A DNA stretch of 64,000 bases from positions 3,100,001 through 3,164,000 of the forward strand of contig NZ_LR215979.1 in assembly GCF_900683735.1 (NCBI RefSeq), given 5' to 3'. The position numbers were made by a program, and so were the translations under genes. The stretch is from Fusobacterium ulcerans ATCC 49185. GTDB lineage: Bacteria > Fusobacteriota > Fusobacteriia > Fusobacteriales > Fusobacteriaceae. The notes under the pieces are model-generated. The model did not search any database, was not told the origin of the DNA, and saw only the letters and a list, made by a program, of their open reading frames with translations. Shown in pieces: positions 1 to 64,000 of the stretch (position 1 is the first letter of the stretch; each line of letters starts with the position of its first letter).

Positions 1-84
1 CACACTAAAGAAGATCTAGATAAAACTCTTTTGTCTATTGAAAAAGCTTTTAAATCTATTGGAGAAAAAAACAATGGAAAATAA
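1..84 (+). CDS. hemL: C-terminal end of glutamate-1-semialdehyde aminotransferase (partial)
   Basis: An open frame enters from the left edge and stops at TAA 82-84. Its 27 visible residues begin HTKEDLDKTLLSIEKAFK, which resembles the C-terminal helix of HemL proteins (HTEEDI-KT---A---F). HemL makes 5-aminolevulinate in the C5 tetrapyrrole pathway. The next gene starts inside this one, at 74, which implies translational coupling in a siroheme/cobalamin operon. Only the tail is visible, so the family call rests on a short match plus a fitting neighbour. Confidence 0.55.
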   Translation, partial: HTKEDLDKTLLSIEKAFKSIGEKNNGK

Positions 85-520
85 TTTTTTCCCTGTGTTT
101 TTAGATATGCAGAATAAAAAAGTCCTTGTAATAGGAGCTGGAAAAATAGCCTTTAGAAAAACTGAAACTCTTTTGAGTTATGGGGCAAAAATTAAAGTTA
201 TTACCAGGGATATAAAAGAAGAGAAATTTAAAGAACTGAAAAATATTGAATTGTCTTTAGAAGACTTTAAAGAAGATATGCTGGAAGATATATTTATGGT
301 AGTTGCTGCTACTGATGATTCTGTATTTAATAAATATATTTTTGAATTATGCAGTAAAAAAAATATACTTGTAAATAATATTACTTCTAAAACAGAAATG
401 AACTGTCGTTTTTCAAGTATTTATGAAAATGGTGAGTATCAAATTGCTATTTCTGCAAAAGGAGATCCTAAAAAATCAAAGGCTCTTAAAGAAAAAATAA
501 GTAAATTTTTTAACAATTAA
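74..520 (+). CDS. Precorrin-2 dehydrogenase / sirohydrochlorin ferrochelatase-like protein
   Basis: This 148-residue protein matches the NAD-binding domain of the CysG-N / Met8 / SirC family, which oxidises precorrin-2 to sirohydrochlorin on the way to siroheme or cobalamin. The N-terminus has the typical FPVFLDMQNKKVLVIGAGKIA pattern, with the dinucleotide-binding GAGKIA at residues 21-26, and the later SSIYENGEYQIAISAKGDPKKSK segment fits the family. It is short and has no uroporphyrinogen methyltransferase domain. I chose ATG 74 over the upstream TTG at 38 because GGAG at 61-64 is correctly spaced for it; it overlaps the hemL-like tail by 11 bases. Confidence 0.85.
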   Translation: MENNFFPVFLDMQNKKVLVIGAGKIAFRKTETLLSYGAKIKVITRDIKEEKFKELKNIELSLEDFKEDMLEDIFMVVAATDDSVFNKYIFELCSKKNILVNNITSKTEMNCRFSSIYENGEYQIAISAKGDPKKSKALKEKISKFFNN

Positions 521-537
521 TATATTAGGAGGTAGTA

Positions 538-915
538 ATGAAAAGAATTATCCATACTGAAAAAGCTCCTGCTGCTTTAGGACCATATTCACAAGCTGTA
601 GAAGTTAACGGAACTATTTTTGTATCTGGACAGATACCCTTTGTTCCTGAAACTATGTCTCTTATATCAGAAGATATACAGGATCAGACTAAACAATCTC
701 TTGAAAATGTGAAAGCCATCCTTGAAGCTGCTGGATATACTTTTAAAAATGTGGTAAAAGCTACTGTCTTCATAAAAAATATGGAGGATTTTGCTCTTAT
801 GAATGAGGTATATAATGAATACCTTGGAAATATAAGACCTGCAAGAGCATGTGTAGAAGTTGCAAGACTTCCTAAAGATGTAAAAGTAGAAATAGAAGTT
901 ATTGCTGTAAAATAA
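538..915 (+). CDS. ridA: RidA family reactive intermediate (enamine/imine) deaminase
   Basis: A 125-residue YjgF/YER057c/UK114 protein that hydrolyses reactive enamines and imines such as 2-aminoacrylate released by PLP-dependent serine and cysteine dehydratases. Diagnostic features are the N-terminal APAALGPYSQAV, the central FVSGQIPF, and the C-terminal RPARACVEVARLP carrying the arginine that binds substrate carboxylate. The ribosome site is AGGAGG at 529-534. It follows the precorrin gene by 17 bases and is closed by a hairpin terminator. A RidA protein makes sense in a genome that carries serine and cysteine degrading enzymes, as this window does. Confidence 0.93.
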   Translation: MKRIIHTEKAPAALGPYSQAVEVNGTIFVSGQIPFVPETMSLISEDIQDQTKQSLENVKAILEAAGYTFKNVVKATVFIKNMEDFALMNEVYNEYLGNIRPARACVEVARLPKDVKVEIEVIAVK

Positions 916-920
916 CAAAA

Positions 921-950
921 AAGGTCAGTACAACATTTACTGACCTTTTA
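921..950. terminator. Bidirectional intrinsic terminator between ridA and the HU-like genes
   Basis: The stem GGTCAGTA (923-930) pairs with TACTGACC (938-945) over a 7-base loop, flanked by A and T runs on both sides, so it can end transcription in both directions. Confidence 0.85.
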
Positions 951-959
951 TAATTCATA

Positions 960-1232
960 TTATTTTCCTATTTTTACTTTAGTAGGAATAAATTTTACTA
1001 TTGGTAAAGGATAGATTGTCATTCTTTCTCTTGTTTTTGGATTGCTGATTACTCTAGGCTTTCTTTTAAGAAGAGAAAAAGTTCCTATTCCTTTGAATTT
1101 TATGCTTCCAGCTTCAACAATATTGTTTTCTATCAGGTTTAGAAATACCTCTACATCTTTTTTTGCATCAGCATTAGTTATTCTTCTATCATGATTTTCT
1201 TTATACTCTTTTATAAATTGTAGTTTATCCAT
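960..1232 (-). CDS. HU/IHF-family DNA-binding protein
   Basis: A 90-residue histone-like protein. The fold is recognisable from the N-terminal helical segment, the GSIKFKGIGTFSLLKRKPR stretch, the arginine-rich arm RVISNPKTRERMTIYP, and the final VKFIPTKVKIGK. These proteins bend DNA as dimers. The gene overlaps the 3' end of the upstream paralogue by 8 bases, so the two are co-translated and may form a heterodimer like IHF alpha/beta. The pair is divergent in sequence from ordinary HU, and specific function is not known. Confidence 0.85.
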   Translation of the reverse strand: MDKLQFIKEYKENHDRRITNADAKKDVEVFLNLIENNIVEAGSIKFKGIGTFSLLKRKPRVISNPKTRERMTIYPLPIVKFIPTKVKIGK

Positions 1233-1533
1233 CTATCTTCCCCTCTTCAATCTCATTATGTATAGACTTTATAAGGCCTTTCCCTGAACTGAATTTTATC
1301 TTTCTGCTTCCAGGAATTATCATATCTCTTTTTGTTTTAAGTTCTACTATTCTTCTAGGTCTAATATCTTTCATATCAAAATTTCCCCAATCTTTGAACT
1401 TAACTTTTTCCCCTCTTTCAAGAGCCCCTTTTACAGTTTTCCAAAAAGTATCGATTTTTTCTTTAGCCTCGTCTAAATTTTTTAACCCTCTTTCTTTCAT
1501 ATACAGTTTTAAAAACTCTTTTTCTCCCATCAT
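1225..1533 (-). CDS. HU/IHF-family DNA-binding protein, second paralogue
   Basis: A 102-residue paralogue of the downstream gene, with GEKVKFKDWGNFDMKDIRPRR followed by ELKTKRDMIIPGSRKIKFSSGKGL, the HU core and a degenerate DNA-binding arm. It is the first gene of the pair, with an AAAGGAGC ribosome site ahead of the ATG. A consensus promoter on the same strand at 1643-1671 leaves a leader of about 100 bases. The overlap with its partner and the low similarity between them suggest obligate pairing; this is inference. Confidence 0.82.
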   Translation of the reverse strand: MMGEKEFLKLYMKERGLKNLDEAKEKIDTFWKTVKGALERGEKVKFKDWGNFDMKDIRPRRIVELKTKRDMIIPGSRKIKFSSGKGLIKSIHNEIEEGKIDG

Positions 1534-1642
1534 AGCTCCTTTTAAAACTAATTTTATTTCCCCGTGATATTAAAAACTGAACTTATCATGTGACATTTTA
1601 TTAAACTCTTAAAAGCACATCTATTCAAACCATTTATTACCT

Positions 1643-1671
1643 ATTTTAACGTTTAAATCTCTTTATGTCAA
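1643..1671 (-). promoter_or_regulatory. Sigma-70-type promoter for the HU-like pair
   Basis: On the minus strand TTGACA (1666-1671) and TAAAAT (1643-1648) are separated by exactly 17 bases, a near-consensus promoter about 100 bases upstream of the first HU-like gene. Confidence 0.7.
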
Positions 1672-1747
1672 TATAATTTCTTATTTTTATCATTATTAGA
1701 AAAAATATCATGTAAGTTTTAGTATTTAACCTATTTTTTTATACAAA

Positions 1748-1833
1748 AAAAAGAACGACTATAATTTTTTTAACAAATCCATAGATGCTATTAATCTCTG
1801 GATTTTAATCTATTTTAGCCGTTCTCGTTATTT
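1748..1833 (-). terminator. Probable terminator after the bactofilin gene
   Basis: Near-complementary segments around 1752-1761 (AGAACGACTA) and 1818-1827 (TAGCCGTTCT) enclose an inner hairpin, AATCCA / TGGATT, and the minus-strand product runs into a U-rich tail. The rest of the 300-base gap 1534-1833 holds only the HU promoter and AT-rich sequence. Confidence 0.6.
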
Positions 1834-2220
1834 TTACTTCATTTCTATATATTCACTTGGTTGTTTTTTCTGATTTTTACCTTCAAAATATGAATCTTCT
1901 TCCACTATTAATTTAGAACTTGTTATATCTCCTACTACTTTACTATTGGTTAATATTTCAACAATATCAGCTTCCAGTTCTCCTTTGCATATACCACTTA
2001 TAATTATCTTATATGCTTTTATTTTTCCCATCACTCTTCCACTGGTACCAATTGTTACTACAGCATTTGAAATAATGTTTCCTGTAATTATTCCGTCTAT
2101 GTGAAGATTACACTCATTAGTAATATCTCCTACTACTGTACTTCCTTTTGAAATAGCAGTCATTCCCTTTGCCGAAAAATCTATCTCCACATCTTTATTG
2201 TTTTTACTAAACAAACCCAT
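1834..2220 (-). CDS. Bactofilin family cytoskeletal protein
   Basis: A 128-residue polymer-forming protein. After a short charged N-terminus (MGLFSKNNKDVEI) comes a run of short beta strands with the periodic hydrophobic/glycine pattern of the bactofilin right-handed beta-helix (STVVGDITNECNLHIDGIITGNI, GTSGRVMGKIKAYK, SKVVGDITSSKLIVEEDSYFEG), then a short charged tail. Bactofilins assemble without nucleotide and scaffold membrane or cell-wall processes. The gene stands alone with its own promoter and terminator. The ribosome site is an AGGGGGGAGG-like purine run just upstream. Confidence 0.9.
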   Translation of the reverse strand: MGLFSKNNKDVEIDFSAKGMTAISKGSTVVGDITNECNLHIDGIITGNIISNAVVTIGTSGRVMGKIKAYKIIISGICKGELEADIVEILTNSKVVGDITSSKLIVEEDSYFEGKNQKKQPSEYIEMK

Positions 2221-2307
2221 ACCTCCCCCCTTTAGAATTTTATTTATAAAATATTAATTTTTCTTCTTAAATATTCTCTTTTTAATTATTTGCTCTATAT
2301 CTTATAG

Positions 2308-2334
2308 ATTATATGTTTTTTCACTATGTGTCAA
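2308..2334 (-). promoter_or_regulatory. Probable promoter for the bactofilin gene
   Basis: Minus-strand TTGACA (2329-2334) precedes TATAAT (2308-2313) by 15 bases, or TAATCT by 17 in an alternative register. Confidence 0.55.
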
Positions 2335-2457
2335 ACTTTTTTTCTTTTTAAAATTTTTATCTACTCTTATGTTTTATAAAAAAAATCATTTCATTCTATA
2401 ATTCTAATTACAATTTTATCTTTTTTCGATTATAAAACATTCATCTAAAAAAACCAT

Positions 2458-2479
2458 GTCACAAGTTTTAACTTGTGAC
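2458..2479. promoter_or_regulatory. 22-bp perfect palindrome, candidate operator
   Basis: GTCACAAGTT (2458-2467) and AACTTGTGAC (2470-2479) are perfect inverted arms with a 2-base centre. The site lies just upstream of a TATAAT (2523-2528) that could serve the two small ORFs downstream. With almost no loop it looks like a protein-binding site rather than an RNA hairpin. The binding factor is unknown. Confidence 0.5.
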
Positions 2480-2549
2480 AATATGTACAAAATATTGCTT
2501 TACTTTTTTCACCATTTTCTGTTATAATACAAATATAAAAAGAGAAAAA

Positions 2550-2636
2550 ATGATAATAAAACATTTGAATCTTTTAAGGCTAATTTTTGGAACATTTATT
2601 ATTTTATTTTTGACATTTCAATTGTACTGGAGGTAA
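2550..2636 (+). CDS. Possible 28-residue hydrophobic peptide
   Basis: ATG 2550 opens a 28-codon frame coding a basic N-terminus and one hydrophobic stretch (LRLIFGTFIILFLTFQLYW), which would make a single membrane segment. It ends four bases before the next ATG, and the ribosome site of that gene lies within its last codons, suggesting coupling. Its own ribosome site is weak (AAGAGA), and nothing outside the sequence supports it, so it may be only leader RNA. Confidence 0.35.
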   Translation: MIIKHLNLLRLIFGTFIILFLTFQLYWR

Positions 2637-2640
2637 TATT

Positions 2641-2796
2641 ATGAAAAAAGAACTAATGAACAAAGAAGTAACAAATTTGGATATACTTGAAAGACTTTAT
2701 AAACATAGTAAATCGGCTGAAAATAAAGATAAATTAGCCGAAATGAAAGATGAACTTACTATGCTTGATGACTATTTTTTAAGATATGCTAAATAA
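2641..2796 (+). CDS. Small 51-residue hypothetical protein
   Basis: This short frame has a strong ribosome site (TGGAGG, 7 bases before ATG) and its own terminator, so it is likely real. The product is highly charged and predicted helical, beginning MKKELMNKEVTNLDILERLY and ending DDYFLRYAK. It has no signal, cysteine or recognisable domain. I do not recognise the family. The tidy promoter-gene-terminator arrangement, with a palindrome upstream, suggests a regulated small protein. Confidence 0.65.
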   Translation: MKKELMNKEVTNLDILERLYKHSKSAENKDKLAEMKDELTMLDDYFLRYAK

Positions 2797-2834
2797 TTAA
2801 AATTGACTTTGAAATATTTTTGATTTTATACCCT

Positions 2835-2870
2835 AAAAAAGACTGTGGAGGAACTTCCACAGTCTTTTTT
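2835..2870 (+). terminator. Intrinsic terminator after the 51-residue gene
   Basis: GACTGTGGA (2841-2849) pairs with TCCACAGTC (2856-2864) around a 6-base loop, followed by TTTTTT. Confidence 0.92.
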
Positions 2871-2882
2871 ATCTTTCATCTC

Positions 2883-2911
2883 TTGACAAATTCTCTTTCA
2901 ATTCGTATAAT
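2883..2911 (+). promoter_or_regulatory. Consensus promoter for the NiCo riboswitch / CDF gene
   Basis: TTGACA (2883-2888), 17 bases, then TATAAT (2906-2911): a perfect sigma-70-type promoter. Transcription would start about 2918, about 40 bases before the aptamer. Confidence 0.85.
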
Positions 2912-2957
2912 AATCATAATATTGCACTGATGCATTCTCGTATAAGAATACTTACAG

Positions 2958-3039
2958 TACAGACTGATCAGGTCATAAAGACTGGGCTGTTAAAAACGGC
3001 AGCAGATGAAATCAATAGCATCTGTGGGACAAGTGTGTT
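2958..3039 (+). promoter_or_regulatory. NiCo (czcD) riboswitch aptamer
   Basis: The segment reproduces the conserved core of the NiCo riboswitch, a four-way junction that binds Ni(II)/Co(II) cooperatively. In order are ACTGATCAGG (2964-2973), a mini-stem GTC/GAC, TGGGCTG (2983-2989), CGGCAGCAGATG (2997-3008) and CATCTGTGGGACA (3019-3031). P4 is CAGATG / CATCTG. These blocks match the Clostridium scindens aptamer as I recall it (ACTGAGCAGG, CGGGCTG, CGGCAACAGATG, CATCTGTGGGACAG). It sits directly before a CDF metal exporter, the expected target. Confidence 0.87.
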
Positions 3040-3056
3040 CCATAGATGCTTTTTTA
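3017..3056 (+). terminator. Riboswitch-controlled transcription terminator
   Basis: AGCATCTGTGG (3017-3027) pairs with CCATAGATGCT (3040-3050) with one G-U wobble, extendable by three pairs, followed by TTTTTT. Its 5' arm is the 3' half of aptamer helix P4 and the conserved GTGGGAC. Metal binding would therefore sequester the arm and allow read-through into the exporter gene: a genetic ON switch. Confidence 0.88.
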
Positions 3057-3085
3057 TACTAAAATAATTTTGGAGGTAAAAATTC

Positions 3086-3970
3086 ATGAAAACTTTGACA
3101 AATGAACAGACTGCTATGAAAGTTTCTTTTGTTTCTATTGTATGGAATATCATTCTATCTATTTTTAAACTTTTTGCTGGTATAGTTGCTCATTCAGGAG
3201 CAATGATTTCTGATGCTGTTCATTCAGCTTCTGATGTACTCAGTACTTTTATAGTTATTATTGGAGTAAAGATAGCAAATAAAGAATCAGACAAAACACA
3301 CCCTTATGGACATGAAAGAATGGAGTGTGTAGCTGCTATACTGTTGTCAGCTATTCTTTTTGCTACTGGGTTAGGTATAGGATATAAAGGGATCATCATT
3401 ATTTCCTCTAAAGACTACAGTCATCTGACAGTTCCAGGAATCCTTGCTCTTGCAGCTGCATTGATATCTATTGGAGTAAAAGAAGGAATGTACTGGTATA
3501 CAAGAGCTGCTGCTAAAAAAATAAATTCTGGGGCACTTATGGCTGATGCATGGCACCATCGCTCTGATGCTCTTTCATCTGTAGGAAGTTTTGCTGGTAT
3601 ACTTGGAGCCAGACTTGGTTACCCAATATTTGATCCAATAGCCAGTGTTATTATCTGTATCTTTATTTTAAAAGCAGCTTTTGAAATATTTATGGATTCT
3701 ATCAATAAAATGACTGATAAAGCCTGTGATGATGAAACTATTGAAATAATCAGAACTCTTATCTTAAAGCAAGAAGGAGTTTTGGGAATAGACCAAATCA
3801 AAACTAGGTTATTTGGTGATAGAGTATATGTAGATGTTGAAATTCAAGCAGATGGAAATATTCCTCTTAAACAGGCACATGATATAGCTCACAATGTCCA
3901 TGATGCTATTGAAAATAATATTCTGAAAATAAAGCATTGCATGGTTCATGTAAATCCAGTAAACAAATAA
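3086..3970 (+). CDS. Cation diffusion facilitator family metal exporter (likely Co/Ni)
   Basis: A 294-residue CDF transporter that exports divalent metal in exchange for protons. Residues 13-190 carry about six membrane segments with the two metal-binding motifs: SDAVHSASD (42-50) in the second and ADAWHHRSD (153-161) in the fifth. The last 90 residues form the cytoplasmic metal-sensing dimerisation domain, ending in the histidine-containing IKHCMVHVNP. The length is normal. Control by a NiCo riboswitch suggests cobalt/nickel export rather than zinc or manganese, although CDF sequence alone rarely fixes the metal. The ribosome site is GGAGG, 10 bases before ATG. Confidence 0.92.
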   Translation: MKTLTNEQTAMKVSFVSIVWNIILSIFKLFAGIVAHSGAMISDAVHSASDVLSTFIVIIGVKIANKESDKTHPYGHERMECVAAILLSAILFATGLGIGYKGIIIISSKDYSHLTVPGILALAAALISIGVKEGMYWYTRAAAKKINSGALMADAWHHRSDALSSVGSFAGILGARLGYPIFDPIASVIICIFILKAAFEIFMDSINKMTDKACDDETIEIIRTLILKQEGVLGIDQIKTRLFGDRVYVDVEIQADGNIPLKQAHDIAHNVHDAIENNILKIKHCMVHVNPVNK

Positions 3971-3973
3971 AAA

Positions 3974-4004
3974 ATGTGGATGGCTCATAATTGGTCATCC
4001 ACAT
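3974..4004. terminator. Terminator between convergent CDF and methyltransferase genes
   Basis: ATGTGGATG (3974-3982) pairs with CATCCACAT (3996-4004). Confidence 0.75.
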
Positions 4005-4019
4005 CTTTCTAATTGCTTT

Positions 4020-4718
4020 CTATTTCTTTCTTATAATTATCCCAATAGTATCAAAATACTTTCCGCTTTCTGCCTTCATCATATCAATATCATGGACAGC
4101 ATATTCATTATCACATTCAAGCCATTCTTTCCAAGCTTCATCGTGGCATTTCAATGATTCACATTTCTCAATAATAATTCCTTCATTTTTAGAAAAAAGT
4201 TCATACCACCAGTATTTAGTATAAAAATTCATATTCTCCTGCCAAAAGGGACGTAACTCTTCAGGTATTTCTCCATTTTCAAATTCTTCTTTTAATCCAG
4301 GTATAGCCATTATAAACAAGCCATTTCCTTTTAGCAGAGGAAGTATGTGTTTTCCAAAAAATTCCCCTGTATTACCAAAGTAATGATATGAATCTATAGT
4401 TACAATTACATCAAAAAATTCATGAGCAAAAGGAAGTTGATGAGCTTCAGCTCTTAAAGGAATTATCTCTTCTCCTAAATCAACCTTCTTAAATCTTTCA
4501 TAATTTTCTGTAGGATCAATCCATAAATCAGCTGCAAATACACTTGAATCATATTTTTCAGCTAAAAATATAGAAGTTAATCCTTTCCCACACCCTAAAT
4601 CAAGTATTCTTGACCCAGTTTCTATTTTTATTCCATTGGTAATTTCTTCACATATTCTAAAACTGTTAGGCCCCATCATATTATCCATCAAAAACTTTTT
4701 ACCATACTTTATTTCCAT
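4020..4718 (-). CDS. Class I SAM-dependent methyltransferase
   Basis: A 232-residue Rossmann-fold methyltransferase. Motif I is LDLGCGKG at residues 39-46, the acidic ribose-binding residue lies in VFAADLW, and the motif IV region is FDVIVTIDSYHYFG. This resembles the small-molecule/ubiE-like group; the substrate is not predictable. Its ATG follows the HAD hydrolase stop by 17 bases with an AGGAG site, so both are probably on one transcript. Confidence 0.85.
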   Translation of the reverse strand: MEIKYGKKFLMDNMMGPNSFRICEEITNGIKIETGSRILDLGCGKGLTSIFLAEKYDSSVFAADLWIDPTENYERFKKVDLGEEIIPLRAEAHQLPFAHEFFDVIVTIDSYHYFGNTGEFFGKHILPLLKGNGLFIMAIPGLKEEFENGEIPEELRPFWQENMNFYTKYWWYELFSKNEGIIIEKCESLKCHDEAWKEWLECDNEYAVHDIDMMKAESGKYFDTIGIIIRKK

Positions 4719-4735
4719 ATATTTTCTCCTGTTAT

Positions 4736-5518
4736 CTATCTTTCAAAAAATTTTTCTACAAAGACTCCTACTCCATCTTCACCATTAGTAACAGTTCTTT
4801 TATATTCAGGTTTTTTCAATTCTTCTGCTGCATTAGCCATAATTACAGGACATCCTGCAATATTCAGCATAGAAATATCATTTTCATTATCTCCAAATGC
4901 CATTGTCTGCTTTATATCTATTCCTATATCTTCTGCTACCAGCTTTAATGCTTCACCTTTGCCGCATTGGATATCCACTATATCCATAACTCCATCTCCT
5001 GAACCAAAAATATTAAGCTCATTTCCATATTTTTCAGTTACATATTTTCTTAGCTTTTTAAATCTACCTGCATCTCCTACAAATACCATTTTCTCAAATT
5101 CTCTTCCTAGTGGTTTTCCATCTGTTATATGAAAAAATTCAAGTTCTTTGTTTGTTCCATATTCTTTTACATATTCAGGATCTATCTTTGTAAAATGCAC
5201 TTCTTTTCCAGCAGTAGCACTATAATCCAACCCTATTTCCACTGCCTTTTCAAGAATATCCAGACAGATATTTCTATCCATTGATTTAGAATAAATCAGT
5301 TCCCTATCCCTATATATTTTAGCTCCATTGAAACAGATATGATATCTTACATTTAAACAGCCTGTTAAATCAACTATACTATACAAATCTCTTCCAGAGG
5401 CTATAACTAATTCTATTCCCTCACTACTTTTTTTGTTTAATATATCTCTATTAAAATCTGACACTCTCTTATTTTTGGTTAGGAGAGTTCCATCCAGATC
5501 CATTGCTATTAGTTTCAT
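4736..5518 (-). CDS. Cof-type HAD-IIB phosphatase
   Basis: A 260-residue haloacid dehalogenase superfamily hydrolase of the Cof/YidA group, which dephosphorylates sugar phosphates and similar metabolites. The nucleophile motif is MDLDGTL (D7 and D9). Motif II is IASGRD. A C2-type cap lies between. Motif III/IV is GKGEALK followed by GDNENDISML near the C-terminus. Length is normal. The AAAGGAG ribosome site fits the start. First gene of a two-gene unit with the methyltransferase. Confidence 0.93.
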   Translation of the reverse strand: MKLIAMDLDGTLLTKNKRVSDFNRDILNKKSSEGIELVIASGRDLYSIVDLTGCLNVRYHICFNGAKIYRDRELIYSKSMDRNICLDILEKAVEIGLDYSATAGKEVHFTKIDPEYVKEYGTNKELEFFHITDGKPLGREFEKMVFVGDAGRFKKLRKYVTEKYGNELNIFGSGDGVMDIVDIQCGKGEALKLVAEDIGIDIKQTMAFGDNENDISMLNIAGCPVIMANAAEELKKPEYKRTVTNGEDGVGVFVEKFFER

Positions 5519-5661
5519 CTATTCTCCTTTATTTCTTTTTTTAAGTAAACGATACCTTTTTTATTGTAGTTTGTCAATAGAGTTATTTACAAACAGGTAA
5601 ATTGGAGCTATAATCAAATTAGGAAATGTGTATAGAAATTAAAATTTTAAGGAGTGATTTT

Positions 5662-5811
5662 ATGGAATGTAATATTAAATGTGGAAATACTCATGTAGCT
5701 GAATGTACTTGTCCTAAAGACTGTCCTAACCATGGAAAATGTTGTGATTGTGTAATGCATCATAAAAATGATATAGGAAATCTTCCTTTCTGCCTTAGAC
5801 CAAAAGAATAG
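5662..5811 (+). CDS. Small cysteine-rich putative metal-binding protein (DUF6485-like)
   Basis: The 49-residue product contains nine cysteines and four histidines, including CTCPKDCPNHGKCCDCVMHH and LPFCLRP. The spacing resembles the small DUF6485-type proteins, which are probably metal or Fe-S binding; that family name is from memory. I chose ATG 5662 over the in-frame ATG 5626 because AAGGAGTG lies 7 bases before it and the longer version adds an unrelated tail. It is a single gene with its own terminator. Function unknown. Confidence 0.8.
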   Translation: MECNIKCGNTHVAECTCPKDCPNHGKCCDCVMHHKNDIGNLPFCLRPKE

Positions 5812-5817
5812 TAATTA

Positions 5818-5862
5818 TAAAAAGGCAGAAAACCAGAGGACTCTCTGAATTCTGCCTTTTAA
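5818..5862. terminator. Terminator between the Cys-rich gene and autotransporter
   Basis: AAAGGCAGAA (5821-5830) pairs with TTCTGCCTTT (5850-5859), with an inner CAGAG/CTCTG hairpin. A-rich and T-rich flanks make it usable for both convergent genes. Confidence 0.85.
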
Positions 5863-5897
5863 TTATTTTTTCTATATTCTAAATTCTATTATTTTAA

Positions 5898-8800
5898 TTA
5901 AAACTTATATCCTAATCCTGTTCCCACAATCCATTCCCCTTTAGTCTTGTTTTTTCCTGTCCCATTATGTGAATCTCTTTCCACTACGTAACTTCCTTTT
6001 ATATCAAATAGTACTCCATTTTCTAGCTCAAGAGCATATTTTGCATTTAGTCCTATACTATGTTCATTTTTGCGAGCTACCAATATATCAAAGTCACTTC
6101 CACCTTTAAATCTTCCTGTGATATGTTCCTCATCTGCTCCATCAAGTATTTTTGTATAGCTTACTCCTGCTGATAGTGTACTTTTTCCTTTTTCATATGG
6201 TATCACTTTTTTAAGGTCTACTCCCACTTTTCCTATTGTGTAGTCAAATGATTTTGAATCTGTTTCTATTGCCAGAGTTTTACTTCCTTCATCTGTTCCA
6301 TCTTGCTTGATATATGTGTATGACAAAGTTCCATATGGTTCTAAGAATAAATTATTTCCAATATTATGTGAGTATCTTCCATTCAAATAGATGTCATATG
6401 TCAGGTCAGTATAATTATCAGAATATTTCATCACTGGTGTTCCTGTACTTGAAGCTGCATTGTTTACTGCCAGTCTGTCTACACCATAATCTCCATACTG
6501 GAACCCTGCTCCTGCTGTTACTTTTAGATTTCCTATATATTTCTTAGCATAAGCTCCCAGATACAGCGCACTTCCATCAACTTTAGAGCCATTAGACAAG
6601 TCAGATTTAAGTTTATTTCCTCCTATCACTACTCCTGAAGTAAGTGTATCTGACACTCCATACTCTCCAAGCATATATGCTCCAGTAATTTTTGTATCTG
6701 CCTCCATATCAGTACTTCCAATATCATAAGTATAGTAACCTTTTCCATAATATATATCTTTTGTTCCTCCATCTATATGAGTTAATCCTCCATATATCAT
6801 CCATTTCCCTATATCTGCTTTGAATGAATTTTCTGTTACTATATCTCTGAACATTCCAGCAGATTTTCTTGATAACTCACTTGAATATGAATATGGATTT
6901 CCTGCGTAAATATTATTTAAGTAGCCTAAGAATGATGAGAAATTTTCATCAGTAGTCACATCAAAATTTCCTAATTCATTCACTGATCTTATTCCATGAT
7001 ATATTTTATTCAAATTTTCATAGCCATAAGTTGAACTATATAGTGGAAGATTATTCAATGCTGTAACTTCTACTTCATTATTGCTCCCAGCTACTCTTTT
7101 TACTGAATGGAATAATGATGTAGTCCCAAAAGTTACTTCTTCCTGAGATAATCCTTCATAATCTGTAACTAAGCTGTTGCCTAATTGAGTCTCTCCAAAA
7201 CTTATTATACTGCTATTCCCTGCTCCATTAAGAGCTAACAATAGTTTTCCTCCATTAGATGAAATAAGAGTAGAAGGAGTTCCTGAGGATGTAGACTTAT
7301 ATAAAGCATGACCTATTATTTTATCTTTTCCACTTGAGCTGTTTATATTACTTGTATCTATTCTCAAAGTGAGTACTCCATTTGCTCCTATTGTTATATT
7401 CTCTGCTCCTGTTATTGTTAAATTTTCTAAATTTCCAGTAGTACCAACAGTCTTTTCAAATAGAGTTACATTTGTATTTATATTCATATTTTCAAAACCT
7501 GAGATATTATGTTGAATCTTTACCCCATCACTATTTGATGTTCTTGCTACTGGAGAATCAAAATTAAGAGTATCATTTCCAGTTCCTCCATCAAGAATTC
7601 CATTGATAATAGTTCCATTTCCTACTGTTACAGTATCATCTCCTCCACCCATATTTATATTTCCATTGATTATGGTATTTTGAGTTATACTTCCACTTGT
7701 GTAGTCAACAGTTCCAGATTGAAGTATCAGTGTATTATCATTACTGCTTCCTGTTACAGTATCACTTCCATCTATTCCACCACTTACTATTGTTCCTGAT
7801 AAAGTAAGCTGACTACCTGCTCCACCAAAAATAATTGCTGTTCCATAAGCATTTACTATTGAGCCTATTATTTCATTATCTATTCCACTAACTTTATATG
7901 TATTTTTTAGAGCATTTAATATGGCATTTGATTCATTGCCATTAAATGAATCACTGCCATCTATAGCACTTTTATTTTTTATTGTCATCTTTCTTATTAT
8001 TTCATTTCCATCAGCATACCCCATTATTATATTTTTTTCTCCATCTACACCAGCAGCTATAATTGGAATACCATTTAGATTTTTAATATCCAGTCCATAA
8101 TTTTCTTTGCTTCCTGTTGTTCCACTTACAGTCATACTTCCTTTTGTTGCTAATATTCCATAATTTTTTAAAGAATCAATTGTCCCATTATTATTTACAG
8201 CATTCTCATCTCCATAAACAACTCCTGTATTTATTAGATTTTCTGTATTTTTAGTAGTAATTCCAGAGCTTGAGCTACCTATGGTTGTTCCTATTACTAA
8301 ACCATTATTTATTAACTTTTCTATAATACCAGTGTTAGAAATTCCATATCCATACCATTCTTTAGCTGTTCCCATTAGTGAACCATTGTTTATTAACTTT
8401 TCTATAATGCCTGTGTTAGAAATTCCATAACCTGAACTTTTTTCAGCTGTTCCTACCAATAAACCCGTATTTGTTAACTCTGTTATAGCACCTGTATTAT
8501 TAATTCCTATTCCAAAACTTTCTTCTGCTGTTCCTTTTATTAAACCATTATTTAGCAACTTTTCTATAATATCTGTGTTAGAAATTCCATAACCTGAACT
8601 TTTTTCAGCTGTTCCTATTATTAGCCCTTTATTTACCAGCTCTGTTATAGTACCATCATTAGAAACTCCATAACCATATCTTATTCCTGCTTTTCCTTTT
8701 ATTAAACCATTATTTGTCAGCTCTCCTATAGTACCACTATTAGCAATTCCAGAACCAAAGCTTCCTGTAGTAGCTTCTCCTGTTATTGAACCATTATTTG

Positions 8801-9455
8801 TTAGTGTTGTTATAATATCATCATTAGAAATTCCATAACTACGATCTATTCCTGCTATTCCTGTTATTGATCCATTATTTATCAGCTCTGTTATAGTCCC
8901 ATTATTAGCAATTCCAGAACCAAAGCTTTCTGTAGTTTCTCCTGTTATTGAACCATTATTTGTCAGTGTTGTTATAATATCATCATTAGAAATTCCTAAA
9001 GAGACATCTTTTGAAAATATTCCTGCTATTGAACCATTATTTATCAACTCTGTTACAATACCATTATTATAAATTCCATACCCAAAACCTTTTGTAGATG
9101 TTCCTATTATTGAACTGTTATTTATAAATTTAAATTTTTCCAAATTCCCACTTAACTTCAATCCGTATCCTTCTATCCCAGAACCATTATCTATTCCTGT
9201 TAATCCCATATTATTTATATAAATTTTTACAGACTCATTCCAAATATTTTTATTACTATAAGGATCTAAACTTACAGAAGTAACTCCATTATCAGCACTA
9301 AACTTTATTCCATTATCTTCTTTTATCCATAAATATTGATCTGCTCCTATTATAGTACTACATGACAATAGAAATCCGACTACTGCTCCTATTGTTATAT
9401 TTACACTTCTTCTTTTGCTGCTTCTCTTTACTGCTTTCATTATTTTTTCTATCAT
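5898..9455 (-). CDS. Autotransporter (type Va) surface protein with 27-residue repeats
   Basis: This 1185-residue protein has three parts. A basic N-terminus and hydrophobic stretch (SVNITIGAVVGFLLSCSTIIGA, residues 17-38) forms the signal region. A passenger follows with eleven tandem 27-residue repeats (residues 114-410) of the form GxIxGTAExSxGYGISNTGIIEKLINN, then a beta-helical section with RTX-like GGTGNDTLN motifs near residue 625. A C-terminal 12-stranded autotransporter barrel (about residues 890-1185) ends in GTGLGYKF, with the terminal phenylalanine needed for outer-membrane insertion. Likely an adhesin; ligand unknown. The ribosome site is AAAGGGGG. Confidence 0.9.
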   Translation of the reverse strand: MIEKIMKAVKRSSKRRSVNITIGAVVGFLLSCSTIIGADQYLWIKEDNGIKFSADNGVTSVSLDPYSNKNIWNESVKIYINNMGLTGIDNGSGIEGYGLKLSGNLEKFKFINNSSIIGTSTKGFGYGIYNNGIVTELINNGSIAGIFSKDVSLGISNDDIITTLTNNGSITGETTESFGSGIANNGTITELINNGSITGIAGIDRSYGISNDDIITTLTNNGSITGEATTGSFGSGIANSGTIGELTNNGLIKGKAGIRYGYGVSNDGTITELVNKGLIIGTAEKSSGYGISNTDIIEKLLNNGLIKGTAEESFGIGINNTGAITELTNTGLLVGTAEKSSGYGISNTGIIEKLINNGSLMGTAKEWYGYGISNTGIIEKLINNGLVIGTTIGSSSSGITTKNTENLINTGVVYGDENAVNNNGTIDSLKNYGILATKGSMTVSGTTGSKENYGLDIKNLNGIPIIAAGVDGEKNIIMGYADGNEIIRKMTIKNKSAIDGSDSFNGNESNAILNALKNTYKVSGIDNEIIGSIVNAYGTAIIFGGAGSQLTLSGTIVSGGIDGSDTVTGSSNDNTLILQSGTVDYTSGSITQNTIINGNINMGGGDDTVTVGNGTIINGILDGGTGNDTLNFDSPVARTSNSDGVKIQHNISGFENMNINTNVTLFEKTVGTTGNLENLTITGAENITIGANGVLTLRIDTSNINSSSGKDKIIGHALYKSTSSGTPSTLISSNGGKLLLALNGAGNSSIISFGETQLGNSLVTDYEGLSQEEVTFGTTSLFHSVKRVAGSNNEVEVTALNNLPLYSSTYGYENLNKIYHGIRSVNELGNFDVTTDENFSSFLGYLNNIYAGNPYSYSSELSRKSAGMFRDIVTENSFKADIGKWMIYGGLTHIDGGTKDIYYGKGYYTYDIGSTDMEADTKITGAYMLGEYGVSDTLTSGVVIGGNKLKSDLSNGSKVDGSALYLGAYAKKYIGNLKVTAGAGFQYGDYGVDRLAVNNAASSTGTPVMKYSDNYTDLTYDIYLNGRYSHNIGNNLFLEPYGTLSYTYIKQDGTDEGSKTLAIETDSKSFDYTIGKVGVDLKKVIPYEKGKSTLSAGVSYTKILDGADEEHITGRFKGGSDFDILVARKNEHSIGLNAKYALELENGVLFDIKGSYVVERDSHNGTGKNKTKGEWIVGTGLGYKF
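7561..7790 (-). other. RTX-like glycine/aspartate motifs in the autotransporter passenger
   Basis: The translated minus strand contains GGTGNDTLN, GGGDDTVTV and GGIDGSDTV. The first fits the calcium-binding nonapeptide GGxGxDxUx exactly and the others loosely. They sit between the tandem repeats and the barrel. Confidence 0.55.
8226..9116 (-). repeat. Eleven tandem 81-bp (27-residue) repeats in autotransporter
   Basis: Each unit codes a glycine-led turn, a GYGISN-type centre and an (I/T)(E/T)xLxNN end. One unit is 28 residues and the last is 26. Two sub-types alternate in the N-terminal part (ISNDDIITTLTNN versus IANNGTITELINN), and a third type (ISNTGIIEKLINN) dominates the C-terminal part, a sign of stepwise duplication. 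Confidence 0.85.
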
Positions 9456-9529
9456 AACTCTTTTCCCCCTTTAAAATATTCTTATTAAAATATATAGATT
9501 TAGACATAAAAACAGCCCAGTTCTCTTTT

Positions 9530-9560
9530 ATGTATAAAGGCGAACTTTTAGAGCCTTTAA
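9530..9560 (-). promoter_or_regulatory. Hairpin in the autotransporter 5' leader
   Basis: AAAGGC and GCCTTT flank an 11-base loop, placing a stem-loop at the extreme 5' end of the mRNA expected from the promoter at 9568-9595. The plus-strand sequence here shares 24 of 31 bases with 9678-9708. Confidence 0.5.
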
Positions 9561-9567
9561 CTATTTA

Positions 9568-9595
9568 ATTTTAAAGGAGTGAATTTTAAGGTCAA
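9568..9595 (-). promoter_or_regulatory. Candidate promoter for the autotransporter
   Basis: Minus-strand TTGACC (9590-9595), 16 bases, then TAAAAT (9568-9573). It would start the transcript about 9561, giving a leader of about 105 bases. Confidence 0.5.
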
Positions 9596-9612
9596 GATTT
9601 TTAAGTTTCACA

Positions 9613-9628
9613 TTATTCCTTGACTTTA
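9613..9628 (+). repeat. 16-bp inverted repeat, left copy
   Basis: TTATTCCTTGACTTTA, identical in reverse complement to 10109-10124. Contains the -35 element of the rightward promoter. Confidence 0.8.
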
Positions 9629-9648
9629 TCAATATTAAAGATTATAAT
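9620..9648 (+). promoter_or_regulatory. Strong rightward promoter with no gene after it
   Basis: TTGACT (9620-9625), 17 bases, TATAAT (9643-9648). No ORF follows; a terminator-like hairpin with a U run lies 50 bases downstream, so the predicted product is a short RNA. Confidence 0.6.
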
Positions 9649-9654
9649 GAGGTA

Positions 9655-9710
9655 ATTTACAAATAAAAAAAAGCCGCCTTTATACATATAGGCGCCCTAT
9701 TAGAGCTTTT
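9655..9710 (+). ncRNA. Predicted short RNA (about 55 nt) between HTH gene and autotransporter
   Basis: Bounded by the promoter at 9620-9648 and by hairpins CGCCT/AGGCG and AAAAAAGC/GCTTTTTT ending in a T run at 9704-9709. Its second half resembles the plus strand of the autotransporter leader, so it should base-pair imperfectly with that mRNA. The hairpin also serves as terminator for the HTH gene on the other strand, so the RNA interpretation is tentative. Confidence 0.4.
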
Positions 9711-9749
9711 TTCATGATTTTAAGATAGTTTTTAATTTAGTATTTTCTC

Positions 9750-10031
9750 TTATTCTATTCTATCTCCATTTGCAAATATTAAGCTTCTGCTTAGAATTGA
9801 TATCTTGTTTCCATATTTTCTTGATATCAGAGTTCCTTCACCTATCATTCGATAGATAGTACTCGTGTGTCTCCCTGTTATGGCAGCTGCCTTATTTACA
9901 GTTGTCCATATCCCCAATTCCTCTTCATATCTTTTCTGACTATATTTTTCACATTCATTCCCTTCCTCTAGTTTTTCAAATGCATTGTCCTCAATTTTTT
10001 CTGCGATTCCTTTTTCTCTTGTCTTTTTCAT
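9750..10031 (-). CDS. Small helix-turn-helix (excisionase/MerR-like) DNA-binding protein
   Basis: A 93-residue protein with a charged helical N-terminus (1-40) and a winged HTH of the HTH_17/excisionase kind at about 43-79 (TTVNKAAAITGRHTSTIYRM, then ISRKYGNKISI). I chose the ATG at 10029-10031 because GGAGG lies 6 bases ahead; the longer frame starting at 10055 has no ribosome site. No integrase or att site is nearby, so a local regulator is more likely than a phage excisionase. Identical 16-base sequences flank the gene on opposite strands and are natural candidates for its binding sites. Confidence 0.75.
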   Translation of the reverse strand: MKKTREKGIAEKIEDNAFEKLEEGNECEKYSQKRYEEELGIWTTVNKAAAITGRHTSTIYRMIGEGTLISRKYGNKISILSRSLIFANGDRIE

Positions 10032-10089
10032 TATTCCTCCATGATTTTTAATCATATATCAAATATCTTTTTGAATATACGTAACTGAT

Positions 10090-10117
10090 ATTATACTTGT
10101 TTAATTCTTAAAGTCAA
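10090..10117 (-). promoter_or_regulatory. Promoter of the HTH gene
   Basis: Minus-strand TTGACT (10112-10117), 16 bases, TATAAT (10090-10095), 59 bases before the chosen ATG. Confidence 0.7.
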
Positions 10118-10124
10118 GGAATAA
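10109..10124 (-). repeat. 16-bp inverted repeat, right copy
   Basis: Reverse complement of 9613-9628, covering the -35 element of the promoter that reads leftward into the HTH gene. Confidence 0.8.
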
Positions 10125-10180
10125 AGTCTTTTTCCTAACTCCATTTAACTAGAGTTATGCACATTTTACTTTTATAACAA

Positions 10181-10226
10181 AAAAGAAGCTGATTTAGTTT
10201 AACTCACAATCAGCTTCTTCATCTTT
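10181..10226 (-). terminator. Terminator of the PHP phosphoesterase gene
   Basis: AAGAAGCTGATT (10183-10194) pairs with AATCAGCTTCTT (10208-10219); minus-strand product ends in a U run. Confidence 0.9.
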
Positions 10227-10230
10227 TTTA

Positions 10231-11133
10231 TTATTTCAATTTTCCCATGAAATCTTCTACTAATTTCTCTTTCATTCCTTCATATTTTTCAGGAACTGGA
10301 TATCCTTTTAATCTTATATGAGGTTTATTTTTTCCATGAAAATCACTTCCAAAAGTCATAAGAAGATTATTTTTTTCAGCTCTGTTGTAAAAATAGTCTA
10401 TCTGTTCTGGAGAATGATATGTACTAAATACTTCAATTCCATCTATTCCCTCTTTTATTATATCATCTGCTATTTCTAAGCAATTCTTAAAGTTATTTCC
10501 TGGATGAGCTAATACTGCTAATCCTCCGCTTTCTTTTATTAACTTCACTATTTCAGTCATAGGTCTGAATCCAATAGGAACATAAGCTATTCTTCCCTGT
10601 GAAAAAAAATCCCAATAAAAATGCACAAAAGGCATATCACTCTTCGCTCCATTATTAAAGTATTCTTTTAATAATGGATTGCTTCTATTTTTCTCTTCTC
10701 CCAGTACCACTTCTCCTATTATCTCTCCAGTAACAATATTTCCAGCAGCTATCTCAAATATTTTTTTCTCATCTATTATGAGGTCTGTATTTTCTTTAAG
10801 CTTCTCTATTTTAATTTTTGCTATTGCCATTTCTTTTTCAAATATCTCTTCTTCTATTTCAAGAAATTCTTTTCTTTTATGATTTATTCCATATCCAAGC
10901 ATATGAAGATTTACTCCTTTATACACACAGTCTATTTCCACTCCACTTATTACTTTTATTCCTGCTTTTTTTCCAGACTCTATCATTTCATCTGCTCCTT
11001 TTACTGAATTATGATCTGTAAGAGCCATTATTTCCATTTCCTCTTTTTTCCCCATAGCAATTATCTCTTCTGGCGAAAATTCTCCATCATCACTATATAG
11101 AGAATGCATATGTAAATCTATATTTCTACTCAT
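10231..11133 (-). CDS. PHP-domain phosphoesterase (RNase AM / 3',5'-nucleotide phosphatase-like)
   Basis: A 300-residue metal-dependent hydrolase of the PHP fold, related to YciV/TrpH and 5'-3' exoribonuclease RNase AM. The metal-binding motifs are all present: DLHMHSLYSDD (residues 6-16), ALTDHNSV, the AHPG motif in the third quarter, and GSDFHG near the C-terminus. These enzymes trim nucleotides or nucleoside bisphosphates; exact substrate is uncertain. It is a single gene with a strong AGGGGGTAGG ribosome site and a terminator. Confidence 0.88.
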   Translation of the reverse strand: MSRNIDLHMHSLYSDDGEFSPEEIIAMGKKEEMEIMALTDHNSVKGADEMIESGKKAGIKVISGVEIDCVYKGVNLHMLGYGINHKRKEFLEIEEEIFEKEMAIAKIKIEKLKENTDLIIDEKKIFEIAAGNIVTGEIIGEVVLGEEKNRSNPLLKEYFNNGAKSDMPFVHFYWDFFSQGRIAYVPIGFRPMTEIVKLIKESGGLAVLAHPGNNFKNCLEIADDIIKEGIDGIEVFSTYHSPEQIDYFYNRAEKNNLLMTFGSDFHGKNKPHIRLKGYPVPEKYEGMKEKLVEDFMGKLK

Positions 11134-11310
11134 ACCCTACCCCCTTATTTCTAATTATCTCTATTTTATCAGAAAAAGAAAAAGTATTCTTCTTTTTTCT
11201 ATAATTTATATTAATTTTCTTTACCCTTATTTTTTAAAGCACCAAAAATATCCATTAATTAATAATTTTGATAAATAAAAATTAATATTGTTCAAAATAT
11301 TTTTGAAAAT

Positions 11311-11342
11311 AAAAGAGAGTAATTTTTTCTGTCACTCTCCTA
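11311..11342 (-). terminator. Terminator of the flavin reductase gene
   Basis: GAGAGT (11315-11320) pairs with ACTCTC (11334-11339); the minus-strand RNA ends in UUUUAUUUU. Confidence 0.65.
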
Positions 11343-11350
11343 AATATTTT

Positions 11351-11863
11351 TTATTCTTTTACAAGTACTTTTTCTATTTCTCCTACATACATTATGTGGT
11401 AATCTTTATCAGGATAACATTCCTTATCAGAATCTTTATCTATGAAAAACTGCCCTTCTAAAGGTTGGACATAAAGTTTTCTACATATAATAGCTGTTTC
11501 TGCTTCTTTAAATATAGGAACTCCATTTTTATGTTCTACAGTTAATTTTGCTTTTTCTATTTTATTTTCATTTCTTCCAGATGCTGTTCCCAGATATCCC
11601 AACTGTTTTCTATAGCTTTCATCAAAAAAAGTAAGTGAAAATCTTTCAACTTCATCTACAAATTCTTTAGTGAAACGTTGAGGACGAATAAAAATAAAAG
11701 CTACATTTTTTCTCCAGAGAACTCCAAGTCCTCCCCATGAAGCTGTCATAGTATTTACTTCTCCACTGCTTTTTTCAGCAGTTATAAGCATCCATTTCTT
11801 CCCTATAATCTCAAAAGTATTTTCGTTTATTTCTTCAGCTTTGATCTCTTTAAAATTTTTCAT
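11351..11863 (-). CDS. Flavin reductase / FMN-binding split-barrel protein
   Basis: A 170-residue protein of the DIM6/NTAB (flavin reductase-like) family. The N-terminal half carries the usual WMLITAEKSSGEVNTMTASWGGLGVLW flavin-phosphate segment, and IFIRPQRFTKEFVDE, FSLTFFDE and LGTASGRNENK follow in the family order. Such proteins reduce flavins or act as flavin-linked oxidoreductases in anaerobes. I start it at 11863 because AGGAGG lies 7 bases before that ATG; the 28 extra upstream codons have no ribosome site. It is divergent from the macro-domain operon. Confidence 0.87.
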   Translation of the reverse strand: MKNFKEIKAEEINENTFEIIGKKWMLITAEKSSGEVNTMTASWGGLGVLWRKNVAFIFIRPQRFTKEFVDEVERFSLTFFDESYRKQLGYLGTASGRNENKIEKAKLTVEHKNGVPIFKEAETAIICRKLYVQPLEGQFFIDKDSDKECYPDKDYHIMYVGEIEKVLVKE

Positions 11864-11971
11864 ATGATACCTCCTGCTCTTTATTTTTTGCATTTTCCTC
11901 ATATTTGAATTATAATATAGATATTGAATAAAGTACATAATTTTCAATAATATCCATCATAAGGAGAGGTT

Positions 11972-12439
11972 ATGAGTAAAATACATTATTTAAAAGGAGA
12001 TGCTGTATATCCTCAAGCGAGAGGAAATATCATCATCACTCATATATGTAATGATATAGGAGTATGGGGAAGAGGATTTGTTGTTGCTCTTTCTGCCAGA
12101 TGGATGGCTCCTGAAATTGAGTTTCTCATATGGCGTAAAGAGGGAAATGACTTTTCTCTTGGGAATGTCCAGTTTGTAAAAGTCACTTCTGCTATAACAG
12201 TTGCCAATATGATTGCTCAACATGATATTATTTCAAAAAATGGTATACCTCCCATCAGATATGAAGCACTTGAGATATGTCTTGAAAAAACAGCTCAAAA
12301 AGCTGTGGAACTGGAAGCTTCCATACATATGCCTAGAATAGGGTGCGGCTTTGCTGGTGGAAGCTGGAAAACTATTGAAAATATTATTCTTAAAACTATC
12401 ATTTCTAAAAATATCGAAGTTTATGTATACGACCTATAG
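11972..12439 (+). CDS. Macro domain protein (ADP-ribose hydrolase-like)
   Basis: A 155-residue stand-alone macro domain. It has the N-terminal GDAVYPQARGNIIITHICNDIGVWGRGFV segment (asparagine and glycine contacts for ADP-ribose) and the C-terminal IHMPRIGCGFAGGSWKTIENII loop typical of the ALC1/TARG1-like branch. These enzymes bind ADP-ribose or remove it from proteins, nucleic acids or acetyl groups. It is 15 bases upstream of the sigma-54 activator with only the AGGAGAAAGGGGG ribosome site between, so they are probably co-transcribed. No ADP-ribosyltransferase partner is visible in the window. Confidence 0.88.
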   Translation: MSKIHYLKGDAVYPQARGNIIITHICNDIGVWGRGFVVALSARWMAPEIEFLIWRKEGNDFSLGNVQFVKVTSAITVANMIAQHDIISKNGIPPIRYEALEICLEKTAQKAVELEASIHMPRIGCGFAGGSWKTIENIILKTIISKNIEVYVYDL

Positions 12440-12454
12440 GAGAAAGGGGGAGTT

Positions 12455-14221
12455 ATGGAAATATCCCTGTTAGATATAAAAGAGCATGTAAAAAAATATG
12501 CAAGTGCCATATCAAGTTTAATAAATGTTGATGTTGGTATAGTTGATAAAAATATGGTCAGAGTCACTGGAACTGGACTGTATAAAAATATTGAAGGTGT
12601 ATATGCCTTAGGAAGTGTATATAAGAATTCCCTAGAAACTGGAAAAACCAATATAATTGAAAATCCAAGACAGCATAACTTATGCACTGAATGTTTAGAT
12701 AAAAATAAATGCAGAGAAAAACTTGAAATAGCTACTCCTATATATTGTCGTGATGAAATAGTAGGAGTTATTGGTCTTGTCTGTTTCAGTGATGAGCAGA
12801 AAAAAAAGATTCTTTCTGATATTGATTCTTATCTAAGTTTTACAAAACAGATAGCAGAATTTATAGGAATAAAATTCTATGAATATCAGGAAAACCTTAT
12901 GCAAAAAGACAGAGAATCTACTCTTAATACAATTATAGATAATATCAGCAAAGGTGTTATTATCAGTGACTGCAATGATATTATCATAAAAATAAATAAT
13001 ATTGCCTCAGCTAAATTAAAGTTAAAATCAGATGTTTTAGGTAAAACTATGAAACTTGTGAGCCAAAATGACTATCTTATGAATGAGGAAGTCTTTAATA
13101 TGGTAATAGAAAATGAAGAATATAATGTAGCTGGAAAAATAATTCCTTTAAAATCTTTTAATAAAACAAGAAGTAATGCTTTTGTTTTTGAAGATGTAAA
13201 AAAAATCAGCAGAAACATTCTTGAAATGACAAGCAGTGATAATATGATCACTCTGGAAAACATTTATGGAACTTCTGCTGCTACACAATCTCTTAAAGAA
13301 AATATTCAAAAAATAGCTAATACAAATTCTACTGTTTTAATTACAGGAGAGAGTGGAACTGGAAAAGAACTGGTAGCTCGCTCCCTTCACTCCCATGGAA
13401 ATAGGAGAAACAAGCCTTTTGTGGTAATAAACTGTTCCGCCATTCCTGACACTCTTCTGGAAAGTGAGCTTTTCGGATATGTGAAAGGAGCTTTTACTGG
13501 TGCTAACCAAAATGGTCGTATGGGTAAATTTGAACTTGCCAATACAGGAGTTATATTCCTTGATGAAATAGGAGATATGCCTCTTTATCTTCAAGCTAAA
13601 ATATTGAGAGTAATCCAAGAAAAAAAGATAGAACGTATTGGCTCTAATAAAAGTATTGAGCTAGATATAAAAATAATTGCTGCTACCAATGTAGACCTTG
13701 AAAAAAAGATAATGGAGCAGAAGTTCAGAGGAGATTTGTATTACAGATTAAATGTTATCCCTATAAAACTTCTACCTTTGAGAGAGAGAAAAGAGGATAT
13801 CATTCCTATTATCAACAGCTTGATAGACAAATACAACAGACTTTCTGATAAATATGTTCATTCTATAGATGAAGATGTAAAAAAAGCCCTTATCAATTAT
13901 GAATGGCCTGGAAATGTAAGAGAGCTGGAAAATGTCATGGAGCTCATGATAAGTATGAGTGGAAGCAATGGAGTAATATCTTCAGATCTTCTTCCCGACA
14001 ATATACTCCATCATTCTGATTCTGCTCTCTCTTCAGTAGAGGAATTGATATTTAATAATAAATCTGAATTGGAAGATTTTGAAAAAATCGAAAAAGTATA
14101 TATAGAAAAATCTCTTGAAAAATATGGAGATGATACTGAAAGTAAAAAATATATAGCTGATAAGATGAACATTGGTCTTACTACTCTATATAGAAAAATG
14201 AAAAAATATGATATAAAGTAA
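12455..14221 (+). CDS. Sigma-54-dependent transcriptional activator (PAS, AAA+, Fis-type HTH)
   Basis: A 588-residue enhancer-binding protein. The N-terminal sensor (about 1-145) has a cysteine cluster at 77, 80 and 86 ([10 protein letters not shown]) and resembles PAS/PocR-like sensors of clostridial activators. A second PAS-like domain spans about 150-250. The AAA+ domain has Walker A GESGTGKE (298-305), the sigma-54 contact loop GAFTGA (345-350), and Walker [11 protein letters not shown]. The C-terminus ends in a Fis-type HTH ([20 protein letters not shown]). It implies an RpoN in this genome. A good sigma-54 promoter occurs at 34374-34390, but whether this protein acts there is unknown. 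Confidence 0.93.
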
Positions 14222-14233
14222 TTGGGGGAATCT

Positions 14234-15346
14234 ATGAAAAATCTAAATCTTCTAATAAAACCTGCTTCTAGCAGCTGTAATCTTAGATGCAGATACTGCT
14301 TTTACTATGATGTAGCAGATAACAGAAAGATACCAAATTATGGAATAATGAATGATACTACCCTTGAAAATATGGTGAAAAATGCTTTTCAAACTGCTGA
14401 AAATTCTGTCAATTTTGCCTTTCAGGGAGGAGAGCCAACTTGTGCTGGTGTAGAGTTTTTCAAAAGATTTCATGAATTTATTGAGAAACATAATAACAAA
14501 AATATAACTGTAAATTTTTCTCTTCAGACAAATGGTACATTAATAAATAAAGAATGGATATCATTGTTTAAAAAATATAATTATCTTGTTGGTTTATCAA
14601 TAGATGGAAATAGAGAAATTCATGATAAATTTAGATTAGATACTAAAGGAAATGGTACTTTCAGAAAGGTATTGAAAACTGCCAAGGATTTTTCAAAAGC
14701 AGGGGTTGAATTTAATGTTCTTTGTGTAGTAAATAAAGTTGCTGCTGAAAATGGAAGGCTTATCTATAATTTTTTTAAAAATAACGGATTTAGATATTTT
14801 CAGTTTATTCCATGTCTGGACAGCTTTGAAGGTGGAGAAGAGGATTTTTCATTGACTGCTGAAGACTATGGAAAATTTCTTAACGATACTTTTGATGAAT
14901 GGTACAAAGATATTATCTCTGGTAAAAAAGTAAGCGTAAGATATTTTGATAACCTCATAAGAATGGTTCTTGGACAGGAACCAGAATCTTGTGACATGGT
15001 GGGACACTGTAATTTAAATGGTATCATAGAAGCAGATGGAAGTATGTATCCCTGTGATTTTTATGTTTTAGACGAATATAAACTAGGAAATATAAATGAT
15101 ACTTCTATTGAAGAGCTATTTAAAAGTGATATAGAAAAAAACTTTTTACAAAGTTCTATCAATACAAATACCAAATGTAAAATTTGTAGATACTTCAAAC
15201 TATGTAGAAGCGGATGTAGAAGACATAAGGAAATGAATTCAGAAGATGTATTGGAAAATAGATTCTGTCCAAGTTATATGAGTTTCTTTAATAAGAACAT
15301 GTCTAAAATAGTTAAGGTAGCAGAATTTCTTTTAAAAAACCAATAG
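14234..15346 (+). CDS. Radical SAM/SPASM protein, anaerobic sulfatase-maturating enzyme type
   Basis: A 370-residue radical SAM enzyme. The cluster motif CNLRCRYC (C15, C19, C22) binds the SAM-coordinated 4Fe-4S cluster. The SPASM region has CNLNGIIEADGSMYPC and a final CKIC-RYFKL-C-RSG-C with CX2CX5CX3C spacing, the arrangement of anSMEs that convert a cysteine or serine of sulfatases to formylglycine. ATG 14234 is preferred because GGGGGAA precedes it; the ORF opened at TTG 14222 directly after the activator stop. A Cys-type sulfatase lies at 30880-32403 and is the obvious client. Its terminator follows at once. Confidence 0.88.
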   Translation: MKNLNLLIKPASSSCNLRCRYCFYYDVADNRKIPNYGIMNDTTLENMVKNAFQTAENSVNFAFQGGEPTCAGVEFFKRFHEFIEKHNNKNITVNFSLQTNGTLINKEWISLFKKYNYLVGLSIDGNREIHDKFRLDTKGNGTFRKVLKTAKDFSKAGVEFNVLCVVNKVAAENGRLIYNFFKNNGFRYFQFIPCLDSFEGGEEDFSLTAEDYGKFLNDTFDEWYKDIISGKKVSVRYFDNLIRMVLGQEPESCDMVGHCNLNGIIEADGSMYPCDFYVLDEYKLGNINDTSIEELFKSDIEKNFLQSSINTNTKCKICRYFKLCRSGCRRHKEMNSEDVLENRFCPSYMSFFNKNMSKIVKVAEFLLKNQ

Positions 15347-15348
15347 AA

Positions 15349-15396
15349 AACAAGAGGATAATTTAATTTTTTATTATTATCCTCTTGTTCTTTTTT
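15349..15396 (+). terminator. Terminator of the macro / activator / radical SAM unit
   Basis: AACAAGAGGATAAT (15349-15362) pairs perfectly with ATTATCCTCTTGTT (15376-15389), then TTTTTT. Confidence 0.92.
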
Positions 15397-15446
15397 CAAT
15401 TCATATTAAAAAAATTTAGTAATCTATTATAAAAATTTCAGGGTTT

Positions 15447-16880
15447 TTATTTGGTTTTTCTATTTTCCTTTACTTCACTTGCTATTTCTTCATATATACT
15501 TAATAATGTTTCTTTTTCTCCAACATTTCCTGGAAAAACTATATATGGTAGATCTGGATATTTACTTTCTTTTCCTGAAAGCCACACTGGAATCCCAGGA
15601 GCTAATTGCCCCAATACTTTTGCTTTTCTTATCCCTAAGCCTTTTGTAGCAGTATCACTTGATGTTATACCTCCTTTAGCTATAATAAAAGCAGGTCTTA
15701 TTTCTATATTTTTTATTATATCTATCAACCCATCAGATATTTTTGTTGCTATTTTTAATTGTTCATCCTCAGTTCCATTTGGAATATCTAATCTTTTTCT
15801 TTTTGTATAAATAACAATATCTTTTCCTTGAGAAATTATTTCTTCTGCCTTTTTTGTAACTCTTTCTATTTCTTTTTCAAATTTTTTATTATCTAATACC
15901 AAATGTTGATTAAACTCCAACTGTATTATTGAACTTTTTTTTAATTCTTCCAATTGCTCTGTTGTCTTAGTTACATGCGAACCTATTATTATTACTCCAC
16001 CATTTCTAGTCTTTAAATTCAAAATATCATCTCTAGTAAGCAATTCTCTTTCTTTACAAGCAGATAATACTTTTACCAACGAAGCTGCTCCTCTAATAAT
16101 ATATTCTTTCCCAAAATATATTGCTCTCAAAAAACATATTGCAAATATTTTTAAATCATAATAATTTACAGAATCTACAATTACTTTATTAAAAGTAGAA
16201 ACATTTAAAAGTTTCTTAGTTATTTCATCAATTTTCATCTCTCTAATGTCTTCAAGTTTTATCTTTACAGCTTTTTTCTCTTGAAATTTTCCTTTTGATT
16301 TCTCCTCACACCATTTTGCTAAATCAGAATTTTTATACAAAAAACTTTTATCTTTTGCAAATTCAGTTTCCCCTACAGGTATTAACTCTTCATTATTTAG
16401 TATATAATGAACCCCATCTATTGTTACTCTTTTTCCTTCAAAAAAAAACGGACATATTATTTCTCCATCTATTTTTCTATTAAGCTTATCTTCATATTCA
16501 GCTTTTAATGTTTCTGTCTCTATGGGATAGTGCCCTCTTAAAGTAGAATCTCCTCGACTATATATAAAAAAATTCTTTTCTTCACTCATTTCTATAATGG
16601 AGTCTATTATCTCTTTATGAACTGTTATTGTTTTTTCTTCAGAAAAACTTCTGGAATTAGTTAAAATAAAAAATAACCTATTATTTTCATTTATAGCTTC
16701 ACTTATTGTTTCTTTCTCCCAGTCACAATAAACCATGATATCATTTACTGTTTGAGTCCCAGTAGGATCATCATCTAAAACTATTATTTTTTTATCTAAT
16801 TTTTTCAACTCTATTTTTAATAATTCCTCAATTTCATTTTTTTGATCTTTAGTATATTCAAAATTTAATATTTCTTTCAT
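15447..16880 (-). CDS. Four-carbon acid sugar kinase family protein (DUF1537)
   Basis: A 477-residue ATP-dependent kinase of the family shown to phosphorylate D-threonate, D-erythronate and related acid sugars (DtnK/OtnK/DenK). The N-terminal domain has LDDDPTGTQT (35-44), LTNSRSF and SRGDSTLRGHYP; the C-terminal nucleotide domain has RGAASLVK, IIIGSH, AKGGITSSDTA and VFPGNVG. Length is typical. It ends an operon with the TTT transporter and an HpcH/HpaI aldolase, but no PdxA-type 4-phosphate dehydrogenase, the usual partner, is present here. The actual substrate therefore remains open. Confidence 0.9.
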   Translation of the reverse strand: MKEILNFEYTKDQKNEIEELLKIELKKLDKKIIVLDDDPTGTQTVNDIMVYCDWEKETISEAINENNRLFFILTNSRSFSEEKTITVHKEIIDSIIEMSEEKNFFIYSRGDSTLRGHYPIETETLKAEYEDKLNRKIDGEIICPFFFEGKRVTIDGVHYILNNEELIPVGETEFAKDKSFLYKNSDLAKWCEEKSKGKFQEKKAVKIKLEDIREMKIDEITKKLLNVSTFNKVIVDSVNYYDLKIFAICFLRAIYFGKEYIIRGAASLVKVLSACKERELLTRDDILNLKTRNGGVIIIGSHVTKTTEQLEELKKSSIIQLEFNQHLVLDNKKFEKEIERVTKKAEEIISQGKDIVIYTKRKRLDIPNGTEDEQLKIATKISDGLIDIIKNIEIRPAFIIAKGGITSSDTATKGLGIRKAKVLGQLAPGIPVWLSGKESKYPDLPYIVFPGNVGEKETLLSIYEEIASEVKENRKTK

Positions 16881-16894
16881 GTTCCCACTCCTTG

Positions 16895-18370
16895 CTATTC
16901 TTTAGCTTTCAATTCACTTTTTATTGACAGTACAACCATCATCAACGCTGCTAATAAAAATAATGCTGCTATCGGAGATTTCATAATTGGCATAAAAGAT
17001 CCTTCTGTTCTCATAAGAGATCGACGTATATTCTCTTCTAATAATGGTGAAAGAATAAATCCTACTACCAATGGGGCTAATGGGAATTTAAAATATTTCA
17101 TTATAAAACCTACTATTCCAAATGCTACCATAACTGTTATGTCAAATACTCTGTTATTAGCTGAAAATGCTCCTACATAGCAAAATGCTATTACTATTGG
17201 CAAAAGAAAAGCTGTAGGTACTTTCAATATTTTGGTAAATACTGGAAGTCCTAATTTTTCCAGTATTAGCATACATACATTTGCAAAAATAAAAGCTGCA
17301 AATAAGGCATATAAAAGTTCCCCATTTGTTTCAAAAAGCAATGGTCCTGGTGTCAATCCATGAATCTGAAATCCTGCTAAAATCATAGAAGTTGCATTAT
17401 CACCAGGAATTCCAAGAGTCAAAAGTATTATTAAAGCTCCACCTATTGTTGCATTATTTGCGGTTTCAGAAGCTATGAGTCCATCTATAAACCCTGTTCC
17501 AAATTTTTCAGGAGTTTTTGATCTTTTTTTACAATATGTATATGCCATTAAATTTGAAGCATTGCCTCCTATTCCTGGAAGTATTCCTATTACAAGACCA
17601 ATTATAGAAGCTGGAATAAAATTTTTCATCTGACCTAAAACTTCTTTAAATGAAATCCCAAATCCTTTTGTTGGAGTAACTATTGGTTGTTCTAGCCCTT
17701 TAGATTTTACAGTTGATTCTTCAATTATTTGAGAAACTGCAAACACTCCTATTAATAGAGGAATTAGATTAAATCCTGCTGCAAGGTTATCTATTCCAAA
17801 AGTATATCTTGTATATGAACTCAAAGTATCTATTCCAACAAAAGATAAAGAAATTCCAAATAGACACGAAATTAATCCTTTTACAATATTACCAGAAGAT
17901 AATCCTGAAACTGTTGTCAATGCAAAAAGAATAACAGCAAAATATTCATATGGTCCAAATTTCAATGCAAATCCTGCTATTACAGGTCCAAGAAATGTAA
18001 GAATTATTGCTCCAAATATTCCACCTAAAAAACTGAATAAGATTGCAATTCCTAGTGCTTTTCCTCCTTCTCCACGTTTGGTCATAGGATAACCATCAAA
18101 ACAAGTAGCAATAGAAGATGGTGTCCCTGGAATTCCAAGAAGAATAGCTGAAATCAATCCTCCTGAAAGTCCTCCTACATATATAGCTATTAAAAATGAA
18201 ATTCCATTTATAGGCTGCATTCCAAATGTTATTGGTAAAAATAATGCCAAAGCTGTAAAAGCTGATAACCCTGGAATAGCACCAAAAATTATTCCTACAA
18301 AAACTCCTCCTCCTATCAAGAATAAAGTTGTAAAACTAAATATATCAATAAAGCCATTTAATAATTCCAT
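16895..18370 (-). CDS. tctA: Tripartite tricarboxylate transporter large membrane subunit TctA
   Basis: A 491-residue multi-spanning permease. Family signatures are IFGAIPGLSAFTALALFLPITFGM near the N-terminus, LLGIPGTPSSIATCFDGYPM, and the mirrored GILPGIGGNASNLMAY and LLTLGIPGDNATSMILAGF in the second half. It imports carboxylates together with TctB and the periplasmic TctC using an ion gradient. It lies 9 bases after tctB and 14 bases before the sugar-acid kinase, which links uptake to phosphorylation of the same substrate. The ribosome site is AAGGAGG. Confidence 0.95.
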   Translation of the reverse strand: MELLNGFIDIFSFTTLFLIGGGVFVGIIFGAIPGLSAFTALALFLPITFGMQPINGISFLIAIYVGGLSGGLISAILLGIPGTPSSIATCFDGYPMTKRGEGGKALGIAILFSFLGGIFGAIILTFLGPVIAGFALKFGPYEYFAVILFALTTVSGLSSGNIVKGLISCLFGISLSFVGIDTLSSYTRYTFGIDNLAAGFNLIPLLIGVFAVSQIIEESTVKSKGLEQPIVTPTKGFGISFKEVLGQMKNFIPASIIGLVIGILPGIGGNASNLMAYTYCKKRSKTPEKFGTGFIDGLIASETANNATIGGALIILLTLGIPGDNATSMILAGFQIHGLTPGPLLFETNGELLYALFAAFIFANVCMLILEKLGLPVFTKILKVPTAFLLPIVIAFCYVGAFSANNRVFDITVMVAFGIVGFIMKYFKFPLAPLVVGFILSPLLEENIRRSLMRTEGSFMPIMKSPIAALFLLAALMMVVLSIKSELKAKE

Positions 18371-18379
18371 TCTACCTCC

Positions 18380-18853
18380 TTATCCTAATATTCCTGCTGG
18401 CAAAAATATTGAAAATACATTATAAAATAAAAGATATAAAAATATTGGTGTAATAATTGATACAAATCCTGTTATTACTATATATTTTTTATTGTTTAAA
18501 TATTCCTTTGGTAAGAGCAATAATATTTGTATAAATAAATAGAAAATAGTCAAAATTACAAATCCTACTATTTCTAACAATATTGCATATATAAGTAATA
18601 TAATCAAAGTCATAATCATTGATAATTTATTTTCAAAAATTTTTCCTGATTTTTCTTTGCTTTTAAATGAAACTACTATTAATATAAAAGATAAAATTCC
18701 CATAATAATAGAAACAAGTTGTGGAAAAAATCTTGGTCCCATTATATCCCCAACTGTTACATTTATCTTTAAAGATTGAGTATATATTATTATAGAAAAC
18801 AGTAGAAAAAATATTCCTGCTCCTAAGTCTTTGTAATTCATCTTTTTTTCCAT
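18380..18853 (-). CDS. tctB: Tripartite tricarboxylate transporter small membrane subunit TctB
   Basis: A 157-residue protein with four hydrophobic segments and the family start DLGAGIFFLLFSIIIYTQSLKI followed by GPRFFPQLVSIIMGILS. It is the poorly conserved small membrane component that pairs with TctA. Position between tctC and tctA is the standard gene order. An AAAGGAG site precedes the ATG. Confidence 0.9.
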   Translation of the reverse strand: MEKKMNYKDLGAGIFFLLFSIIIYTQSLKINVTVGDIMGPRFFPQLVSIIMGILSFILIVVSFKSKEKSGKIFENKLSMIMTLIILLIYAILLEIVGFVILTIFYLFIQILLLLPKEYLNNKKYIVITGFVSIITPIFLYLLFYNVFSIFLPAGILG

Positions 18854-18869
18854 GTATGTCTCCTTTATA

Positions 18870-18903
18870 AATATTGCTAAGAGAATTTTCTCTTAGCAAT
18901 ATT
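18870..18903 (-). promoter_or_regulatory. Intercistronic hairpin between tctC and tctB
   Basis: AATATTGCTAAGAGAA (18870-18885) and TTCTCTTAGCAATATT (18888-18903) are 16-base perfect arms. On the transcript it follows the binding-protein stop codon and precedes the tctB ribosome site, with no U run. Such hairpins typically stabilise the upstream message and raise binding-protein levels over membrane subunits. Confidence 0.8.
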
Positions 18904-18912
18904 ATTTATAAC

Positions 18913-19905
18913 TTATTTTTGTAAAAATTCATCTTTATATTTTTCTATATTCTCTTTATAAAATTTATTAGCAAAATTCTGTGCATCTTTCTTTCCAATA
19001 AATTTTACTGTTAAAAAATTCTCTTCCATAGTCTTTATATATTCTGGGTCCTTAGTCACTTTTTCTAAAGCATTTGCTAAGATATCTACAATTTCATCTG
19101 GAGTATCTGGATGAACCCCTAACCAGAAAAATTTACTGCAATCAATATTTTTAAGCCCATATTCTGAAGCTAGTGGAACATTTGGTAATAATGGATTCTT
19201 CTCTGAACCTAACAAAACCAATGCTTGAAATTTACCTTTTTCAAAATAATCTTTCGCTAATCCATATGTCAATACTGCTGAATCTGTCTGCCTTCCTAAT
19301 AATGCAGTTAATTTAGCTGCGTTATTACCTATATCCATAGGTTTAAATTTAGCATCCCACTCTTTATTCATTGCTATTCCATATATTTGATTAGCAGCTC
19401 CTATTTTCATTCCATATTCTATTTTATTAGGATTTAGTTTTGTTTTTTCAACTAAATCTTTTATATTTTTATATCCTGAAGCAGAATTAGTAACTAATAC
19501 AGTACAATTATCAAATAAAGGAATTCCAACTGTTTTAAATGAATCAAGTGTTATATCTGTTGTTCCCATTAAACTTGGAATATATAAGTCTAACCCATTA
19601 ATAACCATTGTATATCCATCTGGTTTTGAACTAAGTACTTGTTGCATTCCTATCATTGTAGCTCCACCATCTACATTTGTAACAACTACAGGTTTTTCCA
19701 AATATTTTTGCAAATATTTTGCTAAAACTCTAGTATTATAATCTGTATCTCCTCCAGCTTTTAAAGGAACTATAATTTGAATAGGCTTTTTAGGAAAATC
19801 TGTTGCTGCTTCTATTTTTTCTGTATTTCCTATTAATCCAATAACTGCCAAAGTCCCTGCCATTAATAATCCTAACTTTTTCTTAAGACTTGTCATTTTT
19901 CTCAC
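18913..19905 (-). CDS. tctC: Tripartite tricarboxylate transporter substrate-binding protein TctC (Bug family)
   Basis: A 330-residue periplasmic binding protein. It has a signal peptide (basic MRKMTSLKKK, then LGLLMAGTLAVIGLIG, cleaved near IEAA) and the mature start DFPKKPIQIIVPLKAGGDTD, the characteristic Bug-family beginning. Later motifs DGYTM, ADSAVLTYGLA and LPNVPLASEYG fit. The assigned start is GTG, 4 bases after AAAGGAG; the ATG three codons later is 13 bases away and less likely. It probably captures a small sugar acid for the downstream kinase/aldolase pathway. Confidence 0.92.
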   Translation of the reverse strand: MRKMTSLKKKLGLLMAGTLAVIGLIGNTEKIEAATDFPKKPIQIIVPLKAGGDTDYNTRVLAKYLQKYLEKPVVVTNVDGGATMIGMQQVLSSKPDGYTMVINGLDLYIPSLMGTTDITLDSFKTVGIPLFDNCTVLVTNSASGYKNIKDLVEKTKLNPNKIEYGMKIGAANQIYGIAMNKEWDAKFKPMDIGNNAAKLTALLGRQTDSAVLTYGLAKDYFEKGKFQALVLLGSEKNPLLPNVPLASEYGLKNIDCSKFFWLGVHPDTPDEIVDILANALEKVTKDPEYIKTMEENFLTVKFIGKKDAQNFANKFYKENIEKYKDEFLQK

Positions 19906-19917
19906 CTAACTCCTTTT

Positions 19918-20709
19918 TTATTTTCTGTAGCTTTCCTTAAATTTATTTACATTTTCCAAAGCTAATTTTCCAAGGGAAGTACTATCTGACATCATTACTA
20001 CCATATCATATCCTTTGTCATACAATTTTTTTGCTCCTTCAAAATCCCCTGCAACAGTTCCTATAAATTTATTTGTTTTAGCAACAACATCTTCTATCCT
20101 TTTCACTGCTGCCTTCACTTCATCTGCTTGTGGATTACAAAAATATCCCATTGACGTTGCCAGATCCATCGGTCCTACAAATATTCCATCTACACCTTCA
20201 ACTTTTACTATTTCTTCTATATTTTTTACTCCTTCAGCACTTTCAATCTGGATAAATATCAATATTTCCTCATTTGCTTTTTTTAAATAATTCATACTAT
20301 TCATTCCAAAATTTCCAGCTCGTGGACTTGGAGCAATTCCTCTCACTCCTTCAGTTGGATATTTACATGCTTTAACAGCATTTTCTGCATCCTCCTTACT
20401 CCCAATATATGGAACAATTACCCCATGTACTCCTGCATCCAATATTTTTTTAATTTGAACAAAATCATTCCAAGGAGTTCTTACAATAGGAGTTACCCCA
20501 TATTTTGATACAGCCTGCAATTGTTGTATTAATGTCATTATATCTCCTGGACCATGTTCCATATCTATTGACAGTACATCAAATCCTGATTTTGCCATTA
20601 TTTCTGCAGTAATATTACTTCCAGTTTGTAACCATCCAGCTGAAACCTTTTCTCCATTTTTCAACTTTCTTTTTGCTAAATTCAAAAATTCTTCATCCAT
20701 TTCCAGCAT
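19918..20709 (-). CDS. HpcH/HpaI family aldolase
   Basis: A 263-residue class II (metal-dependent) pyruvate aldolase. The substrate and metal segments are clear: SIDMEHGP, APSPRAGNFGMNS, FIQIESAEGVKNIEEI and the DGIFVGPMDLATSMGY motif with metal-binding acidic residues. Enzymes of this family cleave 2-keto-3-deoxy acid sugars to pyruvate and an aldehyde. I start it at 20709, where GAGGTG is well placed, instead of 15 codons upstream. It is the first gene of the transporter/kinase operon, so it probably acts on the imported acid or its phosphorylated, dehydrated derivative. Confidence 0.9.
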   Translation of the reverse strand: MLEMDEEFLNLAKRKLKNGEKVSAGWLQTGSNITAEIMAKSGFDVLSIDMEHGPGDIMTLIQQLQAVSKYGVTPIVRTPWNDFVQIKKILDAGVHGVIVPYIGSKEDAENAVKACKYPTEGVRGIAPSPRAGNFGMNSMNYLKKANEEILIFIQIESAEGVKNIEEIVKVEGVDGIFVGPMDLATSMGYFCNPQADEVKAAVKRIEDVVAKTNKFIGTVAGDFEGAKKLYDKGYDMVVMMSDSTSLGKLALENVNKFKESYRK

Positions 20710-20787
20710 ATCATTCACCTCTATTTTGAAATATTTCATATAATAATTAAACAATTCCTTCTTTTTAAATACATTTATTATATTTAA

Positions 20788-20816
20788 ATATTATCACTTT
20801 CACTTTAGATGAACAA
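20788..20816 (-). promoter_or_regulatory. Promoter of the aldolase/TTT/kinase operon
   Basis: Minus-strand TTGTTC (20811-20816), 17 bases, TAATAT (20788-20793). A direct AGTGAAAGTGA repeat in the spacer could be part of an AraC-type site. Confidence 0.5.
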
Positions 20817-20856
20817 TCCTCAAAATTAACTAATTTGTATAAAATATTGACTTTTA

Positions 20857-20908
20857 AAAAATCTCTTAACCATTATTAATATATTTGTAATGATTAAGAG
20901 ATTTTTTA
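20857..20908 (-). terminator. Terminator of the AraC-type regulator gene
   Basis: AAAAATCTCTTAA (20857-20869) pairs with TTAAGAGATTTTT (20894-20906), with inner CATTA/TAATG. Confidence 0.85.
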
Positions 20909-20910
20909 CT

Positions 20911-21813
20911 TTATCTTTTTTTATTTCCTTTTTGATATCTATAATCAAATTTCCCATGCTCTAAAGTGTCCAATATCATTTCTTGAAGTTCACTTTTTTT
21001 AAAATCTTTAGGAGTTATTCCAACTACCTGTTTAAACACTTTTGAAAAATATTGAGAACTGGAAAAGTTTAAAGTTTCACTTACCAATTCAATAGAGTTT
21101 TCCATATTCTTTAATAATTTCATTGCTTCCACTATTTTTATATAATTTAAATACTGTATTATGGTCCAATCAATATTCTTTTTAAAGCATCTACATAGGT
21201 ATTCTTTACTATAATTCAAAGCCTTTTCTAATTCATTTAATGATATTCCCATTTTATAATTCTTTTCAATATAATCTATTACTTTTAAGGTTACTTCATC
21301 TGAATTTTCTTTCTTTAATTTAATATGCCTTTTTAATTTTTTTAGTTTTTCTCCTTTTTTTTCTTTTTCATTTTTAGGTTTTAGCTCTCTTAGTATAAAA
21401 CTAAGGACTAATTCCATTTCTAAAGAAACAATTTTATCTGTATACTCAGATTCATCTTTCCAATATAATTTTATGTCATGAAATAAATCTACTATTTTAT
21501 CATTTTTTATATTTATATTTTCAGGAAGCTCATTTAACATACTTATTATTTCTTCATTCTCAGTATCAAATTTTATATCTATAAAATTTATACTTTTTCC
21601 TTTTATCATATTTATTTCATGTAATATATTTCTATTAATAAAAACAAGTTCATTATCTCTCAGCTTTATTTTTTTATTTCCTACACTTATATACTCTTTT
21701 TCATTTCCAGAAATAATAAAAAATATCTGGTAATAACTATGAGAGTGGCTTCTAAATCCCCATCCCTTTTTATATTCTAAAAGCATAATCCAAAGTAATT
21801 TTATCCTTTCCAT
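20911..21813 (-). CDS. AraC family transcriptional regulator
   Basis: A 300-residue regulator with an N-terminal cupin-like sensing domain (SHSHSYYQIFFIISG, then ELVFINRNILHEINMI) and a C-terminal double HTH (about 195-290: ISLNELEKALNYSKEYLCRCFKK and VSETLNFSSSQYFSKVFKQVVGITPKDFKKS). The start at 21813 has AGAGGAG 5 bases before it, better than the longer frame. It is directly upstream of, and on the same strand as, the aldolase/TTT/kinase operon, so it probably senses the acid sugar and activates that operon. Confidence 0.92.
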   Translation of the reverse strand: MERIKLLWIMLLEYKKGWGFRSHSHSYYQIFFIISGNEKEYISVGNKKIKLRDNELVFINRNILHEINMIKGKSINFIDIKFDTENEEIISMLNELPENINIKNDKIVDLFHDIKLYWKDESEYTDKIVSLEMELVLSFILRELKPKNEKEKKGEKLKKLKRHIKLKKENSDEVTLKVIDYIEKNYKMGISLNELEKALNYSKEYLCRCFKKNIDWTIIQYLNYIKIVEAMKLLKNMENSIELVSETLNFSSSQYFSKVFKQVVGITPKDFKKSELQEMILDTLEHGKFDYRYQKGNKKR

Positions 21814-22018
21814 ACTTCTCCTCTTCTGCTTCCAATATCTCAAATAACTATCTCAGCCAAATTCTTCTATAATTTATTATACTATTTTTTCATATATTTT
21901 TCTTAATACTTTTGAGATTTTCAATATTTTCTCTATGTCAAACATATTTTTTCTGATATACTAATAATATTGAAATAAAAAATAAAAAAATTTATATATA
22001 AAGGAGAATTTAATTTTT

Positions 22019-23572
22019 ATGAGTATCTTAGATGTAAGCAATGTCAGCCATGGATTTGGATCAAGAAAAATCCTTGAAGATGCCTCTTTTCGTCTTCTAA
22101 AAGGAGAGCATATTGGACTGGTAGGAGCCAATGGAGAGGGAAAAACTACTTTTTTAAATATAATCACTGGAAAACTTCTTCCTGATGAGGGAAAAATAAC
22201 TTGGTGCAACCATATTACAACTGGATATCTTGATCAATACAGTACCCTTGAAAAAGGTAAAACTATTCGTGATATTCTTCGTTCAGCTTTTTCTCATATG
22301 TATGAACTAGAAAAAGAAATGATAGCTGCTTATGATAAAATGACTGACTGTACCCCAGAAGAAATGGAAGTTCTTATAGAAGATGCTGGAGAAATTCAAA
22401 GTATATTGGAAAGTGGTGATTTTTATTCATTGGACTCTAAAATAGAAGAATATGCAAGCGGTCTTGGACTTGTTGACATTGGCCTTGATCGTGATGTTTC
22501 TGAGTTATCTGGTGGACAGAGGGCAAAAATACTTCTTGCAAAAGTTTTATTGGAAAATCCAATGATATTGATATTGGATGAACCTACCAATTTCCTTGAT
22601 GAAAATCATATTATCTGGTTGAAAAATTTTCTCCAAAACTATGAAAATGCTTTTATTCTTGTTTCTCATGATATTCCATTTTTAAATGATGTTGTAAATG
22701 TAATATATCATGTTGAAAATGCTGTACTTACTCGTTATTCTGGAGATTATTATCAATTCAGAGAAATGTATGAATTGAAAAAAAGACAGATAGAACAGGC
22801 ATTTAAAAAACAGCAGAAAGAAATAGCTCATCTTAAAGATTTTATTGCAAGAAATAAAGCTAGAGTAGCTACTACAAATCTGGCAAAAGATCGTCAGAAA
22901 AAATTAGATAAAATGGATATAATTGAAATAGCTAAAGAAAAAATAAAGCCTTCATTTGAATTTTTATCTGCTCGTACTCCTAGTCGTGAAGTTATCACTG
23001 CTGTAAATCTTGTAATAGGTTATGATGAACCTTTGACAAAACCTCTAAATTTCACAGTAGAACGTAATCAAAAAATAGCCATAAAAGGAGTCAATGGACT
23101 GGGAAAATCTACTCTGTTAAAAACACTTCTTGGTATTATAAAACCAGTATCTGGTGAAGTTGAACATGGGCAATTCCTTGAAATAGGATACTTTGAACAG
23201 GAGGAAAAATCTACTAATGTTACTGCTTTAGATGAAATATGGAACGAATACCCAAGCATGACAAATAGAGAAGTAAGGGCAGCTCTTGCCAGATGCGGAT
23301 TGACTACTGATCACATTACAAGCCAAATGCAGGTACTTTCTGGAGGAGAAAATGCAAAGGTACGTATATGCAAGCTAATGCTTAGAGATATAAATCTATT
23401 GGTAATGGATGAACCTACTAATCATCTGGATATAGATGCTAAAGAGGAATTGAAAAAAGCTATAAAAGAATTTAAAGGAACTGTACTTTTAGTAAGTCAT
23501 GAACCTGATTTTTATATGGATGTAGTCACTGATGTATGGAATGTAGAAGACTGGACAACTAAGATAGTATAA
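22019..23572 (+). CDS. ABC-F family ATPase
   Basis: A 517-residue soluble protein with two ABC ATPase domains and no membrane segment, as in ABC-F translation factors and antibiotic-resistance proteins. Domain 1 has Walker A GANGEGKTT (36-44), LSGGQRAKILLA and LILDEPTNFLDE. The interdomain linker is the charged helical stretch around KKRQIEQAFKKQQKEIAHLKDFIARNKARVATTN. Domain 2 has GVNGLGKST (about 356-364), LSGGENAKVRIC and LVMDEPTNHLD. These proteins act on the ribosome E site. It resembles housekeeping YbiT/YkpA-like members, and I see no basis to call it a resistance gene. Transcribed alone. Confidence 0.93.
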   Translation: MSILDVSNVSHGFGSRKILEDASFRLLKGEHIGLVGANGEGKTTFLNIITGKLLPDEGKITWCNHITTGYLDQYSTLEKGKTIRDILRSAFSHMYELEKEMIAAYDKMTDCTPEEMEVLIEDAGEIQSILESGDFYSLDSKIEEYASGLGLVDIGLDRDVSELSGGQRAKILLAKVLLENPMILILDEPTNFLDENHIIWLKNFLQNYENAFILVSHDIPFLNDVVNVIYHVENAVLTRYSGDYYQFREMYELKKRQIEQAFKKQQKEIAHLKDFIARNKARVATTNLAKDRQKKLDKMDIIEIAKEKIKPSFEFLSARTPSREVITAVNLVIGYDEPLTKPLNFTVERNQKIAIKGVNGLGKSTLLKTLLGIIKPVSGEVEHGQFLEIGYFEQEEKSTNVTALDEIWNEYPSMTNREVRAALARCGLTTDHITSQMQVLSGGENAKVRICKLMLRDINLLVMDEPTNHLDIDAKEELKKAIKEFKGTVLLVSHEPDFYMDVVTDVWNVEDWTTKIV

Positions 23573-23589
23573 ATAGTAATTTTTAATAT

Positions 23590-23617
23590 TTGTAAATATC
23601 TTATTTTCAAATATAAC
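23590..23617 (+). promoter_or_regulatory. Candidate promoter for the GntR/KARI-like operon leader
   Basis: TTGTAA, 16 bases, TATAAC, followed by a 140-base leader containing the long hairpin at 23656-23725. Confidence 0.35.
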
Positions 23618-23655
23618 AATAACAAGGTAGCTAAAATTGTTATATTCTAAATATA

Positions 23656-23730
23656 ATCCCTTTTAGGTAGACATATAAAAAAAACACATATATAATAGTG
23701 TTGTAATGTCTAAACTAAATGGGATTTTTT
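23656..23730 (+). terminator. Long nested hairpin with U run: ABC-F terminator or attenuator
   Basis: ATCCC (23656-23660) pairs with GGGAT (23721-23725), AGACAT (23669-23674) with ATGTCT (23706-23711), and AACAC (23683-23687) with GTGTT (23698-23702); TTTTTT follows. It lies after the ABC-F gene and only 34 bases before the regulator ATG, so it may end one transcript and also attenuate the next. Confidence 0.65.
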
Positions 23731-23763
23731 ATATCTAAAATAATTAATAAATATGGAGGAAAA

Positions 23764-24447
23764 ATGAAAGGAATAATTGCAAAAAAAGAAAAAGCCAAAC
23801 TCCTTCCAATGCAAGTTATTGAAGAATTAAGACAAGTTATAATCACAAATAAACTTAAGCCAGGAGATACAATTCCAACTGAAAATGAATTAATAGAATC
23901 CCTTAATGTAAGTAAATCAAGTGTCAGAGAAGCCATAAAAATGCTTGAAGCTGTTGGAGTTGTTGAAATAAAAAGAGGATGTGGAACAATATTATCTGAA
24001 TCTAGCAGCAAAGGATTTGTAAATGTATTATTTTATCAACTTCTTATGCAAACTGGAACTAAAAAAGAACTTGCAAATTTTAGGAAAATGATTGAAATCG
24101 CTTATACTGAAATGGCTGCTCTAACTATTACAGCTATAGAAATAGAAGAGTTAGAAAAAAATTTAAGCGAATTTGAAGTAAAAGTATTAAACAAAGAAAC
24201 TTCTTCAGATGATGATATTCAATTTCATAGATTAATTTTAAGGGCAACACATAACAGTTTTATTATAAATTTAGGAGAAGCCATTTTTTCTTTATTTAAA
24301 GAAGGAATAGAAAAAGCTCTTGAAAAAAATGCCGTTCATGCATTAAATGATCATAGATTAATTTTAAAAGCTGTTAAAAATAAAAATATGGAAGACATAA
24401 GAAAATGTATAGAAAATAGTGTAGATACATGGATAGAGTTACTTTAA
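23764..24447 (+). CDS. GntR/FadR-subfamily transcriptional regulator
   Basis: A 227-residue regulator. The winged HTH is at about 15-80 (VIEELRQVIITNKLKPGDTIPTENELIESLNVSKSSVREAIKMLEAVGVVEIKRGCGT), followed by an all-helical FCD ligand domain (about 100-220) with the HRLILRATHN metal/ligand motif. ATG 23764 is chosen because GGAGG sits 5 bases before it. It is the first gene before the KARI-like, lyase-like and NhaC-like genes and probably controls them in response to an organic acid or amino acid. ATGTCTWA motifs near its own gene and near the next are candidate sites. Confidence 0.92.
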   Translation: MKGIIAKKEKAKLLPMQVIEELRQVIITNKLKPGDTIPTENELIESLNVSKSSVREAIKMLEAVGVVEIKRGCGTILSESSSKGFVNVLFYQLLMQTGTKKELANFRKMIEIAYTEMAALTITAIEIEELEKNLSEFEVKVLNKETSSDDDIQFHRLILRATHNSFIINLGEAIFSLFKEGIEKALEKNAVHALNDHRLILKAVKNKNMEDIRKCIENSVDTWIELL

Positions 24448-24472
24448 GATCTACAAAAATATTTTATTTTAG

Positions 24473-24522
24473 AAAATGCAGATTTATTTTGAAACAAAAA
24501 GCAAAATAAATTTGCATTTTTT
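24473..24522 (+). terminator. Terminator after the GntR gene
   Basis: AAAATGCAGATTTATTTTG (24473-24491) pairs with the complementary arm at 24502-24520, one unpaired position, then a T run. It separates regulator and enzyme transcripts. Confidence 0.85.
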
Positions 24523-24555
24523 ATATTTATATGATATAAATAAATCAGATATCAG

Positions 24556-24570
24556 ATGTCTTATGTCTTA
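24556..24570 (+). promoter_or_regulatory. Tandem ATGTCTTA motif, candidate GntR site
   Basis: Two ATGTCTTA copies share one base, 30 bases before the KARI-like ATG. ATGTCTA also occurs on both strands in the hairpin upstream of the GntR gene (23668-23674 and 23706-23712). Confidence 0.35.
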
Positions 24571-24599
24571 TTGAAATTATTTTATTACAGGAGGTAAAT

Positions 24600-25592
24600 A
24601 TGGGAAAAATTTATTATGACAATGATGGAAATATTGATGTAGTAAAGGATATGGTTGTTGCTATTATAGGATATGGTAATCAAGGAAGATCTCAGGCGCT
24701 TAATATGAGAGATTCTGGTATAAAAAATATAATCGTTGGAAGTATAAAAGACGATTCATGGGAAGCAGCAAACAATGATGGATTTAAAACTTATTCTATC
24801 TCTGAAGCATCTTCTAAAGCAGATATTTTATTTATTCTTTTACCAGATGAGGTTGCTCCTAAAATTTACAATGAAGAAATTGCTCCTAACTTAAAAGAGG
24901 GAACAACTCTTAATTTTTCATCAGGATATAATATAACATATGGCTATATAAAACCTGCTAGTAATCTTAATGTTATAATGGTTGCTCCTCGTATGATAGG
25001 AAAAGGAGTTAGAGAAACTTATCAGGCTGGTATTGGTTTCCCTACATTTGTTGTTGTTAATCAAGATGCAACAGGAAATGCAAAAGATATTGCTATTGGT
25101 TTAGCAAAAGCCTTAGGTTCTACCAAAGCTGGGGCTATTGAAGTTACTTTTAATGATGAAACTTATCTTGATCTTATGTCAGAACAGGGAGTATGGCCTC
25201 TTATCATGACTGTAATAGATCAAGCATTTAAACTTTATGTAGAAAAAGGACATTCCCCAGAAGCTGCATTAACAGAATTATATCTTTCAAAAGAGCCTAT
25301 GATTATGATGGAAAAAATGGCAGATATGGGATTATTTAAACAGCTTCCACTGCATTCAAGAACAAGTCAATATGGGCAAATTTCTAGATTCAAGCAAACA
25401 GATCCTACATATATCAGAGCATTTTTAGAAGAACAATATAATAAAATTGTTGATGGAGAATTTGCAAAAGAATGGGAATCTGAAATGAACAATAATCTTA
25501 AACATTTTGAAGAGTTAAAAAAAGAGGCTTTTGAAAGTTCTATAAGTATTGCTGAAACAGAAGTTAAGAAAAATCTTAGTGGGCAAAAATAA
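24600..25592 (+). CDS. Divergent ketol-acid reductoisomerase-like oxidoreductase
   Basis: A 330-residue homologue of class I KARI. The Rossmann domain is well kept (MGKIYYDNDGNIDVV, IIGYGNQGRSQALNMRDSG with GxGxxG at 24-29, LLPDEV, NEEIAPNLKEGTTLNF). The knotted C-terminal domain keeps D191 and E195 (DLMSEQ) and E226. But the catalytic HGFNIH is SSGYNIT (108-113), the APKGPGH lysine becomes arginine (APRMIGK, 129-135) and the second metal glutamate of E-x3-E is S230. It should still bind NAD(P)H but is unlikely to do the normal isomeroreduction. Neighbours are a lyase and a transporter, not other ilv genes. Confidence 0.85.
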   Translation: MGKIYYDNDGNIDVVKDMVVAIIGYGNQGRSQALNMRDSGIKNIIVGSIKDDSWEAANNDGFKTYSISEASSKADILFILLPDEVAPKIYNEEIAPNLKEGTTLNFSSGYNITYGYIKPASNLNVIMVAPRMIGKGVRETYQAGIGFPTFVVVNQDATGNAKDIAIGLAKALGSTKAGAIEVTFNDETYLDLMSEQGVWPLIMTVIDQAFKLYVEKGHSPEAALTELYLSKEPMIMMEKMADMGLFKQLPLHSRTSQYGQISRFKQTDPTYIRAFLEEQYNKIVDGEFAKEWESEMNNNLKHFEELKKEAFESSISIAETEVKKNLSGQK

Positions 25593-25631
25593 AACTTAAA
25601 GTGTAATTATTTTTTAAAGGAGGCTAAGTAT

Positions 25632-26849
25632 ATGAGTAAAATAGACTTGAATAAAGTTAGATTTTCCACTAAAGTGGTTCATGCTGGGCAAAGCTTTGAT
25701 CCTGAAACAGGTGCTCTCTCTACACCAATATATCAAACTTCTACTTTCTGCTTTGAAACTGTAGAAGAAGGAGCTGCAAAGTTTAGTAAAACTATTCCAG
25801 GATTCACATACACAAGAGGAGGAAACCCAACAACAAGAGCTCTTGAAGTAAAAATGGCAGCAATAGAAGGTGGAGAAGATTGTGTTGCAACAGCTTCAGG
25901 AATGGGAGCAGTGGGAGCAGTTATGATAGCTTTTTTAAAAGCTGGAGATCATGTTGTATGTGGTGATACCCTCTATGGTGGTACTTCTGTTGTCATGAGA
26001 ACAAATCTTGCTCAATTTGGCATAGATGTTACATTTGTTGATACCTCTGATTTAGAAGCAGTAAAAAAAGCCTTTACACCAAAAACAAAATTAGTATATT
26101 TTGAAACTCCAACTAATCCACTAATGACAGTTACAGACATAAAATCTATTTCAAAAATAGCCCATGAAAAAGAAGCACGTGTTGTAGTTGATAGTACATT
26201 TGCTCCTCCACCAATTCAATTTGCTCTTAAACTAGGAGCTGACTTGGTACTTCACAGTGTTACAAAGTATTTAAATGGACATGGTGATGTTTTAGGAGGT
26301 GTTGTCGTTGGAACTAAAGAAGATATTGCTCTTATAAGAGGAAATGGAGTTACAAAAATATGTGGAAATCCACCTAGTCCTTTTAATTCTTATCTTGTTT
26401 TAAGAGGATTAAAAACTTTAGTAATGAGAGTTGAAAAACACTGCCAAAATGCAATGGATTTAGCTAAATATCTTAAAACAGTTTCTGCTGTAAAAGAAGT
26501 ATATTATCCTGGACTTGAATCTAATCCATTCCATAAATTAGCAAAAGAACAAATGAATGGAATGTATACTGGTATTTTTTCATTTGAACTTAAAGAAAAT
26601 ATAAATGGTATGAACAGTTTTGAAGCAGGTAAAAAACTTGTAAATGGATTAAAAATAGCAACAATTGCTGTAAGTTTAGGAGATCCAGATACTTTAATTC
26701 AGCATCCTGCAAGTATGACTCATTCAAATGTACCTAAAGAAATAAGAGAAAAATCTGGTATTACTGATGGACTTATTCGTATCTCAGTAGGAGTAGAAGA
26801 TGTCGAAGATTTAATAGAAGATTTTGAACAAAGTTTTGCAAATTTATAA
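25632..26849 (+). CDS. PLP-dependent Cys/Met-metabolism enzyme (methionine gamma-lyase-like)
   Basis: A 405-residue fold-type I enzyme of the cystathionine gamma-synthase/lyase and methionine gamma-lyase family. Key parts are TYTRGGNPT (59-67), SGMGA phosphate loop (89-93), DTLYGGT with Tyr115, DSTFAPPP (187-194) and the PLP lysine in HSVTKYLNGHGD (K212). In true methionine gamma-lyases the residue two after the tyrosine is cysteine; here it is glycine (G117), so substrate use may differ. It starts 39 bases after the KARI-like gene with an AAGGAGG site, and clearly shares its operon. Confidence 0.92.
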   Translation: MSKIDLNKVRFSTKVVHAGQSFDPETGALSTPIYQTSTFCFETVEEGAAKFSKTIPGFTYTRGGNPTTRALEVKMAAIEGGEDCVATASGMGAVGAVMIAFLKAGDHVVCGDTLYGGTSVVMRTNLAQFGIDVTFVDTSDLEAVKKAFTPKTKLVYFETPTNPLMTVTDIKSISKIAHEKEARVVVDSTFAPPPIQFALKLGADLVLHSVTKYLNGHGDVLGGVVVGTKEDIALIRGNGVTKICGNPPSPFNSYLVLRGLKTLVMRVEKHCQNAMDLAKYLKTVSAVKEVYYPGLESNPFHKLAKEQMNGMYTGIFSFELKENINGMNSFEAGKKLVNGLKIATIAVSLGDPDTLIQHPASMTHSNVPKEIREKSGITDGLIRISVGVEDVEDLIEDFEQSFANL

Positions 26850-26902
26850 TTACTTAATTTAGAAATACTAACATTACCTAATTTAATAAAGGAGAGTGTT
26901 AT

Positions 26903-28279
26903 ATGGATGAAGGAAACAATAAAAAAGTAAAGCAAGACTATGGTATACTGGCATTTTTGCCTCTCTTTATATTTTTATTTATATATTTAGGAGCAGGTAT
27001 TTTATTCACTTATTTAGGAAAAGATTCTCCTTTCAAACAAATTCCAAGAGAAGCAGCACTTGTTGTAGGAGTTATAACAGCTCTTATTATGGGAAAAGAT
27101 AAACTTGACTATAAGGTTGATATTTTTGCTAAAAATGCAGGAGATCCAGGAGTAACATTGATGAGTTTAATCTTTCTTTTATCTGGAGCATTTGCAGGAA
27201 CTGCTAAAGCCATGGGCGGAGTGGATGCAACAGTTAATCTTGGATTAAGCCTTTGTCCTTTACAATTTATATTTGCTGGAATTTTTGCTATATCTGCCTT
27301 AATAGCCACTGCAATGGGAACATCTATGGGAACAATTGCTGCTATTGGACCTATTGCAATAGGAATAGCAGAGAAAGCTGATATTTCCTCTGCTGTGGCA
27401 ATAGCTGCAGTTATGGGTGGGGCAATGTTTGGAGATAATCTTTCTATTATATCAGATACAACAATAGCAGCTACAAGGGGAGCAGGATGCAAAATGAATG
27501 AAAAATTTAAAATGAATTTTTTAATTGCATTACCTGCTGCATTAGTTGCAATGTTGCTTTATAGTCTAATTGGAGTAAATGGAACTTTAGAAGGAAACTT
27601 TGAATATAGTTTTATAAAAATATTTCCTTACTTTGCTGTTATGCTCACTGCCATAATGGGGGTAAATGTTATAGTTGTCCTTTTATCAGGAACTATTATT
27701 TCTGGAATTATAGGAGTGTTTATTGGAACATTGAATATAGTAACTTTTGCTCAAGCTGTTACTAATGGAATGAGTGGAATGTTCAGCCTTGTTATCATAG
27801 CAATGCTTATAAGAGGACTGACAGGAATAGTAAAAGAATATGGAGGAATAGACTGGCTTATAAATATTTTACATAGAAGAATAAAATCAAGAAAAGGTGG
27901 TGAGTATGGAATTTCTGCTATTGTAGGTTTAATTGATGCTTCTTTGGCCAATAATACAATTGCAATAATAATTGCAGCCCCTTTGACTAAAACAATTGCT
28001 AAAATATACAATATAGCTCCAAAAAGAGTTGCAAGCCTTCTCGATATATTTAGCTGTGTTGTTCAAGGTATAATTCCTCATGGTGGACAGATGCTTCTTT
28101 GCTGTACTTTAACAGGATTATCTCCATTTACAGTTCTCAGTGCAAATTACTACCAATATGCTTTAGGAATAGCTGCAATAATAACAATTCAATTCGGTCT
28201 ATTAAAAACAAAAGAAGAAAAAGAAGGAATTCCTCTCTATACAGAAGATAGTGAAGTAGCAGAATTTGAATCTATTTAA
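26903..28279 (+). CDS. NhaC-family Na+/H+ antiporter-type transporter
   Basis: A 458-residue membrane protein with about 11-12 hydrophobic segments. The family motif region GTSMGTIAAIGPIAIGIAE and GAMFGDNLSIISDTTIAAT is intact. NhaC members include Na+/H+ antiporters and organic-acid exchangers (for example malate/lactate). Placement as last gene of an operon with two metabolic enzymes suggests that it moves their substrate or product rather than serving sodium homeostasis alone; this is inference. AAAGGAGAG precedes the ATG. A terminator follows. Confidence 0.9.
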   Translation: MDEGNNKKVKQDYGILAFLPLFIFLFIYLGAGILFTYLGKDSPFKQIPREAALVVGVITALIMGKDKLDYKVDIFAKNAGDPGVTLMSLIFLLSGAFAGTAKAMGGVDATVNLGLSLCPLQFIFAGIFAISALIATAMGTSMGTIAAIGPIAIGIAEKADISSAVAIAAVMGGAMFGDNLSIISDTTIAATRGAGCKMNEKFKMNFLIALPAALVAMLLYSLIGVNGTLEGNFEYSFIKIFPYFAVMLTAIMGVNVIVVLLSGTIISGIIGVFIGTLNIVTFAQAVTNGMSGMFSLVIIAMLIRGLTGIVKEYGGIDWLINILHRRIKSRKGGEYGISAIVGLIDASLANNTIAIIIAAPLTKTIAKIYNIAPKRVASLLDIFSCVVQGIIPHGGQMLLCCTLTGLSPFTVLSANYYQYALGIAAIITIQFGLLKTKEEKEGIPLYTEDSEVAEFESI

Positions 28280-28300
28280 TATTGAAGTTAATTTTTAAAG

Positions 28301-28343
28301 GGGTTGTTGCAGATTTAAAATAACTTAATTTACAACAACCCAA
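28301..28343. terminator. Terminator between the NhaC-like gene and the EEP gene
   Basis: GGGTTGTTG (28301-28309) pairs with CAACAACCC (28333-28341). Confidence 0.8.
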
Positions 28344-28356
28344 TTTTACTATATTT

Positions 28357-29256
28357 CTATTGTTCTAACAAACGAATTTTTGCAACAACTGGTACATGAT
28401 CACTTACTGCTGCCCAATTTATTCCATTCCAATTTTTATTTTTATTTGGAATTATTACCTCTTCTACAGCCCATTTTTGTCCTTTATAAGTTAAAATATG
28501 ATCAATAGCAATAGCTGGATTAATAGCTGGCCAAGTACGATTATCTGCCTCTTTATCTAAAACACTATCCCAATAACGATATAATTCATTCATTACTGGT
28601 GTTCCATCTACTTCATTAAAATCTCCAGCAAGTATTTTTATTCTTGATTCTATACTTGGAAAATCTGTTTTAATACTAGCAATAGTTACATTGTTAATTT
28701 CTCTAATCTGTTTTATTCTTACTGATGGATCTTCTTTATAATCTAAATGAACAGCCATAAATAATACTGGTTCTGGAAAATTAGGTATTTCTACTTCAGC
28801 AACTACCAACACATGTTGACGTCCATCTCCTGGAACTGGCAGTAAAAAGTTTTGTGATTTTTTTATTGGATATTTAGATAATAGTGCTGGTCCGAATTCC
28901 CCACCTTCAAAATCTATAGCTTTTCCAAATACTGGATACATTTTAGATTCCTTTGCTATAATAGCCAATTGATCTTTATGCCCACTACGTTCTGTATTTA
29001 CATCTACTTCTGCTAAAGCTACAAAATCAGCTTTCATTGCTTTTATCGCTTTTCCTATTTCTTCTGGTGAAGATACACGAGAAGCAGCTATATTATATGA
29101 AGCAACCGTTAATTCAAGCTGTTCCTTTCCTTTTAGTTCTCTGTCTACAGTTCCTTCTTTTGTAGGAATCAAAACTTCAAAAGTAGTAGCTTTTTTTTCT
29201 TCAGCATTTAAAAAAAGTGAACATAATATTGCACCCAAAACAACTAATTTTTTCAT
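28357..29256 (-). CDS. Secreted endonuclease/exonuclease/phosphatase-family phosphodiesterase
   Basis: A 299-residue exported hydrolase. Residues 1-18 form a signal peptide (MKKLVVLGAILCSLFLNA). The mature part has the EEP fold: TVASYNIAAS, ADFVALAEVDVNTERSG with the metal glutamate, FMAVHLD, LAGDFNEVDGTP and the terminal DH pair in VSDHVPVVAKI. The family includes DNase I, sphingomyelinases and inositol phosphatases, so the substrate is uncertain. It lies 29 bases after the PTS IID gene on the same strand and ends the operon, which suggests it frees a phosphorylated or phosphodiester-linked sugar outside the cytoplasm. Confidence 0.85.
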   Translation of the reverse strand: MKKLVVLGAILCSLFLNAEEKKATTFEVLIPTKEGTVDRELKGKEQLELTVASYNIAASRVSSPEEIGKAIKAMKADFVALAEVDVNTERSGHKDQLAIIAKESKMYPVFGKAIDFEGGEFGPALLSKYPIKKSQNFLLPVPGDGRQHVLVVAEVEIPNFPEPVLFMAVHLDYKEDPSVRIKQIREINNVTIASIKTDFPSIESRIKILAGDFNEVDGTPVMNELYRYWDSVLDKEADNRTWPAINPAIAIDHILTYKGQKWAVEEVIIPNKNKNWNGINWAAVSDHVPVVAKIRLLEQ

Positions 29257-29285
29257 AGTAACACCCCTATTTTTATTTTAAATTT

Positions 29286-30092
29286 TTATGAAAATAACCC
29301 TAATATTAATCCTATTCCTATAGTTGTCAGTATAAGTGTAATAGGTTTATATTTCTTATTCAGCATCCAAAACATTAGAAAAGTATACATTAAAGGAAGT
29401 ATATTTGGACATAATTTATCTATAACATCAGTTTGAATATTTAAAGCCTTTTCTCCCATTTTAAATATAAATGGCAATGAAAGTCTGACATATGATGCAA
29501 TTAAACCTCCTGAAACAAAAATCCCTAAAATGGACATAGCCTTTTCTATATCTTTTGTTCCTGTTGTTAATTTATCTATGGCTCCTAAACCAAGTTTATA
29601 TGAATATTTTCCAAGATTAAATCTCACAAGAAACTGGCAGACATTAAATACAATTAACAGGACAAATGGTCCTAACACATTTCCTTCCATTGATAGAGAA
29701 GCTCCTATACTTGCTGCAATCGGAAGAAGTGAAAAGTGAAATAGTACATCTCCTATTCCTCCCAAAGGTCCCATAAGAGCAATTTTTGTACTTCTTATAA
29801 GATTTGGATCTTCTTCTTTTTCTTCCAATGCTAACACAAGCCCCATCATAAATGATGCAAAATATGGATTTATATTAAAGAATTCCAAATGTCTTTTCAT
29901 AGCTGCACTAAACTTTTCTTTTGTAGTACATACTTTTTTTAATGCTGGCAGCATTCCAAAAAGGAAACCTCCACCTTGCATTCTTTCATAGTTAAATGAT
30001 GCCTGAAGAAAAAATGATCTCCATGCCATTCTAGTAAGATCTTTATCAGTTAATTTTCTTTCTGTCATATCAGTTCCATTATTAAATGCCAT
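29286..30092 (-). CDS. PTS system mannose/fructose/sorbose family IID component
   Basis: A 268-residue membrane subunit. It begins in the family style (LTDKDLTRMAWRSFFLQASFNYERMQGGGFLFGMLPAL), continues with LMGPLGGIGDVLFH, and ends with several hydrophobic segments. Together with IIC it forms the sugar channel. The start is uncertain: the first ATG (30104) abuts the GAGGAGG site, while ATG 30092 is 12 bases from it and is used here. It overlaps the end of the IIC gene, indicating coupling. Confidence 0.92.
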   Translation of the reverse strand: MAFNNGTDMTERKLTDKDLTRMAWRSFFLQASFNYERMQGGGFLFGMLPALKKVCTTKEKFSAAMKRHLEFFNINPYFASFMMGLVLALEEKEEDPNLIRSTKIALMGPLGGIGDVLFHFSLLPIAASIGASLSMEGNVLGPFVLLIVFNVCQFLVRFNLGKYSYKLGLGAIDKLTTGTKDIEKAMSILGIFVSGGLIASYVRLSLPFIFKMGEKALNIQTDVIDKLCPNILPLMYTFLMFWMLNKKYKPITLILTTIGIGLILGLFS

Positions 30093-30864
30093 CTTCAAAA
30101 TCATCCTCCTCTTCAGCTGCAGTTATTGGAACTGCATGTTGATTTTTAGTTATTCTATAATCATATATCACAAAACATATTCCCAATGTTGCTAAAGCTA
30201 TTATAGGAAGTTTCAAGAAAGTAACAAATACAAAGCCTGTTATTAAGAATATCAGCAAATCTTTTCTAAACATAGTTTTTAAAAGCATAGCAAATCCGAC
30301 TGCTGGCATCAATCCTCCTGCTATTCCAAGACCTTTTAAAATCCATTTTGGAAGTGAATCTACTATTACTTGAGAAACCTCTGCTCCAAAATATATTGGT
30401 ATAAAAGTAAGAATAAAATAGAACATAAACAAGATGAACAAGCACAAATAGTTTATATTAGCTATCCCTCTGTCATTACCTTCCTCAGCAAATTTATCTG
30501 CTTTATGCATAAATCCTGAAAAAGCTGTCAGTAAGAATGTAATAGCAGCCTGCATTGCTATTGCTACTGGCATTGCCACACCTATAGCTGTTGCTGGTTC
30601 TTCCTTAGTGATTATAGCAAATGTAGTTCCTATTATTCCACCTACCACCACATTTGGTGGTTGTGCTCCACCTACTGGAACTGCTCCAAGCCATATAAGT
30701 TCAAACATAGCTCCTGCTATAAGCCCTGTTTGAAGATCTCCTAATATCCAACCTACTATAGCTCCACTTACTAATGGTCTATGGAAGTGTATCTTCATAT
30801 TAAATAAATCTATTCCTCCCAATCCTGCTAATGCAGCAATCAGAATCATTTGTAATAAACTCAT
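30082..30864 (-). CDS. PTS system mannose/fructose/sorbose family IIC component
   Basis: A 260-residue permease with about seven membrane segments. Signatures are GLGGIDLFNMKIHFHRPLVSGAIVGWILGD and GAMFELIWLGAVPVGGAQPPNVVVGGIIGTTFAI, similar to the N-acetylgalactosamine (Aga) and related amino-sugar branches of the family. The ribosome site AGGAGG is 5 bases before ATG. It lies between the sulfatase and IID genes. Confidence 0.93.
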   Translation of the reverse strand: MSLLQMILIAALAGLGGIDLFNMKIHFHRPLVSGAIVGWILGDLQTGLIAGAMFELIWLGAVPVGGAQPPNVVVGGIIGTTFAIITKEEPATAIGVAMPVAIAMQAAITFLLTAFSGFMHKADKFAEEGNDRGIANINYLCLFILFMFYFILTFIPIYFGAEVSQVIVDSLPKWILKGLGIAGGLMPAVGFAMLLKTMFRKDLLIFLITGFVFVTFLKLPIIALATLGICFVIYDYRITKNQHAVPITAAEEEDDFEDGI

Positions 30865-30879
30865 CTTTCCTCCTCTAAT

Positions 30880-32403
30880 CTATTTTATTGTTTCTAAAGT
30901 TCCCTTTTTAAAATTACCATATTTAGTCCAATCCCAGCCATAGCTGTCCAATCTCTTTTCATAAAAAGGTGATGTCATATATGGTTTTCCTTTTTGAGAA
31001 ATAAGTTTTCCATCTTTAACCACTTCTTCCCCTCTTTCTGATAATTCATTTGCCATATATCCTCTCATTTTTTCTATTATTGATTTATTGCTATCGTCCT
31101 TTGATAAATCTTTTAATTCATATGGGTCATTTTTTAAATCAAATAATTGTTCTACATTCTTTTCTCTTCTTGGATACCATATATATTTATAATCCTCTGA
31201 AACAATATATTGCATCTCATGATTTTCAGAATAACAAGTTGAATGTTCTCCATGTATGTACTTTCTTTCTATTTCCTCTCCTTTAATCAACCTGAACATA
31301 GATTTTCCATCAAGATCTTCTGGAATACTTTCTCCTAAAATATCTAATATTGTTGGAAAAATATCTTGCAGCTGAACTGGAACATTTACTTTTCTATTTT
31401 TTATAGAATTTCTCATATTTTTAGGGAGTACAACTAGCATAGGAATATGAGCTGATCCTTCAAAAGCATATGTCTTTCTTAATAAATTGTGATCTCCCAA
31501 CATATCTCCATGATCTGAAGTGAATATTATTAGAGTATCATCTAAAAGCTTTTCTCTTTTTAATGCAAATAGAAACCTTCCTATTTGGGTATCTATATGA
31601 GTAATACTTCCATAATATCCTGCTTTTGCTCTTTTTAACTCCTCATCAGTTAATTTTCTATTCCATGCATCAAGAGCAGTAACTTTTTGTTCACATTCTT
31701 CTACCCATTCTCCTATTGCTGGTTTAGGCAACTCTTTATCCGCATACATATTAAAGTAAAATTCAGGTGGATCATAAGGAGAGTGTGGTCTTGCAAAAGA
31801 AAGCTTTAAAAAAAATGGTTTGCTAGGATCTTTCTTTTTCAAAAATTTTATCCCTTCATTTACTGTCCAGTTAGTAGCATGCAAATATTCTGGAAGATGA
31901 TATGGTCTTGCTCCCCAACCATTCCAATCTATTCCATGATCGATTATTCCCACTTCTGCTGGTTTATTATTATCAAACCATTCTTTATAATCTGAAGTAA
32001 AATCTGGATCTTTTATTCTTCCTGATTCATCTAAAATAGTTTGATGGAAACCATTAAGTGATCTTTGAGGATAAAAATGCATTTTCCCTATACCTACTGT
32101 AAGATAGTTTAATTCTGATAAATAACTTGGAATAGTAATTCCAAAATTTACTCCCATCTCTAATTGATTTCCCCCCATACCTAAAACTCCTGTTTTCCAT
32201 GGTTTTTTTCCTGTAATAAGAGAGGCTCTTGCAGGAACGCATGATGGTGATGGGGTATAGGCTTTTGTGAATACAGTCCCTTCTTCAGCTAGCCAATCTA
32301 AACAAGGTGTTTCTATAACATCATTTCCATAACATCTCAATGTATCAAATCTCTGTTGATCTGTCATTATCAAAAGAATATTTGGCTTTTTCTTAAATTC
32401 CAT
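30880..32403 (-). CDS. Cytoplasmic Cys-type sulfatase (alkaline phosphatase superfamily)
   Basis: A 507-residue hydrolase with PNILLIMTDQQRFDTL at the N-terminus and the formylglycine signature SCVPARASLITG (C55, P57, R59). The second metal-binding segment is IFTSDHGDMLGDH. There is no signal peptide, so it acts on substrate imported by the adjacent PTS. C55 needs oxidation by an anSME, matching the radical SAM protein at 14234-15346. The start at 32403 lies inside the end of the IIA gene. Likely substrates are sulfated (amino)sugars from mucin or glycosaminoglycan; related phosphonate monoester hydrolases share the motif, so a phosphodiester substrate is possible. Confidence 0.88.
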   Translation of the reverse strand: MEFKKKPNILLIMTDQQRFDTLRCYGNDVIETPCLDWLAEEGTVFTKAYTPSPSCVPARASLITGKKPWKTGVLGMGGNQLEMGVNFGITIPSYLSELNYLTVGIGKMHFYPQRSLNGFHQTILDESGRIKDPDFTSDYKEWFDNNKPAEVGIIDHGIDWNGWGARPYHLPEYLHATNWTVNEGIKFLKKKDPSKPFFLKLSFARPHSPYDPPEFYFNMYADKELPKPAIGEWVEECEQKVTALDAWNRKLTDEELKRAKAGYYGSITHIDTQIGRFLFALKREKLLDDTLIIFTSDHGDMLGDHNLLRKTYAFEGSAHIPMLVVLPKNMRNSIKNRKVNVPVQLQDIFPTILDILGESIPEDLDGKSMFRLIKGEEIERKYIHGEHSTCYSENHEMQYIVSEDYKYIWYPRREKNVEQLFDLKNDPYELKDLSKDDSNKSIIEKMRGYMANELSERGEEVVKDGKLISQKGKPYMTSPFYEKRLDSYGWDWTKYGNFKKGTLETIK

Positions 32404-32809
32404 CACTATCACTTTCCTCAGATAATTCTTCAACTATCTTAAAAATTCCCATTCCATTTTTACTTTCTTCTAATATTCTATCAGTATCTATTTCATCTTC
32501 TCTACAATCTATTGCTTCAAACAACATAGCCATATTTAATCCTGCAAAAACATGAATATTATCATATTTTGTTGAAATCATTGCAGCTTCATTAAATGGA
32601 GTTCCTCCTAATATATCTGTGAAAATTAAAACTCCCTTTTCTCCAATTTCCTTAACTATTTTTTCTATATTTTCAGAAAGTTCTATATTTGTCATTCCCT
32701 CTTTAAAATCTATAAATACAGTTTTTTCTTGTTCTCCCATAATTAATTTCATTGTGCTTTCTATTCCAGAAGCAAAATTCCCATGTCCTGTAACTATAAT
32801 TCCCTTCAT
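32393..32809 (-). CDS. PTS system mannose-family IIA component
   Basis: A 138-residue cytoplasmic phosphocarrier. The phosphorylated histidine is H9 in IIVTGHGNFASGI, and FTDILGGTPFNEA is the family helix motif. It receives phosphate from HPr and passes it to IIB. Its end overlaps the sulfatase start by 11 bases, so sulfatase and PTS synthesis are coupled. Confidence 0.93.
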   Translation of the reverse strand: MKGIIVTGHGNFASGIESTMKLIMGEQEKTVFIDFKEGMTNIELSENIEKIVKEIGEKGVLIFTDILGGTPFNEAAMISTKYDNIHVFAGLNMAMLFEAIDCREDEIDTDRILEESKNGMGIFKIVEELSEESDSDGI

Positions 32810-32819
32810 ATTTTTTCTC

Positions 32820-33302
32820 CTAGTCTATGTATTTAAATATATCTTCTTTTTGCTCAGTTGGTACTCTCTGAGCTTCAATAACAACACCTAGTTTTCTAAG
32901 TTCTTTAAAAGTATTTATATCATCTTCATCTACGCATATTGCTTTTGTAATTTGCTTCTTCCCTGCTGCCATATGCATATTCCCTATATTCAATACCTTT
33001 ATTGGCACTCCGCCTTTCACTAATTTGAGAACATCTTGTGGAGTTTCCACTATCAGAGCTATTAACTGTCTTGGTGCAGCTTTATGTATAATATCACATG
33101 TTTTTTGAATAGAAAAATATCTAATCTGTGTTCCTGTAGGAACTGCAAGATTCATTAATCCTTGTCTTGTTTTATTTTCTGCTATTTCATCATGAGGAAC
33201 TATTATAAGATTTGCTCCTGCATACTGAATCCAGGCTGTTACTACCTGTCCATGAACTAATCTGTTGTCTATTCTTGTCAATACTATATTGGGTTCTGCC
33301 AT
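32820..33302 (-). CDS. PTS system mannose-family IIB component
   Basis: A 160-residue sugar-specific phosphocarrier. H17 in TRIDNRLVHGQVVTAW is the active-site histidine. The sequence PHDEIAENKTRQGLMNLAVPTGTQIRYFSIQK resembles the galactosamine/AgaV-AgaB branch. Its ribosome site lies inside the last codons of the upstream GntR gene. Confidence 0.94.
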   Translation of the reverse strand: MAEPNIVLTRIDNRLVHGQVVTAWIQYAGANLIIVPHDEIAENKTRQGLMNLAVPTGTQIRYFSIQKTCDIIHKAAPRQLIALIVETPQDVLKLVKGGVPIKVLNIGNMHMAAGKKQITKAICVDEDDINTFKELRKLGVVIEAQRVPTEQKEDIFKYID

Positions 33303-33303
33303 T

Positions 33304-34014
33304 TTATTGATCCTCCTCTTCCATATTATATTTTATTGTAAATTCAAATCTATCTCCTCTTACTACTCCTTTGGAATACTCAATTATATCTTTTCCCATA
33401 AAAAGTTTTCTTTCTATAAGAATTCCCAGACTTCCTTCTGCAACATTTAAATATTCAGCCTCTATTCTATTTACTAAGCAAGGTTTTATTTTCTGCTCAG
33501 CTTTCAAAAATCTAAAATCACATTTTTCCCTCAATATTTCATAAAGTGGTTTTTTTTCTAATATTTCTTTTGTAAGATCTGTAACTATTTTTTTAGGTAT
33601 TATTGTTTGACTGTACATTAAAGGTTCTTCATCTGCATATTTAATTCTTTCAATTTCATAAACTTGTGTCTTCTCACTATAAATTCCATAAATATCATCT
33701 TCTTTTTCTTCAAAATTAACTACTTTCCCTGTAGGTGTTTTCCCTCTTTTCTTCATTTCTTCAGTAAAGCTGTAAAATTTATTTACTACTTGGTCTAATA
33801 TTGGTATATTGACATATGTTCCATCCCCTATTCTCCTAATAATTAAATTTTCCCTTTCTAACTCATCTAAAGCTTTTCGAATAGGTGTTCTACTCATATT
33901 AAATATTTGCATCAATTCTCTTTCTGAAGGAATAACATCTCCACTTTTTAATTCACCTTTTAAAATATCTCTTTTAATTTTTTTGTAAATGATATTACTT
34001 TTATCTTTTCTCAT
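33304..34014 (-). CDS. GntR-family (HutC/UTRA) transcriptional regulator
   Basis: A 236-residue regulator. The wHTH is at 8-75 (YKKIKRDILKGELKSGDVIPSERELMQIFNMSRTPIRKALDELERENLIIRRIGDGTYV). The UTRA effector domain follows, with YEIERIKYADEEPLMYSQTIIP and the C-terminal GILIERKLF. UTRA regulators such as NagR/YvoA sense phosphorylated sugars. It is the first gene of the PTS-sulfatase operon. Inverted 12-mers AAATACCTTTAA near the start of two divergent promoters are likely operators. Confidence 0.92.
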   Translation of the reverse strand: MRKDKSNIIYKKIKRDILKGELKSGDVIPSERELMQIFNMSRTPIRKALDELERENLIIRRIGDGTYVNIPILDQVVNKFYSFTEEMKKRGKTPTGKVVNFEEKEDDIYGIYSEKTQVYEIERIKYADEEPLMYSQTIIPKKIVTDLTKEILEKKPLYEILREKCDFRFLKAEQKIKPCLVNRIEAEYLNVAEGSLGILIERKLFMGKDIIEYSKGVVRGDRFEFTIKYNMEEEDQ

Positions 34015-34028
34015 GAGTCCCCCAAATT

Positions 34029-34040
34029 AAATACCTTTAA
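34029..34040 (-). promoter_or_regulatory. Candidate GntR operator box, PTS side
   Basis: AAATACCTTTAA on the plus strand, identical in reverse complement to 34162-34173. It lies immediately downstream of the predicted start site of the leftward promoter. Confidence 0.5.
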
Positions 34041-34050
34041 TTTTAATCAA

Positions 34051-34079
34051 TTTATATCACCATTTTTTTCACTTAACAA
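34051..34079 (-). promoter_or_regulatory. Promoter of the GntR/PTS/sulfatase operon
   Basis: Minus-strand TTGTTA (34074-34079), 17 bases, TATAAA (34051-34056). Confidence 0.65.
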
Positions 34080-34124
34080 GTGGTTTTTTCTTGTGCTATA
34101 TATACTGATTAACAACAATTTTAT

Positions 34125-34153
34125 TTGAAACTAATAGATAAAATTTATAGTAT
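34125..34153 (+). promoter_or_regulatory. Rightward promoter divergent from the PTS operon
   Basis: TTGAAA (34125-34130), 17 bases, TAGTAT (34148-34153). No ORF follows before the terminator hairpin at 34329-34372. Confidence 0.45.
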
Positions 34154-34161
34154 AAAAAAAG

Positions 34162-34173
34162 TTAAAGGTATTT
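34162..34173 (+). promoter_or_regulatory. Candidate GntR operator box, rightward promoter
   Basis: TTAAAGGTATTT, at the predicted start of the rightward transcript; inverted copy of 34029-34040. Confidence 0.5.
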
Positions 34174-34258
34174 TTTGATTTTTTATTTTAAATTTCAATT
34201 TTATCATATAAAATCTTGAATTAAAATCTCTAAGTTCATTAAATTTTCCATATTTTAT

Positions 34259-34321
34259 TTTTCATTTTGAAAAAAATATATGTAAATTATTTTCATTTTG
34301 AAAATTTTTTCATTTTGAAAA
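34259..34321. repeat. Three copies of TTTTCATTTTGAAAA, candidate activator binding sites
   Basis: Exact 15-base copies at 34259-34273, 34290-34304 and 34307-34321. Each is an inverted repeat (TTTTCA / TGAAAA, 3-base centre). They lie 53 to 115 bases upstream of a sigma-54 promoter, the expected place for upstream activating sequences of an enhancer-binding protein. Confidence 0.6.
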
Positions 34322-34328
34322 AAATATA

Positions 34329-34372
34329 AAATTCTCATTTAGTAGTTATACTACTGATTGAGAATTTTTTTT
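34329..34372 (+). terminator. Intrinsic terminator just upstream of the sigma-54 promoter
   Basis: AAATTCTCA (34329-34337) pairs with TGAGAATTT (34359-34367), inner AGTAG/CTACT, then a T run. Its U run ends two bases before the TTGGCA of the promoter. Confidence 0.8.
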
Positions 34373-34373
34373 A

Positions 34374-34390
34374 TTGGCATAATTTTTGCT
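34374..34390 (+). promoter_or_regulatory. Sigma-54 (RpoN) -24/-12 promoter for the cysteine desulfidase gene
   Basis: TTGGCATAATTTTTGCT matches the -24/-12 consensus TTGGCAC-N5-TTGCT closely. The invariant GG (34376-34377) and GC (34388-34389) are 10 bases apart as required. Transcription would start near 34401, about 115 bases before the gene. No comparable match is evident in the other intergenic regions of the window. Confidence 0.72.
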
Positions 34391-34515
34391 TATTATACAT
34401 AGTAAGAAAAGTCTGCCTAAATTAAAATAGGTAGCAAAATTAAATATGTATAAATTTTAAACTTAGAGTATATTCTCTTAATTAAATTTAAAATTATCAT
34501 GGGAGGAAAAAGATC

Positions 34516-35805
34516 ATGGAAAAAACAATTGAAAAAATAATGAGTATCTTAGCAGAAGAAATAGTCCCTGCTGAAGGATGTACTGAACCAATAGCAATAG
34601 CTTATGCTGCAAGCAAACTTACAAGTATATTAGGAAATGTTCCTGAAAAAATAGATGCTTACCTTTCTGGAAATATAATCAAAAATGTTAAAAGTGTAAA
34701 AATACCTAATTCAAATGGAATGGTAGGAATAGAAGCTTCTGTAGCCATGGGAGCTATTTTAGGGCAATGCGAAAGAGAACTTATGGTAATCTCTCATGTT
34801 GATACTGATCGTCTTCCTGAAGTTCAAAAATTTCTTGGTGACAATAGAATAAATGTTTTCCTTAATGACAGTGATGTAAAACTTTATATTAGATTAGAAG
34901 GTATTTATGGAAATGATACAGCTTCTGTTGAAATCCAAAATTACCATACTAATATAACTAAAATCATTAAAAATGGAGAAGAGGTTAAAGGGTGTCTTTG
35001 TGATGACTGTACATCAGCTGATGTTATGACTGATAGAACTTTTCTTAGTGTAGAACTCATCCACAATTTAGCTAAAAATATAGAATTTTCCCTTATAGAA
35101 CCTATTTTTAAACAAGTTATAGATTACAATACTGCTATAGCTAAAGAGGGTCTTTCTAACTATTATGGTCTTTCTATTGGTAAATTAATGAAAGAAGGTA
35201 TGGAAGAAGGAGTTTATGGAAATGATTTAAGAAACAATATGGCAAGTTTTGCTAGTGCTGGAAGCGATGCTCGAATGAATGGTTGTTCTCTTCCTGTTAT
35301 GACTACAAGTGGAAGTGGAAACCAGGGAATGACTTGTTCTCTTCCTGTTATAAAATTCTGTGAATTAAAAAATGTCCCATATGAACAATTGATCAGAGGC
35401 CTTTTCTTCTCTCATATGACAACTATACATATTAAAAGCAATATAGGAAGATTATCTGCTTACTGTGGAGCTGTGTGTGCAAGTGGAGGAGTAGCAGGGG
35501 CTATATCTTTCCTTTCTGGATTCTCTCCAGCTCAAATAGATTCAGCTATTGAAACAACTCTTGCAACTCTTTCTGGAGTAGTATGTGATGGAGCAAAGAG
35601 TTCTTGTGCTACAAAAATAGCTAGTGGGGTAGCTGCTGCTTTTGATGGTTACTATGCTGCAAGCAAAAATAGAAAATTTGAATTTGGTGAAGGAATTGTT
35701 GGAAGAAATATTGAAGCCACTATTAAAAATGTAGGAACTCTTGGACAGGTTGGTATGAAAATAACTGATGATGTTATCCTTGATATTATGATAAAAAACA
35801 AATAA
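34516..35805 (+). CDS. L-cysteine desulfidase / UPF0597 (serine dehydratase alpha-like) family protein
   Basis: A 429-residue oxygen-sensitive 4Fe-4S enzyme of the CdsB/CyuA-YhaM family, which splits L-cysteine to pyruvate, ammonia and sulfide. Motifs include VPAEGCTEPIAIAYAASK near residue 20, CLCDDCTSADVMTDRTF, SAGSDARMNG, SGSGNQGM and CDGAKSSCATKIASG. Cysteine residues suitable for the cluster are present. The gene is alone, with a ribosome site GGGAGG and a terminator. It lies behind a sigma-54 promoter; in Clostridioides difficile the cysteine desulfidase gene cdsB is also under SigL and an enhancer-binding protein, as I recall. Confidence 0.88.
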   Translation: MEKTIEKIMSILAEEIVPAEGCTEPIAIAYAASKLTSILGNVPEKIDAYLSGNIIKNVKSVKIPNSNGMVGIEASVAMGAILGQCERELMVISHVDTDRLPEVQKFLGDNRINVFLNDSDVKLYIRLEGIYGNDTASVEIQNYHTNITKIIKNGEEVKGCLCDDCTSADVMTDRTFLSVELIHNLAKNIEFSLIEPIFKQVIDYNTAIAKEGLSNYYGLSIGKLMKEGMEEGVYGNDLRNNMASFASAGSDARMNGCSLPVMTTSGSGNQGMTCSLPVIKFCELKNVPYEQLIRGLFFSHMTTIHIKSNIGRLSAYCGAVCASGGVAGAISFLSGFSPAQIDSAIETTLATLSGVVCDGAKSSCATKIASGVAAAFDGYYAASKNRKFEFGEGIVGRNIEATIKNVGTLGQVGMKITDDVILDIMIKNK

Positions 35806-35828
35806 TTCATTTAAGTTTAATAAGAAAA

Positions 35829-35856
35829 ATGTCTCATAAATTATGAGGCATTTTTT
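35829..35856 (+). terminator. Terminator of the desulfidase gene
   Basis: ATGTCTCATA (35829-35838... paired region to 35851) folds with TATGAGGCAT around AAT, one G-U pair, then TTTTTT. Confidence 0.88.
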
Positions 35857-35869
35857 ATTTAAAAATAGT

Positions 35870-35898
35870 TTGTAAAATATTTTTATACAGTATATACT
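35870..35898 (+). promoter_or_regulatory. Promoter of the DUF2271/VOC operon
   Basis: TTGTAA (35870-35875), 17 bases, TATACT (35893-35898), 43 bases before the ATG. Confidence 0.55.
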
Positions 35899-35941
35899 TT
35901 AATATACAACTAAGAATACTTACATAAAAAGGAGATACTCA

Positions 35942-36487
35942 ATGAATTTAAAACTGTTTTTTATATTAGCTTTTTTATTTATTTTTACTAATATTTTTTC
36001 TGAAAATATTCACAAAAAAAAAGTTCTTATCTCCTTTAAATATGAAAAACAATTTAAACTTGCTTCAAACCAATTTGCTATATGGATTGAAAATGAAAAT
36101 GGAGAATTGATAAAAAATATTTTTGTTACAAGATTTACTGCTATTGATGGCTATTCAAAGAGAAAAGAAGCTCTTTCAACTTGGGTAGAACGTTCAAATG
36201 TAAAGAATTACTCTAAAGAAAAGATAGACTCTATTTCTGGAGCTACTCCTAAAAGTAGTTTTCTTACATATCTTTGGGATTGTACTGATCAAAACGAAAA
36301 TCCTGTTTCAGATGGAACATATAGATTTTTTATAGAGGGAAGTACCCATTGGAAGGATAAAATTCTCTTTAGTGGAACTGTTACCTTAGGAGAACATTCA
36401 TATATAGTTGGACCATTTATAGAGGATTTTACAAGAGAAGCTCTCAACAGCAAAATGATAACTGATTTAAGTGCTGAAGTAAAATAA
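35942..36487 (+). CDS. Exported DUF2271 domain protein
   Basis: A 181-residue protein with a signal peptide (LKLFFILAFLFIFTNIFS, cleavage near residue 20). The rest matches the DUF2271 pattern: VLISFKYEKQ, NQFAIWIENENGELIKNIFVTRFTA, the SGATPKS turn and YLWDCTDQNENPVSDGTYRFFIEGS, which resembles FlgD/FlaR-type extracellular Ig-like modules. Such proteins are often found with FMN-binding or flavinylated redox proteins in the envelope, though none is adjacent here. Specific function unknown. It is followed by the VOC gene after 15 bases. Confidence 0.82.
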   Translation: MNLKLFFILAFLFIFTNIFSENIHKKKVLISFKYEKQFKLASNQFAIWIENENGELIKNIFVTRFTAIDGYSKRKEALSTWVERSNVKNYSKEKIDSISGATPKSSFLTYLWDCTDQNENPVSDGTYRFFIEGSTHWKDKILFSGTVTLGEHSYIVGPFIEDFTREALNSKMITDLSAEVK

Positions 36488-36502
36488 AAGGAGGTAGTAG
36501 AA

Positions 36503-37165
36503 ATGGAAGTTGACCACATCTATATTTGTACCGATTATAAAGCACCTGCTGGTGAATTATTAAAAGAATTTGGTTTGACAGAAGGAACTTCAAATACTCA
36601 TCCTGGGCAGGGAACTGCTAATAGAAGATTTTTCTTTCATAATTTTATGCTCGAATTATTATGGATAGAAAACTTAGATGAAGTAAAGAGTGTCCTTACT
36701 AAACCTATGAGACTTTTTGAAAGGTGCAGTAAATTTGATCCAAATATATCCCCTTTTGGAATTGGACTCAGACCTATAAAAGAAAAAAATATAAAAATTA
36801 CTTTTCCTGTATGGGATTACCATCCTTTATACCTTCCTGATTTTTTAAAAATACAGGTTGCTGATAATACTCCCCTCAGTGAACCTATGTTTTTTTATCT
36901 TTCTTTCGTTGAAAGACAGGATAAATATCCTCTAGAAAAGAAAGAAAATATGAAACATAAACTTCCATTGAAAGAAGTAACGAATATAGAAGTACATATT
37001 AACCAGAAAAATGAGTTTTCTGAAGCAGCCAAAATAATAAATAATATGGATAATCTTCTTTTAATAAAAGACAATGAAAATTATCTGAAACTTACTTTTG
37101 ACAAAGAAGCATACAAAAAAGAAAAAGATTTTAGACCTGATTTACCTTTAGTAATAAACTGGTAA
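36503..37165 (+). CDS. VOC-superfamily (glyoxalase-like) protein
   Basis: A 220-residue protein starting MEVDHIYICTDYKAPAGELLKEFGLTEG, the usual first beta-alpha-beta module of glyoxalase/bleomycin-resistance/dioxygenase folds. FHNFMLELLWIENLDEVKS continues the fold and a second weaker module follows. Catalytic metal ligands are not obvious, so enzymatic activity is unclear. AAAGGAGGT is the ribosome site. Co-transcribed with the DUF2271 gene. Confidence 0.75.
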   Translation: MEVDHIYICTDYKAPAGELLKEFGLTEGTSNTHPGQGTANRRFFFHNFMLELLWIENLDEVKSVLTKPMRLFERCSKFDPNISPFGIGLRPIKEKNIKITFPVWDYHPLYLPDFLKIQVADNTPLSEPMFFYLSFVERQDKYPLEKKENMKHKLPLKEVTNIEVHINQKNEFSEAAKIINNMDNLLLIKDNENYLKLTFDKEAYKKEKDFRPDLPLVINW

Positions 37166-37173
37166 TAAATATT

Positions 37174-37202
37174 TTGCTCAAATACAGTATACATGGTATA
37201 CT
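37174..37202 (+). promoter_or_regulatory. Promoter with palindromic AGTATAC-ATG-GTATACT
   Basis: TTGCTC, 17 bases and TATACT form a promoter ahead of the SUFU gene. The 17-base inverted repeat AGTATACATGGTATACT (37186-37202) covers spacer and -10, a good place for a repressor. Confidence 0.5.
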
Positions 37203-37265
37203 TTGATAGAATAATCAAAATATTGAAAAAACTATTTAATATATATTTTTACAGGAGGGAAGAAA

Positions 37266-37886
37266 ATGAAAAAAGAATATATAGAGACTTCTGGATGGGA
37301 TGCAATTACTAGAGCTTTTGAAAAACTTTATCCTGAGCAGACTGATCCCCTTCATTATGCCCCTATGATATCTTGGCGTCTAGGAGGGGAAGATCCTTTA
37401 GATGGCATAAGTGTCTATGATGGAGGAGATTACTACCATTTTGTCACTTATGGCCTTTCCGAACTGTATGATAAAGAATCTGAAGACTTTGATTACAGTG
37501 GATATGGCTTTGAACTTACATTAAAATTAAAAAAAGCTTCTCTAAAAAATATAGAAGAAGAATTAAATTGTATATGTGGAATCTTACAAACTCTTGGAAG
37601 AATAACTTTCGAAAATGGAGATATATTCCAGCCTTTTGAATATATCTATACTGGGCAGAAAACTGGTATGGATTCTAAATCAATATCTAATATTACAGGT
37701 TTTGTAACTGTTCCAGATGAAGTTGGAGAGATAAATACTCCTAATGGATTATTACAATTTGTACAACTTGTAGGTATGACTGATACAGAACTTAAAGCTA
37801 TTGTTGATAAAAAAAATAGTGTTGAAGAAATGATAGAAAAACTTGGTCACACTATGACTGATTTCAAAAGAAAAAGTCTGGTTTGA
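37266..37886 (+). CDS. Suppressor-of-fused (SUFU) domain protein
   Basis: A 206-residue protein covering one SUFU domain: GWDAITRAFEKLYPEQTDPLHYAPMISWRLGGEDPLDGISVYDGGDYYHFVTYGLSELY and YGFELTLKLKK are textbook for bacterial members. In bacteria the domain is often an immunity protein against polymorphic toxins, or a stand-alone protein of unknown role. No toxin gene is adjacent, so an orphan immunity or housekeeping function cannot be told apart. GGAGGG is the ribosome site. A GNAT gene follows after 42 bases. Confidence 0.88.
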   Translation: MKKEYIETSGWDAITRAFEKLYPEQTDPLHYAPMISWRLGGEDPLDGISVYDGGDYYHFVTYGLSELYDKESEDFDYSGYGFELTLKLKKASLKNIEEELNCICGILQTLGRITFENGDIFQPFEYIYTGQKTGMDSKSISNITGFVTVPDEVGEINTPNGLLQFVQLVGMTDTELKAIVDKKNSVEEMIEKLGHTMTDFKRKSLV

Positions 37887-37928
37887 TATGTATACTATCA
37901 ATAATAATCTATATTCAGGTGATATATA

Positions 37929-38372
37929 ATGGTGCAATTAAAAAAACTAACAGATAATAAGAAAAAATATATTGATCTACTGTTGTTAGCTGATCCAGAA
38001 GAAAAAGCTATAGATAAATATATCAATGATTGTGAAGTATTTTATCTTACTGAAAATGAAAAAGTTTTAGGTCAATGTGCTGCCATTGAAATAGATAAAC
38101 ACAAATGTGAAATAAAAAATCTAGCAGTTTGTAAAACTATGCATAGAAAAGGTTATGGAAAAAACCTCATTGCTCTTATCTGTGAATATTATAAAGGAAA
38201 ATACACTTCTATATTAGTAGGAACTGCTGATAATGGAATAGAATTTTATGAAAAATGTGGATTTAAAATATCTCATAAAATAAAAAATTTCTTTATTGAT
38301 AACTATGATATTCCAATCTATGATGATGGAGTACAGTGTATAGATATGATTTATTTAGAAAAGAAAATATAA
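37929..38372 (+). CDS. GNAT family N-acetyltransferase
   Basis: A 147-residue acetyltransferase. The acetyl-CoA binding motif is KNLAVCKTMHRKGYGKNLIALI (R/Q-x-x-G-x-G/A variant), followed by TADNGIEFYEKCGFKISHK. The substrate is not predictable. The start has only a weak AGGTGAT site. Likely co-transcribed with the SUFU gene. Confidence 0.85.
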   Translation: MVQLKKLTDNKKKYIDLLLLADPEEKAIDKYINDCEVFYLTENEKVLGQCAAIEIDKHKCEIKNLAVCKTMHRKGYGKNLIALICEYYKGKYTSILVGTADNGIEFYEKCGFKISHKIKNFFIDNYDIPIYDDGVQCIDMIYLEKKI

Positions 38373-38400
38373 AATAGGGAGCTGGTGCTCCTTATTTTTT
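38373..38400 (+). terminator. Terminator after the GNAT gene
   Basis: AATAGGGAGC (38373-38382) pairs with GCTCCTTATT (38387-38396), one wobble, then T run. Confidence 0.85.
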
Positions 38401-38410
38401 ATCTTCAAAT

Positions 38411-38743
38411 TTATTTATTACTTTTTTCATAAACAGATTCAAGAATAATTTTCTTATTAAATTTCCCTCTTGTTTCAGCTTTTTTATTCTTAATTTCTAA
38501 AATATCTTTTTTATTCAAATTAAAAGCGATTATAATATGTTCAATAACTTCAAAAATATCACTCATCTCTTCCATATTTTTTGCTTCTATAAATTCTTGA
38601 ACTTCTTCTTTTAATTTCTCTAATAATTTCATCTTATATTCATCATCTGTTGCTATATGGTATGTATATTCTTGATGATTATCAGCAATAATTTCAAGAA
38701 TATTATCTCTGACAAGTTTATTATAAACAGTCCTTTTTTTCAT
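38411..38743 (-). CDS. MazG-like / phosphoribosyl-ATP pyrophosphohydrolase-like protein
   Basis: A 110-residue all-helical nucleotide pyrophosphohydrolase candidate. VYNKLVRDNILEIIADN is the typical start of the MazG-like group, and EKLKEEVQEFIEAKNMEEMSDIFEVIEHII supplies the E-x3-E...E-x2-D metal-binding pattern. These enzymes cleanse non-canonical NTPs. Length normal for single-domain members. It is an isolated gene, convergent with the GNAT gene. Confidence 0.82.
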   Translation of the reverse strand: MKKRTVYNKLVRDNILEIIADNHQEYTYHIATDDEYKMKLLEKLKEEVQEFIEAKNMEEMSDIFEVIEHIIIAFNLNKKDILEIKNKKAETRGKFNKKIILESVYEKSNK

Positions 38744-38803
38744 AAAATTCTCCTCTTTTTTCTTTTATTATATTATCAAAAGATAAAATTGGCAATTTTA
38801 TGT

Positions 38804-38836
38804 AAAAATAAGAGTGGCATAGCCACCCTTATTTTT
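38804..38836 (-). terminator. Terminator of the sugar-acid operon
   Basis: AAAAATAAGAGTGGC (38804-38818) pairs with GCCACCCTTATTTTT (38822-38836), one mismatch; it overlaps the stop codon of the aldolase gene. Confidence 0.85.
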
Positions 38837-39731
38837 ATAGAAGTCCTGCTTCTTTCATCACTGCTTTTATTTGTTCAGTTTGTTCTTCAGTTGCTGGTAA
38901 GAAAGGTTTTGTACAATAATCTTTCATTTCCACTCCATGAAGTATCATAGCTTTTTTCATAATAGGAATAAATGGAGTTCCTATTGGATAAAGATCCATT
39001 AATTTATCTACTATCTTTTGAATTCTAGCAACTTCATCCATATTTTTTGCATTTATTGCTTTTACCCAATCAGCAAAAAGTTCTGGACATAAGTTTGAAA
39101 GCCCTCCAATACATCCACTTCCTCCACATAGAATATTGTGAACAAAGTTTTCATCAAATCCTGATAATACAATAAAATCTGGGAATTCTTTCAATACTGT
39201 AGTCATAAGTTTTCTAGTATGTCCCATTTCACTTACAGTATCTTTAAATCCAACTATATTTTTATGTTTTCTAAGAAGATTTAATGTAATTTCTGGAGTT
39301 AAGTCATGTCCTGTTCTATCAGGGAAGTTATATAAATATATATATCCTTTTACAGCTTCTGCTACTTTGTCATAGAAAAATTCTACACTTTCATCAGAAA
39401 GAGCAAAATAGTATGGACTGATAATCATTACTGCATCTGCTCCAGCTTCTATTGCAAAATTTGAAAGTTCAACTGTATCTTCAACTGTCATACAACTAGT
39501 TCCAATATATACCTTTGTTCTTTTATTTACATGCTCTACCACTAATTTAATAAGTTCTTTTTTCTGTTCAGTAGTCATAGAGAAAAATTCTCCTGTACTT
39601 CCCATAATTACAAGTCCATCTACTCCACCTTTAATAAGATGATCCCATACATTTTTATTAGCCTGAACATCCAGATTTCCGTTTGCATCAAATGCAGTCA
39701 CTACTGGAGTCAGAAAATTTGCTTTTTTCAT
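38835..39731 (-). CDS. Dihydrodipicolinate synthase-family aldolase/dehydratase
   Basis: A 298-residue class I TIM-barrel lyase (DapA/NanA/KdgA superfamily). Landmarks are the GSTGEFFSM phosphate-like loop, YNFPDRTG with the catalytic tyrosine, and the Schiff-base lysine in NIVGFKDTVSE. Family members act on pyruvate-derived keto acids: 2-keto-3-deoxygluconate, 4-hydroxy-2-oxoglutarate, N-acetylneuraminate. Its place in an operon with KDG-type permease, UxaA dehydratase and FAH hydrolase points to cleavage of a 2-keto-3-deoxy sugar acid, not lysine synthesis. Confidence 0.9.
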   Translation of the reverse strand: MKKANFLTPVVTAFDANGNLDVQANKNVWDHLIKGGVDGLVIMGSTGEFFSMTTEQKKELIKLVVEHVNKRTKVYIGTSCMTVEDTVELSNFAIEAGADAVMIISPYYFALSDESVEFFYDKVAEAVKGYIYLYNFPDRTGHDLTPEITLNLLRKHKNIVGFKDTVSEMGHTRKLMTTVLKEFPDFIVLSGFDENFVHNILCGGSGCIGGLSNLCPELFADWVKAINAKNMDEVARIQKIVDKLMDLYPIGTPFIPIMKKAMILHGVEMKDYCTKPFLPATEEQTEQIKAVMKEAGLL

Positions 39732-39763
39732 AATTAGTCTCCTTTTATATATTTAAAATAGTT

Positions 39764-40657
39764 TTATTCTATAGTATTGATAAGTTTTCCTATCTCTGGA
39801 ATTTCACAAGTTACTATATCTCCCTTTTTCATAAACCCTTGAGGTTTCATTCCCATTCCTACTCCAGATGGTGTTCCAGTTATTATTATATCTCCAGGTT
39901 CAAGAGTTATTCCTGCTGATATTTCAGATATTATTTGAGGAATATCAGCTAAAAATAATTTTGTATTTGAAGATTGTCTTAATTCATTATTAACATAACT
40001 TTTTACATCTACTTCTATTGGAAATGGAAGAGCTGTTTTATGCAGTATACTTGGTCCCATAGATGAATAAGTGTCCAGACTTTTACCCCTATACCATTGA
40101 AGATGAGATTGTTGCAACACTCTAGCAGATATATCATTGAATATTGAATATCCAAAAATATATTTTTCAACATCTTCTCTGGCTATATCTGTTCCCCTTT
40201 TTCCCATAATAACTGCCAATTCTACTTCATAATCTAAATGTGTATCCAAGTCCATTCTGCTTTTTACTGCATCTTCTGCTCCTATTATTTCAGAAGCTCT
40301 TTTTGAAAAATATACAGTTTTTGCTGGTTCAGTAAAATCATCCTTAAAACTTTCCTTTGTTTCTTCTAAATGATCTTTATAATTCACTCCCACACATATA
40401 ATATCGTGAATAGGTCTTTTAATTGGTGAACATATTTTTACTCTTGAAACATCATACTGAACAAACTCAGAAATCTTTCCCCCAAAAGTTTTCTGAAGCA
40501 GTTCTATTTCTTCTTCAGTGATATTTTCTATAAGATCAATCATTGAAGAAAATTTTCTGCCATTTAATACAGAAGATATCTCAATGATTTTTGATTCATC
40601 ATTATTGAAAATACCCAAATTCTCGTTGTTTTCATTTTTAAATCTTACAAATTTCAT
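39764..40657 (-). CDS. Fumarylacetoacetate hydrolase (FAH) family protein
   Basis: A 297-residue metal-dependent hydrolase/decarboxylase. The C-terminal FAH core has ICVGVNYKDHLEE, LDYEVELAVIMGKRGTDI (metal acid residues), GYSIFNDISARVLQ and GDIIITGTPSGVGMGMKP. Related enzymes split 2,4-diketo-3-deoxy acids (as in L-fucose and L-rhamnose oxidation) or acylpyruvates. Between the dehydratase and the aldolase it could act on a 2,4-diketo acid, though no dehydrogenase is encoded here to make one. Confidence 0.9.
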   Translation of the reverse strand: MKFVRFKNENNENLGIFNNDESKIIEISSVLNGRKFSSMIDLIENITEEEIELLQKTFGGKISEFVQYDVSRVKICSPIKRPIHDIICVGVNYKDHLEETKESFKDDFTEPAKTVYFSKRASEIIGAEDAVKSRMDLDTHLDYEVELAVIMGKRGTDIAREDVEKYIFGYSIFNDISARVLQQSHLQWYRGKSLDTYSSMGPSILHKTALPFPIEVDVKSYVNNELRQSSNTKLFLADIPQIISEISAGITLEPGDIIITGTPSGVGMGMKPQGFMKKGDIVTCEIPEIGKLINTIE

Positions 40658-40693
40658 TTTCCACCTTCTGAATTTTAGGCTTATATAAAGTCA

Positions 40694-40724
40694 GTAAGCA
40701 GAGAAATATTTTTTCTCCGCTCAC
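40694..40724 (-). promoter_or_regulatory. Intercistronic hairpin between uxaA-C and FAH genes
   Basis: GTAAGC-A-GAGAAA (40694-40706) pairs with TTTCTC-C-GCTCAC (40712-40724), with wobbles. No U run follows on the minus strand, so it looks like an mRNA stability or processing element. Confidence 0.6.
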
Positions 40725-40748
40725 TGTAACAATCTTTATATCTATATT

Positions 40749-41909
40749 CTATACATAATTACATAATCTTGCAATAGCCATTTCTGTATATCCTAAAGTT
40801 TCTGCTTTAGTTTGTTTTCCATTAGCTACTTCTACTAATTCTTGTAAGAATTCTTCTCCAAGTTCTTTTAATGTTTGTGGTCCATATATAACTGGGCTTG
40901 CATCTATATCAATATTATCTGACATATTTGCAAATGTTATTTTATTTCCAGTGATTTTAATTACTGGAGAAATAGGGTTTCCTGTAGGAGTTCCTCTACC
41001 TGTAGAGAATACTATAACTTGAGCTCCTCCAGCTACCATTCCTGCTACTGATGAAGGGTCATTTCCTGGAGTATCCATTACTACAAGACCTTTTTCCTCT
41101 ACCTGTTTTCCATAGTCATATACAGCTGTAACTTCTGTATGTCCTCCTTTATGGATACATCCAAGAGATTTTTCTTCAAGAGTAGTGATTCCTCCTGCTA
41201 TATTTCCTGGTGATGGATTTCCATCCCTTACTTCTTCTCCAACTAATTGAAGAGCTTTTTCATATCTATGTACAATTTCATATATTCTTTCTTTTATCTC
41301 TGGAGTTTTAGCACGAGCTGCAAGAATATGTTCTGCTCCTATAAATTCTGTAGTTTCAGAAAGAATAGAAGTAGCTCCAAGTGCTACTAAACGGTCACTT
41401 AGTTCTCCTATAAGTACATTTGATGCAAGACCACTTGTAGGATCTGATCCTCCACATTCAGTTCCAACTATCAATTCAGATATTGGAAATTCTTCTCTTT
41501 GAAGTCTTGAAGCTTCCTGTGCCATTTTTCTTCCAGCACGAACAGCTCTTTCTATTGTTGTTATAGTTCCACCATTTTCCTGAATGATGAATGTTTCCAT
41601 TGGTTTATTTGTTCTTTCTCTTATTGCATCTACAACTAAATCCATTTGGCAGTTTTCACATCCAAGAGAAACAACTATTATTCCATATACATTTGGGTTA
41701 GCTGCCATTCCAGCCATAACATCCATTGTAAGCTGTTGGTCTCCTGCTACTTGTGAACATCCATTTTGGTTGTTGAATGTAACTGCCCCTTCTATTTGAG
41801 AAGCTATTATTCTTGTAGTATCTGATGCACAAACACTTGCTGGTAAAATAAATATCTTGTTTCTTACTCCAACTCTTCCATCTGGTCTTCTATATCCTAA
41901 AAAATTCAT
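40749..41909 (-). CDS. UxaA family dehydratase, C-terminal (catalytic) subunit
   Basis: A 386-residue protein equal to the large domain of altronate/galactarate dehydratases: GYRRPDGRVGVRNKIFILPASVCASDTTRIIA, NNQNGCSQVAGDQQLT, GCENCQMD, VGTECGGSDPTSGLASN and FSTGRGTPTGNPISPVIKITGN. The enzyme uses Fe or an Fe-S site to remove water from a sugar acid, giving a 2-keto-3-deoxy acid. The SAF subunit is encoded separately just upstream. Ribosome site GGGAGG. Confidence 0.93.
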   Translation of the reverse strand: MNFLGYRRPDGRVGVRNKIFILPASVCASDTTRIIASQIEGAVTFNNQNGCSQVAGDQQLTMDVMAGMAANPNVYGIIVVSLGCENCQMDLVVDAIRERTNKPMETFIIQENGGTITTIERAVRAGRKMAQEASRLQREEFPISELIVGTECGGSDPTSGLASNVLIGELSDRLVALGATSILSETTEFIGAEHILAARAKTPEIKERIYEIVHRYEKALQLVGEEVRDGNPSPGNIAGGITTLEEKSLGCIHKGGHTEVTAVYDYGKQVEEKGLVVMDTPGNDPSSVAGMVAGGAQVIVFSTGRGTPTGNPISPVIKITGNKITFANMSDNIDIDASPVIYGPQTLKELGEEFLQELVEVANGKQTKAETLGYTEMAIARLCNYV

Positions 41910-41928
41910 ATTACATTTCCTCCCTATT

Positions 41929-42207
41929 CTATAAGTTCTCTCTGTGACTTTCTACATTATGAGTATGTACATGTGCACCAGCTTTTATATCTTCAGATGC
42001 AATTCCTATATGCTCTCCATATTTCACTACTGGCTCTCCTTTAGCTATATCTCTAGTTGCAAATTTATGATATATCTGAATATCTCCAAGAGCTGTAAGT
42101 GTTAAAACTTTATCTCCTGCTTTATAGCTTATTTCTGTTCCTTTAGCAATTTGTTCAATAGCTACTCCCACACTGTCTTTCACATCAATTATTAAAGCAT
42201 TGATCAT
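41929..42207 (-). CDS. UxaA family dehydratase, N-terminal SAF-domain subunit
   Basis: A 92-residue SAF domain with the family ending GEHIGIASEDIKAGAHVHTHNVESHRENL. In UxaA and GarD this is the N-terminal domain of one chain; here it is a separate small subunit, an arrangement known for other split UxaA-type hydro-lyases. Translated directly before the catalytic subunit (19-base gap). Confidence 0.92.
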   Translation of the reverse strand: MINALIIDVKDSVGVAIEQIAKGTEISYKAGDKVLTLTALGDIQIYHKFATRDIAKGEPVVKYGEHIGIASEDIKAGAHVHTHNVESHRENL

Positions 42208-42252
42208 AACATTCCTCCTTAAAGATTTTAGTATTCTATATTTTAAAAGTTT

Positions 42253-43230
42253 TTATTTTGCTGTTTCTAATTTTGCAGCTTCTAAAGCTTCTGATTGCGG
42301 ACATCCATATTTCTTTGCCCACCAGTTAGTCATCAATGGAACTAAGATAGCTGTAACTACTACTGATGCTGCTACTTGAGTAGTTGCTTCTCCTACATAT
42401 GGAGCCCAAGCTGGGTCTATAAGTCCTACTGCTGCTGGTACTGCAACTGCATTTCCAGCTGTTGTTGCAACTGCCCAACCTGCATATCCAGGTCTTCTTC
42501 CTATAATTTTATCACAAAAAACTATGAAGCATCCACCTACAAATACTGTTATAAGTCCTAAAATTATTCCTGGAACTCCACCTTTTACAACATTACTTAA
42601 GTTGATTCCAGCTCCAAGAGTAAGTCCAACAAATGGAATCAAAATATTTCCAGCTGGTTCTAGGAAAGTTTGCATTTCTTTGTCTAGGTTTCCAATTATC
42701 ATTCCAACTATAATAGGAATAACTGTTGCTACAAGTGCCATAAATGGAACATTTGCAAGTCCAGAAGCACCAAGAGCTATAAGTGTAAATAATGGTCCAT
42801 CATTAAGAGCCAAAAGAGCCATAGCAGCACAGTCAGTAGTATCTCCATAAGTTTTCATAAGAGCTAGATATACACTTCCATTACTGTTAGTTACTGCACT
42901 AATGATAGCTAATGTTGTAAGTCCGCATACTCCTGCAAAACCAAACATTTTTCCAACTGCTATACCAATAGCTGCTCCAATTATAAATTTAGAAATAAGA
43001 AGAATTCCTCCACGTTTTACCACTTTAGGCATATCTCTCAACTGTAAAGTAGTTCCAAGACAGAATAATTGTATCCCCATTGCTGTTGCTGCCCCTGCAC
43101 TAGAAAATGTTGCTGTTGTAAATGATCCTATTCTCAATGCTGCTGGGAAAAAAGTATTCATAAAAGCTCCTATTAGCAAAGGAACAATCATCATACCAGC
43201 AGGTACTCTTTTTAAAAACCTCATAATCAT
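42253..43230 (-). CDS. kdgT: 2-keto-3-deoxygluconate permease
   Basis: A 325-residue membrane protein of the KdgT family, which imports 2-keto-3-deoxygluconate by proton symport. It starts MRFLKRVPAGMMIVPLLIGAFMNTFFP, and contains FCLGTTLQLRDMPKVVKRGGILLISKF, SAVTNSNGSVYLALMKTYGD and TTAGNAVAVPAAVGLIDP, all typical. About ten hydrophobic segments. It is the first gene of the sugar-acid operon, controlled by the divergent IclR regulator through TGTATATACA sites. Confidence 0.93.
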   Translation of the reverse strand: MIMRFLKRVPAGMMIVPLLIGAFMNTFFPAALRIGSFTTATFSSAGAATAMGIQLFCLGTTLQLRDMPKVVKRGGILLISKFIIGAAIGIAVGKMFGFAGVCGLTTLAIISAVTNSNGSVYLALMKTYGDTTDCAAMALLALNDGPLFTLIALGASGLANVPFMALVATVIPIIVGMIIGNLDKEMQTFLEPAGNILIPFVGLTLGAGINLSNVVKGGVPGIILGLITVFVGGCFIVFCDKIIGRRPGYAGWAVATTAGNAVAVPAAVGLIDPAWAPYVGEATTQVAASVVVTAILVPLMTNWWAKKYGCPQSEALEAAKLETAK

Positions 43231-43301
43231 AATTCTTTTCCTCCTGACATTTTATTTTCTGCTATATTTGGTGGCCCTCCAACTCAGCTTCCATACTTTT
43301 A

Positions 43302-43315
43302 TTTGTATATACAAA
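43302..43315. promoter_or_regulatory. IclR-type operator, kdgT side
   Basis: TTTGTATATACAAA is a perfect 14-base palindrome in the leader of the kdgT operon, about 30 bases after its predicted start site. Confidence 0.65.
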
Positions 43316-43347
43316 CTAAGTTTTTATATACGAATTATCATAAAATA

Positions 43348-43376
43348 ATAATAGCATTCTTTTATATATAAGTCAA
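43348..43376 (-). promoter_or_regulatory. Promoter of the kdgT operon
   Basis: Minus-strand TTGACT (43371-43376), 17 bases, TATTAT (43348-43353). Confidence 0.6.
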
Positions 43377-43490
43377 TATGTTCTATTAAAAAATTTTTAT
43401 CATTATTTTCAATCACCATTTTAAGCTGATTTTATAGAAAAAAAATTTTTTTACAGTTTAATTAATTATACTTTTTTATATGTATGCTTT

Positions 43491-43506
43491 GTCTGTATAT
43501 ACAAAC
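43491..43506. promoter_or_regulatory. IclR-type operator, regulator side
   Basis: GTCTGTATATACAAAC shares the TGTATATACA core with 43302-43315 and overlaps the -35 region of a promoter whose TATAAT is at 43521-43526. Suggests autoregulation. Confidence 0.65.
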
Positions 43507-43557
43507 TATTTAAAATCTGGTATAATCAAATTATTAATATTTAGGAGGTGCCTTTTC

Positions 43558-44346
43558 ATGGCAAAGACTGAACATAGACCTACAGCCCGTGTACTTAACA
43601 TACTTGAACTGCTAGCTGCCAATCAAGAAGGTCTGACTTTGACAGAAATCGCTGAAGCTATTGATGCACCTAAAAGCAGTATACTGCCTTTAATTCATAC
43701 TATGGCTCAACGTAAATTTATATTTTTAGATGTACATACTTATAAGTATAGTATAGGTATAGGTTCTTTTTGTGTTGGATCAGCTTATACAAGCAACATG
43801 AATGCTCTTCAATTTATAAAATCAGAGATGAAATATATTGTGAAAAAAACTAATGAAATCTGCCAAATGGGTATATTTGATAGAGGACAGGTATTATATG
43901 TGGCAAAAGTAGATTCTGATGATCCTATTCGTATTATCTCATATGTAGGAAAAAGGCTTCCTGCTTATTGTACTGCTCTAGGTAAAGCTTTGCTCTGCCA
44001 GAAAAATATCAAAGAATTAAAAGAACTCTACCCAAATGGATTAAAAAAATATACTCCTAATACCATAACTGACTTTGAGATACTTGCAGATCAGCTTAAA
44101 GAAGTAAAACAAACTATGATTGCTACTGAAAACGGAGAAGTAAATGAACAATCTGATTGTATCAGTGTCCCTCTTTTTAAAGGAGATGACATCCTTGCTG
44201 CTATCAGTGTAAGTGTTCCTTCTTTTAGAATGACAGAAGAGAAAACTGAACTTATTAAATCAATGCTTTTAGAAACTAAAACTAAAATTGAAACTTTTTT
44301 TCGAGAACATGATATAGATAGTACTCAGTTAACACTTTCTAACTAG
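43558..44346 (+). CDS. IclR family transcriptional regulator
   Basis: A 262-residue regulator with an N-terminal wHTH (RVLNILELLAANQEGLTLTEIAEAIDAPKSSILPLIHTM) and a C-terminal GAF-like effector domain (YVGKRLPAYCTALGKALLC, ISVPLFKGDDILAAISVSVP). The KdgR branch of IclR responds to 2-keto-3-deoxygluconate. It is divergent from kdgT. ATG 43558 follows AGGAGGTG; the longer frame begins inside the operator and promoter and is not credible. MBL and LUD genes follow on the same strand. Confidence 0.93.
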   Translation: MAKTEHRPTARVLNILELLAANQEGLTLTEIAEAIDAPKSSILPLIHTMAQRKFIFLDVHTYKYSIGIGSFCVGSAYTSNMNALQFIKSEMKYIVKKTNEICQMGIFDRGQVLYVAKVDSDDPIRIISYVGKRLPAYCTALGKALLCQKNIKELKELYPNGLKKYTPNTITDFEILADQLKEVKQTMIATENGEVNEQSDCISVPLFKGDDILAAISVSVPSFRMTEEKTELIKSMLLETKTKIETFFREHDIDSTQLTLSN

Positions 44347-44372
44347 GGATATCCCTATTCTAAGGAGGAATT

Positions 44373-45101
44373 ATGAATAGATTGATAGTTTTAGATATAG
44401 ATTTTATTTCTGGAAATGGTAATAATAGCTTTGTTCATCCTGTTATTTTACAAGGTGACAAAGAGAATATTCTCATAGACTGTGGGACTTCTGGTTCTCT
44501 TCCTCTTTTAGAAAAAGAAGCTCAGAAAAATAATTTTGAACTTTCAAAACTTACAAAAATAATAATAACCCATCATGACCATGATCATATGGATGCTCTC
44601 TATGAAATAAAGGAAAAATATCCTCATATACAGATTGTATCTTCTTTATTGGAAAAAGCATATATTGAAGGAGTAAAAAAATCTTTAAGATTGGAACAAG
44701 CTGAAAAAATATATCCAACTCTTTCTGACGAAGAAAAGTTAAATGCTGAATACTTCCATAATATGCTAAAATCTATAAGACATGTTCCTATTGATATTAC
44801 AATAGATGGAGATCATGAATTAGATTGGTGTGGTGGAACAAAAATAATTTCTACTCCTGGACATATGCCTGGTCATATCTCTATTTATTCTAAAAAATTT
44901 AAAACACTTATTACTGGAGATGCTATGGTGGCAGAAAATGAAAATCTTTTTTTGGCTAATCCTCAATATACTTTAGATATGAAAGAAGCAATAAAATCCA
45001 TAAGAAAATTTTTAGAATATGATGTCCAGCAGATAATATGCTATCATGGCGGTATAATAACAGGGGATATTATTTCTATTCTAAAAAATCTCTTAAAATA
45101 A
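44373..45101 (+). CDS. MBL-fold metallohydrolase
   Basis: A 242-residue metallo-beta-lactamase-fold enzyme. The dinuclear metal motif is ITHHDHDHMDAL, with later ligands in TPGHMPGHIS, ITGDAMV and ICYHGG. Possible activities include glyoxalase II- or lactonase-like hydrolysis. Its location between the IclR gene and LUD gene suggests it opens a lactone of a sugar acid, which is inference. AAGGAGG ribosome site. Confidence 0.88.
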   Translation: MNRLIVLDIDFISGNGNNSFVHPVILQGDKENILIDCGTSGSLPLLEKEAQKNNFELSKLTKIIITHHDHDHMDALYEIKEKYPHIQIVSSLLEKAYIEGVKKSLRLEQAEKIYPTLSDEEKLNAEYFHNMLKSIRHVPIDITIDGDHELDWCGGTKIISTPGHMPGHISIYSKKFKTLITGDAMVAENENLFLANPQYTLDMKEAIKSIRKFLEYDVQQIICYHGGIITGDIISILKNLLK

Positions 45102-45112
45102 CAGGGGGTATC

Positions 45113-45739
45113 ATGAATATTTCTCAAAATATACTTAATAATATACTTTCAAATTTTGAAAAAAGAAATATGAAGGGATACTTTGTTGAAAATATACCTC
45201 AACTGGTAAAGTTAATAAAAGAACTGGTTCCTGAAAACTCAATTGTTGGCTGTGGTGATTCAATAACTCTTGAAGAAGCTGGAATATACAGTATCTTTAG
45301 AAATGGGAATTTTTTCTTTTTGGATAAGTATAAAAAAGATTTAACAAAAGAGGAGAAAAGGGAAATCTATATTAAAAATTTTTCTGCTGATACTTTTATT
45401 AGTGGCACTAATGCAATAACAGAAGATGGTAAAATATTTAATATAGATGGAAATGGAAGCAGAATAGCTCCTATTATATATGGACCTAAACAGGTAATAA
45501 TTGTAGTTGGAATAAATAAAATAGTTCCTGACCTAGGTCATGCTGTCCTCAGAGCCAGACAGACTGCTGCACCTCTTGATGCTGTACGTCTTGGAAAAAC
45601 TACCCCTTGTGCAAAACTTGGATATTGTATAGACTGCCATCATCCTGAAAGAATATGTAATTCCTTTGTTAATATTGAAGGGCAGTTTATAAAAGATAGA
45701 ATAAAAATTATTATTGTTGATATGAATATGGGATTTTAA
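45113..45739 (+). CDS. LUD (lactate utilization) domain protein
   Basis: A 208-residue DUF162/LUD protein: NILNNILSNFEKRNMKGYFVENIPQLVKLIKELVPENSIVGCGDSITLEEAGI, GTNAITEDGKIFNIDGNGSR, GINKIVPDLGHAVLRARQTAAP. LUD proteins include LutC of the L-lactate oxidation complex; here it occurs without lutA/lutB. It has a C-terminal CAKLGYCIDCHHPERICN cysteine cluster. Start chosen at 45113 after AGGGGGT. Role unproven. Confidence 0.87.
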   Translation: MNISQNILNNILSNFEKRNMKGYFVENIPQLVKLIKELVPENSIVGCGDSITLEEAGIYSIFRNGNFFFLDKYKKDLTKEEKREIYIKNFSADTFISGTNAITEDGKIFNIDGNGSRIAPIIYGPKQVIIVVGINKIVPDLGHAVLRARQTAAPLDAVRLGKTTPCAKLGYCIDCHHPERICNSFVNIEGQFIKDRIKIIIVDMNMGF

Positions 45740-45875
45740 AAAGAAGCTGACTGAAAAAATGTAGTTCCTTTATTCGACAATATATGTAACTGGGGAGAAA
45801 AATTTTTATAAAAAAATCAAATTATTTCATATGAAGGAAAAAAGGACTAATTTTTATTATTAATCATATACATAT

Positions 45876-45906
45876 AAAAAACCAGCAGATTATGCTGATT
45901 TTTTAT
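45876..45906 (-). terminator. Weak terminator of the diguanylate cyclase gene
   Basis: CAGCA/TGCTG hairpin with a 5-base loop and a minus-strand U run. Confidence 0.5.
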
Positions 45907-45910
45907 ATGA

Positions 45911-47248
45911 TTATTTCATTTGTCCACTCTCTTTATAATAATTTTTCTTCTCAGCATACATAAGTTTATCTGCATAAGCTATCTGTTCGTCTACCATTAT
46001 TTTTCCTGTATTCCAGTTACTTCCTATGGATACTTTTAATTCTCTATCTGATTCTATTCTTTTCCTAAGACTTTCTACATTTAATTCAAATTTTTCTTTT
46101 TCTATATTTCTGCAGAATACTACAAATTCATCTCCACCTATACGAAAAACATCTTTCTTAAATATACTTATCAATATTTCAGCTATATGTTTCAGCAACT
46201 TATCTCCACAAGCATGTCCATGAGTATCATTAATTGTTTTAAGTCCATTTAGATCCAAATAGATCACCCCTAAAGTTTCAGGAGGATTTTTGTCTATTTC
46301 TTCAAGAGTACTTATATATTTATTTCTATTGGCTAATCCTGTAAGTATATCTGTAAAACTCATCTCTTCCAGTTTAGTTAAAAGTTGACGTTTATTAATA
46401 TCATCCATAACAAAAAAAGTTACTGATTTTAATAAAGTTAGATCATTTATATTAGATGATGGATTATCTACACCTAAAAAACCAACTATCTCATTATTTT
46501 CTATTAATGGAGCAACTACCAGACTTTCTATTCCTTGAGCTGTAAGTATTTCATATTCGAGACTTCCTTTTTTTACATTTTTTCCAACAGAAGTAATATA
46601 AAATTCTCCCTTTTTCTTAAATTCATCCAGCCAATGTATTACTGCTTTCAAAGGTATCTTCTGAAGATTTTCTATTTCATTACTTACACCTTCTCCACAC
46701 CATTCATAAGTATTAGAAATTATTTGCTTAGCATAGTCTATCTCAAATATATATGCACGCTCCCCTTGATAAAAATCAGCAATTATATTTAATAGTTTAT
46801 TTATTGCTACTGCTATATCATTATACTCAGCTAGTGTCTGTATACACTTTACTAAAGTTTGTTCATTGGAAAGTTCAAATTCCAATTTTTTTCTTTTCTT
46901 TTCATGTTTAGTAATATTAGTTGCTATCTCTAAACGAAGCTCTTTTTCATCCAGTACAATCATTTTATCCTGTATGATAAAATATTTATCAAGATTATTA
47001 TTATAGTGTGTCCATGTATGAAAACTATCTTTTTTTAATAAATTATTTGTGCAAAATTCACAAGGAGCATTCTTTGATTGAAGAAATTCATAGCATTTTT
47101 TCCCTATTACTTCTGCCAAATTATTAACTCCTAATGTACTCAATCCATATCTGTTCATATACACAAGTTCATAAGTAATTGGATCAGATATATAAATAAC
47201 ATTTTCACTTTCATTTAAAATAATAGCTCTTAATTCATCATAATTCAT
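45911..47248 (-). CDS. PAS-GAF-GGDEF diguanylate cyclase
   Basis: A 445-residue signalling enzyme. A PAS domain at about 5-110 contains a CEFC cysteine pair, a GAF domain spans about 125-275 and the GGDEF domain about 285-445 with RIGGDEFVVF near residue 371. The intact GGDEF supports c-di-GMP synthesis from GTP. The position of the inhibitory RxxD site is FKKD, so product inhibition is probably absent. No EAL domain, no membrane segment. It is unlinked to an obvious target in this window. The start has a weak ribosome site. Confidence 0.9.
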   Translation of the reverse strand: MNYDELRAIILNESENVIYISDPITYELVYMNRYGLSTLGVNNLAEVIGKKCYEFLQSKNAPCEFCTNNLLKKDSFHTWTHYNNNLDKYFIIQDKMIVLDEKELRLEIATNITKHEKKRKKLEFELSNEQTLVKCIQTLAEYNDIAVAINKLLNIIADFYQGERAYIFEIDYAKQIISNTYEWCGEGVSNEIENLQKIPLKAVIHWLDEFKKKGEFYITSVGKNVKKGSLEYEILTAQGIESLVVAPLIENNEIVGFLGVDNPSSNINDLTLLKSVTFFVMDDINKRQLLTKLEEMSFTDILTGLANRNKYISTLEEIDKNPPETLGVIYLDLNGLKTINDTHGHACGDKLLKHIAEILISIFKKDVFRIGGDEFVVFCRNIEKEKFELNVESLRKRIESDRELKVSIGSNWNTGKIMVDEQIAYADKLMYAEKKNYYKESGQMK

Positions 47249-47725
47249 AGTAACATGTATATGATCCCTAAGACCATATTACTCCTTTCTTCTTTAAGAA
47301 TAAAATTAATACTGATTAAGTAAGTGTATAATCATAAAATAAATAAAATGGTCTTAAATCATTCAATGACATTTCTAGCTTTATGTATTTTAATTTTCTT
47401 TATTATAACATTATTTCTTCATATTTTCTATACAAAAACTCTTGTTTTATTTTCAATTACTTTCTTTAAAATGTATATTTCATTTATACAACATTGTATA
47501 CAATCCCATACTGAGGTCTTTTAAATTAATTTAGTTAATATTTCTTTTATTTTATTATTTTCATAATAAAATTATAGATTCCCATTTCATTGAATATATC
47601 TATCTATTTTTGATTTTTATCCTACTATAATAAAATACACTTCTGATATTTTTTCTTTCAATAGAAGTGTTGTCTAAATTTATTTGAAAAAATTATATTA
47701 TTGTATATATACATATATAGAAAAA
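47249..47725. other. Long AT-rich intergenic stretch
   Basis: No convincing gene. It holds an inverted repeat TAAGACCAT (47269-47277) / ATGGTCTTA (47348-47356), a 12-base palindrome ATTGTATACAAT (47493-47504), and CACTTCT / AGAAGTG arms near 47640-47670. The upstream end must contain the cyclase promoter. Confidence 0.5.
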
Positions 47726-47750
47726 CCTCTGATTGCTCAGAGGCTTTCTA
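47721..47750 (-). terminator. Terminator of the serine dehydratase operon
   Basis: CCTCTGA (47726-47732) pairs with TCAGAGG (47737-47743); minus-strand product ends UUUUUC. Confidence 0.85.
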
Positions 47751-47781
47751 AAATATATATTAAATTTAAAGGGTTGATATA

Positions 47782-48993
47782 TTAATCTTTTAAAAATTTA
47801 TCATAATACTTTGCTAGACCACCAGTAGAAGTTTCTTTATATGAAGAACACATATCACTTCCTGTTTCTTTCATTGTTATAACTACCTGATCAAAACTTA
47901 TTGTATGCTCCCCATTTGTTGAAAGTGCATAGTCTGCTGTATTCAATGCTCTTACTGCTACTATTGCATTTCTTTCTATACAAGGTATCTGTACATATCC
48001 TCCAACAGGGTCACAAGTCATTCCTAAATGATGTTCCATCCCCATTTCTGCAGCATATTCTATTTGATCAATAGTGCCACCTAGTATATATACTGCCATA
48101 CCTGCTGCCATAGAACAAGCTGAACCTATTTCTGCCTGGCATCCTGCCTCAGCACCAGATATTGTTGCATTTTCTTTAATAAGATTTCCTATAAGTCCTG
48201 CTACTGCAAGAGCTCTAAGTGATGTCGTTTCATCTAATTCATATTCTTCTATCAACGCTCTCAAAAGTCCAGGAATAACTCCTGCTGCACCACATGTTGG
48301 AGCTGTAACAATAGTTCCTGCACTGCTGTTTTCTTCTGATACTGCTAATGCATAAGCAAATATTTTTTTAGTTATTACTAGATAGTTTTTCTTTTTATCT
48401 ATTTTGTCATATATCTCTTTAGCTTTTCTTGGGTATCTCAATTTTCCTGGAAGAACACCATCTTTTTTTATTCCTCTGCTTATGGCATCATTCATAGTAT
48501 CAAGGATATCTTTTAAATGATTCCATATTTCCTTTCCTTCGCAGTGCTCTACATATTCCCAAAGCTCTTTATTATTTTCTTTACACCATTTTATAATATC
48601 ATTCATTTTAGAAAGAGTATAAGTTCTTCCTGATCCATTTCTTTTATCAGAAAGTTCCTTTATAGTTCCTCCACCTACTGAGAATACCAGCCAGTCTTTT
48701 ATTATATTTCCATTTTCATCAAGAGCTTCAAATTTCATTCCATTAGTATGATACTCATGAATAAATTCAGGCATCCATATTATTTCTGTTTTTTTAGGTT
48801 TAAGAGTCTCCTCTATTATCCAGTCTGTAAGATGTCCTTTTCCAGTAGCTGCAAGACTTCCATAAAGTTCTACTCTATATGAATATGCATTTTCTGTTTC
48901 TGTTTTAAATCTTTTAGCTGCCCTCTCAGGTCCCATTGTATGAGAACTTGATGGTCCACAGCCTATTTTAAACAATTCTTTTAAACTATCCAA
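47782..48993 (-). CDS. sdaA: L-serine ammonia-lyase, iron-sulfur-dependent, single chain
   Basis: A 403-residue Fe-S serine dehydratase converting L-serine to pyruvate and ammonia. The beta domain begins at the N-terminus (FKIGCGPSSSHTMGPERAAK), and the alpha domain follows with TAPTCGAAGVIPG, SGAEAGCQAEIGSACSMAAG, MTCDPVGGYVQIPCIERN, including the cluster cysteines. The start codon is TTG, supported by GGAGGGA 7 bases before it. It forms an operon with the upstream PTS_EIIC_2-like protein and produces 2-aminoacrylate, a RidA substrate. Confidence 0.94.
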   Translation of the reverse strand: MDSLKELFKIGCGPSSSHTMGPERAAKRFKTETENAYSYRVELYGSLAATGKGHLTDWIIEETLKPKKTEIIWMPEFIHEYHTNGMKFEALDENGNIIKDWLVFSVGGGTIKELSDKRNGSGRTYTLSKMNDIIKWCKENNKELWEYVEHCEGKEIWNHLKDILDTMNDAISRGIKKDGVLPGKLRYPRKAKEIYDKIDKKKNYLVITKKIFAYALAVSEENSSAGTIVTAPTCGAAGVIPGLLRALIEEYELDETTSLRALAVAGLIGNLIKENATISGAEAGCQAEIGSACSMAAGMAVYILGGTIDQIEYAAEMGMEHHLGMTCDPVGGYVQIPCIERNAIVAVRALNTADYALSTNGEHTISFDQVVITMKETGSDMCSSYKETSTGGLAKYYDKFLKD

Positions 48994-49013
48994 AACTGCT
49001 TCCCTCCAATTAC

Positions 49014-50030
49014 TTAGTTTCCTCTTATCTCATTAACTGTTTTAATCTTATAATTCTTAAATATTATTGAACCTAAATATCCTGCTGCTGCCCCTGCTAA
49101 TGCACACATAAGTGCAACTTTTGTAACTACTATTGCATCATTAAATCCATACATTACCATAAGTCCAGCTATTGGTGTTGCTGTTCCAGTTGCATTATTT
49201 ACAAGTCCAAACAGTGATACAATGACTCCTGCTGCTGCCCCTCCAATAAAGTTAGTAACATATACAGGAATAGGATTTGCAGATATAATATCTGCTTGAG
49301 TTAAAGGTTCTACTGCTACTGCTATTGTAGTCTTTCTATCTCCAAATCCCATTCTATGGAAGAAAACTCCATTCATGAATGATGATCCCATTACCGCAAG
49401 AGCTCCAATAGCCATTGGGATACCAGTTAAGCCTAACATAGCTGTAAGTGCCATTGATGAAAGAGGTGCTGTAGCTACTACAGTTATTATTCCTCCAAGA
49501 ACAATTCCCATAAGTATTGGATTAGAATGAGAAGCACTTTCTAGTATTCCTCCTATATTTAAAAGAGTTGAGTTAACAACTGGATTTGATACAGTTGCTA
49601 TAAATCTTGCCAATGGAGCGATTAAACATATTATTACTATAAGGTCTACTCCTTGAGGTATTTTTTGCTCTAACTTAGGTACTACAAACGAAAGTATATA
49701 CCCTGCTAAGAATCCTGGCAGAATTCCATATCCTGCTACAGATACTCCAATCAGTATAGCATAAGTAGGATTTACTCCAAGAGCTATCGGTACTAACGCT
49801 CCTGCTGCTACTCCACCCATAGATCCTGCTGCCTGACCTACACCTTTTAAGAATTCAAAGCCTAACAAATCTCCACCTACATAAAGCTGAAAAGCTTCTA
49901 CAAGAAAACTAGCTGTTGCTGCTCCTGCTAATGCTCCCATTGCCTTCATTCCTTTAGGCATTTTTAAACTAAATAGAGAAAATCCTGCCAAAACCACAAG
50001 TAATAATGCTATTCCTTTAACCATTTCCAT
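49014..50030 (-). CDS. PTS_EIIC_2-type membrane transporter, probably for serine
   Basis: A 338-residue membrane protein with about nine to ten hydrophobic segments. The pattern GVGQAAGSMGGVAAGALVPIALGVNPTYAILIGVSVAGYGILPGFLAGY and the FFHRMGFGDRKTTIAVAVEPLTQAD loop fit the PTS IIC-like (PTS_EIIC_2) family. No IIA or IIB is present, so it is unlikely to phosphorylate a sugar. Being 20 bases upstream of sdaA, it probably imports L-serine. AAGGAG site 9 bases before ATG. Confidence 0.75.
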   Translation of the reverse strand: MEMVKGIALLLVVLAGFSLFSLKMPKGMKAMGALAGAATASFLVEAFQLYVGGDLLGFEFLKGVGQAAGSMGGVAAGALVPIALGVNPTYAILIGVSVAGYGILPGFLAGYILSFVVPKLEQKIPQGVDLIVIICLIAPLARFIATVSNPVVNSTLLNIGGILESASHSNPILMGIVLGGIITVVATAPLSSMALTAMLGLTGIPMAIGALAVMGSSFMNGVFFHRMGFGDRKTTIAVAVEPLTQADIISANPIPVYVTNFIGGAAAGVIVSLFGLVNNATGTATPIAGLMVMYGFNDAIVVTKVALMCALAGAAAGYLGSIIFKNYKIKTVNEIRGN

Positions 50031-50090
50031 TTTAAAGATCTCCTTCTTTCTTTTGTGTATTTTAATTCTACGTTTTGTTTGATATGAATT

Positions 50091-50127
50091 AACAATAGTT
50101 TTCGTTCTTTTTACGAATATTATTGTT
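50091..50127. promoter_or_regulatory. Inverted repeat in the leader of the serine operon
   Basis: AACAATA (50091-50097) / TATTGTT (50121-50127) and inner TTCGT (50101-50105) / ACGAA (50113-50117). It lies between the serine-operon promoter and its first gene, so it would form a leader hairpin or serve as an operator. Confidence 0.45.
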
Positions 50128-50146
50128 TTTTTACATACATGAAAAA

Positions 50147-50174
50147 GTATAACATATGAGTTGAATTATTTCAA
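50147..50174 (-). promoter_or_regulatory. Promoter of the serine transporter/dehydratase operon
   Basis: Minus-strand TTGAAA (50169-50174), 16-17 bases, TATACT (50147-50152), about 110 bases before the transporter ATG. Confidence 0.6.
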
Positions 50175-50298
50175 CAATTTTTTCCATTATTTTGAAATAT
50201 GATCTGAGTTTTTTCGATTGTATACGTTTTTATTCAGTAAATTTTCCTCTTTTTTTTAAAATAGATCTATTTTTTCAGTATTATTTTAATATTTTTTT

Positions 50299-50324
50299 AA
50301 AAAAAGTGAAATTTCATTATAGTG
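50299..50324. promoter_or_regulatory. CATTATAGTG box upstream of the XRE-cupin gene
   Basis: GTGAAATTTCATTATAGTG shares 17 of 19 bases with the right part of the inverted repeat at 50932-50957. Located between the divergent serine operon and the regulator gene. Confidence 0.5.
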
Positions 50325-50392
50325 ATATTGTTTTAATTTTTCTAGTTATTATGATATAATATATAAAATTAACAGGGTGGAGGCTATAAATA

Positions 50393-50926
50393 ATGACACT
50401 AGGGGAGAAAATAAAAACAATTAGAAAAAGAAAAAATTATACTTTAAAAGATCTATCAGATATGACTAAGCTTTCTATAGGCTTTTTAAGTAATATAGAG
50501 AGAGATCTAAATAGTCCATCTATCAGCAATCTGCAGCAAATATGTCAGGCTCTTGCTGTAAATTTGATGGAAATATTAGATCCTACTGATACTCACTCAC
50601 CAGTTACCAGAAAAGAAGAGAGAGAAGAAATTCTTGAAAATCCTGAAGTTCATGTAAAAATAGAAAGTCTTCTTAATGGAAAATCAAATCTTAATGGTAT
50701 TGCTATCACTATTGAAAAAGGGGATAACTTTAGTGATATGTCATGGGGTCATCTATATGATGAAATTGGAATAGTAATCAAAGGAGAGTTGGAAATTGAA
50801 ATAGACAAGGAACTTTTCCACCTTTATGAAGGAGATTCAATAGTAATAAAGCATGGTTCTACTCACAGATATAAAAATCCTAAAAATAATCCATCTGTGG
50901 TTTATTGGTTTTCTATAAAAAAATAA
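50393..50926 (+). CDS. XRE-family regulator with C-terminal cupin domain
   Basis: A 177-residue regulator. The HTH is at 5-62 (LGEKIKTIRKRKNYTLKDLSDMTKLSIGFLSNIERDLNSPSISNLQQICQAL), and the cupin sensor at about 105-175 (YDEIGIVIKGELEIEIDKELFHLYEGDSIVIKHGSTHRYKNPKNNPSVVYWFSIKK). This PuuR/HipB-like architecture often controls amino-acid or polyamine genes. It is divergent from the serine uptake and dehydratase operon, its probable target. The ribosome site is weak (GGTGGAGG). CATTATAGTG sequences at both ends of the gene are candidate sites. Confidence 0.92.
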   Translation: MTLGEKIKTIRKRKNYTLKDLSDMTKLSIGFLSNIERDLNSPSISNLQQICQALAVNLMEILDPTDTHSPVTRKEEREEILENPEVHVKIESLLNGKSNLNGIAITIEKGDNFSDMSWGHLYDEIGIVIKGELEIEIDKELFHLYEGDSIVIKHGSTHRYKNPKNNPSVVYWFSIKK

Positions 50927-50931
50927 TCTTC

Positions 50932-50957
50932 CACTATAATGAAATTCCATTATAGTG
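50932..50957. promoter_or_regulatory. Inverted repeat CACTATAATG-N6-CATTATAGTG
   Basis: Ten-base perfect arms directly after the XRE-cupin stop codon and before the MBL gene. There is no U run after it, so it is more likely an operator than a terminator. Confidence 0.6.
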
Positions 50958-50981
50958 AATTCTTAATTACAAAGGTATGGT

Positions 50982-51815
50982 GTGAATTTGAAAATAACTA
51001 CTTTAATAGAAAATAAAGCTGGCTCTAATCCAGAATTAAAATACGAATTTGGTTTATCCTTATTTATTGAAGATGAGGATATATCTGTGCTTTTTGATAC
51101 TGGTAAAAGTGGAGATTTCACTAAAAATGCACAAAAACTTCAAGTACCGTTAAATAAGACCAAACATTTGGTATTAAGTCACAGTCATTTTGATCATACA
51201 GGAGGAATAAGAGAACTTTTAGATAATTTTAATAATTCTTTTACCCTTCATATTAGTAAGACATTTTTTGAAGAAAAACATAGAATAACTGGAGTTATTC
51301 ATGAATTCTTAGGAAATAATTTCAATGAAAAATATGTATTAGATAAAGGAGTGAAAATAAATTACATAGACAACAGTGAATATAAGCTTTCTAAAAATAT
51401 AACTCTCTTTACAGATTTTAAATCTGTAAATGACTTTGAAACTCCTACTAGGTATTATTTCAGAAAAATATATGATAGTTATATCCTTGATAATATGGAA
51501 GATGAATTAGTATTAGGAATTGACACTTCTAAAGGACTTCTTATAATCTGCGGATGTTCTCACATTGGTATAGCAAATATAGTTGAAAATATAAAAAGAC
51601 GTACTGGAAAGAAAATATATGGTATTATGGGAGGACTTCATCTATCCAAAGCCAGTGATGAAAGAATAGAAAAAGTTCTCAAATATTTCAATGACTGCAA
51701 CATAGAATTTTTTGGAGTTTCTCATTGTACAGGAGAAAAAGTTACTAAAATATTAAAAGAAACTAAAAAGAACTTTATCTACAATAATACTGGTAATGTC
51801 ACTGTTATAGATTAA
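50982..51815 (+). CDS. MBL-fold metallohydrolase (DHPMP-synthase-like)
   Basis: A 277-residue metallo-beta-lactamase-fold protein of the group annotated as 7,8-dihydropterin-6-yl-methyl-4-(beta-D-ribofuranosyl)aminobenzene 5'-phosphate synthase-like. It starts LKITTLIENKAGSNPELKYEFGLSLFIE, with FDTGKSGDF, the metal motif LSHSHFDHTGG, LLIICGCSHIGIANI and IMGGLHL. The start codon is GTG with AAAGG 6 bases before; TTG two codons later is an alternative. Its real substrate is unclear. DUF3795 gene follows after 16 bases. Confidence 0.87.
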   Translation: MNLKITTLIENKAGSNPELKYEFGLSLFIEDEDISVLFDTGKSGDFTKNAQKLQVPLNKTKHLVLSHSHFDHTGGIRELLDNFNNSFTLHISKTFFEEKHRITGVIHEFLGNNFNEKYVLDKGVKINYIDNSEYKLSKNITLFTDFKSVNDFETPTRYYFRKIYDSYILDNMEDELVLGIDTSKGLLIICGCSHIGIANIVENIKRRTGKKIYGIMGGLHLSKASDERIEKVLKYFNDCNIEFFGVSHCTGEKVTKILKETKKNFIYNNTGNVTVID

Positions 51816-51831
51816 TATTTAAGGAGGGGTT

Positions 51832-52089
51832 ATGATTCAATCTAGATGTGGTATACTTTGTGAAGAATGTCACTATAAAGAAGAAACAGATTGTAATGGT
51901 TGTGTTAATATTACTAAACCTTTTTGGGGAGAAAGCTGTCCTGTAAAATCTTGCTGTGAAAATAAAAATCTTGCCCATTGTGGACAATGTGAAATATTCC
52001 CATGTGAAATTCTTATGCAATTTGCATATGATAAAGAACAGGGAGATGAGGGAAAACGTATAGAACAATGTAGATGTTGGCAGAATTAA
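51832..52089 (+). CDS. DUF3795 cysteine-rich protein
   Basis: An 85-residue protein with 13 cysteines, including RCGILCEECHY, CNGCVN, CPVKSCCENKNLAHCGQCEIFPCEIL, and CRCW, the DUF3795 pattern thought to bind metal. Ribosome site AAGGAGG. Co-transcribed with the MBL gene; the pair is closed by a terminator. Function unknown. Confidence 0.88.
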   Translation: MIQSRCGILCEECHYKEETDCNGCVNITKPFWGESCPVKSCCENKNLAHCGQCEIFPCEILMQFAYDKEQGDEGKRIEQCRCWQN

Positions 52090-52096
52090 TAATAGA

Positions 52097-52134
52097 GAAA
52101 AGGGACTGTTGCAAATTTACAACAGCCCCTTTTT
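52097..52134. terminator. Terminator between DUF3795 and giant autotransporter
   Basis: AAAAGGG-A-CTGTTG pairs with CAACAG-C-CCCTTTT around an 8-base loop, with T-rich tail on both strands. Confidence 0.85.
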
Positions 52135-52184
52135 GTTCTTTATTTCTTTAATTTTTCAGATTATTTTTTCTAAAAATCATATTC

Positions 52185-53060
52185 TTAAAATCTATACATT
52201 AGATTTACTCCATATCTAGTTGCATCTACACTTCCTTCTTGTCTTGTTACTTCAAATCCTATGCTGTGTCCTTCTCTTGTCTCATATTTCAGCTCTGCAC
52301 CTATTTTTATTATATCTTTTACTTTCTTAGGTTTTTCCAAGTCATAGTATCCTGCATCTGTATTTTTAATTTTCGCCTTATTTGCTCCATCATATACTTT
52401 CCCCAGTTCATACTCTGCTGTTGCCTTTCCTATCAGACTATATTTTCCTGACTGCGCATATTTGTTGAAAGCTATATCTGCTCCTACTCCTGGTCTTACT
52501 ATGTACATATCTTTTGATTCTATATCCAGTTCTATTCCATCTCCACTTTCTTTGAAATCTTCAAACTTTCCATATCCTAAGTTGAATGTTCCAAATAATC
52601 CTATATTTATCTTTTCACTATCCAATGGAATATCATATCTTAGTTTATTTTTCCATTCTACTGTTCCTGACCAGAATTTTCCTGTATTCTCATATGTTCC
52701 ACTGCTTAAGTGTATCTTTCTGTCTGTTTCATGATGATTTACACTTATCTCTCCTCTTGTGTAGTATTTCAGATTCTTGCTGTCTTTTATGTAGTCTTCA
52801 AATCCTACTCCTGCATTCAGTGAGTAAACTGTTTCTTTTGATCCAGGATCAAAATCAAATTTAGTCTGTGTAAATCCTACACTCCAGTTAGATACTCTTC
52901 CATATTTCATATGATCATACTCTTTTAATATCATTGTTCCAAGAGATTTAGATTCATAATCTTCAACCCCTGCTCTTCTGCTCTTTGTTTCTCCTCCAGT
53001 CATGATAGCTCCTATTTTAAGAGTTTCTCTTGAATAAAGTCTGTTGTTTCTCAGATTTTC
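52185..53060 (-). other. C-terminal beta-barrel domain of the giant autotransporter
   Basis: Alternating hydrophobic strands beginning near LRNNRLYSRETLKIGAIMTG and closing with EVTRQEGSVDATRYGVNLM and terminal YRF, the translocation and membrane anchor unit. Confidence 0.85.
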
Positions 53061-56000
53061 ATATGATGTAGTAAATACTTCATTAATATCCAGCATTCTA
53101 GTTTGGATATTTGCATATACATTTCCTCTAAGCTCATTATCAAATGTAGCTCCCAATTCATCTTTATCTGATATATTTTTTAATGCATCAAACATTTCAA
53201 GTTCTTTATCTGCCGCTCCTGCAAAAATTTCATCCAGTCCTTTTCCAAACTCTATAGCATCTGTTCCAGCAAGAAGTTTCTTATATGGTATTCTTACCAA
53301 TACTACTCTTATTAAATTAGGATCAGTATCATCTTTTTGTACATCTGCTATAAATGAAACTGAATGAGATATTGCTGTTATAGATCCATGATTTGGTACA
53401 TTTGTAATTCCATTTAGATATTGTACTGTATACATATCATGATTGCTTCCCTGAGTTACATTTGGAAGAACTATAAACTGTCCTTTATTAAATGAATCAG
53501 CATTTATTGTTCCTATATGTCCTGCTGTACTTCCTAAAGTTATAGTTCCAAAATCAAGAGCTCCATTTACTGTTATTGTTCCTGTATTTGTAATAGTTAT
53601 TCCATCTATTGAAGCTGTTGGTCCATTGATAGTTATATCTCCTACATTTGTCAGACTTCCACTACCTGTTATAACTCCATCTGCTTCTCCTGATAGATTT
53701 ATTGTTCCTTTATTAAGAAGAACTCCATCAGTACCTAAATATATTCCTGTTCTTCCTGCTCCATTTACATTTATTGTTCCATAGTTTTCAGCAGTTGCTC
53801 CATAGTCTACATAAATTCCTTCACTGTCTGCTCCATTTACTGTAATAGTTCCTGTAGTATGATTTCTTACTATTGAATAATCAGTAGCTGCCATTCCTCT
53901 TGAATTTGCTCCATCTACTATAATTGCTCCATGGTTTTCCAATGTTGACCCTTTAGTTGCCTGCATTCCATAAGCAAGATTTCCATCTACTCGAATAGTT
54001 CCTCTGTTTATTCCATGTCCTAGATCATTTGCTACCATTCCTACTCCATGATTATCAGGTACATGTATATATCCCAAAGAAGAATTTTCCACAGTTCCTG
54101 ATTCTGCTGCCATTCCTACTGAAATCTTTGGAGGTAGTCCTGATACTACAGTTGATTTACCTACTATTATATTAGCATTATTTATCATAGTTCCTGATTT
54201 TGTATACATCCCTATACTATGATCGCTTAATGACAGATTAGTATTATTTGTTCCTGTTCCTGAAGCAGAATATATATATGATGAATCTGTTCCTACATTG
54301 ATAACAGTGCCATTTGCTACTGTTATGTTTCCATTTTCCGTAGCTATTCCAACAGATTCTTTTCCAGCAGTTATTGTTCCACTGTTATGATCTACTGAAG
54401 TAGTTCCTGCTCCATAGATTCCAGCTGAATTAGTATTTCCCACTGTTATATTTCCTGTATTTGTTATTGTAGTTCCATTTTTTACAAATATACCATTAGA
54501 GCTATCTCCTAACACTATACTTCCAGTATTTGAAGCACTTCCCTGAAGTCCATAAATTCCTGTACTCTTTGCTCCTGTACTTTGAATAGAATTACTGTTT
54601 GTTACAACAGTATTTTCTCCAAATATACCTACTGCATCTTTTCCTATTTTTATATTTCCATTGTTTGATACAGAAGTTACATTTTTACCATACATAGCTA
54701 CTGCTGAATTAAGTATCAGTCCTGTATATGCTCCATTTCCTACTTCTATTGATGAGTTGTTTATCATAGTTCCATTCTCACCATACATACCTATACTAGA
54801 ATCTCCTGTAAGTTGAATAGTTCCACTATTTACAGTAGTTCCTGTTCCTGTATTGATTATTCCTTTATTTTTTATAGTTGAGGAACTCATATTTCCAGAA
54901 TAATTTATATTACCATTATTTGTAGTAAATACTCCTATAGCTTCTGTTCCTATGATATTTATAGCCATTCCTGTATTCAATGCTACATTATTATCCATAA
55001 ATATTCCTGTTGCTTTATTATGTACATTTAATTTAGCAAGATTTGTCACTTTAGAAATATCTCCTGTTCCTGTAAGGAATATTCCCGTTCCCTCTGTTCC
55101 TGTTGTAACTTCTCTAGTGTTGAAATCTACTGAAGCAGCTGAATCAGAAAGTGTAAGAGCTATACTTTTATTGCTCATAACTATATCAGCACCTGTATAG
55201 TTGATTGTTCCTCCTGCGCCAAATAGTAAAGTCGAGTCTTCTCCTACTGAAGCTGTTCCGCTTATATTCATAGTTCCATCAGTTCCAACATAGTATGCTG
55301 CTGACTTATCCCCTACTGATACATGTCCTGTTGATGTTCCAACAGCAAAATCTTCAGTATACATTCCTATTGATGTATCCCCTGTAAGATTTATTGTTCC
55401 TGCATTTACAAGAGTAGTTCCCACTCCTGTTCCTACCATAGCCTTTGCATTTACTACATTTCCATTGATAGTTCCTAGGTTAGAGTTAGTTATTGTTGCT
55501 CCACTATCTCCTTGCAGTCCACTTGTTCCTACAGTTATAGCAGTATCATTAAGTATATTCCCTGCTACTCCTGATACTATTACATTGGCAAAATTAATAT
55601 TTACAGGAGTTCCCGATGTAAAATGAAGATTTCCATTATCTAAGTATGCAAAAATACCTGCTGCTGTATTTGTTACTGTTCCTCCTGATACATTAAGGTT
55701 AGCTCCATTTTTAACATAGAATCCCATGTTATTTGTTCCACCTATATCTACTTTTCCTCCAGCACCTAAAGTGAATGTGCTTCCCTGTTCAAGTAAAGCC
55801 CCTATTCCTTTGTTTGCTGTACTTGAAGATGTAATATTAAGTTCTCCATTATACGTTATATTTGCTGCTACTCCCATGTTTTCAGCAAGATATATACCTA
55901 ATGCATCTTCTCCTGTTACATTTATTTTTGCTCCAAGAGTCCCTGTTATACCTGGATCTACATATATACCTATTGTTCTGTTTGCTATTGTAGAATCTCC

Positions 56001-59000
56001 TGTTACAGTCATAGTTCCTGTATAGCTTATGTCATTGTTTTTCAGATAGATTCCTATTCCTCCATCAATATCAAAGTTATATGCTGTATTTCCTATTATA
56101 TCTCCACTATTTACATAAACTCCTATCTTATTACCAACTGTTGATGGAGTTCCTATTATAGTTCCCATATCTGTTACTGTAGAACTTGCTCCATCTAAAT
56201 AGATACCTATTGTATCATCTCCAGATAAAGTCAGTGTTCCTTGATTAGAAACTGCTGCTCCATTGTCTCCATATATTCCAATTCCATCAGCATTGATAGT
56301 TTGAGCTGCTGTATTTGTAAGAGAGATTCCATCAGCAAATATACTTACAAGATTATCTCCTGTATGATTTATTGTTATGTTATTTGTTACTGGATTTGTT
56401 CCTTCATAGTATATACCTACTCCTTTAGCAGTATTAGTATAGTTTACATTCAATGTTCCTGAAGACAGCGCTGAATCCTCAGAATACATAGCTATTCCCT
56501 GATTTCCCATAGTGATATTTCCACTATATCCAGATAAAGTTATTGCACTGTTTTTTGCATATACTCCAGTTCCTCCAGCTCCTACAGATATATTTCCACT
56601 TGTTAGAGTTGAACTTCCATTCTCTATAACTATTCCTACTGTTCCAGAACCACTCTGAGATATATTTGTTCCATTTAGATTTACTATTCCAGTATTTTTT
56701 CCCACTACTGATGTAGTATTATTAACAGTTCCTGTTATAGTTCCACCATTAAGATTAACAGTTGATGTCAGTCCATCAACAAGTATTCCTACTCCACTGT
56801 TAATAGTCATTGTTCCAGATGTATAGTTAATAGTTGAAGCATCTTTTCCATATAGTCCAAGATTATGTGAACCAATTGTTCCTGTATTTTCTATTGTAGA
56901 ACCTTTAGCAAAGGCTCCTATACTTCCTCCTGCAAGAGTAGAATTCAGAGTTCCTGCATTTGTAAATGTAGTTCCGTTTTCTGCATAGACACCAATTGAT
57001 GATGTTCCTCCAGAATTTATTATTCCTCCTATACTATTTGTAAACTCAGCTCCTGCCTGAGTTACAATAACTCCAGCAGAATTACTTCCTGTGGCTGTTA
57101 TAGTTCCTGTTGATGAAGAATCTCCCCCTTTGAAGTACATTCCATATCCATCATTGGCATTTACTGTTACATTTCCACTATTTGTTACATCTGTATCTAT
57201 GAAGTATGCCCCTATTCCTTTAGCATTCAATGTTATATTTCCACTGTTAGTAAATGGTGCTAAAGTTGAACCATACATTCCTATAATTTCATTGCTTCCT
57301 GATATAATTTCTATATCAGTTTTATTTTGTGTAGAACCTGTTCCATAGTATAACCCAATAGGTCTTACTGGATCTGATCCACTTAGCGCTGTAGATGTAC
57401 TGTTTAGTTTTATTGTTCCCGCATCTGCAAAAGCGCCACCTTTATAGTAGGCTCCTATTCCCATCTTACCACCTGTATCAGATGAAAGAGAAAGGTTTAT
57501 TAATCCACTTGTTTTTGAAGTATTATCTCCATCTATGTATATTCCAACAGCATTAGGATCTGCAGTTATATTACTTGAAGCTGTTGAAGATATTGTTATA
57601 TTATTTCCTGATGCATATATTCCTAATGGAATATCTCCATCAGCAAGACTTGCTGCTGTTACATTTAATGTTCCTCCACTTAGTTCTATTGAACCTTGGT
57701 GAGTTCCTGTTGTTTTAGCAGAGATACCTATATTTGATACTCCATTTACATTTATTGTTCCAGAATTACTAAATGTAAAGTTTTCATTATCTGTTACATT
57801 ATGTATCCCTATATTTTCTGTTCCAGATGCATTATGTGTCACATTTATTGTTCCACTGTTTTTAAGTATAGAATCTTTACTGTAGATACCTATATTATTT
57901 TCTCCTACAGTTATTATTCCACTTGTTTCATTTGCAGTATTTTTAGCATTTGTCATAAATATTCCAAATCTTCTGTCTGCTACTGCTGATGAATCTCCTA
58001 AAACTATATTTGATGAATTATTTAATTTCAAAGCTGTTCCAACAGTATCCTCTACATATATTCCTATTCCAGCTTTTCCTGCAATACTCATTGGTGATGC
58101 TCCATTAGTAACTTTTATTTCTCTGTTCCCTGCAATACTACTCTTTGCATATATTCCTATAGGGTGTGTACTTGTTGAGCTGTCTCCATTTCCTTGTATC
58201 ACAATATCTTTTCCAACTGCATCTACAGAAGCATCTTTTACATAAATTCCTATTGCGCTACTTACTGGCAGTCCACTATCTCCAACTGTTATTAGTCCTG
58301 TATTTACTACATCTACTCCCTCTGAAATTATTCCATAAGAACCTGTAGATTCTGCTGTTATATCTCCAGAGTTTGTAAGAGTTCCTGCTCCTGATCCATA
58401 GATACCTACTATAGTTTCTGCACCATTAGTATTCAATACATCCATATTCATATTATTATTAAATGTATTTCCTGTCACTCCTTTAAAAGCTATTCCGATA
58501 GCTGTGTTCCCTGTTCCAGAAGTTCCTGCATAGTCCACTGTAAGTTTATCTGCTGCATTAGTGCGAGATATTATACTATTTCCTTCTGATTGGAGCGCTA
58601 CTCCTCCCTCTTGGATTTCTATTCCATAATTTCCATCCATTTTTACATCTGAACCTTGAGCATAGATACCTATTCCATTTTTACCAACTTTGATATCTTT
58701 TCCGCTTCCAGAATCTTTCAGAGTAAGAGTTCCTCCAGCTCCAGTTGTATTAGTGCTTCTTATTACAATACCTTTTCCATTATCTCCCAATGTAATAGGA
58801 GCTTCATTATATATAGCCATTTGGGTCTTAAGTGCACTATTATGATTATTTTCCATATAGATACCTATTCCATGAGTACCAGTTATATCAATAATTCCTT
58901 TATTAATAACTTCTCCCCATAGTCCAGCTTTCCCTGTATTCTTTCCATAGGCATCTTGAGTTCCAGATTTATTAGTAGCAAGTGATAGAATTCCAATAGA

Positions 59001-62000
59001 TTGATTTGTGGAATCTGAGCTTGCTAGTTCTATTTTTCCACCAGCTTTATTTTCTACCTTACTTCCATTAATTCCGTATACACCTACTCCTTTTGATACT
59101 TTTACAACTCCATTATTCTCTACATTTATATGTCCATAACTTGTATATATCCCTACTGCTTCATTTACTCCATCTGCTATATCCACTGTTCCTTTGATAG
59201 TATAACCAGATTCAGTATTAGCTACTGCTATAGTGTTTGAACCAAGATATAATCCTCTTCCTGCCACAGAACGTACAGTTTTACCAGCATTTAGAATTAC
59301 CTCTTTTCTTTCCATAACTATATCATTAAATCCATCTCCTGGTGTTATTCCTGCTGAGATATCATCTCTATCTACATCCACTGCTACAGTAAGTTTTTTC
59401 CCATCAAGACTGCTCTTATACCAGTATGATCCTGTATTTATAGCTGCAACTTTAGGAATAGTTTTTAATCCATTTACATATGTTACTGATCCGTCCCATG
59501 TTACATCTATATCTTTAAACACTCCAAGATTTACTCCATTATCTGTTAAAGTAACTGTAAGATTATTCATTCCATTGTATGCTGTAGTTCCTGTTCCAGC
59601 AGTAAAGTCTGAAGTATCTCCATAGAAAACTACCCCTTTACTTATATTCAAAGTTGTAGCTCCTGTAAATGTCAGTCTTGAATTTCCAGCTGAAGATGAA
59701 TAAAATGCCAATTGATCTTCTACTCCATGAGTTATAATTCCACCTTTAAATTCAAGCTGTCCTCCATTTAAAGCTACTAAAGCCCCATCTTCTCCAGATG
59801 TAAGAGTACTCCCTACCCCATTTATTATTATTTTTGATTTTGCCCCATCTACATAAGCTCCAAGTCCTGCTACATTTAACTTACCTGTTACAGTTATTTG
59901 AGCTCCATCTCCTGTTGCTCCACTCATAGCAACAACACCTTTATTTTTATCACCATTTGTAAGAACTATATCTCCAGCTATATTAATAACTGAAGGAGCT
60001 GCTGTTCCTCCACCAATTGCTGTATTTCCTTCTAAGTTTGAAATTCCCACATCCAACCATCTTTTATGTCCAGATGCAAAGGCTCCTGTAGATTCAGCTC
60101 CATAAACAGTTATACTCTTTGTTTCTATCTTTGCTCCATCTTTAGCAAATACTGCTACAGCTTTTTTACTTCCTAAAGCTATATTCTGTGAAACAAGAAC
60201 TGAAGAACCATATTGTGGCACATATTTTTGTCCCGATGTTCCATCTATAACTACTTTTCCATCAAAATGATTATTCCCATCATTTGGAGCTCTATTTCCA
60301 GCTGCAGTTCTAGGGTTATACCATACCCCCTCTGCAAAAGCTATTATTGTTCCTTCTGCTCTATCTGCATCTGGTGTTCCTGACCCTTGTCCATCTGTTA
60401 TAGTTGTAGATGGTGATAGTTCAACAACACTTCCATTTCTTGCAACAATTGCTATATTATTTTTAGAATACTTTCCAAACACTGCACTATATGTATCTAT
60501 TTTAAGATTTTGTATAGCATGAGCCAAAGTATCCAAATCTTTATATCCAATTTGTGTTCCTCCTGGAACTCCTGTTCCATATATATTAGTTGCTCCATTA
60601 GTAACTAAATTTGTTGTAGCAGGAAAATATCCATTGGCTACTGTTAATTCTTTTCTCTGTCCTGAAGATACATAAAGGGCCACATTTCCACTTGATTTTG
60701 TTGCATCTCCATCTTTGTTTCCATCAATTGACTGATTTCCTCCACTACTATTTAATGCAGTTCCTATATAGAAGTCAATTGGCAAGCTTCCTTGGAAAAT
60801 TCCATTATAGTCTGGCCTAGTATTATGTTGAGCTAAGTATATACCTACATTTCCATCCCCATTCATCATTACTTTCCCTAAATCTATAATAGGAGCTTCT
60901 GTTGCTGCCATAGCAGAGTTATATGTATATTTAGTTCTATCTGGAACATATTTTTGTACCCATGTTCCTACATTTCCAGAACCATTAAAATTGAAAATAC
61001 CCTTATTTAATCCAGAATCCTTATTTTCATATCTTACTCTTCCCATAAGAGGAGTATATACTAAAAATGCTTCTGGGTTGGCTATATGACTGTGTTGTGC
61101 TGTAGTCCCATCTGATAATACTGTACTTCCTCCATTATATCCATTCCATCTGTATGAGCCATTTGCTCTTATATAATAAATAGTATTTACTTTAGTATCT
61201 ATATTCAGATCTGTTTTTCCATGTATTCCCTGTTTTCCTACTCCATCATCACGTTGTGGTAATCCCCAACTGCTATTTTTAGCAGTTACATCTACAGTTC
61301 CCCACACTCCAATATCTGAATGAGGAACATTGCTGAATAATGTATTCTCATCTCCTTTTATATTAATCTTTACATTGTCAAGTTCTAAAGATGTTAAGTA
61401 GTGAGCCCCATAATGTAAAATATCAACATTGATTGTAGTTTTTCCTAAAAGATCAATAGTTGAATTTCTAAATAGGGCATCCCCATCATTTCTCATTAAG
61501 AGAACTCCCGATTCTCCAGTTTTTGCTGCATCTCCACTGCTCCAACCTGTAGAACCTGGAACTCCATCAGCTCCTCCTATCTCAAAGTCTATATTTTCTA
61601 CAACCGTTTTTGCATTTCCTGCTCTTTTATGAATAGTCATTATCCATCTATTTTTCTGATCTATCTCTTTATCTGCAAGAGTTGTATTTGCAACATATCC
61701 TGGATTCGATGCTGTTCCTGTAACAATTGGTGTGAGCCCACCATTAGAAGGTCCATAATATACAGGGGTATATGCTACTGCTGTATCTGGACTTTTTATA
61801 TTCTTATAACCAGTTTTTGCTACACCTCCAGTTCTATAGGCATATACTTTTCCTCTTGCTCCCCCAGATCCATTTGTTATCTGCATATTAGAAAAAAGAG
61901 GCATAGCAGTATCTGTTTGTCTTCTTACACTTCCACTAGCTAAATTTGCAGTAGTTCCTAAACTAGCTAAAGAGTTAGTATTTGCATATAAAATTGCAGG

Positions 62001-63041
62001 ATTAAAATAATTGACTCCTTGGTATGCTGTATATCCTCCTAACCATGATCCTCCAGGCGCTACATATGATACAAAATTTGGTGCTGCTGGTGCTGCTGGT
62101 GTAGATACACTTGGTGATGGAGGTATAATTGAAGGTGGTGCCACAGGATTCAAAGAAATCACTATATTAGGGGTAACTAAATTAGGGATATTTAATACCC
62201 CTGGTCCTGCTACATTTATTGCCCCTATGTTCACATTTATATTTGGTTCATTTACTGTTACTGTTATATCCCCTGGTGCTGCTGGGGTTGTCGGCAGTGT
62301 CACTGTTGGGGTTACTACTGTTGGAGCTGTCACATTTACTGCTCCTACTGTTATTGATGCTATTGCTGGTGATGTCACTGGTATTACTGTTGGAGCTGTT
62401 GGTACTGTAAATGATACATTTGGTATTGTAGGTTCTATTACTACTGGTGCCTTTACTACTGGAAGAATAAATAATTTTGCCTCTGCATCATATACATTAG
62501 TATTTAAATGATAATTTCCATTCATATTTATCCAGCCACTTGATGCATATCCTCCTGCTCTATTATTATGTGTATATTGGGCTGCTTCCAAAAGTGTTCC
62601 CTTTTCTCCATTTTCTGTAGAGTTTCCATGTACCTCATTAAATCTTTTTCTCATTTTATCCATTGGAGTATCTCCTCTTACACTCCCTTTCCAGTCTTTC
62701 CCTACACTATCAGCTTTTTTAAATCCTCCTATCATTGTAAAACCATAAGCTGGCTCTACTGGTTTTGAATAAAAATCTGCTTCTTTTAAAAGAATTCTTG
62801 AATCCAGATTCAATGCTTTCAATTTAGAATCATTCTCCAGCAATTTCTGTTTTATCTCTTCTCTCTCCCTCTGAATCTTTGTCAGCAGCTCTTCTTTTGT
62901 TTCATGAATCTCTTCTGCTGTTACTCCTGCTCCTGCAGCTATTCCGCCTGTTATCATAAATGCTACCAAAAGTGAAACTGAATAACTGACTTTTCTTTTT
63001 AAAAATCTCTTTAAAGATTTTTCAATTTCATTCTTTCTCAT
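52185..63041 (-). CDS. Giant fusobacterial autotransporter adhesin (RadD/Fap2-type architecture)
   Basis: One uninterrupted frame codes 3618 residues. The N-terminus (IEKSLKRFLKRKVSYSVSLL, membrane stretch to about 38) is the fusobacterial autotransporter signature, followed by a short coiled coil (about 42-85, EEIHETKEELLTKIQRE). A proline/threonine/valine-rich linker lies at about 193-330. The passenger (about 340-3280) is a very long beta-helix of 20-30-residue turns built around GIGIY, NxGxI and TITVG motifs. The barrel (about 3320-3618) ends in YGVNLMYRF. Size and layout match the RadD, Fap2 and CmpA class that mediates coaggregation and host binding; ligand unknown. Ribosome site GGGGGAAG. 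Confidence 0.93.
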   Translation of the reverse strand: MRKNEIEKSLKRFLKRKVSYSVSLLVAFMITGGIAAGAGVTAEEIHETKEELLTKIQREREEIKQKLLENDSKLKALNLDSRILLKEADFYSKPVEPAYGFTMIGGFKKADSVGKDWKGSVRGDTPMDKMRKRFNEVHGNSTENGEKGTLLEAAQYTHNNRAGGYASSGWINMNGNYHLNTNVYDAEAKLFILPVVKAPVVIEPTIPNVSFTVPTAPTVIPVTSPAIASITVGAVNVTAPTVVTPTVTLPTTPAAPGDITVTVNEPNINVNIGAINVAGPGVLNIPNLVTPNIVISLNPVAPPSIIPPSPSVSTPAAPAAPNFVSYVAPGGSWLGGYTAYQGVNYFNPAILYANTNSLASLGTTANLASGSVRRQTDTAMPLFSNMQITNGSGGARGKVYAYRTGGVAKTGYKNIKSPDTAVAYTPVYYGPSNGGLTPIVTGTASNPGYVANTTLADKEIDQKNRWIMTIHKRAGNAKTVVENIDFEIGGADGVPGSTGWSSGDAAKTGESGVLLMRNDGDALFRNSTIDLLGKTTINVDILHYGAHYLTSLELDNVKINIKGDENTLFSNVPHSDIGVWGTVDVTAKNSSWGLPQRDDGVGKQGIHGKTDLNIDTKVNTIYYIRANGSYRWNGYNGGSTVLSDGTTAQHSHIANPEAFLVYTPLMGRVRYENKDSGLNKGIFNFNGSGNVGTWVQKYVPDRTKYTYNSAMAATEAPIIDLGKVMMNGDGNVGIYLAQHNTRPDYNGIFQGSLPIDFYIGTALNSSGGNQSIDGNKDGDATKSSGNVALYVSSGQRKELTVANGYFPATTNLVTNGATNIYGTGVPGGTQIGYKDLDTLAHAIQNLKIDTYSAVFGKYSKNNIAIVARNGSVVELSPSTTITDGQGSGTPDADRAEGTIIAFAEGVWYNPRTAAGNRAPNDGNNHFDGKVVIDGTSGQKYVPQYGSSVLVSQNIALGSKKAVAVFAKDGAKIETKSITVYGAESTGAFASGHKRWLDVGISNLEGNTAIGGGTAAPSVINIAGDIVLTNGDKNKGVVAMSGATGDGAQITVTGKLNVAGLGAYVDGAKSKIIINGVGSTLTSGEDGALVALNGGQLEFKGGIITHGVEDQLAFYSSSAGNSRLTFTGATTLNISKGVVFYGDTSDFTAGTGTTAYNGMNNLTVTLTDNGVNLGVFKDIDVTWDGSVTYVNGLKTIPKVAAINTGSYWYKSSLDGKKLTVAVDVDRDDISAGITPGDGFNDIVMERKEVILNAGKTVRSVAGRGLYLGSNTIAVANTESGYTIKGTVDIADGVNEAVGIYTSYGHINVENNGVVKVSKGVGVYGINGSKVENKAGGKIELASSDSTNQSIGILSLATNKSGTQDAYGKNTGKAGLWGEVINKGIIDITGTHGIGIYMENNHNSALKTQMAIYNEAPITLGDNGKGIVIRSTNTTGAGGTLTLKDSGSGKDIKVGKNGIGIYAQGSDVKMDGNYGIEIQEGGVALQSEGNSIISRTNAADKLTVDYAGTSGTGNTAIGIAFKGVTGNTFNNNMNMDVLNTNGAETIVGIYGSGAGTLTNSGDITAESTGSYGIISEGVDVVNTGLITVGDSGLPVSSAIGIYVKDASVDAVGKDIVIQGNGDSSTSTHPIGIYAKSSIAGNREIKVTNGASPMSIAGKAGIGIYVEDTVGTALKLNNSSNIVLGDSSAVADRRFGIFMTNAKNTANETSGIITVGENNIGIYSKDSILKNSGTINVTHNASGTENIGIHNVTDNENFTFSNSGTINVNGVSNIGISAKTTGTHQGSIELSGGTLNVTAASLADGDIPLGIYASGNNITISSTASSNITADPNAVGIYIDGDNTSKTSGLINLSLSSDTGGKMGIGAYYKGGAFADAGTIKLNSTSTALSGSDPVRPIGLYYGTGSTQNKTDIEIISGSNEIIGMYGSTLAPFTNSGNITLNAKGIGAYFIDTDVTNSGNVTVNANDGYGMYFKGGDSSSTGTITATGSNSAGVIVTQAGAEFTNSIGGIINSGGTSSIGVYAENGTTFTNAGTLNSTLAGGSIGAFAKGSTIENTGTIGSHNLGLYGKDASTINYTSGTMTINSGVGILVDGLTSTVNLNGGTITGTVNNTTSVVGKNTGIVNLNGTNISQSGSGTVGIVIENGSSTLTSGNISVGAGGTGVYAKNSAITLSGYSGNITMGNQGIAMYSEDSALSSGTLNVNYTNTAKGVGIYYEGTNPVTNNITINHTGDNLVSIFADGISLTNTAAQTINADGIGIYGDNGAAVSNQGTLTLSGDDTIGIYLDGASSTVTDMGTIIGTPSTVGNKIGVYVNSGDIIGNTAYNFDIDGGIGIYLKNNDISYTGTMTVTGDSTIANRTIGIYVDPGITGTLGAKINVTGEDALGIYLAENMGVAANITYNGELNITSSSTANKGIGALLEQGSTFTLGAGGKVDIGGTNNMGFYVKNGANLNVSGGTVTNTAAGIFAYLDNGNLHFTSGTPVNINFANVIVSGVAGNILNDTAITVGTSGLQGDSGATITNSNLGTINGNVVNAKAMVGTGVGTTLVNAGTINLTGDTSIGMYTEDFAVGTSTGHVSVGDKSAAYYVGTDGTMNISGTASVGEDSTLLFGAGGTINYTGADIVMSNKSIALTLSDSAASVDFNTREVTTGTEGTGIFLTGTGDISKVTNLAKLNVHNKATGIFMDNNVALNTGMAINIIGTEAIGVFTTNNGNINYSGNMSSSTIKNKGIINTGTGTTVNSGTIQLTGDSSIGMYGENGTMINNSSIEVGNGAYTGLILNSAVAMYGKNVTSVSNNGNIKIGKDAVGIFGENTVVTNSNSIQSTGAKSTGIYGLQGSASNTGSIVLGDSSNGIFVKNGTTITNTGNITVGNTNSAGIYGAGTTSVDHNSGTITAGKESVGIATENGNITVANGTVINVGTDSSYIYSASGTGTNNTNLSLSDHSIGMYTKSGTMINNANIIVGKSTVVSGLPPKISVGMAAESGTVENSSLGYIHVPDNHGVGMVANDLGHGINRGTIRVDGNLAYGMQATKGSTLENHGAIIVDGANSRGMAATDYSIVRNHTTGTITVNGADSEGIYVDYGATAENYGTINVNGAGRTGIYLGTDGVLLNKGTINLSGEADGVITGSGSLTNVGDITINGPTASIDGITITNTGTITVNGALDFGTITLGSTAGHIGTINADSFNKGQFIVLPNVTQGSNHDMYTVQYLNGITNVPNHGSITAISHSVSFIADVQKDDTDPNLIRVVLVRIPYKKLLAGTDAIEFGKGLDEIFAGAADKELEMFDALKNISDKDELGATFDNELRGNVYANIQTRMLDINEVFTTSYENLRNNRLYSRETLKIGAIMTGGETKSRRAGVEDYESKSLGTMILKEYDHMKYGRVSNWSVGFTQTKFDFDPGSKETVYSLNAGVGFEDYIKDSKNLKYYTRGEISVNHHETDRKIHLSSGTYENTGKFWSGTVEWKNKLRYDIPLDSEKINIGLFGTFNLGYGKFEDFKESGDGIELDIESKDMYIVRPGVGADIAFNKYAQSGKYSLIGKATAEYELGKVYDGANKAKIKNTDAGYYDLEKPKKVKDIIKIGAELKYETREGHSIGFEVTRQEGSVDATRYGVNLMYRF
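53380..61200 (-). repeat. Degenerate beta-helix repeats of the passenger
   Basis: Hundreds of short turns of the form NxGTIxVGxxSxGIYG. At DNA level the repeats are diverged, so recombination between exact copies is limited. The repeats give long spurious plus-strand frames, which are not genes. Confidence 0.8.
62050..62470 (-). other. Proline-rich linker of the giant autotransporter
   Basis: Codes about 140 residues dominated by Pro, Thr, Val and Ala (for example PTAPTVIPVTSPAIASI, TPTVTLPTTPAAPG, PPSIIPPSPSVSTPAAPAAP). It probably forms an extended spacer between N-terminal domain and beta-helix. Local base composition is more GC-rich than its surroundings. Confidence 0.8.
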
Positions 63042-63110
63042 AAAACTTCCCCCTTAATTCCCAATTCTTATCTTTTATACAATGCTATCAAGTCTACTCA
63101 AGTATTCTTT

Positions 63111-63155
63111 ATTCTTAGTTTTTTCTTTAGTTACTAGAATATTTAAACTAAGAAT
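63111..63155 (-). promoter_or_regulatory. Leader hairpin 1 of the giant autotransporter
   Basis: ATTCTTAGTTT (63111-63121) and AAACTAAGAAT (63145-63155) are 11-base perfect arms, 70 bases before the ATG. Confidence 0.6.
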
Positions 63156-63249
63156 CAGTAAAAATACTTTTCTCTTTCTGTCCTCCTTAGATGTTTTTAA
63201 AGTAAATTTATAAAATTTTTTATAACTTTTTTAAAAAGACAAACAAATA

Positions 63250-63272
63250 TTCTAAAAACAAATCTTTTAGAA
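63250..63272 (-). promoter_or_regulatory. Leader hairpin 2 of the giant autotransporter
   Basis: TTCTAAAA (63250-63257) / TTTTAGAA (63265-63272), 7-base loop. Confidence 0.5.
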
Positions 63273-63328
63273 ACAAACCTCATCCATTCTTCTCAAATAA
63301 ATTATATACAAATTATGTTTATATTTAA

Positions 63329-63357
63329 ATTATAACACAATATTTTTTCATTAACAA
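63329..63357 (-). promoter_or_regulatory. Promoter of the giant autotransporter
   Basis: Minus-strand TTGTTA (63352-63357), 17 bases, TATAAT (63329-63334). Implies a 280-base untranslated leader. Confidence 0.65.
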
Positions 63358-63517
63358 ACGAAAACAACACATTAAAGTGTTCTTGTTATTCTATATATTT
63401 TTCTTTATAGATTTATAGAATCTATCTGCTCTTATTTTTTTTTGAAAATTGTGTTATTATATCTGCTTTTTATATATCTTTTCTATTAAGATATATAAAA
63501 CTAATAAAATAAAAGAA

Positions 63518-63535
63518 CAGTAACATATGTTACTG
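63518..63535. promoter_or_regulatory. 18-bp perfect palindrome upstream of the cupin gene
   Basis: CAGTAACATATGTTACTG lies at the -35 position of a promoter whose TATAAT is at 63556-63561. A regulator binding there would compete with or assist polymerase. Confidence 0.6.
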
Positions 63536-63607
63536 CCTCTGTAAAAGATATTTTGTATAATATTTATATAAATAAAAAATATATCAATGATAACCAGGAG
63601 GTAAAAA

Positions 63608-63955
63608 ATGGAACTAAATATTTTAAAAAATATTCCTCATGAAGAAGCAGTAAATTTAAAAGAACTTGTAAGAATACAGAAAGGTCAAGTAGTAAGCAAG
63701 ACTCTTACTCAAAACAATGCAGTAAGTATAACAGTATTTGCATTTGATAAAAATGAAGAGATAGGAACACATGATTCCTCTGGAGATGCTATGGTCACAG
63801 TTTTAGAGGGAACAGGAAGTTTTACTGTAGATGGAAAAAAATATATTTTAAATCAGGGAGAAACTCTTGTAATGCCTGCAAAGAAACCTCATTCAGTTTT
63901 TGCAGAAGAAGCTTTTAAAATGCTGCTTGTAGTTGTATTCCCACAAAATAAATAA
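63608..63955 (+). CDS. Cupin-domain protein
   Basis: A 115-residue single-domain cupin. Motif 1 is represented by EIGTHDSSGDAMVTVLEGTGSFTVDG, motif 2 by GETLVMPAKKPHSVFAEEAFKMLLVVV. The family binds metal or small ligands; in these small anaerobe proteins the role is usually unknown. One usual metal histidine of motif 1 is kept (H in GTHD) and another position is altered. Strong AGGAGG ribosome site. A terminator hairpin (AGCTGAT ... ATCAGC) begins after it and is cut by the window end. Confidence 0.88.
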   Translation: MELNILKNIPHEEAVNLKELVRIQKGQVVSKTLTQNNAVSITVFAFDKNEEIGTHDSSGDAMVTVLEGTGSFTVDGKKYILNQGETLVMPAKKPHSVFAEEAFKMLLVVVFPQNK

Positions 63956-63968
63956 AAGAATAAAAAAG

Positions 63969-64000
63969 AAGCTGATATCATTTTTTATCAATGAATCAGC
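63969..64000 (+). terminator. Terminator of the cupin gene (cut by window edge)
   Basis: GCTGAT at about 63971 pairs with ATCAGC at 63995-64000; the remainder of the 3' arm and any U run lie beyond the edge. Confidence 0.55.

Follow-up and report, generated by a model that had tools for sequence, protein, structure and literature searches.

A ketol-acid reductoisomerase-like protein of the BurG/Sso-KARI clade in a putative catabolic operon of Fusobacterium ulcerans

Results

The window, a stretch of 64,000 nucleotides of the Fusobacterium ulcerans ATCC 49185 genome, contains an operon encoding a relative of ketol-acid reductoisomerase (KARI, IlvC) that belongs to a clade of its own and has no part in the usual route of branched-chain amino acid synthesis. 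The role of the operon is probably the breakdown of a hydroxy or amino acid. We give about even chances to the reading that it is a small inducible catabolic operon combining a lyase with an NAD(H)- and Mg2+-dependent oxidoreductase whose predicted substrate class is 2-oxo or 2,3-dihydroxy acids.

Organization of the operon

The four ORFs of the initial annotation are real at their coordinates, all on the forward strand and each preceded by a good Shine-Dalgarno sequence, and all four products exceed the Pfam cut-offs. The first gene (23764..24447) encodes an FCD-type GntR regulator of 227 aa, in which the HTH (PF00392, 66 bits) and the FCD domain (PF07729, 53 bits) both pass; the longest ORF opens at 23719, but the ATG at 23764 (GGAGGAAAA-ATG, with GGAGG upstream) is the better start. 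The KARI-like protein (24600..25592, 330 aa) contains KARI_N (203.5 bits) and KARI_C (90 bits). It is followed by a PLP enzyme of Cys/Met metabolism (25632..26849, 405 aa; Cys_Met_Meta_PP, PF01053, 476 bits) that resembles methionine gamma-lyase, and by an NhaC-superfamily transporter (26903..28279, 458 aa; Na_H_antiporter, PF03553). The transporter passes only for this superfamily domain, scoring 70 of the 370 bits required by the TIGR00931 NhaC equivalog.

Clade and active site of the KARI-like protein

A tree of 57 variant and 18 canonical sequences places the protein, as proposed initially, in a separate clade paralogous to IlvC: the variants are monophyletic with Sso-KARI and apart from the canonical KARIs (SH-aLRT 100). 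BurG lies inside this clade as a long branch. At least 565 relatives of the gene were confirmed. The equivalog profiles are divided, TIGR00465 being exceeded (263 bits, cut-off 226) and PRK05479 not (287 bits, cut-off 336). The AlphaFold2 model has a pLDDT of 96, and its structural matches are KARIs only, with BurG, Sso-KARI and others tied at Z of about 38.

Residues were counted in an alignment of 100 variant and 47 canonical sequences. Most of the substitutions read initially from the sequence are borne out: HGFNIH is replaced by SGYNIT, with S108 and T113 for the two canonical histidines, and APKGPG by APRMIG, with R131 for the canonical lysine (Arg in 99 of the 100 variants, Lys in all 47 canonical sequences), while D191, E195 and E226 are retained. 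The supposed serine for the second glutamate of E-x3-E proved to be an artefact of ungapped alignment. The variants carry a two-residue insertion that turns the motif into E-x5-E, and the second glutamate is E232, present in all 100. Ninety-nine variants have gained H252, where canonical KARIs have Ile or Val, and as many have D51 for the serine that binds the NADP phosphate in canonical enzymes. Conservation of the substitutions across archaea and bacteria shows that they are not due to chance.

The ligand set predicted from sequence for a two-Mg2+ site (D191, E195, E226 and E232) is thus complete, and Sso-KARI, which bears the same substitutions, was solved with Mg2+, so the suggested loss of metal binding is not supported. 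Since Sso-KARI and BurG belong to the same clade, the variant residues represent a known remodelling and not a lost metal site.

Comparison with known enzymes

With class I IlvC (EC 1.1.1.86) the protein shares the fold, the Rossmann and knot domains, D191/E195/E226 and the second glutamate; it differs in the replaced histidines and lysine, the gained His252, Asp51 in place of the NADPH-loop serine, the two-residue insertion and the lack of an ilv context. About 40% of its residues are identical to Sso-KARI, deposited as Saccharolobus solfataricus "putative ketol-acid reductoisomerase 2" (6JCV, 6JCZ, 6JD1, 6JD2), with titles that name Mg2+, NAD(P)H and the KARI inhibitor CPD. The two share the SGYN, APRM, E-x5-E and HS-x-TSQYG motifs, but Sso-KARI forms a deep archaeal branch and was deposited and studied as a KARI.

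BurG (PDB 7PCC-7PCT), an NAD+-dependent cyclopropanol synthase that acts on a 2,3-dihydroxy acid, takes part in malleicyprol biosynthesis. Its Asn48 and Asp51 exclude the NADP phosphate, and its E232 is the catalytic base for the beta-carbon; the enzyme also converts hydroxypyruvate to glycerate, using NADH but not NADPH (PMC9359912). The KARI-like protein, about one third identical to BurG, has in common with it the NAD-type loop with Asp51, E-x5-E with E232, the two-Mg2+ site and Met132; by analogy, its S48 and D51 would form a loop of the type that excludes the NADP phosphate. BurG lacks His252 and has Tyr133, a sulfonium contact in the pocket, where the KARI-like protein has I133. The contexts also differ, burG being part of a polyketide/gonydiol cluster, none of whose genes adjoin the operon, and the KARI-like gene being grouped with PLP lyase and transporter genes in a probably catabolic context. 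The initial view of an undescribed neofunctionalised enzyme therefore needs narrowing, as BurG, already characterized, is a relative that shares its NAD-type loop and its catalytic glutamate.

Relation to branched-chain amino acid synthesis

The complete genome contains no acetolactate synthase (no match to the TPP_enzyme_N profile) and no second KARI. The KARI-like gene, the single KARI of the genome, hence stands outside the usual route to branched-chain amino acids. The only IlvD-family gene of the genome is located with a permease and a GntR gene. Among 28 variant-carrying genomes, 16 also have a canonical KARI, and in genomes with both types the canonical gene was found beside ilvB/ilvD in nine loci. 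These observations bear out the idea of a reductase-like KARI relative working outside this pathway; a plain role in branched-chain amino acid synthesis is ruled out by the lack of acetolactate synthase.

A putative operator shared with the PLP gene

Two overlapping exact copies of ATCAGATRTCNKATRTC (24544..24567, forward strand), a probable GntR operator with predicted binding, lie 33-56 bases before the ATG of the KARI-like gene. No further match with fewer than two mismatches was found elsewhere in the whole genome. Thirteen related loci likewise have the element upstream of the KARI-like gene, and GntR orthologues are adjacent to this gene in about 15. The KARI-like and PLP genes are transcribed apart in five Oscillospiraceae genomes (L040, L042, L045, L046 and L133). 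In every one of these, ATCAGATRTCNKATRTC is found 30-50 bases before the PLP gene, which NhaC follows in four of them; the element is absent before PLP paralogues. As ATCAGATRTCNKATRTC precedes both genes, they look like one regulon. This element and its recurrence before the KARI-like and PLP genes are new here; the protein binding it would be the GntR regulator of the operon.

The proposed partnership of KARI-like enzyme, PLP enzyme and NhaC, controlled by an FCD-GntR regulator, thus agrees with both co-occurrence and the common operator-like element. The expectation that the PLP enzyme accompanies the whole clade held in part: all ten genomes of the close KARI subclade contain a PLP orthologue (57-70% identity), but many relatives retain GntR-KARI and lack the PLP gene, so the PLP enzyme is dispensable for the core reaction. 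At L118 a PLP gene (43%) stands beside GntR-KARI without the element, and this locus supports the partnership weakly.

The PLP enzyme and the genomic neighbors

The best PDB relatives of the PLP enzyme are methionine gamma-lyases, with which it has about half of its residues in common. It shares with the methionine/cystathionine gamma-lyase family (5DX5, 4MKK, TIGR01328) the fold, the Schiff-base lysine (Lys212), Tyr115 and the carboxylate-binding motifs. It stays below the methionine gamma-lyase equivalog cut-offs (TIGR01328, 478.4 of 549.7 bits) and lacks the active-site Cys and Lys-Asp of methionine gamma-lyases, having Gly117, Thr241 and Lys242 instead, along with a distinct PPSPFN loop. 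Gly117, noted initially as a deviation, is indeed at the Cys position; being common to the operon-type orthologues, it marks a subgroup and not a defect.

An NhaC-like transporter gene adjoins PLP orthologues in several genomes. The neighbors of relatives encode a GntP permease, glycerate kinase, LarA racemase, a galactarate-type dehydratase and acid-sugar kinases, a set that suggests hydroxy acids or sugar acids of C3-C6 as substrates. Since the window genome has no LarA, this racemase is dispensable as a partner. A glycyl-radical enzyme is encoded beside the closest KARIs (L039, L041, L043); considered as a pointer to the substrate, it has GCIQP in place of the GCxEP of diol dehydratases and gave no assignment.

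Proposed function and alternatives

In the proposed pathway, the transporter would import an amino acid, or exchange it for an acid product, both transport and its direction being predictions. The PLP enzyme would remove ammonia and a beta or gamma leaving group, giving a 2-oxo acid. Using NAD(H), the KARI-like enzyme would interconvert this 2-oxo (2-oxo-3-hydroxy) acid and its 2-hydroxy (2,3-dihydroxy) counterpart. Its two-Mg2+ center would be built from D191 and E195, with the partner subunit contributing E226 and E232, and E232 may handle the proton at the beta-carbon as it does in BurG; the cofactor, the metals and the class of reaction are those suggested by analogy with BurG and Sso-KARI. 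The FCD-GntR regulator would sense a pathway acid and bind ATCAGATRTCNKATRTC before the KARI-like gene. Several points speak against this reading: no simple product of a PLP enzyme is an obvious 2-oxo-3-hydroxy acid, BurG is distant (a long branch, with about one third of residues shared), many relatives keep GntR-KARI and lack the PLP gene, and the deposition of Sso-KARI as a KARI leaves some room for acetohydroxy-acid isomerization. Nothing in the transporter and PLP context favors a D-apionate oxidoisomerase in particular.

A working KARI (acetohydroxy-acid isomeroreductase), supplied with substrate from outside the cell or by an unrecognized enzyme, would fit the TIGR00465 score and a variant gene located near acetolactate synthase (L072). 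It would also fit Sso-KARI, of the same clade and studied as a KARI, which, with its CPD/Mg2+/NAD(P)H complexes, may in part be the homologue with the same substitutions and normal KARI activity that, according to the initial annotation, would refute its own reading. The complete genome without any protein of the acetolactate synthase family, the absence of ilv neighbors and the separate canonical KARI beside ilvB/ilvD in many genomes make this explanation quite improbable. Functional independence of the KARI-like gene from the PLP-NhaC pair, with adjacency due to chance or general carbon control, would account for the many relatives with GntR-KARI and no PLP gene, and for PLP-NhaC paralogue pairs that exist without a KARI-like gene; given the distribution of ATCAGATRTCNKATRTC in the Oscillospiraceae and the colinear operon in L049, we consider it hardly probable too.

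Less improbable than these two, but still unlikely, is a concealed redox reaction of the BurG kind, in which NAD+ would oxidize C2 of a 2,3-dihydroxy acid and E232 would deprotonate C3, with epimerization or loss of a leaving group before re-reduction. One example would be a tetronate C3 epimerase whose product enters the LarA and galactarate-type dehydratase steps present in Oscillospiraceae; 4-hydroxy-2-oxobutyrate/homoserine would then connect it to the PLP lyase. E232, D51 and the two-Mg2+ ligands as in BurG are consistent with such chemistry, as are LarA, UxaA-type and PLP genes adjoining one another in several relatives and neighbors encoding glycerate kinase and a D-threonate-kinase-like protein, while Ile133 in place of the Tyr133 sulfonium contact and a window genome lacking LarA argue against it, and any number of carbons assigned to the substrate is conjecture.

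Beyond the oxidoreductase-lyase operon that we prefer, a broader picture is offered tentatively, as a possibility that we rather doubt: a widespread NAD-type KARI branch in hydroxy- and sugar-acid catabolism of bacteria and archaea, with which a PLP lyase has become associated in gut anaerobes, forming a pathway not described so far where BurG-like enolizing redox chemistry (epimerization, elimination or oxidoisomerization) would act on the product or substrate of the lyase.

Implications

Hundreds of variant genes, among the at least 565 relatives, are likely annotated automatically as ketol-acid reductoisomerase, a name carried by most of the plasmid copies examined, and genomes with only the variant type could be mis-scored as producers of branched-chain amino acids. 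D51 and the APRM, E-x5-E and HS-x-TSQYG motifs tell the variant from canonical KARI. The putative KARI-like/PLP regulon marked by the common element makes discovery of the substrate testable through the inducer of GntR.

Results

The KARI-like gene (24600-25592, +) lies in a run of four genes. An FCD-type GntR regulator (23764-24447, +) precedes it, a Cys/Met-family PLP enzyme (25632-26849, +) follows, and the last gene of the run encodes an NhaC-like transporter (26903-28279, +). The intergenic gaps are 152, 39 and 53 bases, no terminator-like site was found on the + strand between these genes, and the domains of all four products exceed the Pfam cut-offs. The KARI-like protein scores 263 bits against TIGR00465 (cut-off 226) and 287 bits against PRK05479 (cut-off 336).

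Comparison of 100 rows of the variant (BurG/Sso-type) subfamily, some of which repeat the same gene, with 47 canonical (IlvC-type) rows identified one uniform remodelling: canonical HGFN is [SH][GA]YN in the variants, APKG is APRM (Arg in 99 of 100 rows), the NADP-loop Ser is Asp51 and Ile/Val at position 252 is His (99 of 100 rows each). D191, E195 and E226 are retained. The initial annotation had also reported Ser in place of the second metal-ligand Glu; this was a misreading of Ser230, because the underlying alignment left out a two-residue insertion that converts E-x3-E to E-x5-E, the second Glu being E232 in all 100 variant rows. The metal site is thus predicted to be intact.

In a tree of 75 rows, the 57 variants and the 18 canonical KARIs form separate groups (support 100). 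Sso-KARI of Saccharolobus solfataricus, whose structures (PDB 6JCV series) include some with bound Mg2+, NADPH or NADH, and CPD, an inhibitor, is a variant by the same motifs. In a second tree the cyclopropanol synthase BurG (7PCC; two sequence segments) fell inside the variants, grouping at 97 with rows from Acidobacteria, Chloroflexi and Armatimonadota, its exact position being uncertain because of a long branch. D51, Met132 and E232 are common to BurG and the KARI-like protein. BurG is NAD+-dependent, its Asn48 and Asp51 keep out the NADP phosphate, E232 is the base acting at the beta-carbon, and hydroxypyruvate is converted to glycerate with NADH, not NADPH (PMC9359912). By the rule given in PMC5940873, KARIs that prefer NADH can be told by an acidic residue at the phosphate position. 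The structural neighbours listed for the AlphaFold2 model of the KARI-like protein (pLDDT 96) are KARIs; BurG, Sso-KARI and others score alike, at Z of about 38. The altered residues are those of an already known branch, remodelled in this way, for which structures have been solved. On a Rhizobium lusitanum plasmid (L038, 6001-7541), a BurG-like gene is annotated as two ORFs, with a polyketide synthase nearby.

The KARI-like gene does not serve branched-chain amino acid synthesis by the usual route. It is the only KARI in the complete genome (one contig, 3.84 Mb), where no TPP_enzyme_N protein, and therefore no acetolactate synthase, was found, and where the single IlvD-family gene adjoins a permease and a GntR regulator. 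Sixteen of 28 variant-bearing genomes also have a canonical KARI, and nine of its loci place it next to ilvB or ilvD; the other 12 genomes, including this one, have the variant only, several being draft assemblies. Among variant loci, ilvB occurs solely in that of an uncultured archaeon (L072, 8001-13256), a possible intermediate case in which a canonical KARI and acetolactate synthase lie near the variant. A KARI search of eleven other genomes of the genus gave no match in ten and a canonical KARI in one; the closest relatives among the matches listed are from Clostridia (70-73%), which suggests that the gene was acquired laterally.

An operator-like element, ATCAGATRTCNKATRTC, is present 5' of the KARI-like gene as two exact copies that overlap (24544-24567). 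A whole-genome search with a closely similar pattern found no other match with fewer than two mismatches. Thirteen further loci bearing the GntR orthologue have the core CAGATRTC 35-131 bases 5' of the KARI-like gene, and the core is absent from close loci lacking that orthologue; because the two co-occur, we infer that GntR binds the element. In five Oscillospiraceae genomes with a separately transcribed PLP gene, the element lies 30-50 bases upstream of that gene (0-2 mismatches); NhaC follows the element-bearing PLP gene in four loci (L040, L042, L046 and L133) and is not found nearby in L045. The element was not found before PLP paralogues, and comparable matches are rare elsewhere in the same loci. 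Of all the observations, this shared element argues most strongly for a common pathway of the KARI-like and PLP enzymes.

Every genome of the close KARI subclade (KARI 63-73%; nine and L049) has a PLP orthologue (57-70%); in other genomes (KARI at most 64%) PLP relatives reach at most 42%, with one exception at 53%. NhaC adjoins the PLP gene in several genomes, and in L049 the order PLP-NhaC-KARI is consecutive. At position 117 the operon-type PLP orthologues have Gly and the paralogues Cys; the orthologues are also alike in a TK loop with PP[SA]PFN.

The broader surroundings of KARI relatives contain genes for hydroxy or sugar acids: a GntP permease, glycerate kinase (L046 and L035), LarA and a galactarate-type dehydratase (Oscillospiraceae), enolase-superfamily genes (haloarchaea) and a D-threonate-kinase-like gene (Halanaerobium).

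Several other loci were observed. In the window, 38835-43230 (-) with 43480-44346 (+) is an operon for a keto-deoxy sugar acid (DHDPS-type aldolase, FAH hydrolase, galactarate/altronate-type dehydratase, KdgT permease and IclR regulator), its dehydratase being 44% identical to the Oscillospiraceae dehydratase adjoining the PLP gene. In a further sugar-acid operon near the KARI-like one (15447-20754, -), an acid-sugar kinase (SBD_N/NBD_C) and an HpaI/GarL-type aldolase flank three ORFs that, judged by size, may encode a tripartite tricarboxylate-type transporter. An ORF of 3618 residues occupies 52185-63041 (-). Immediately 5' of a 72%-identical KARI-like gene, L039 (4642-7947), L041 and L043 carry a glycyl radical enzyme, with GCIQP versus the diol-dehydratase GCxEP, and its activase. 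By eye, L130 (1063-2541) and L131 (4434-5912) contain a 4-hydroxybutyryl-CoA dehydratase-like gene adjoining LarA, dehydratase and PLP genes and followed by an aminotransferase-like gene.

Discussion

We propose that the KARI-like enzyme may be an oxidoreductase that uses NAD(H) and Mg2+ and acts on 2-oxo/2-hydroxy acids, its substrate probably bearing a 3-hydroxyl. It would accept or supply the 2-oxo acid of the PLP enzyme, either direction being possible. The main alternative is that it carries out a concealed redox reaction, like that of BurG, on a sugar acid. The operon is real and conserved, and its setting is undescribed.
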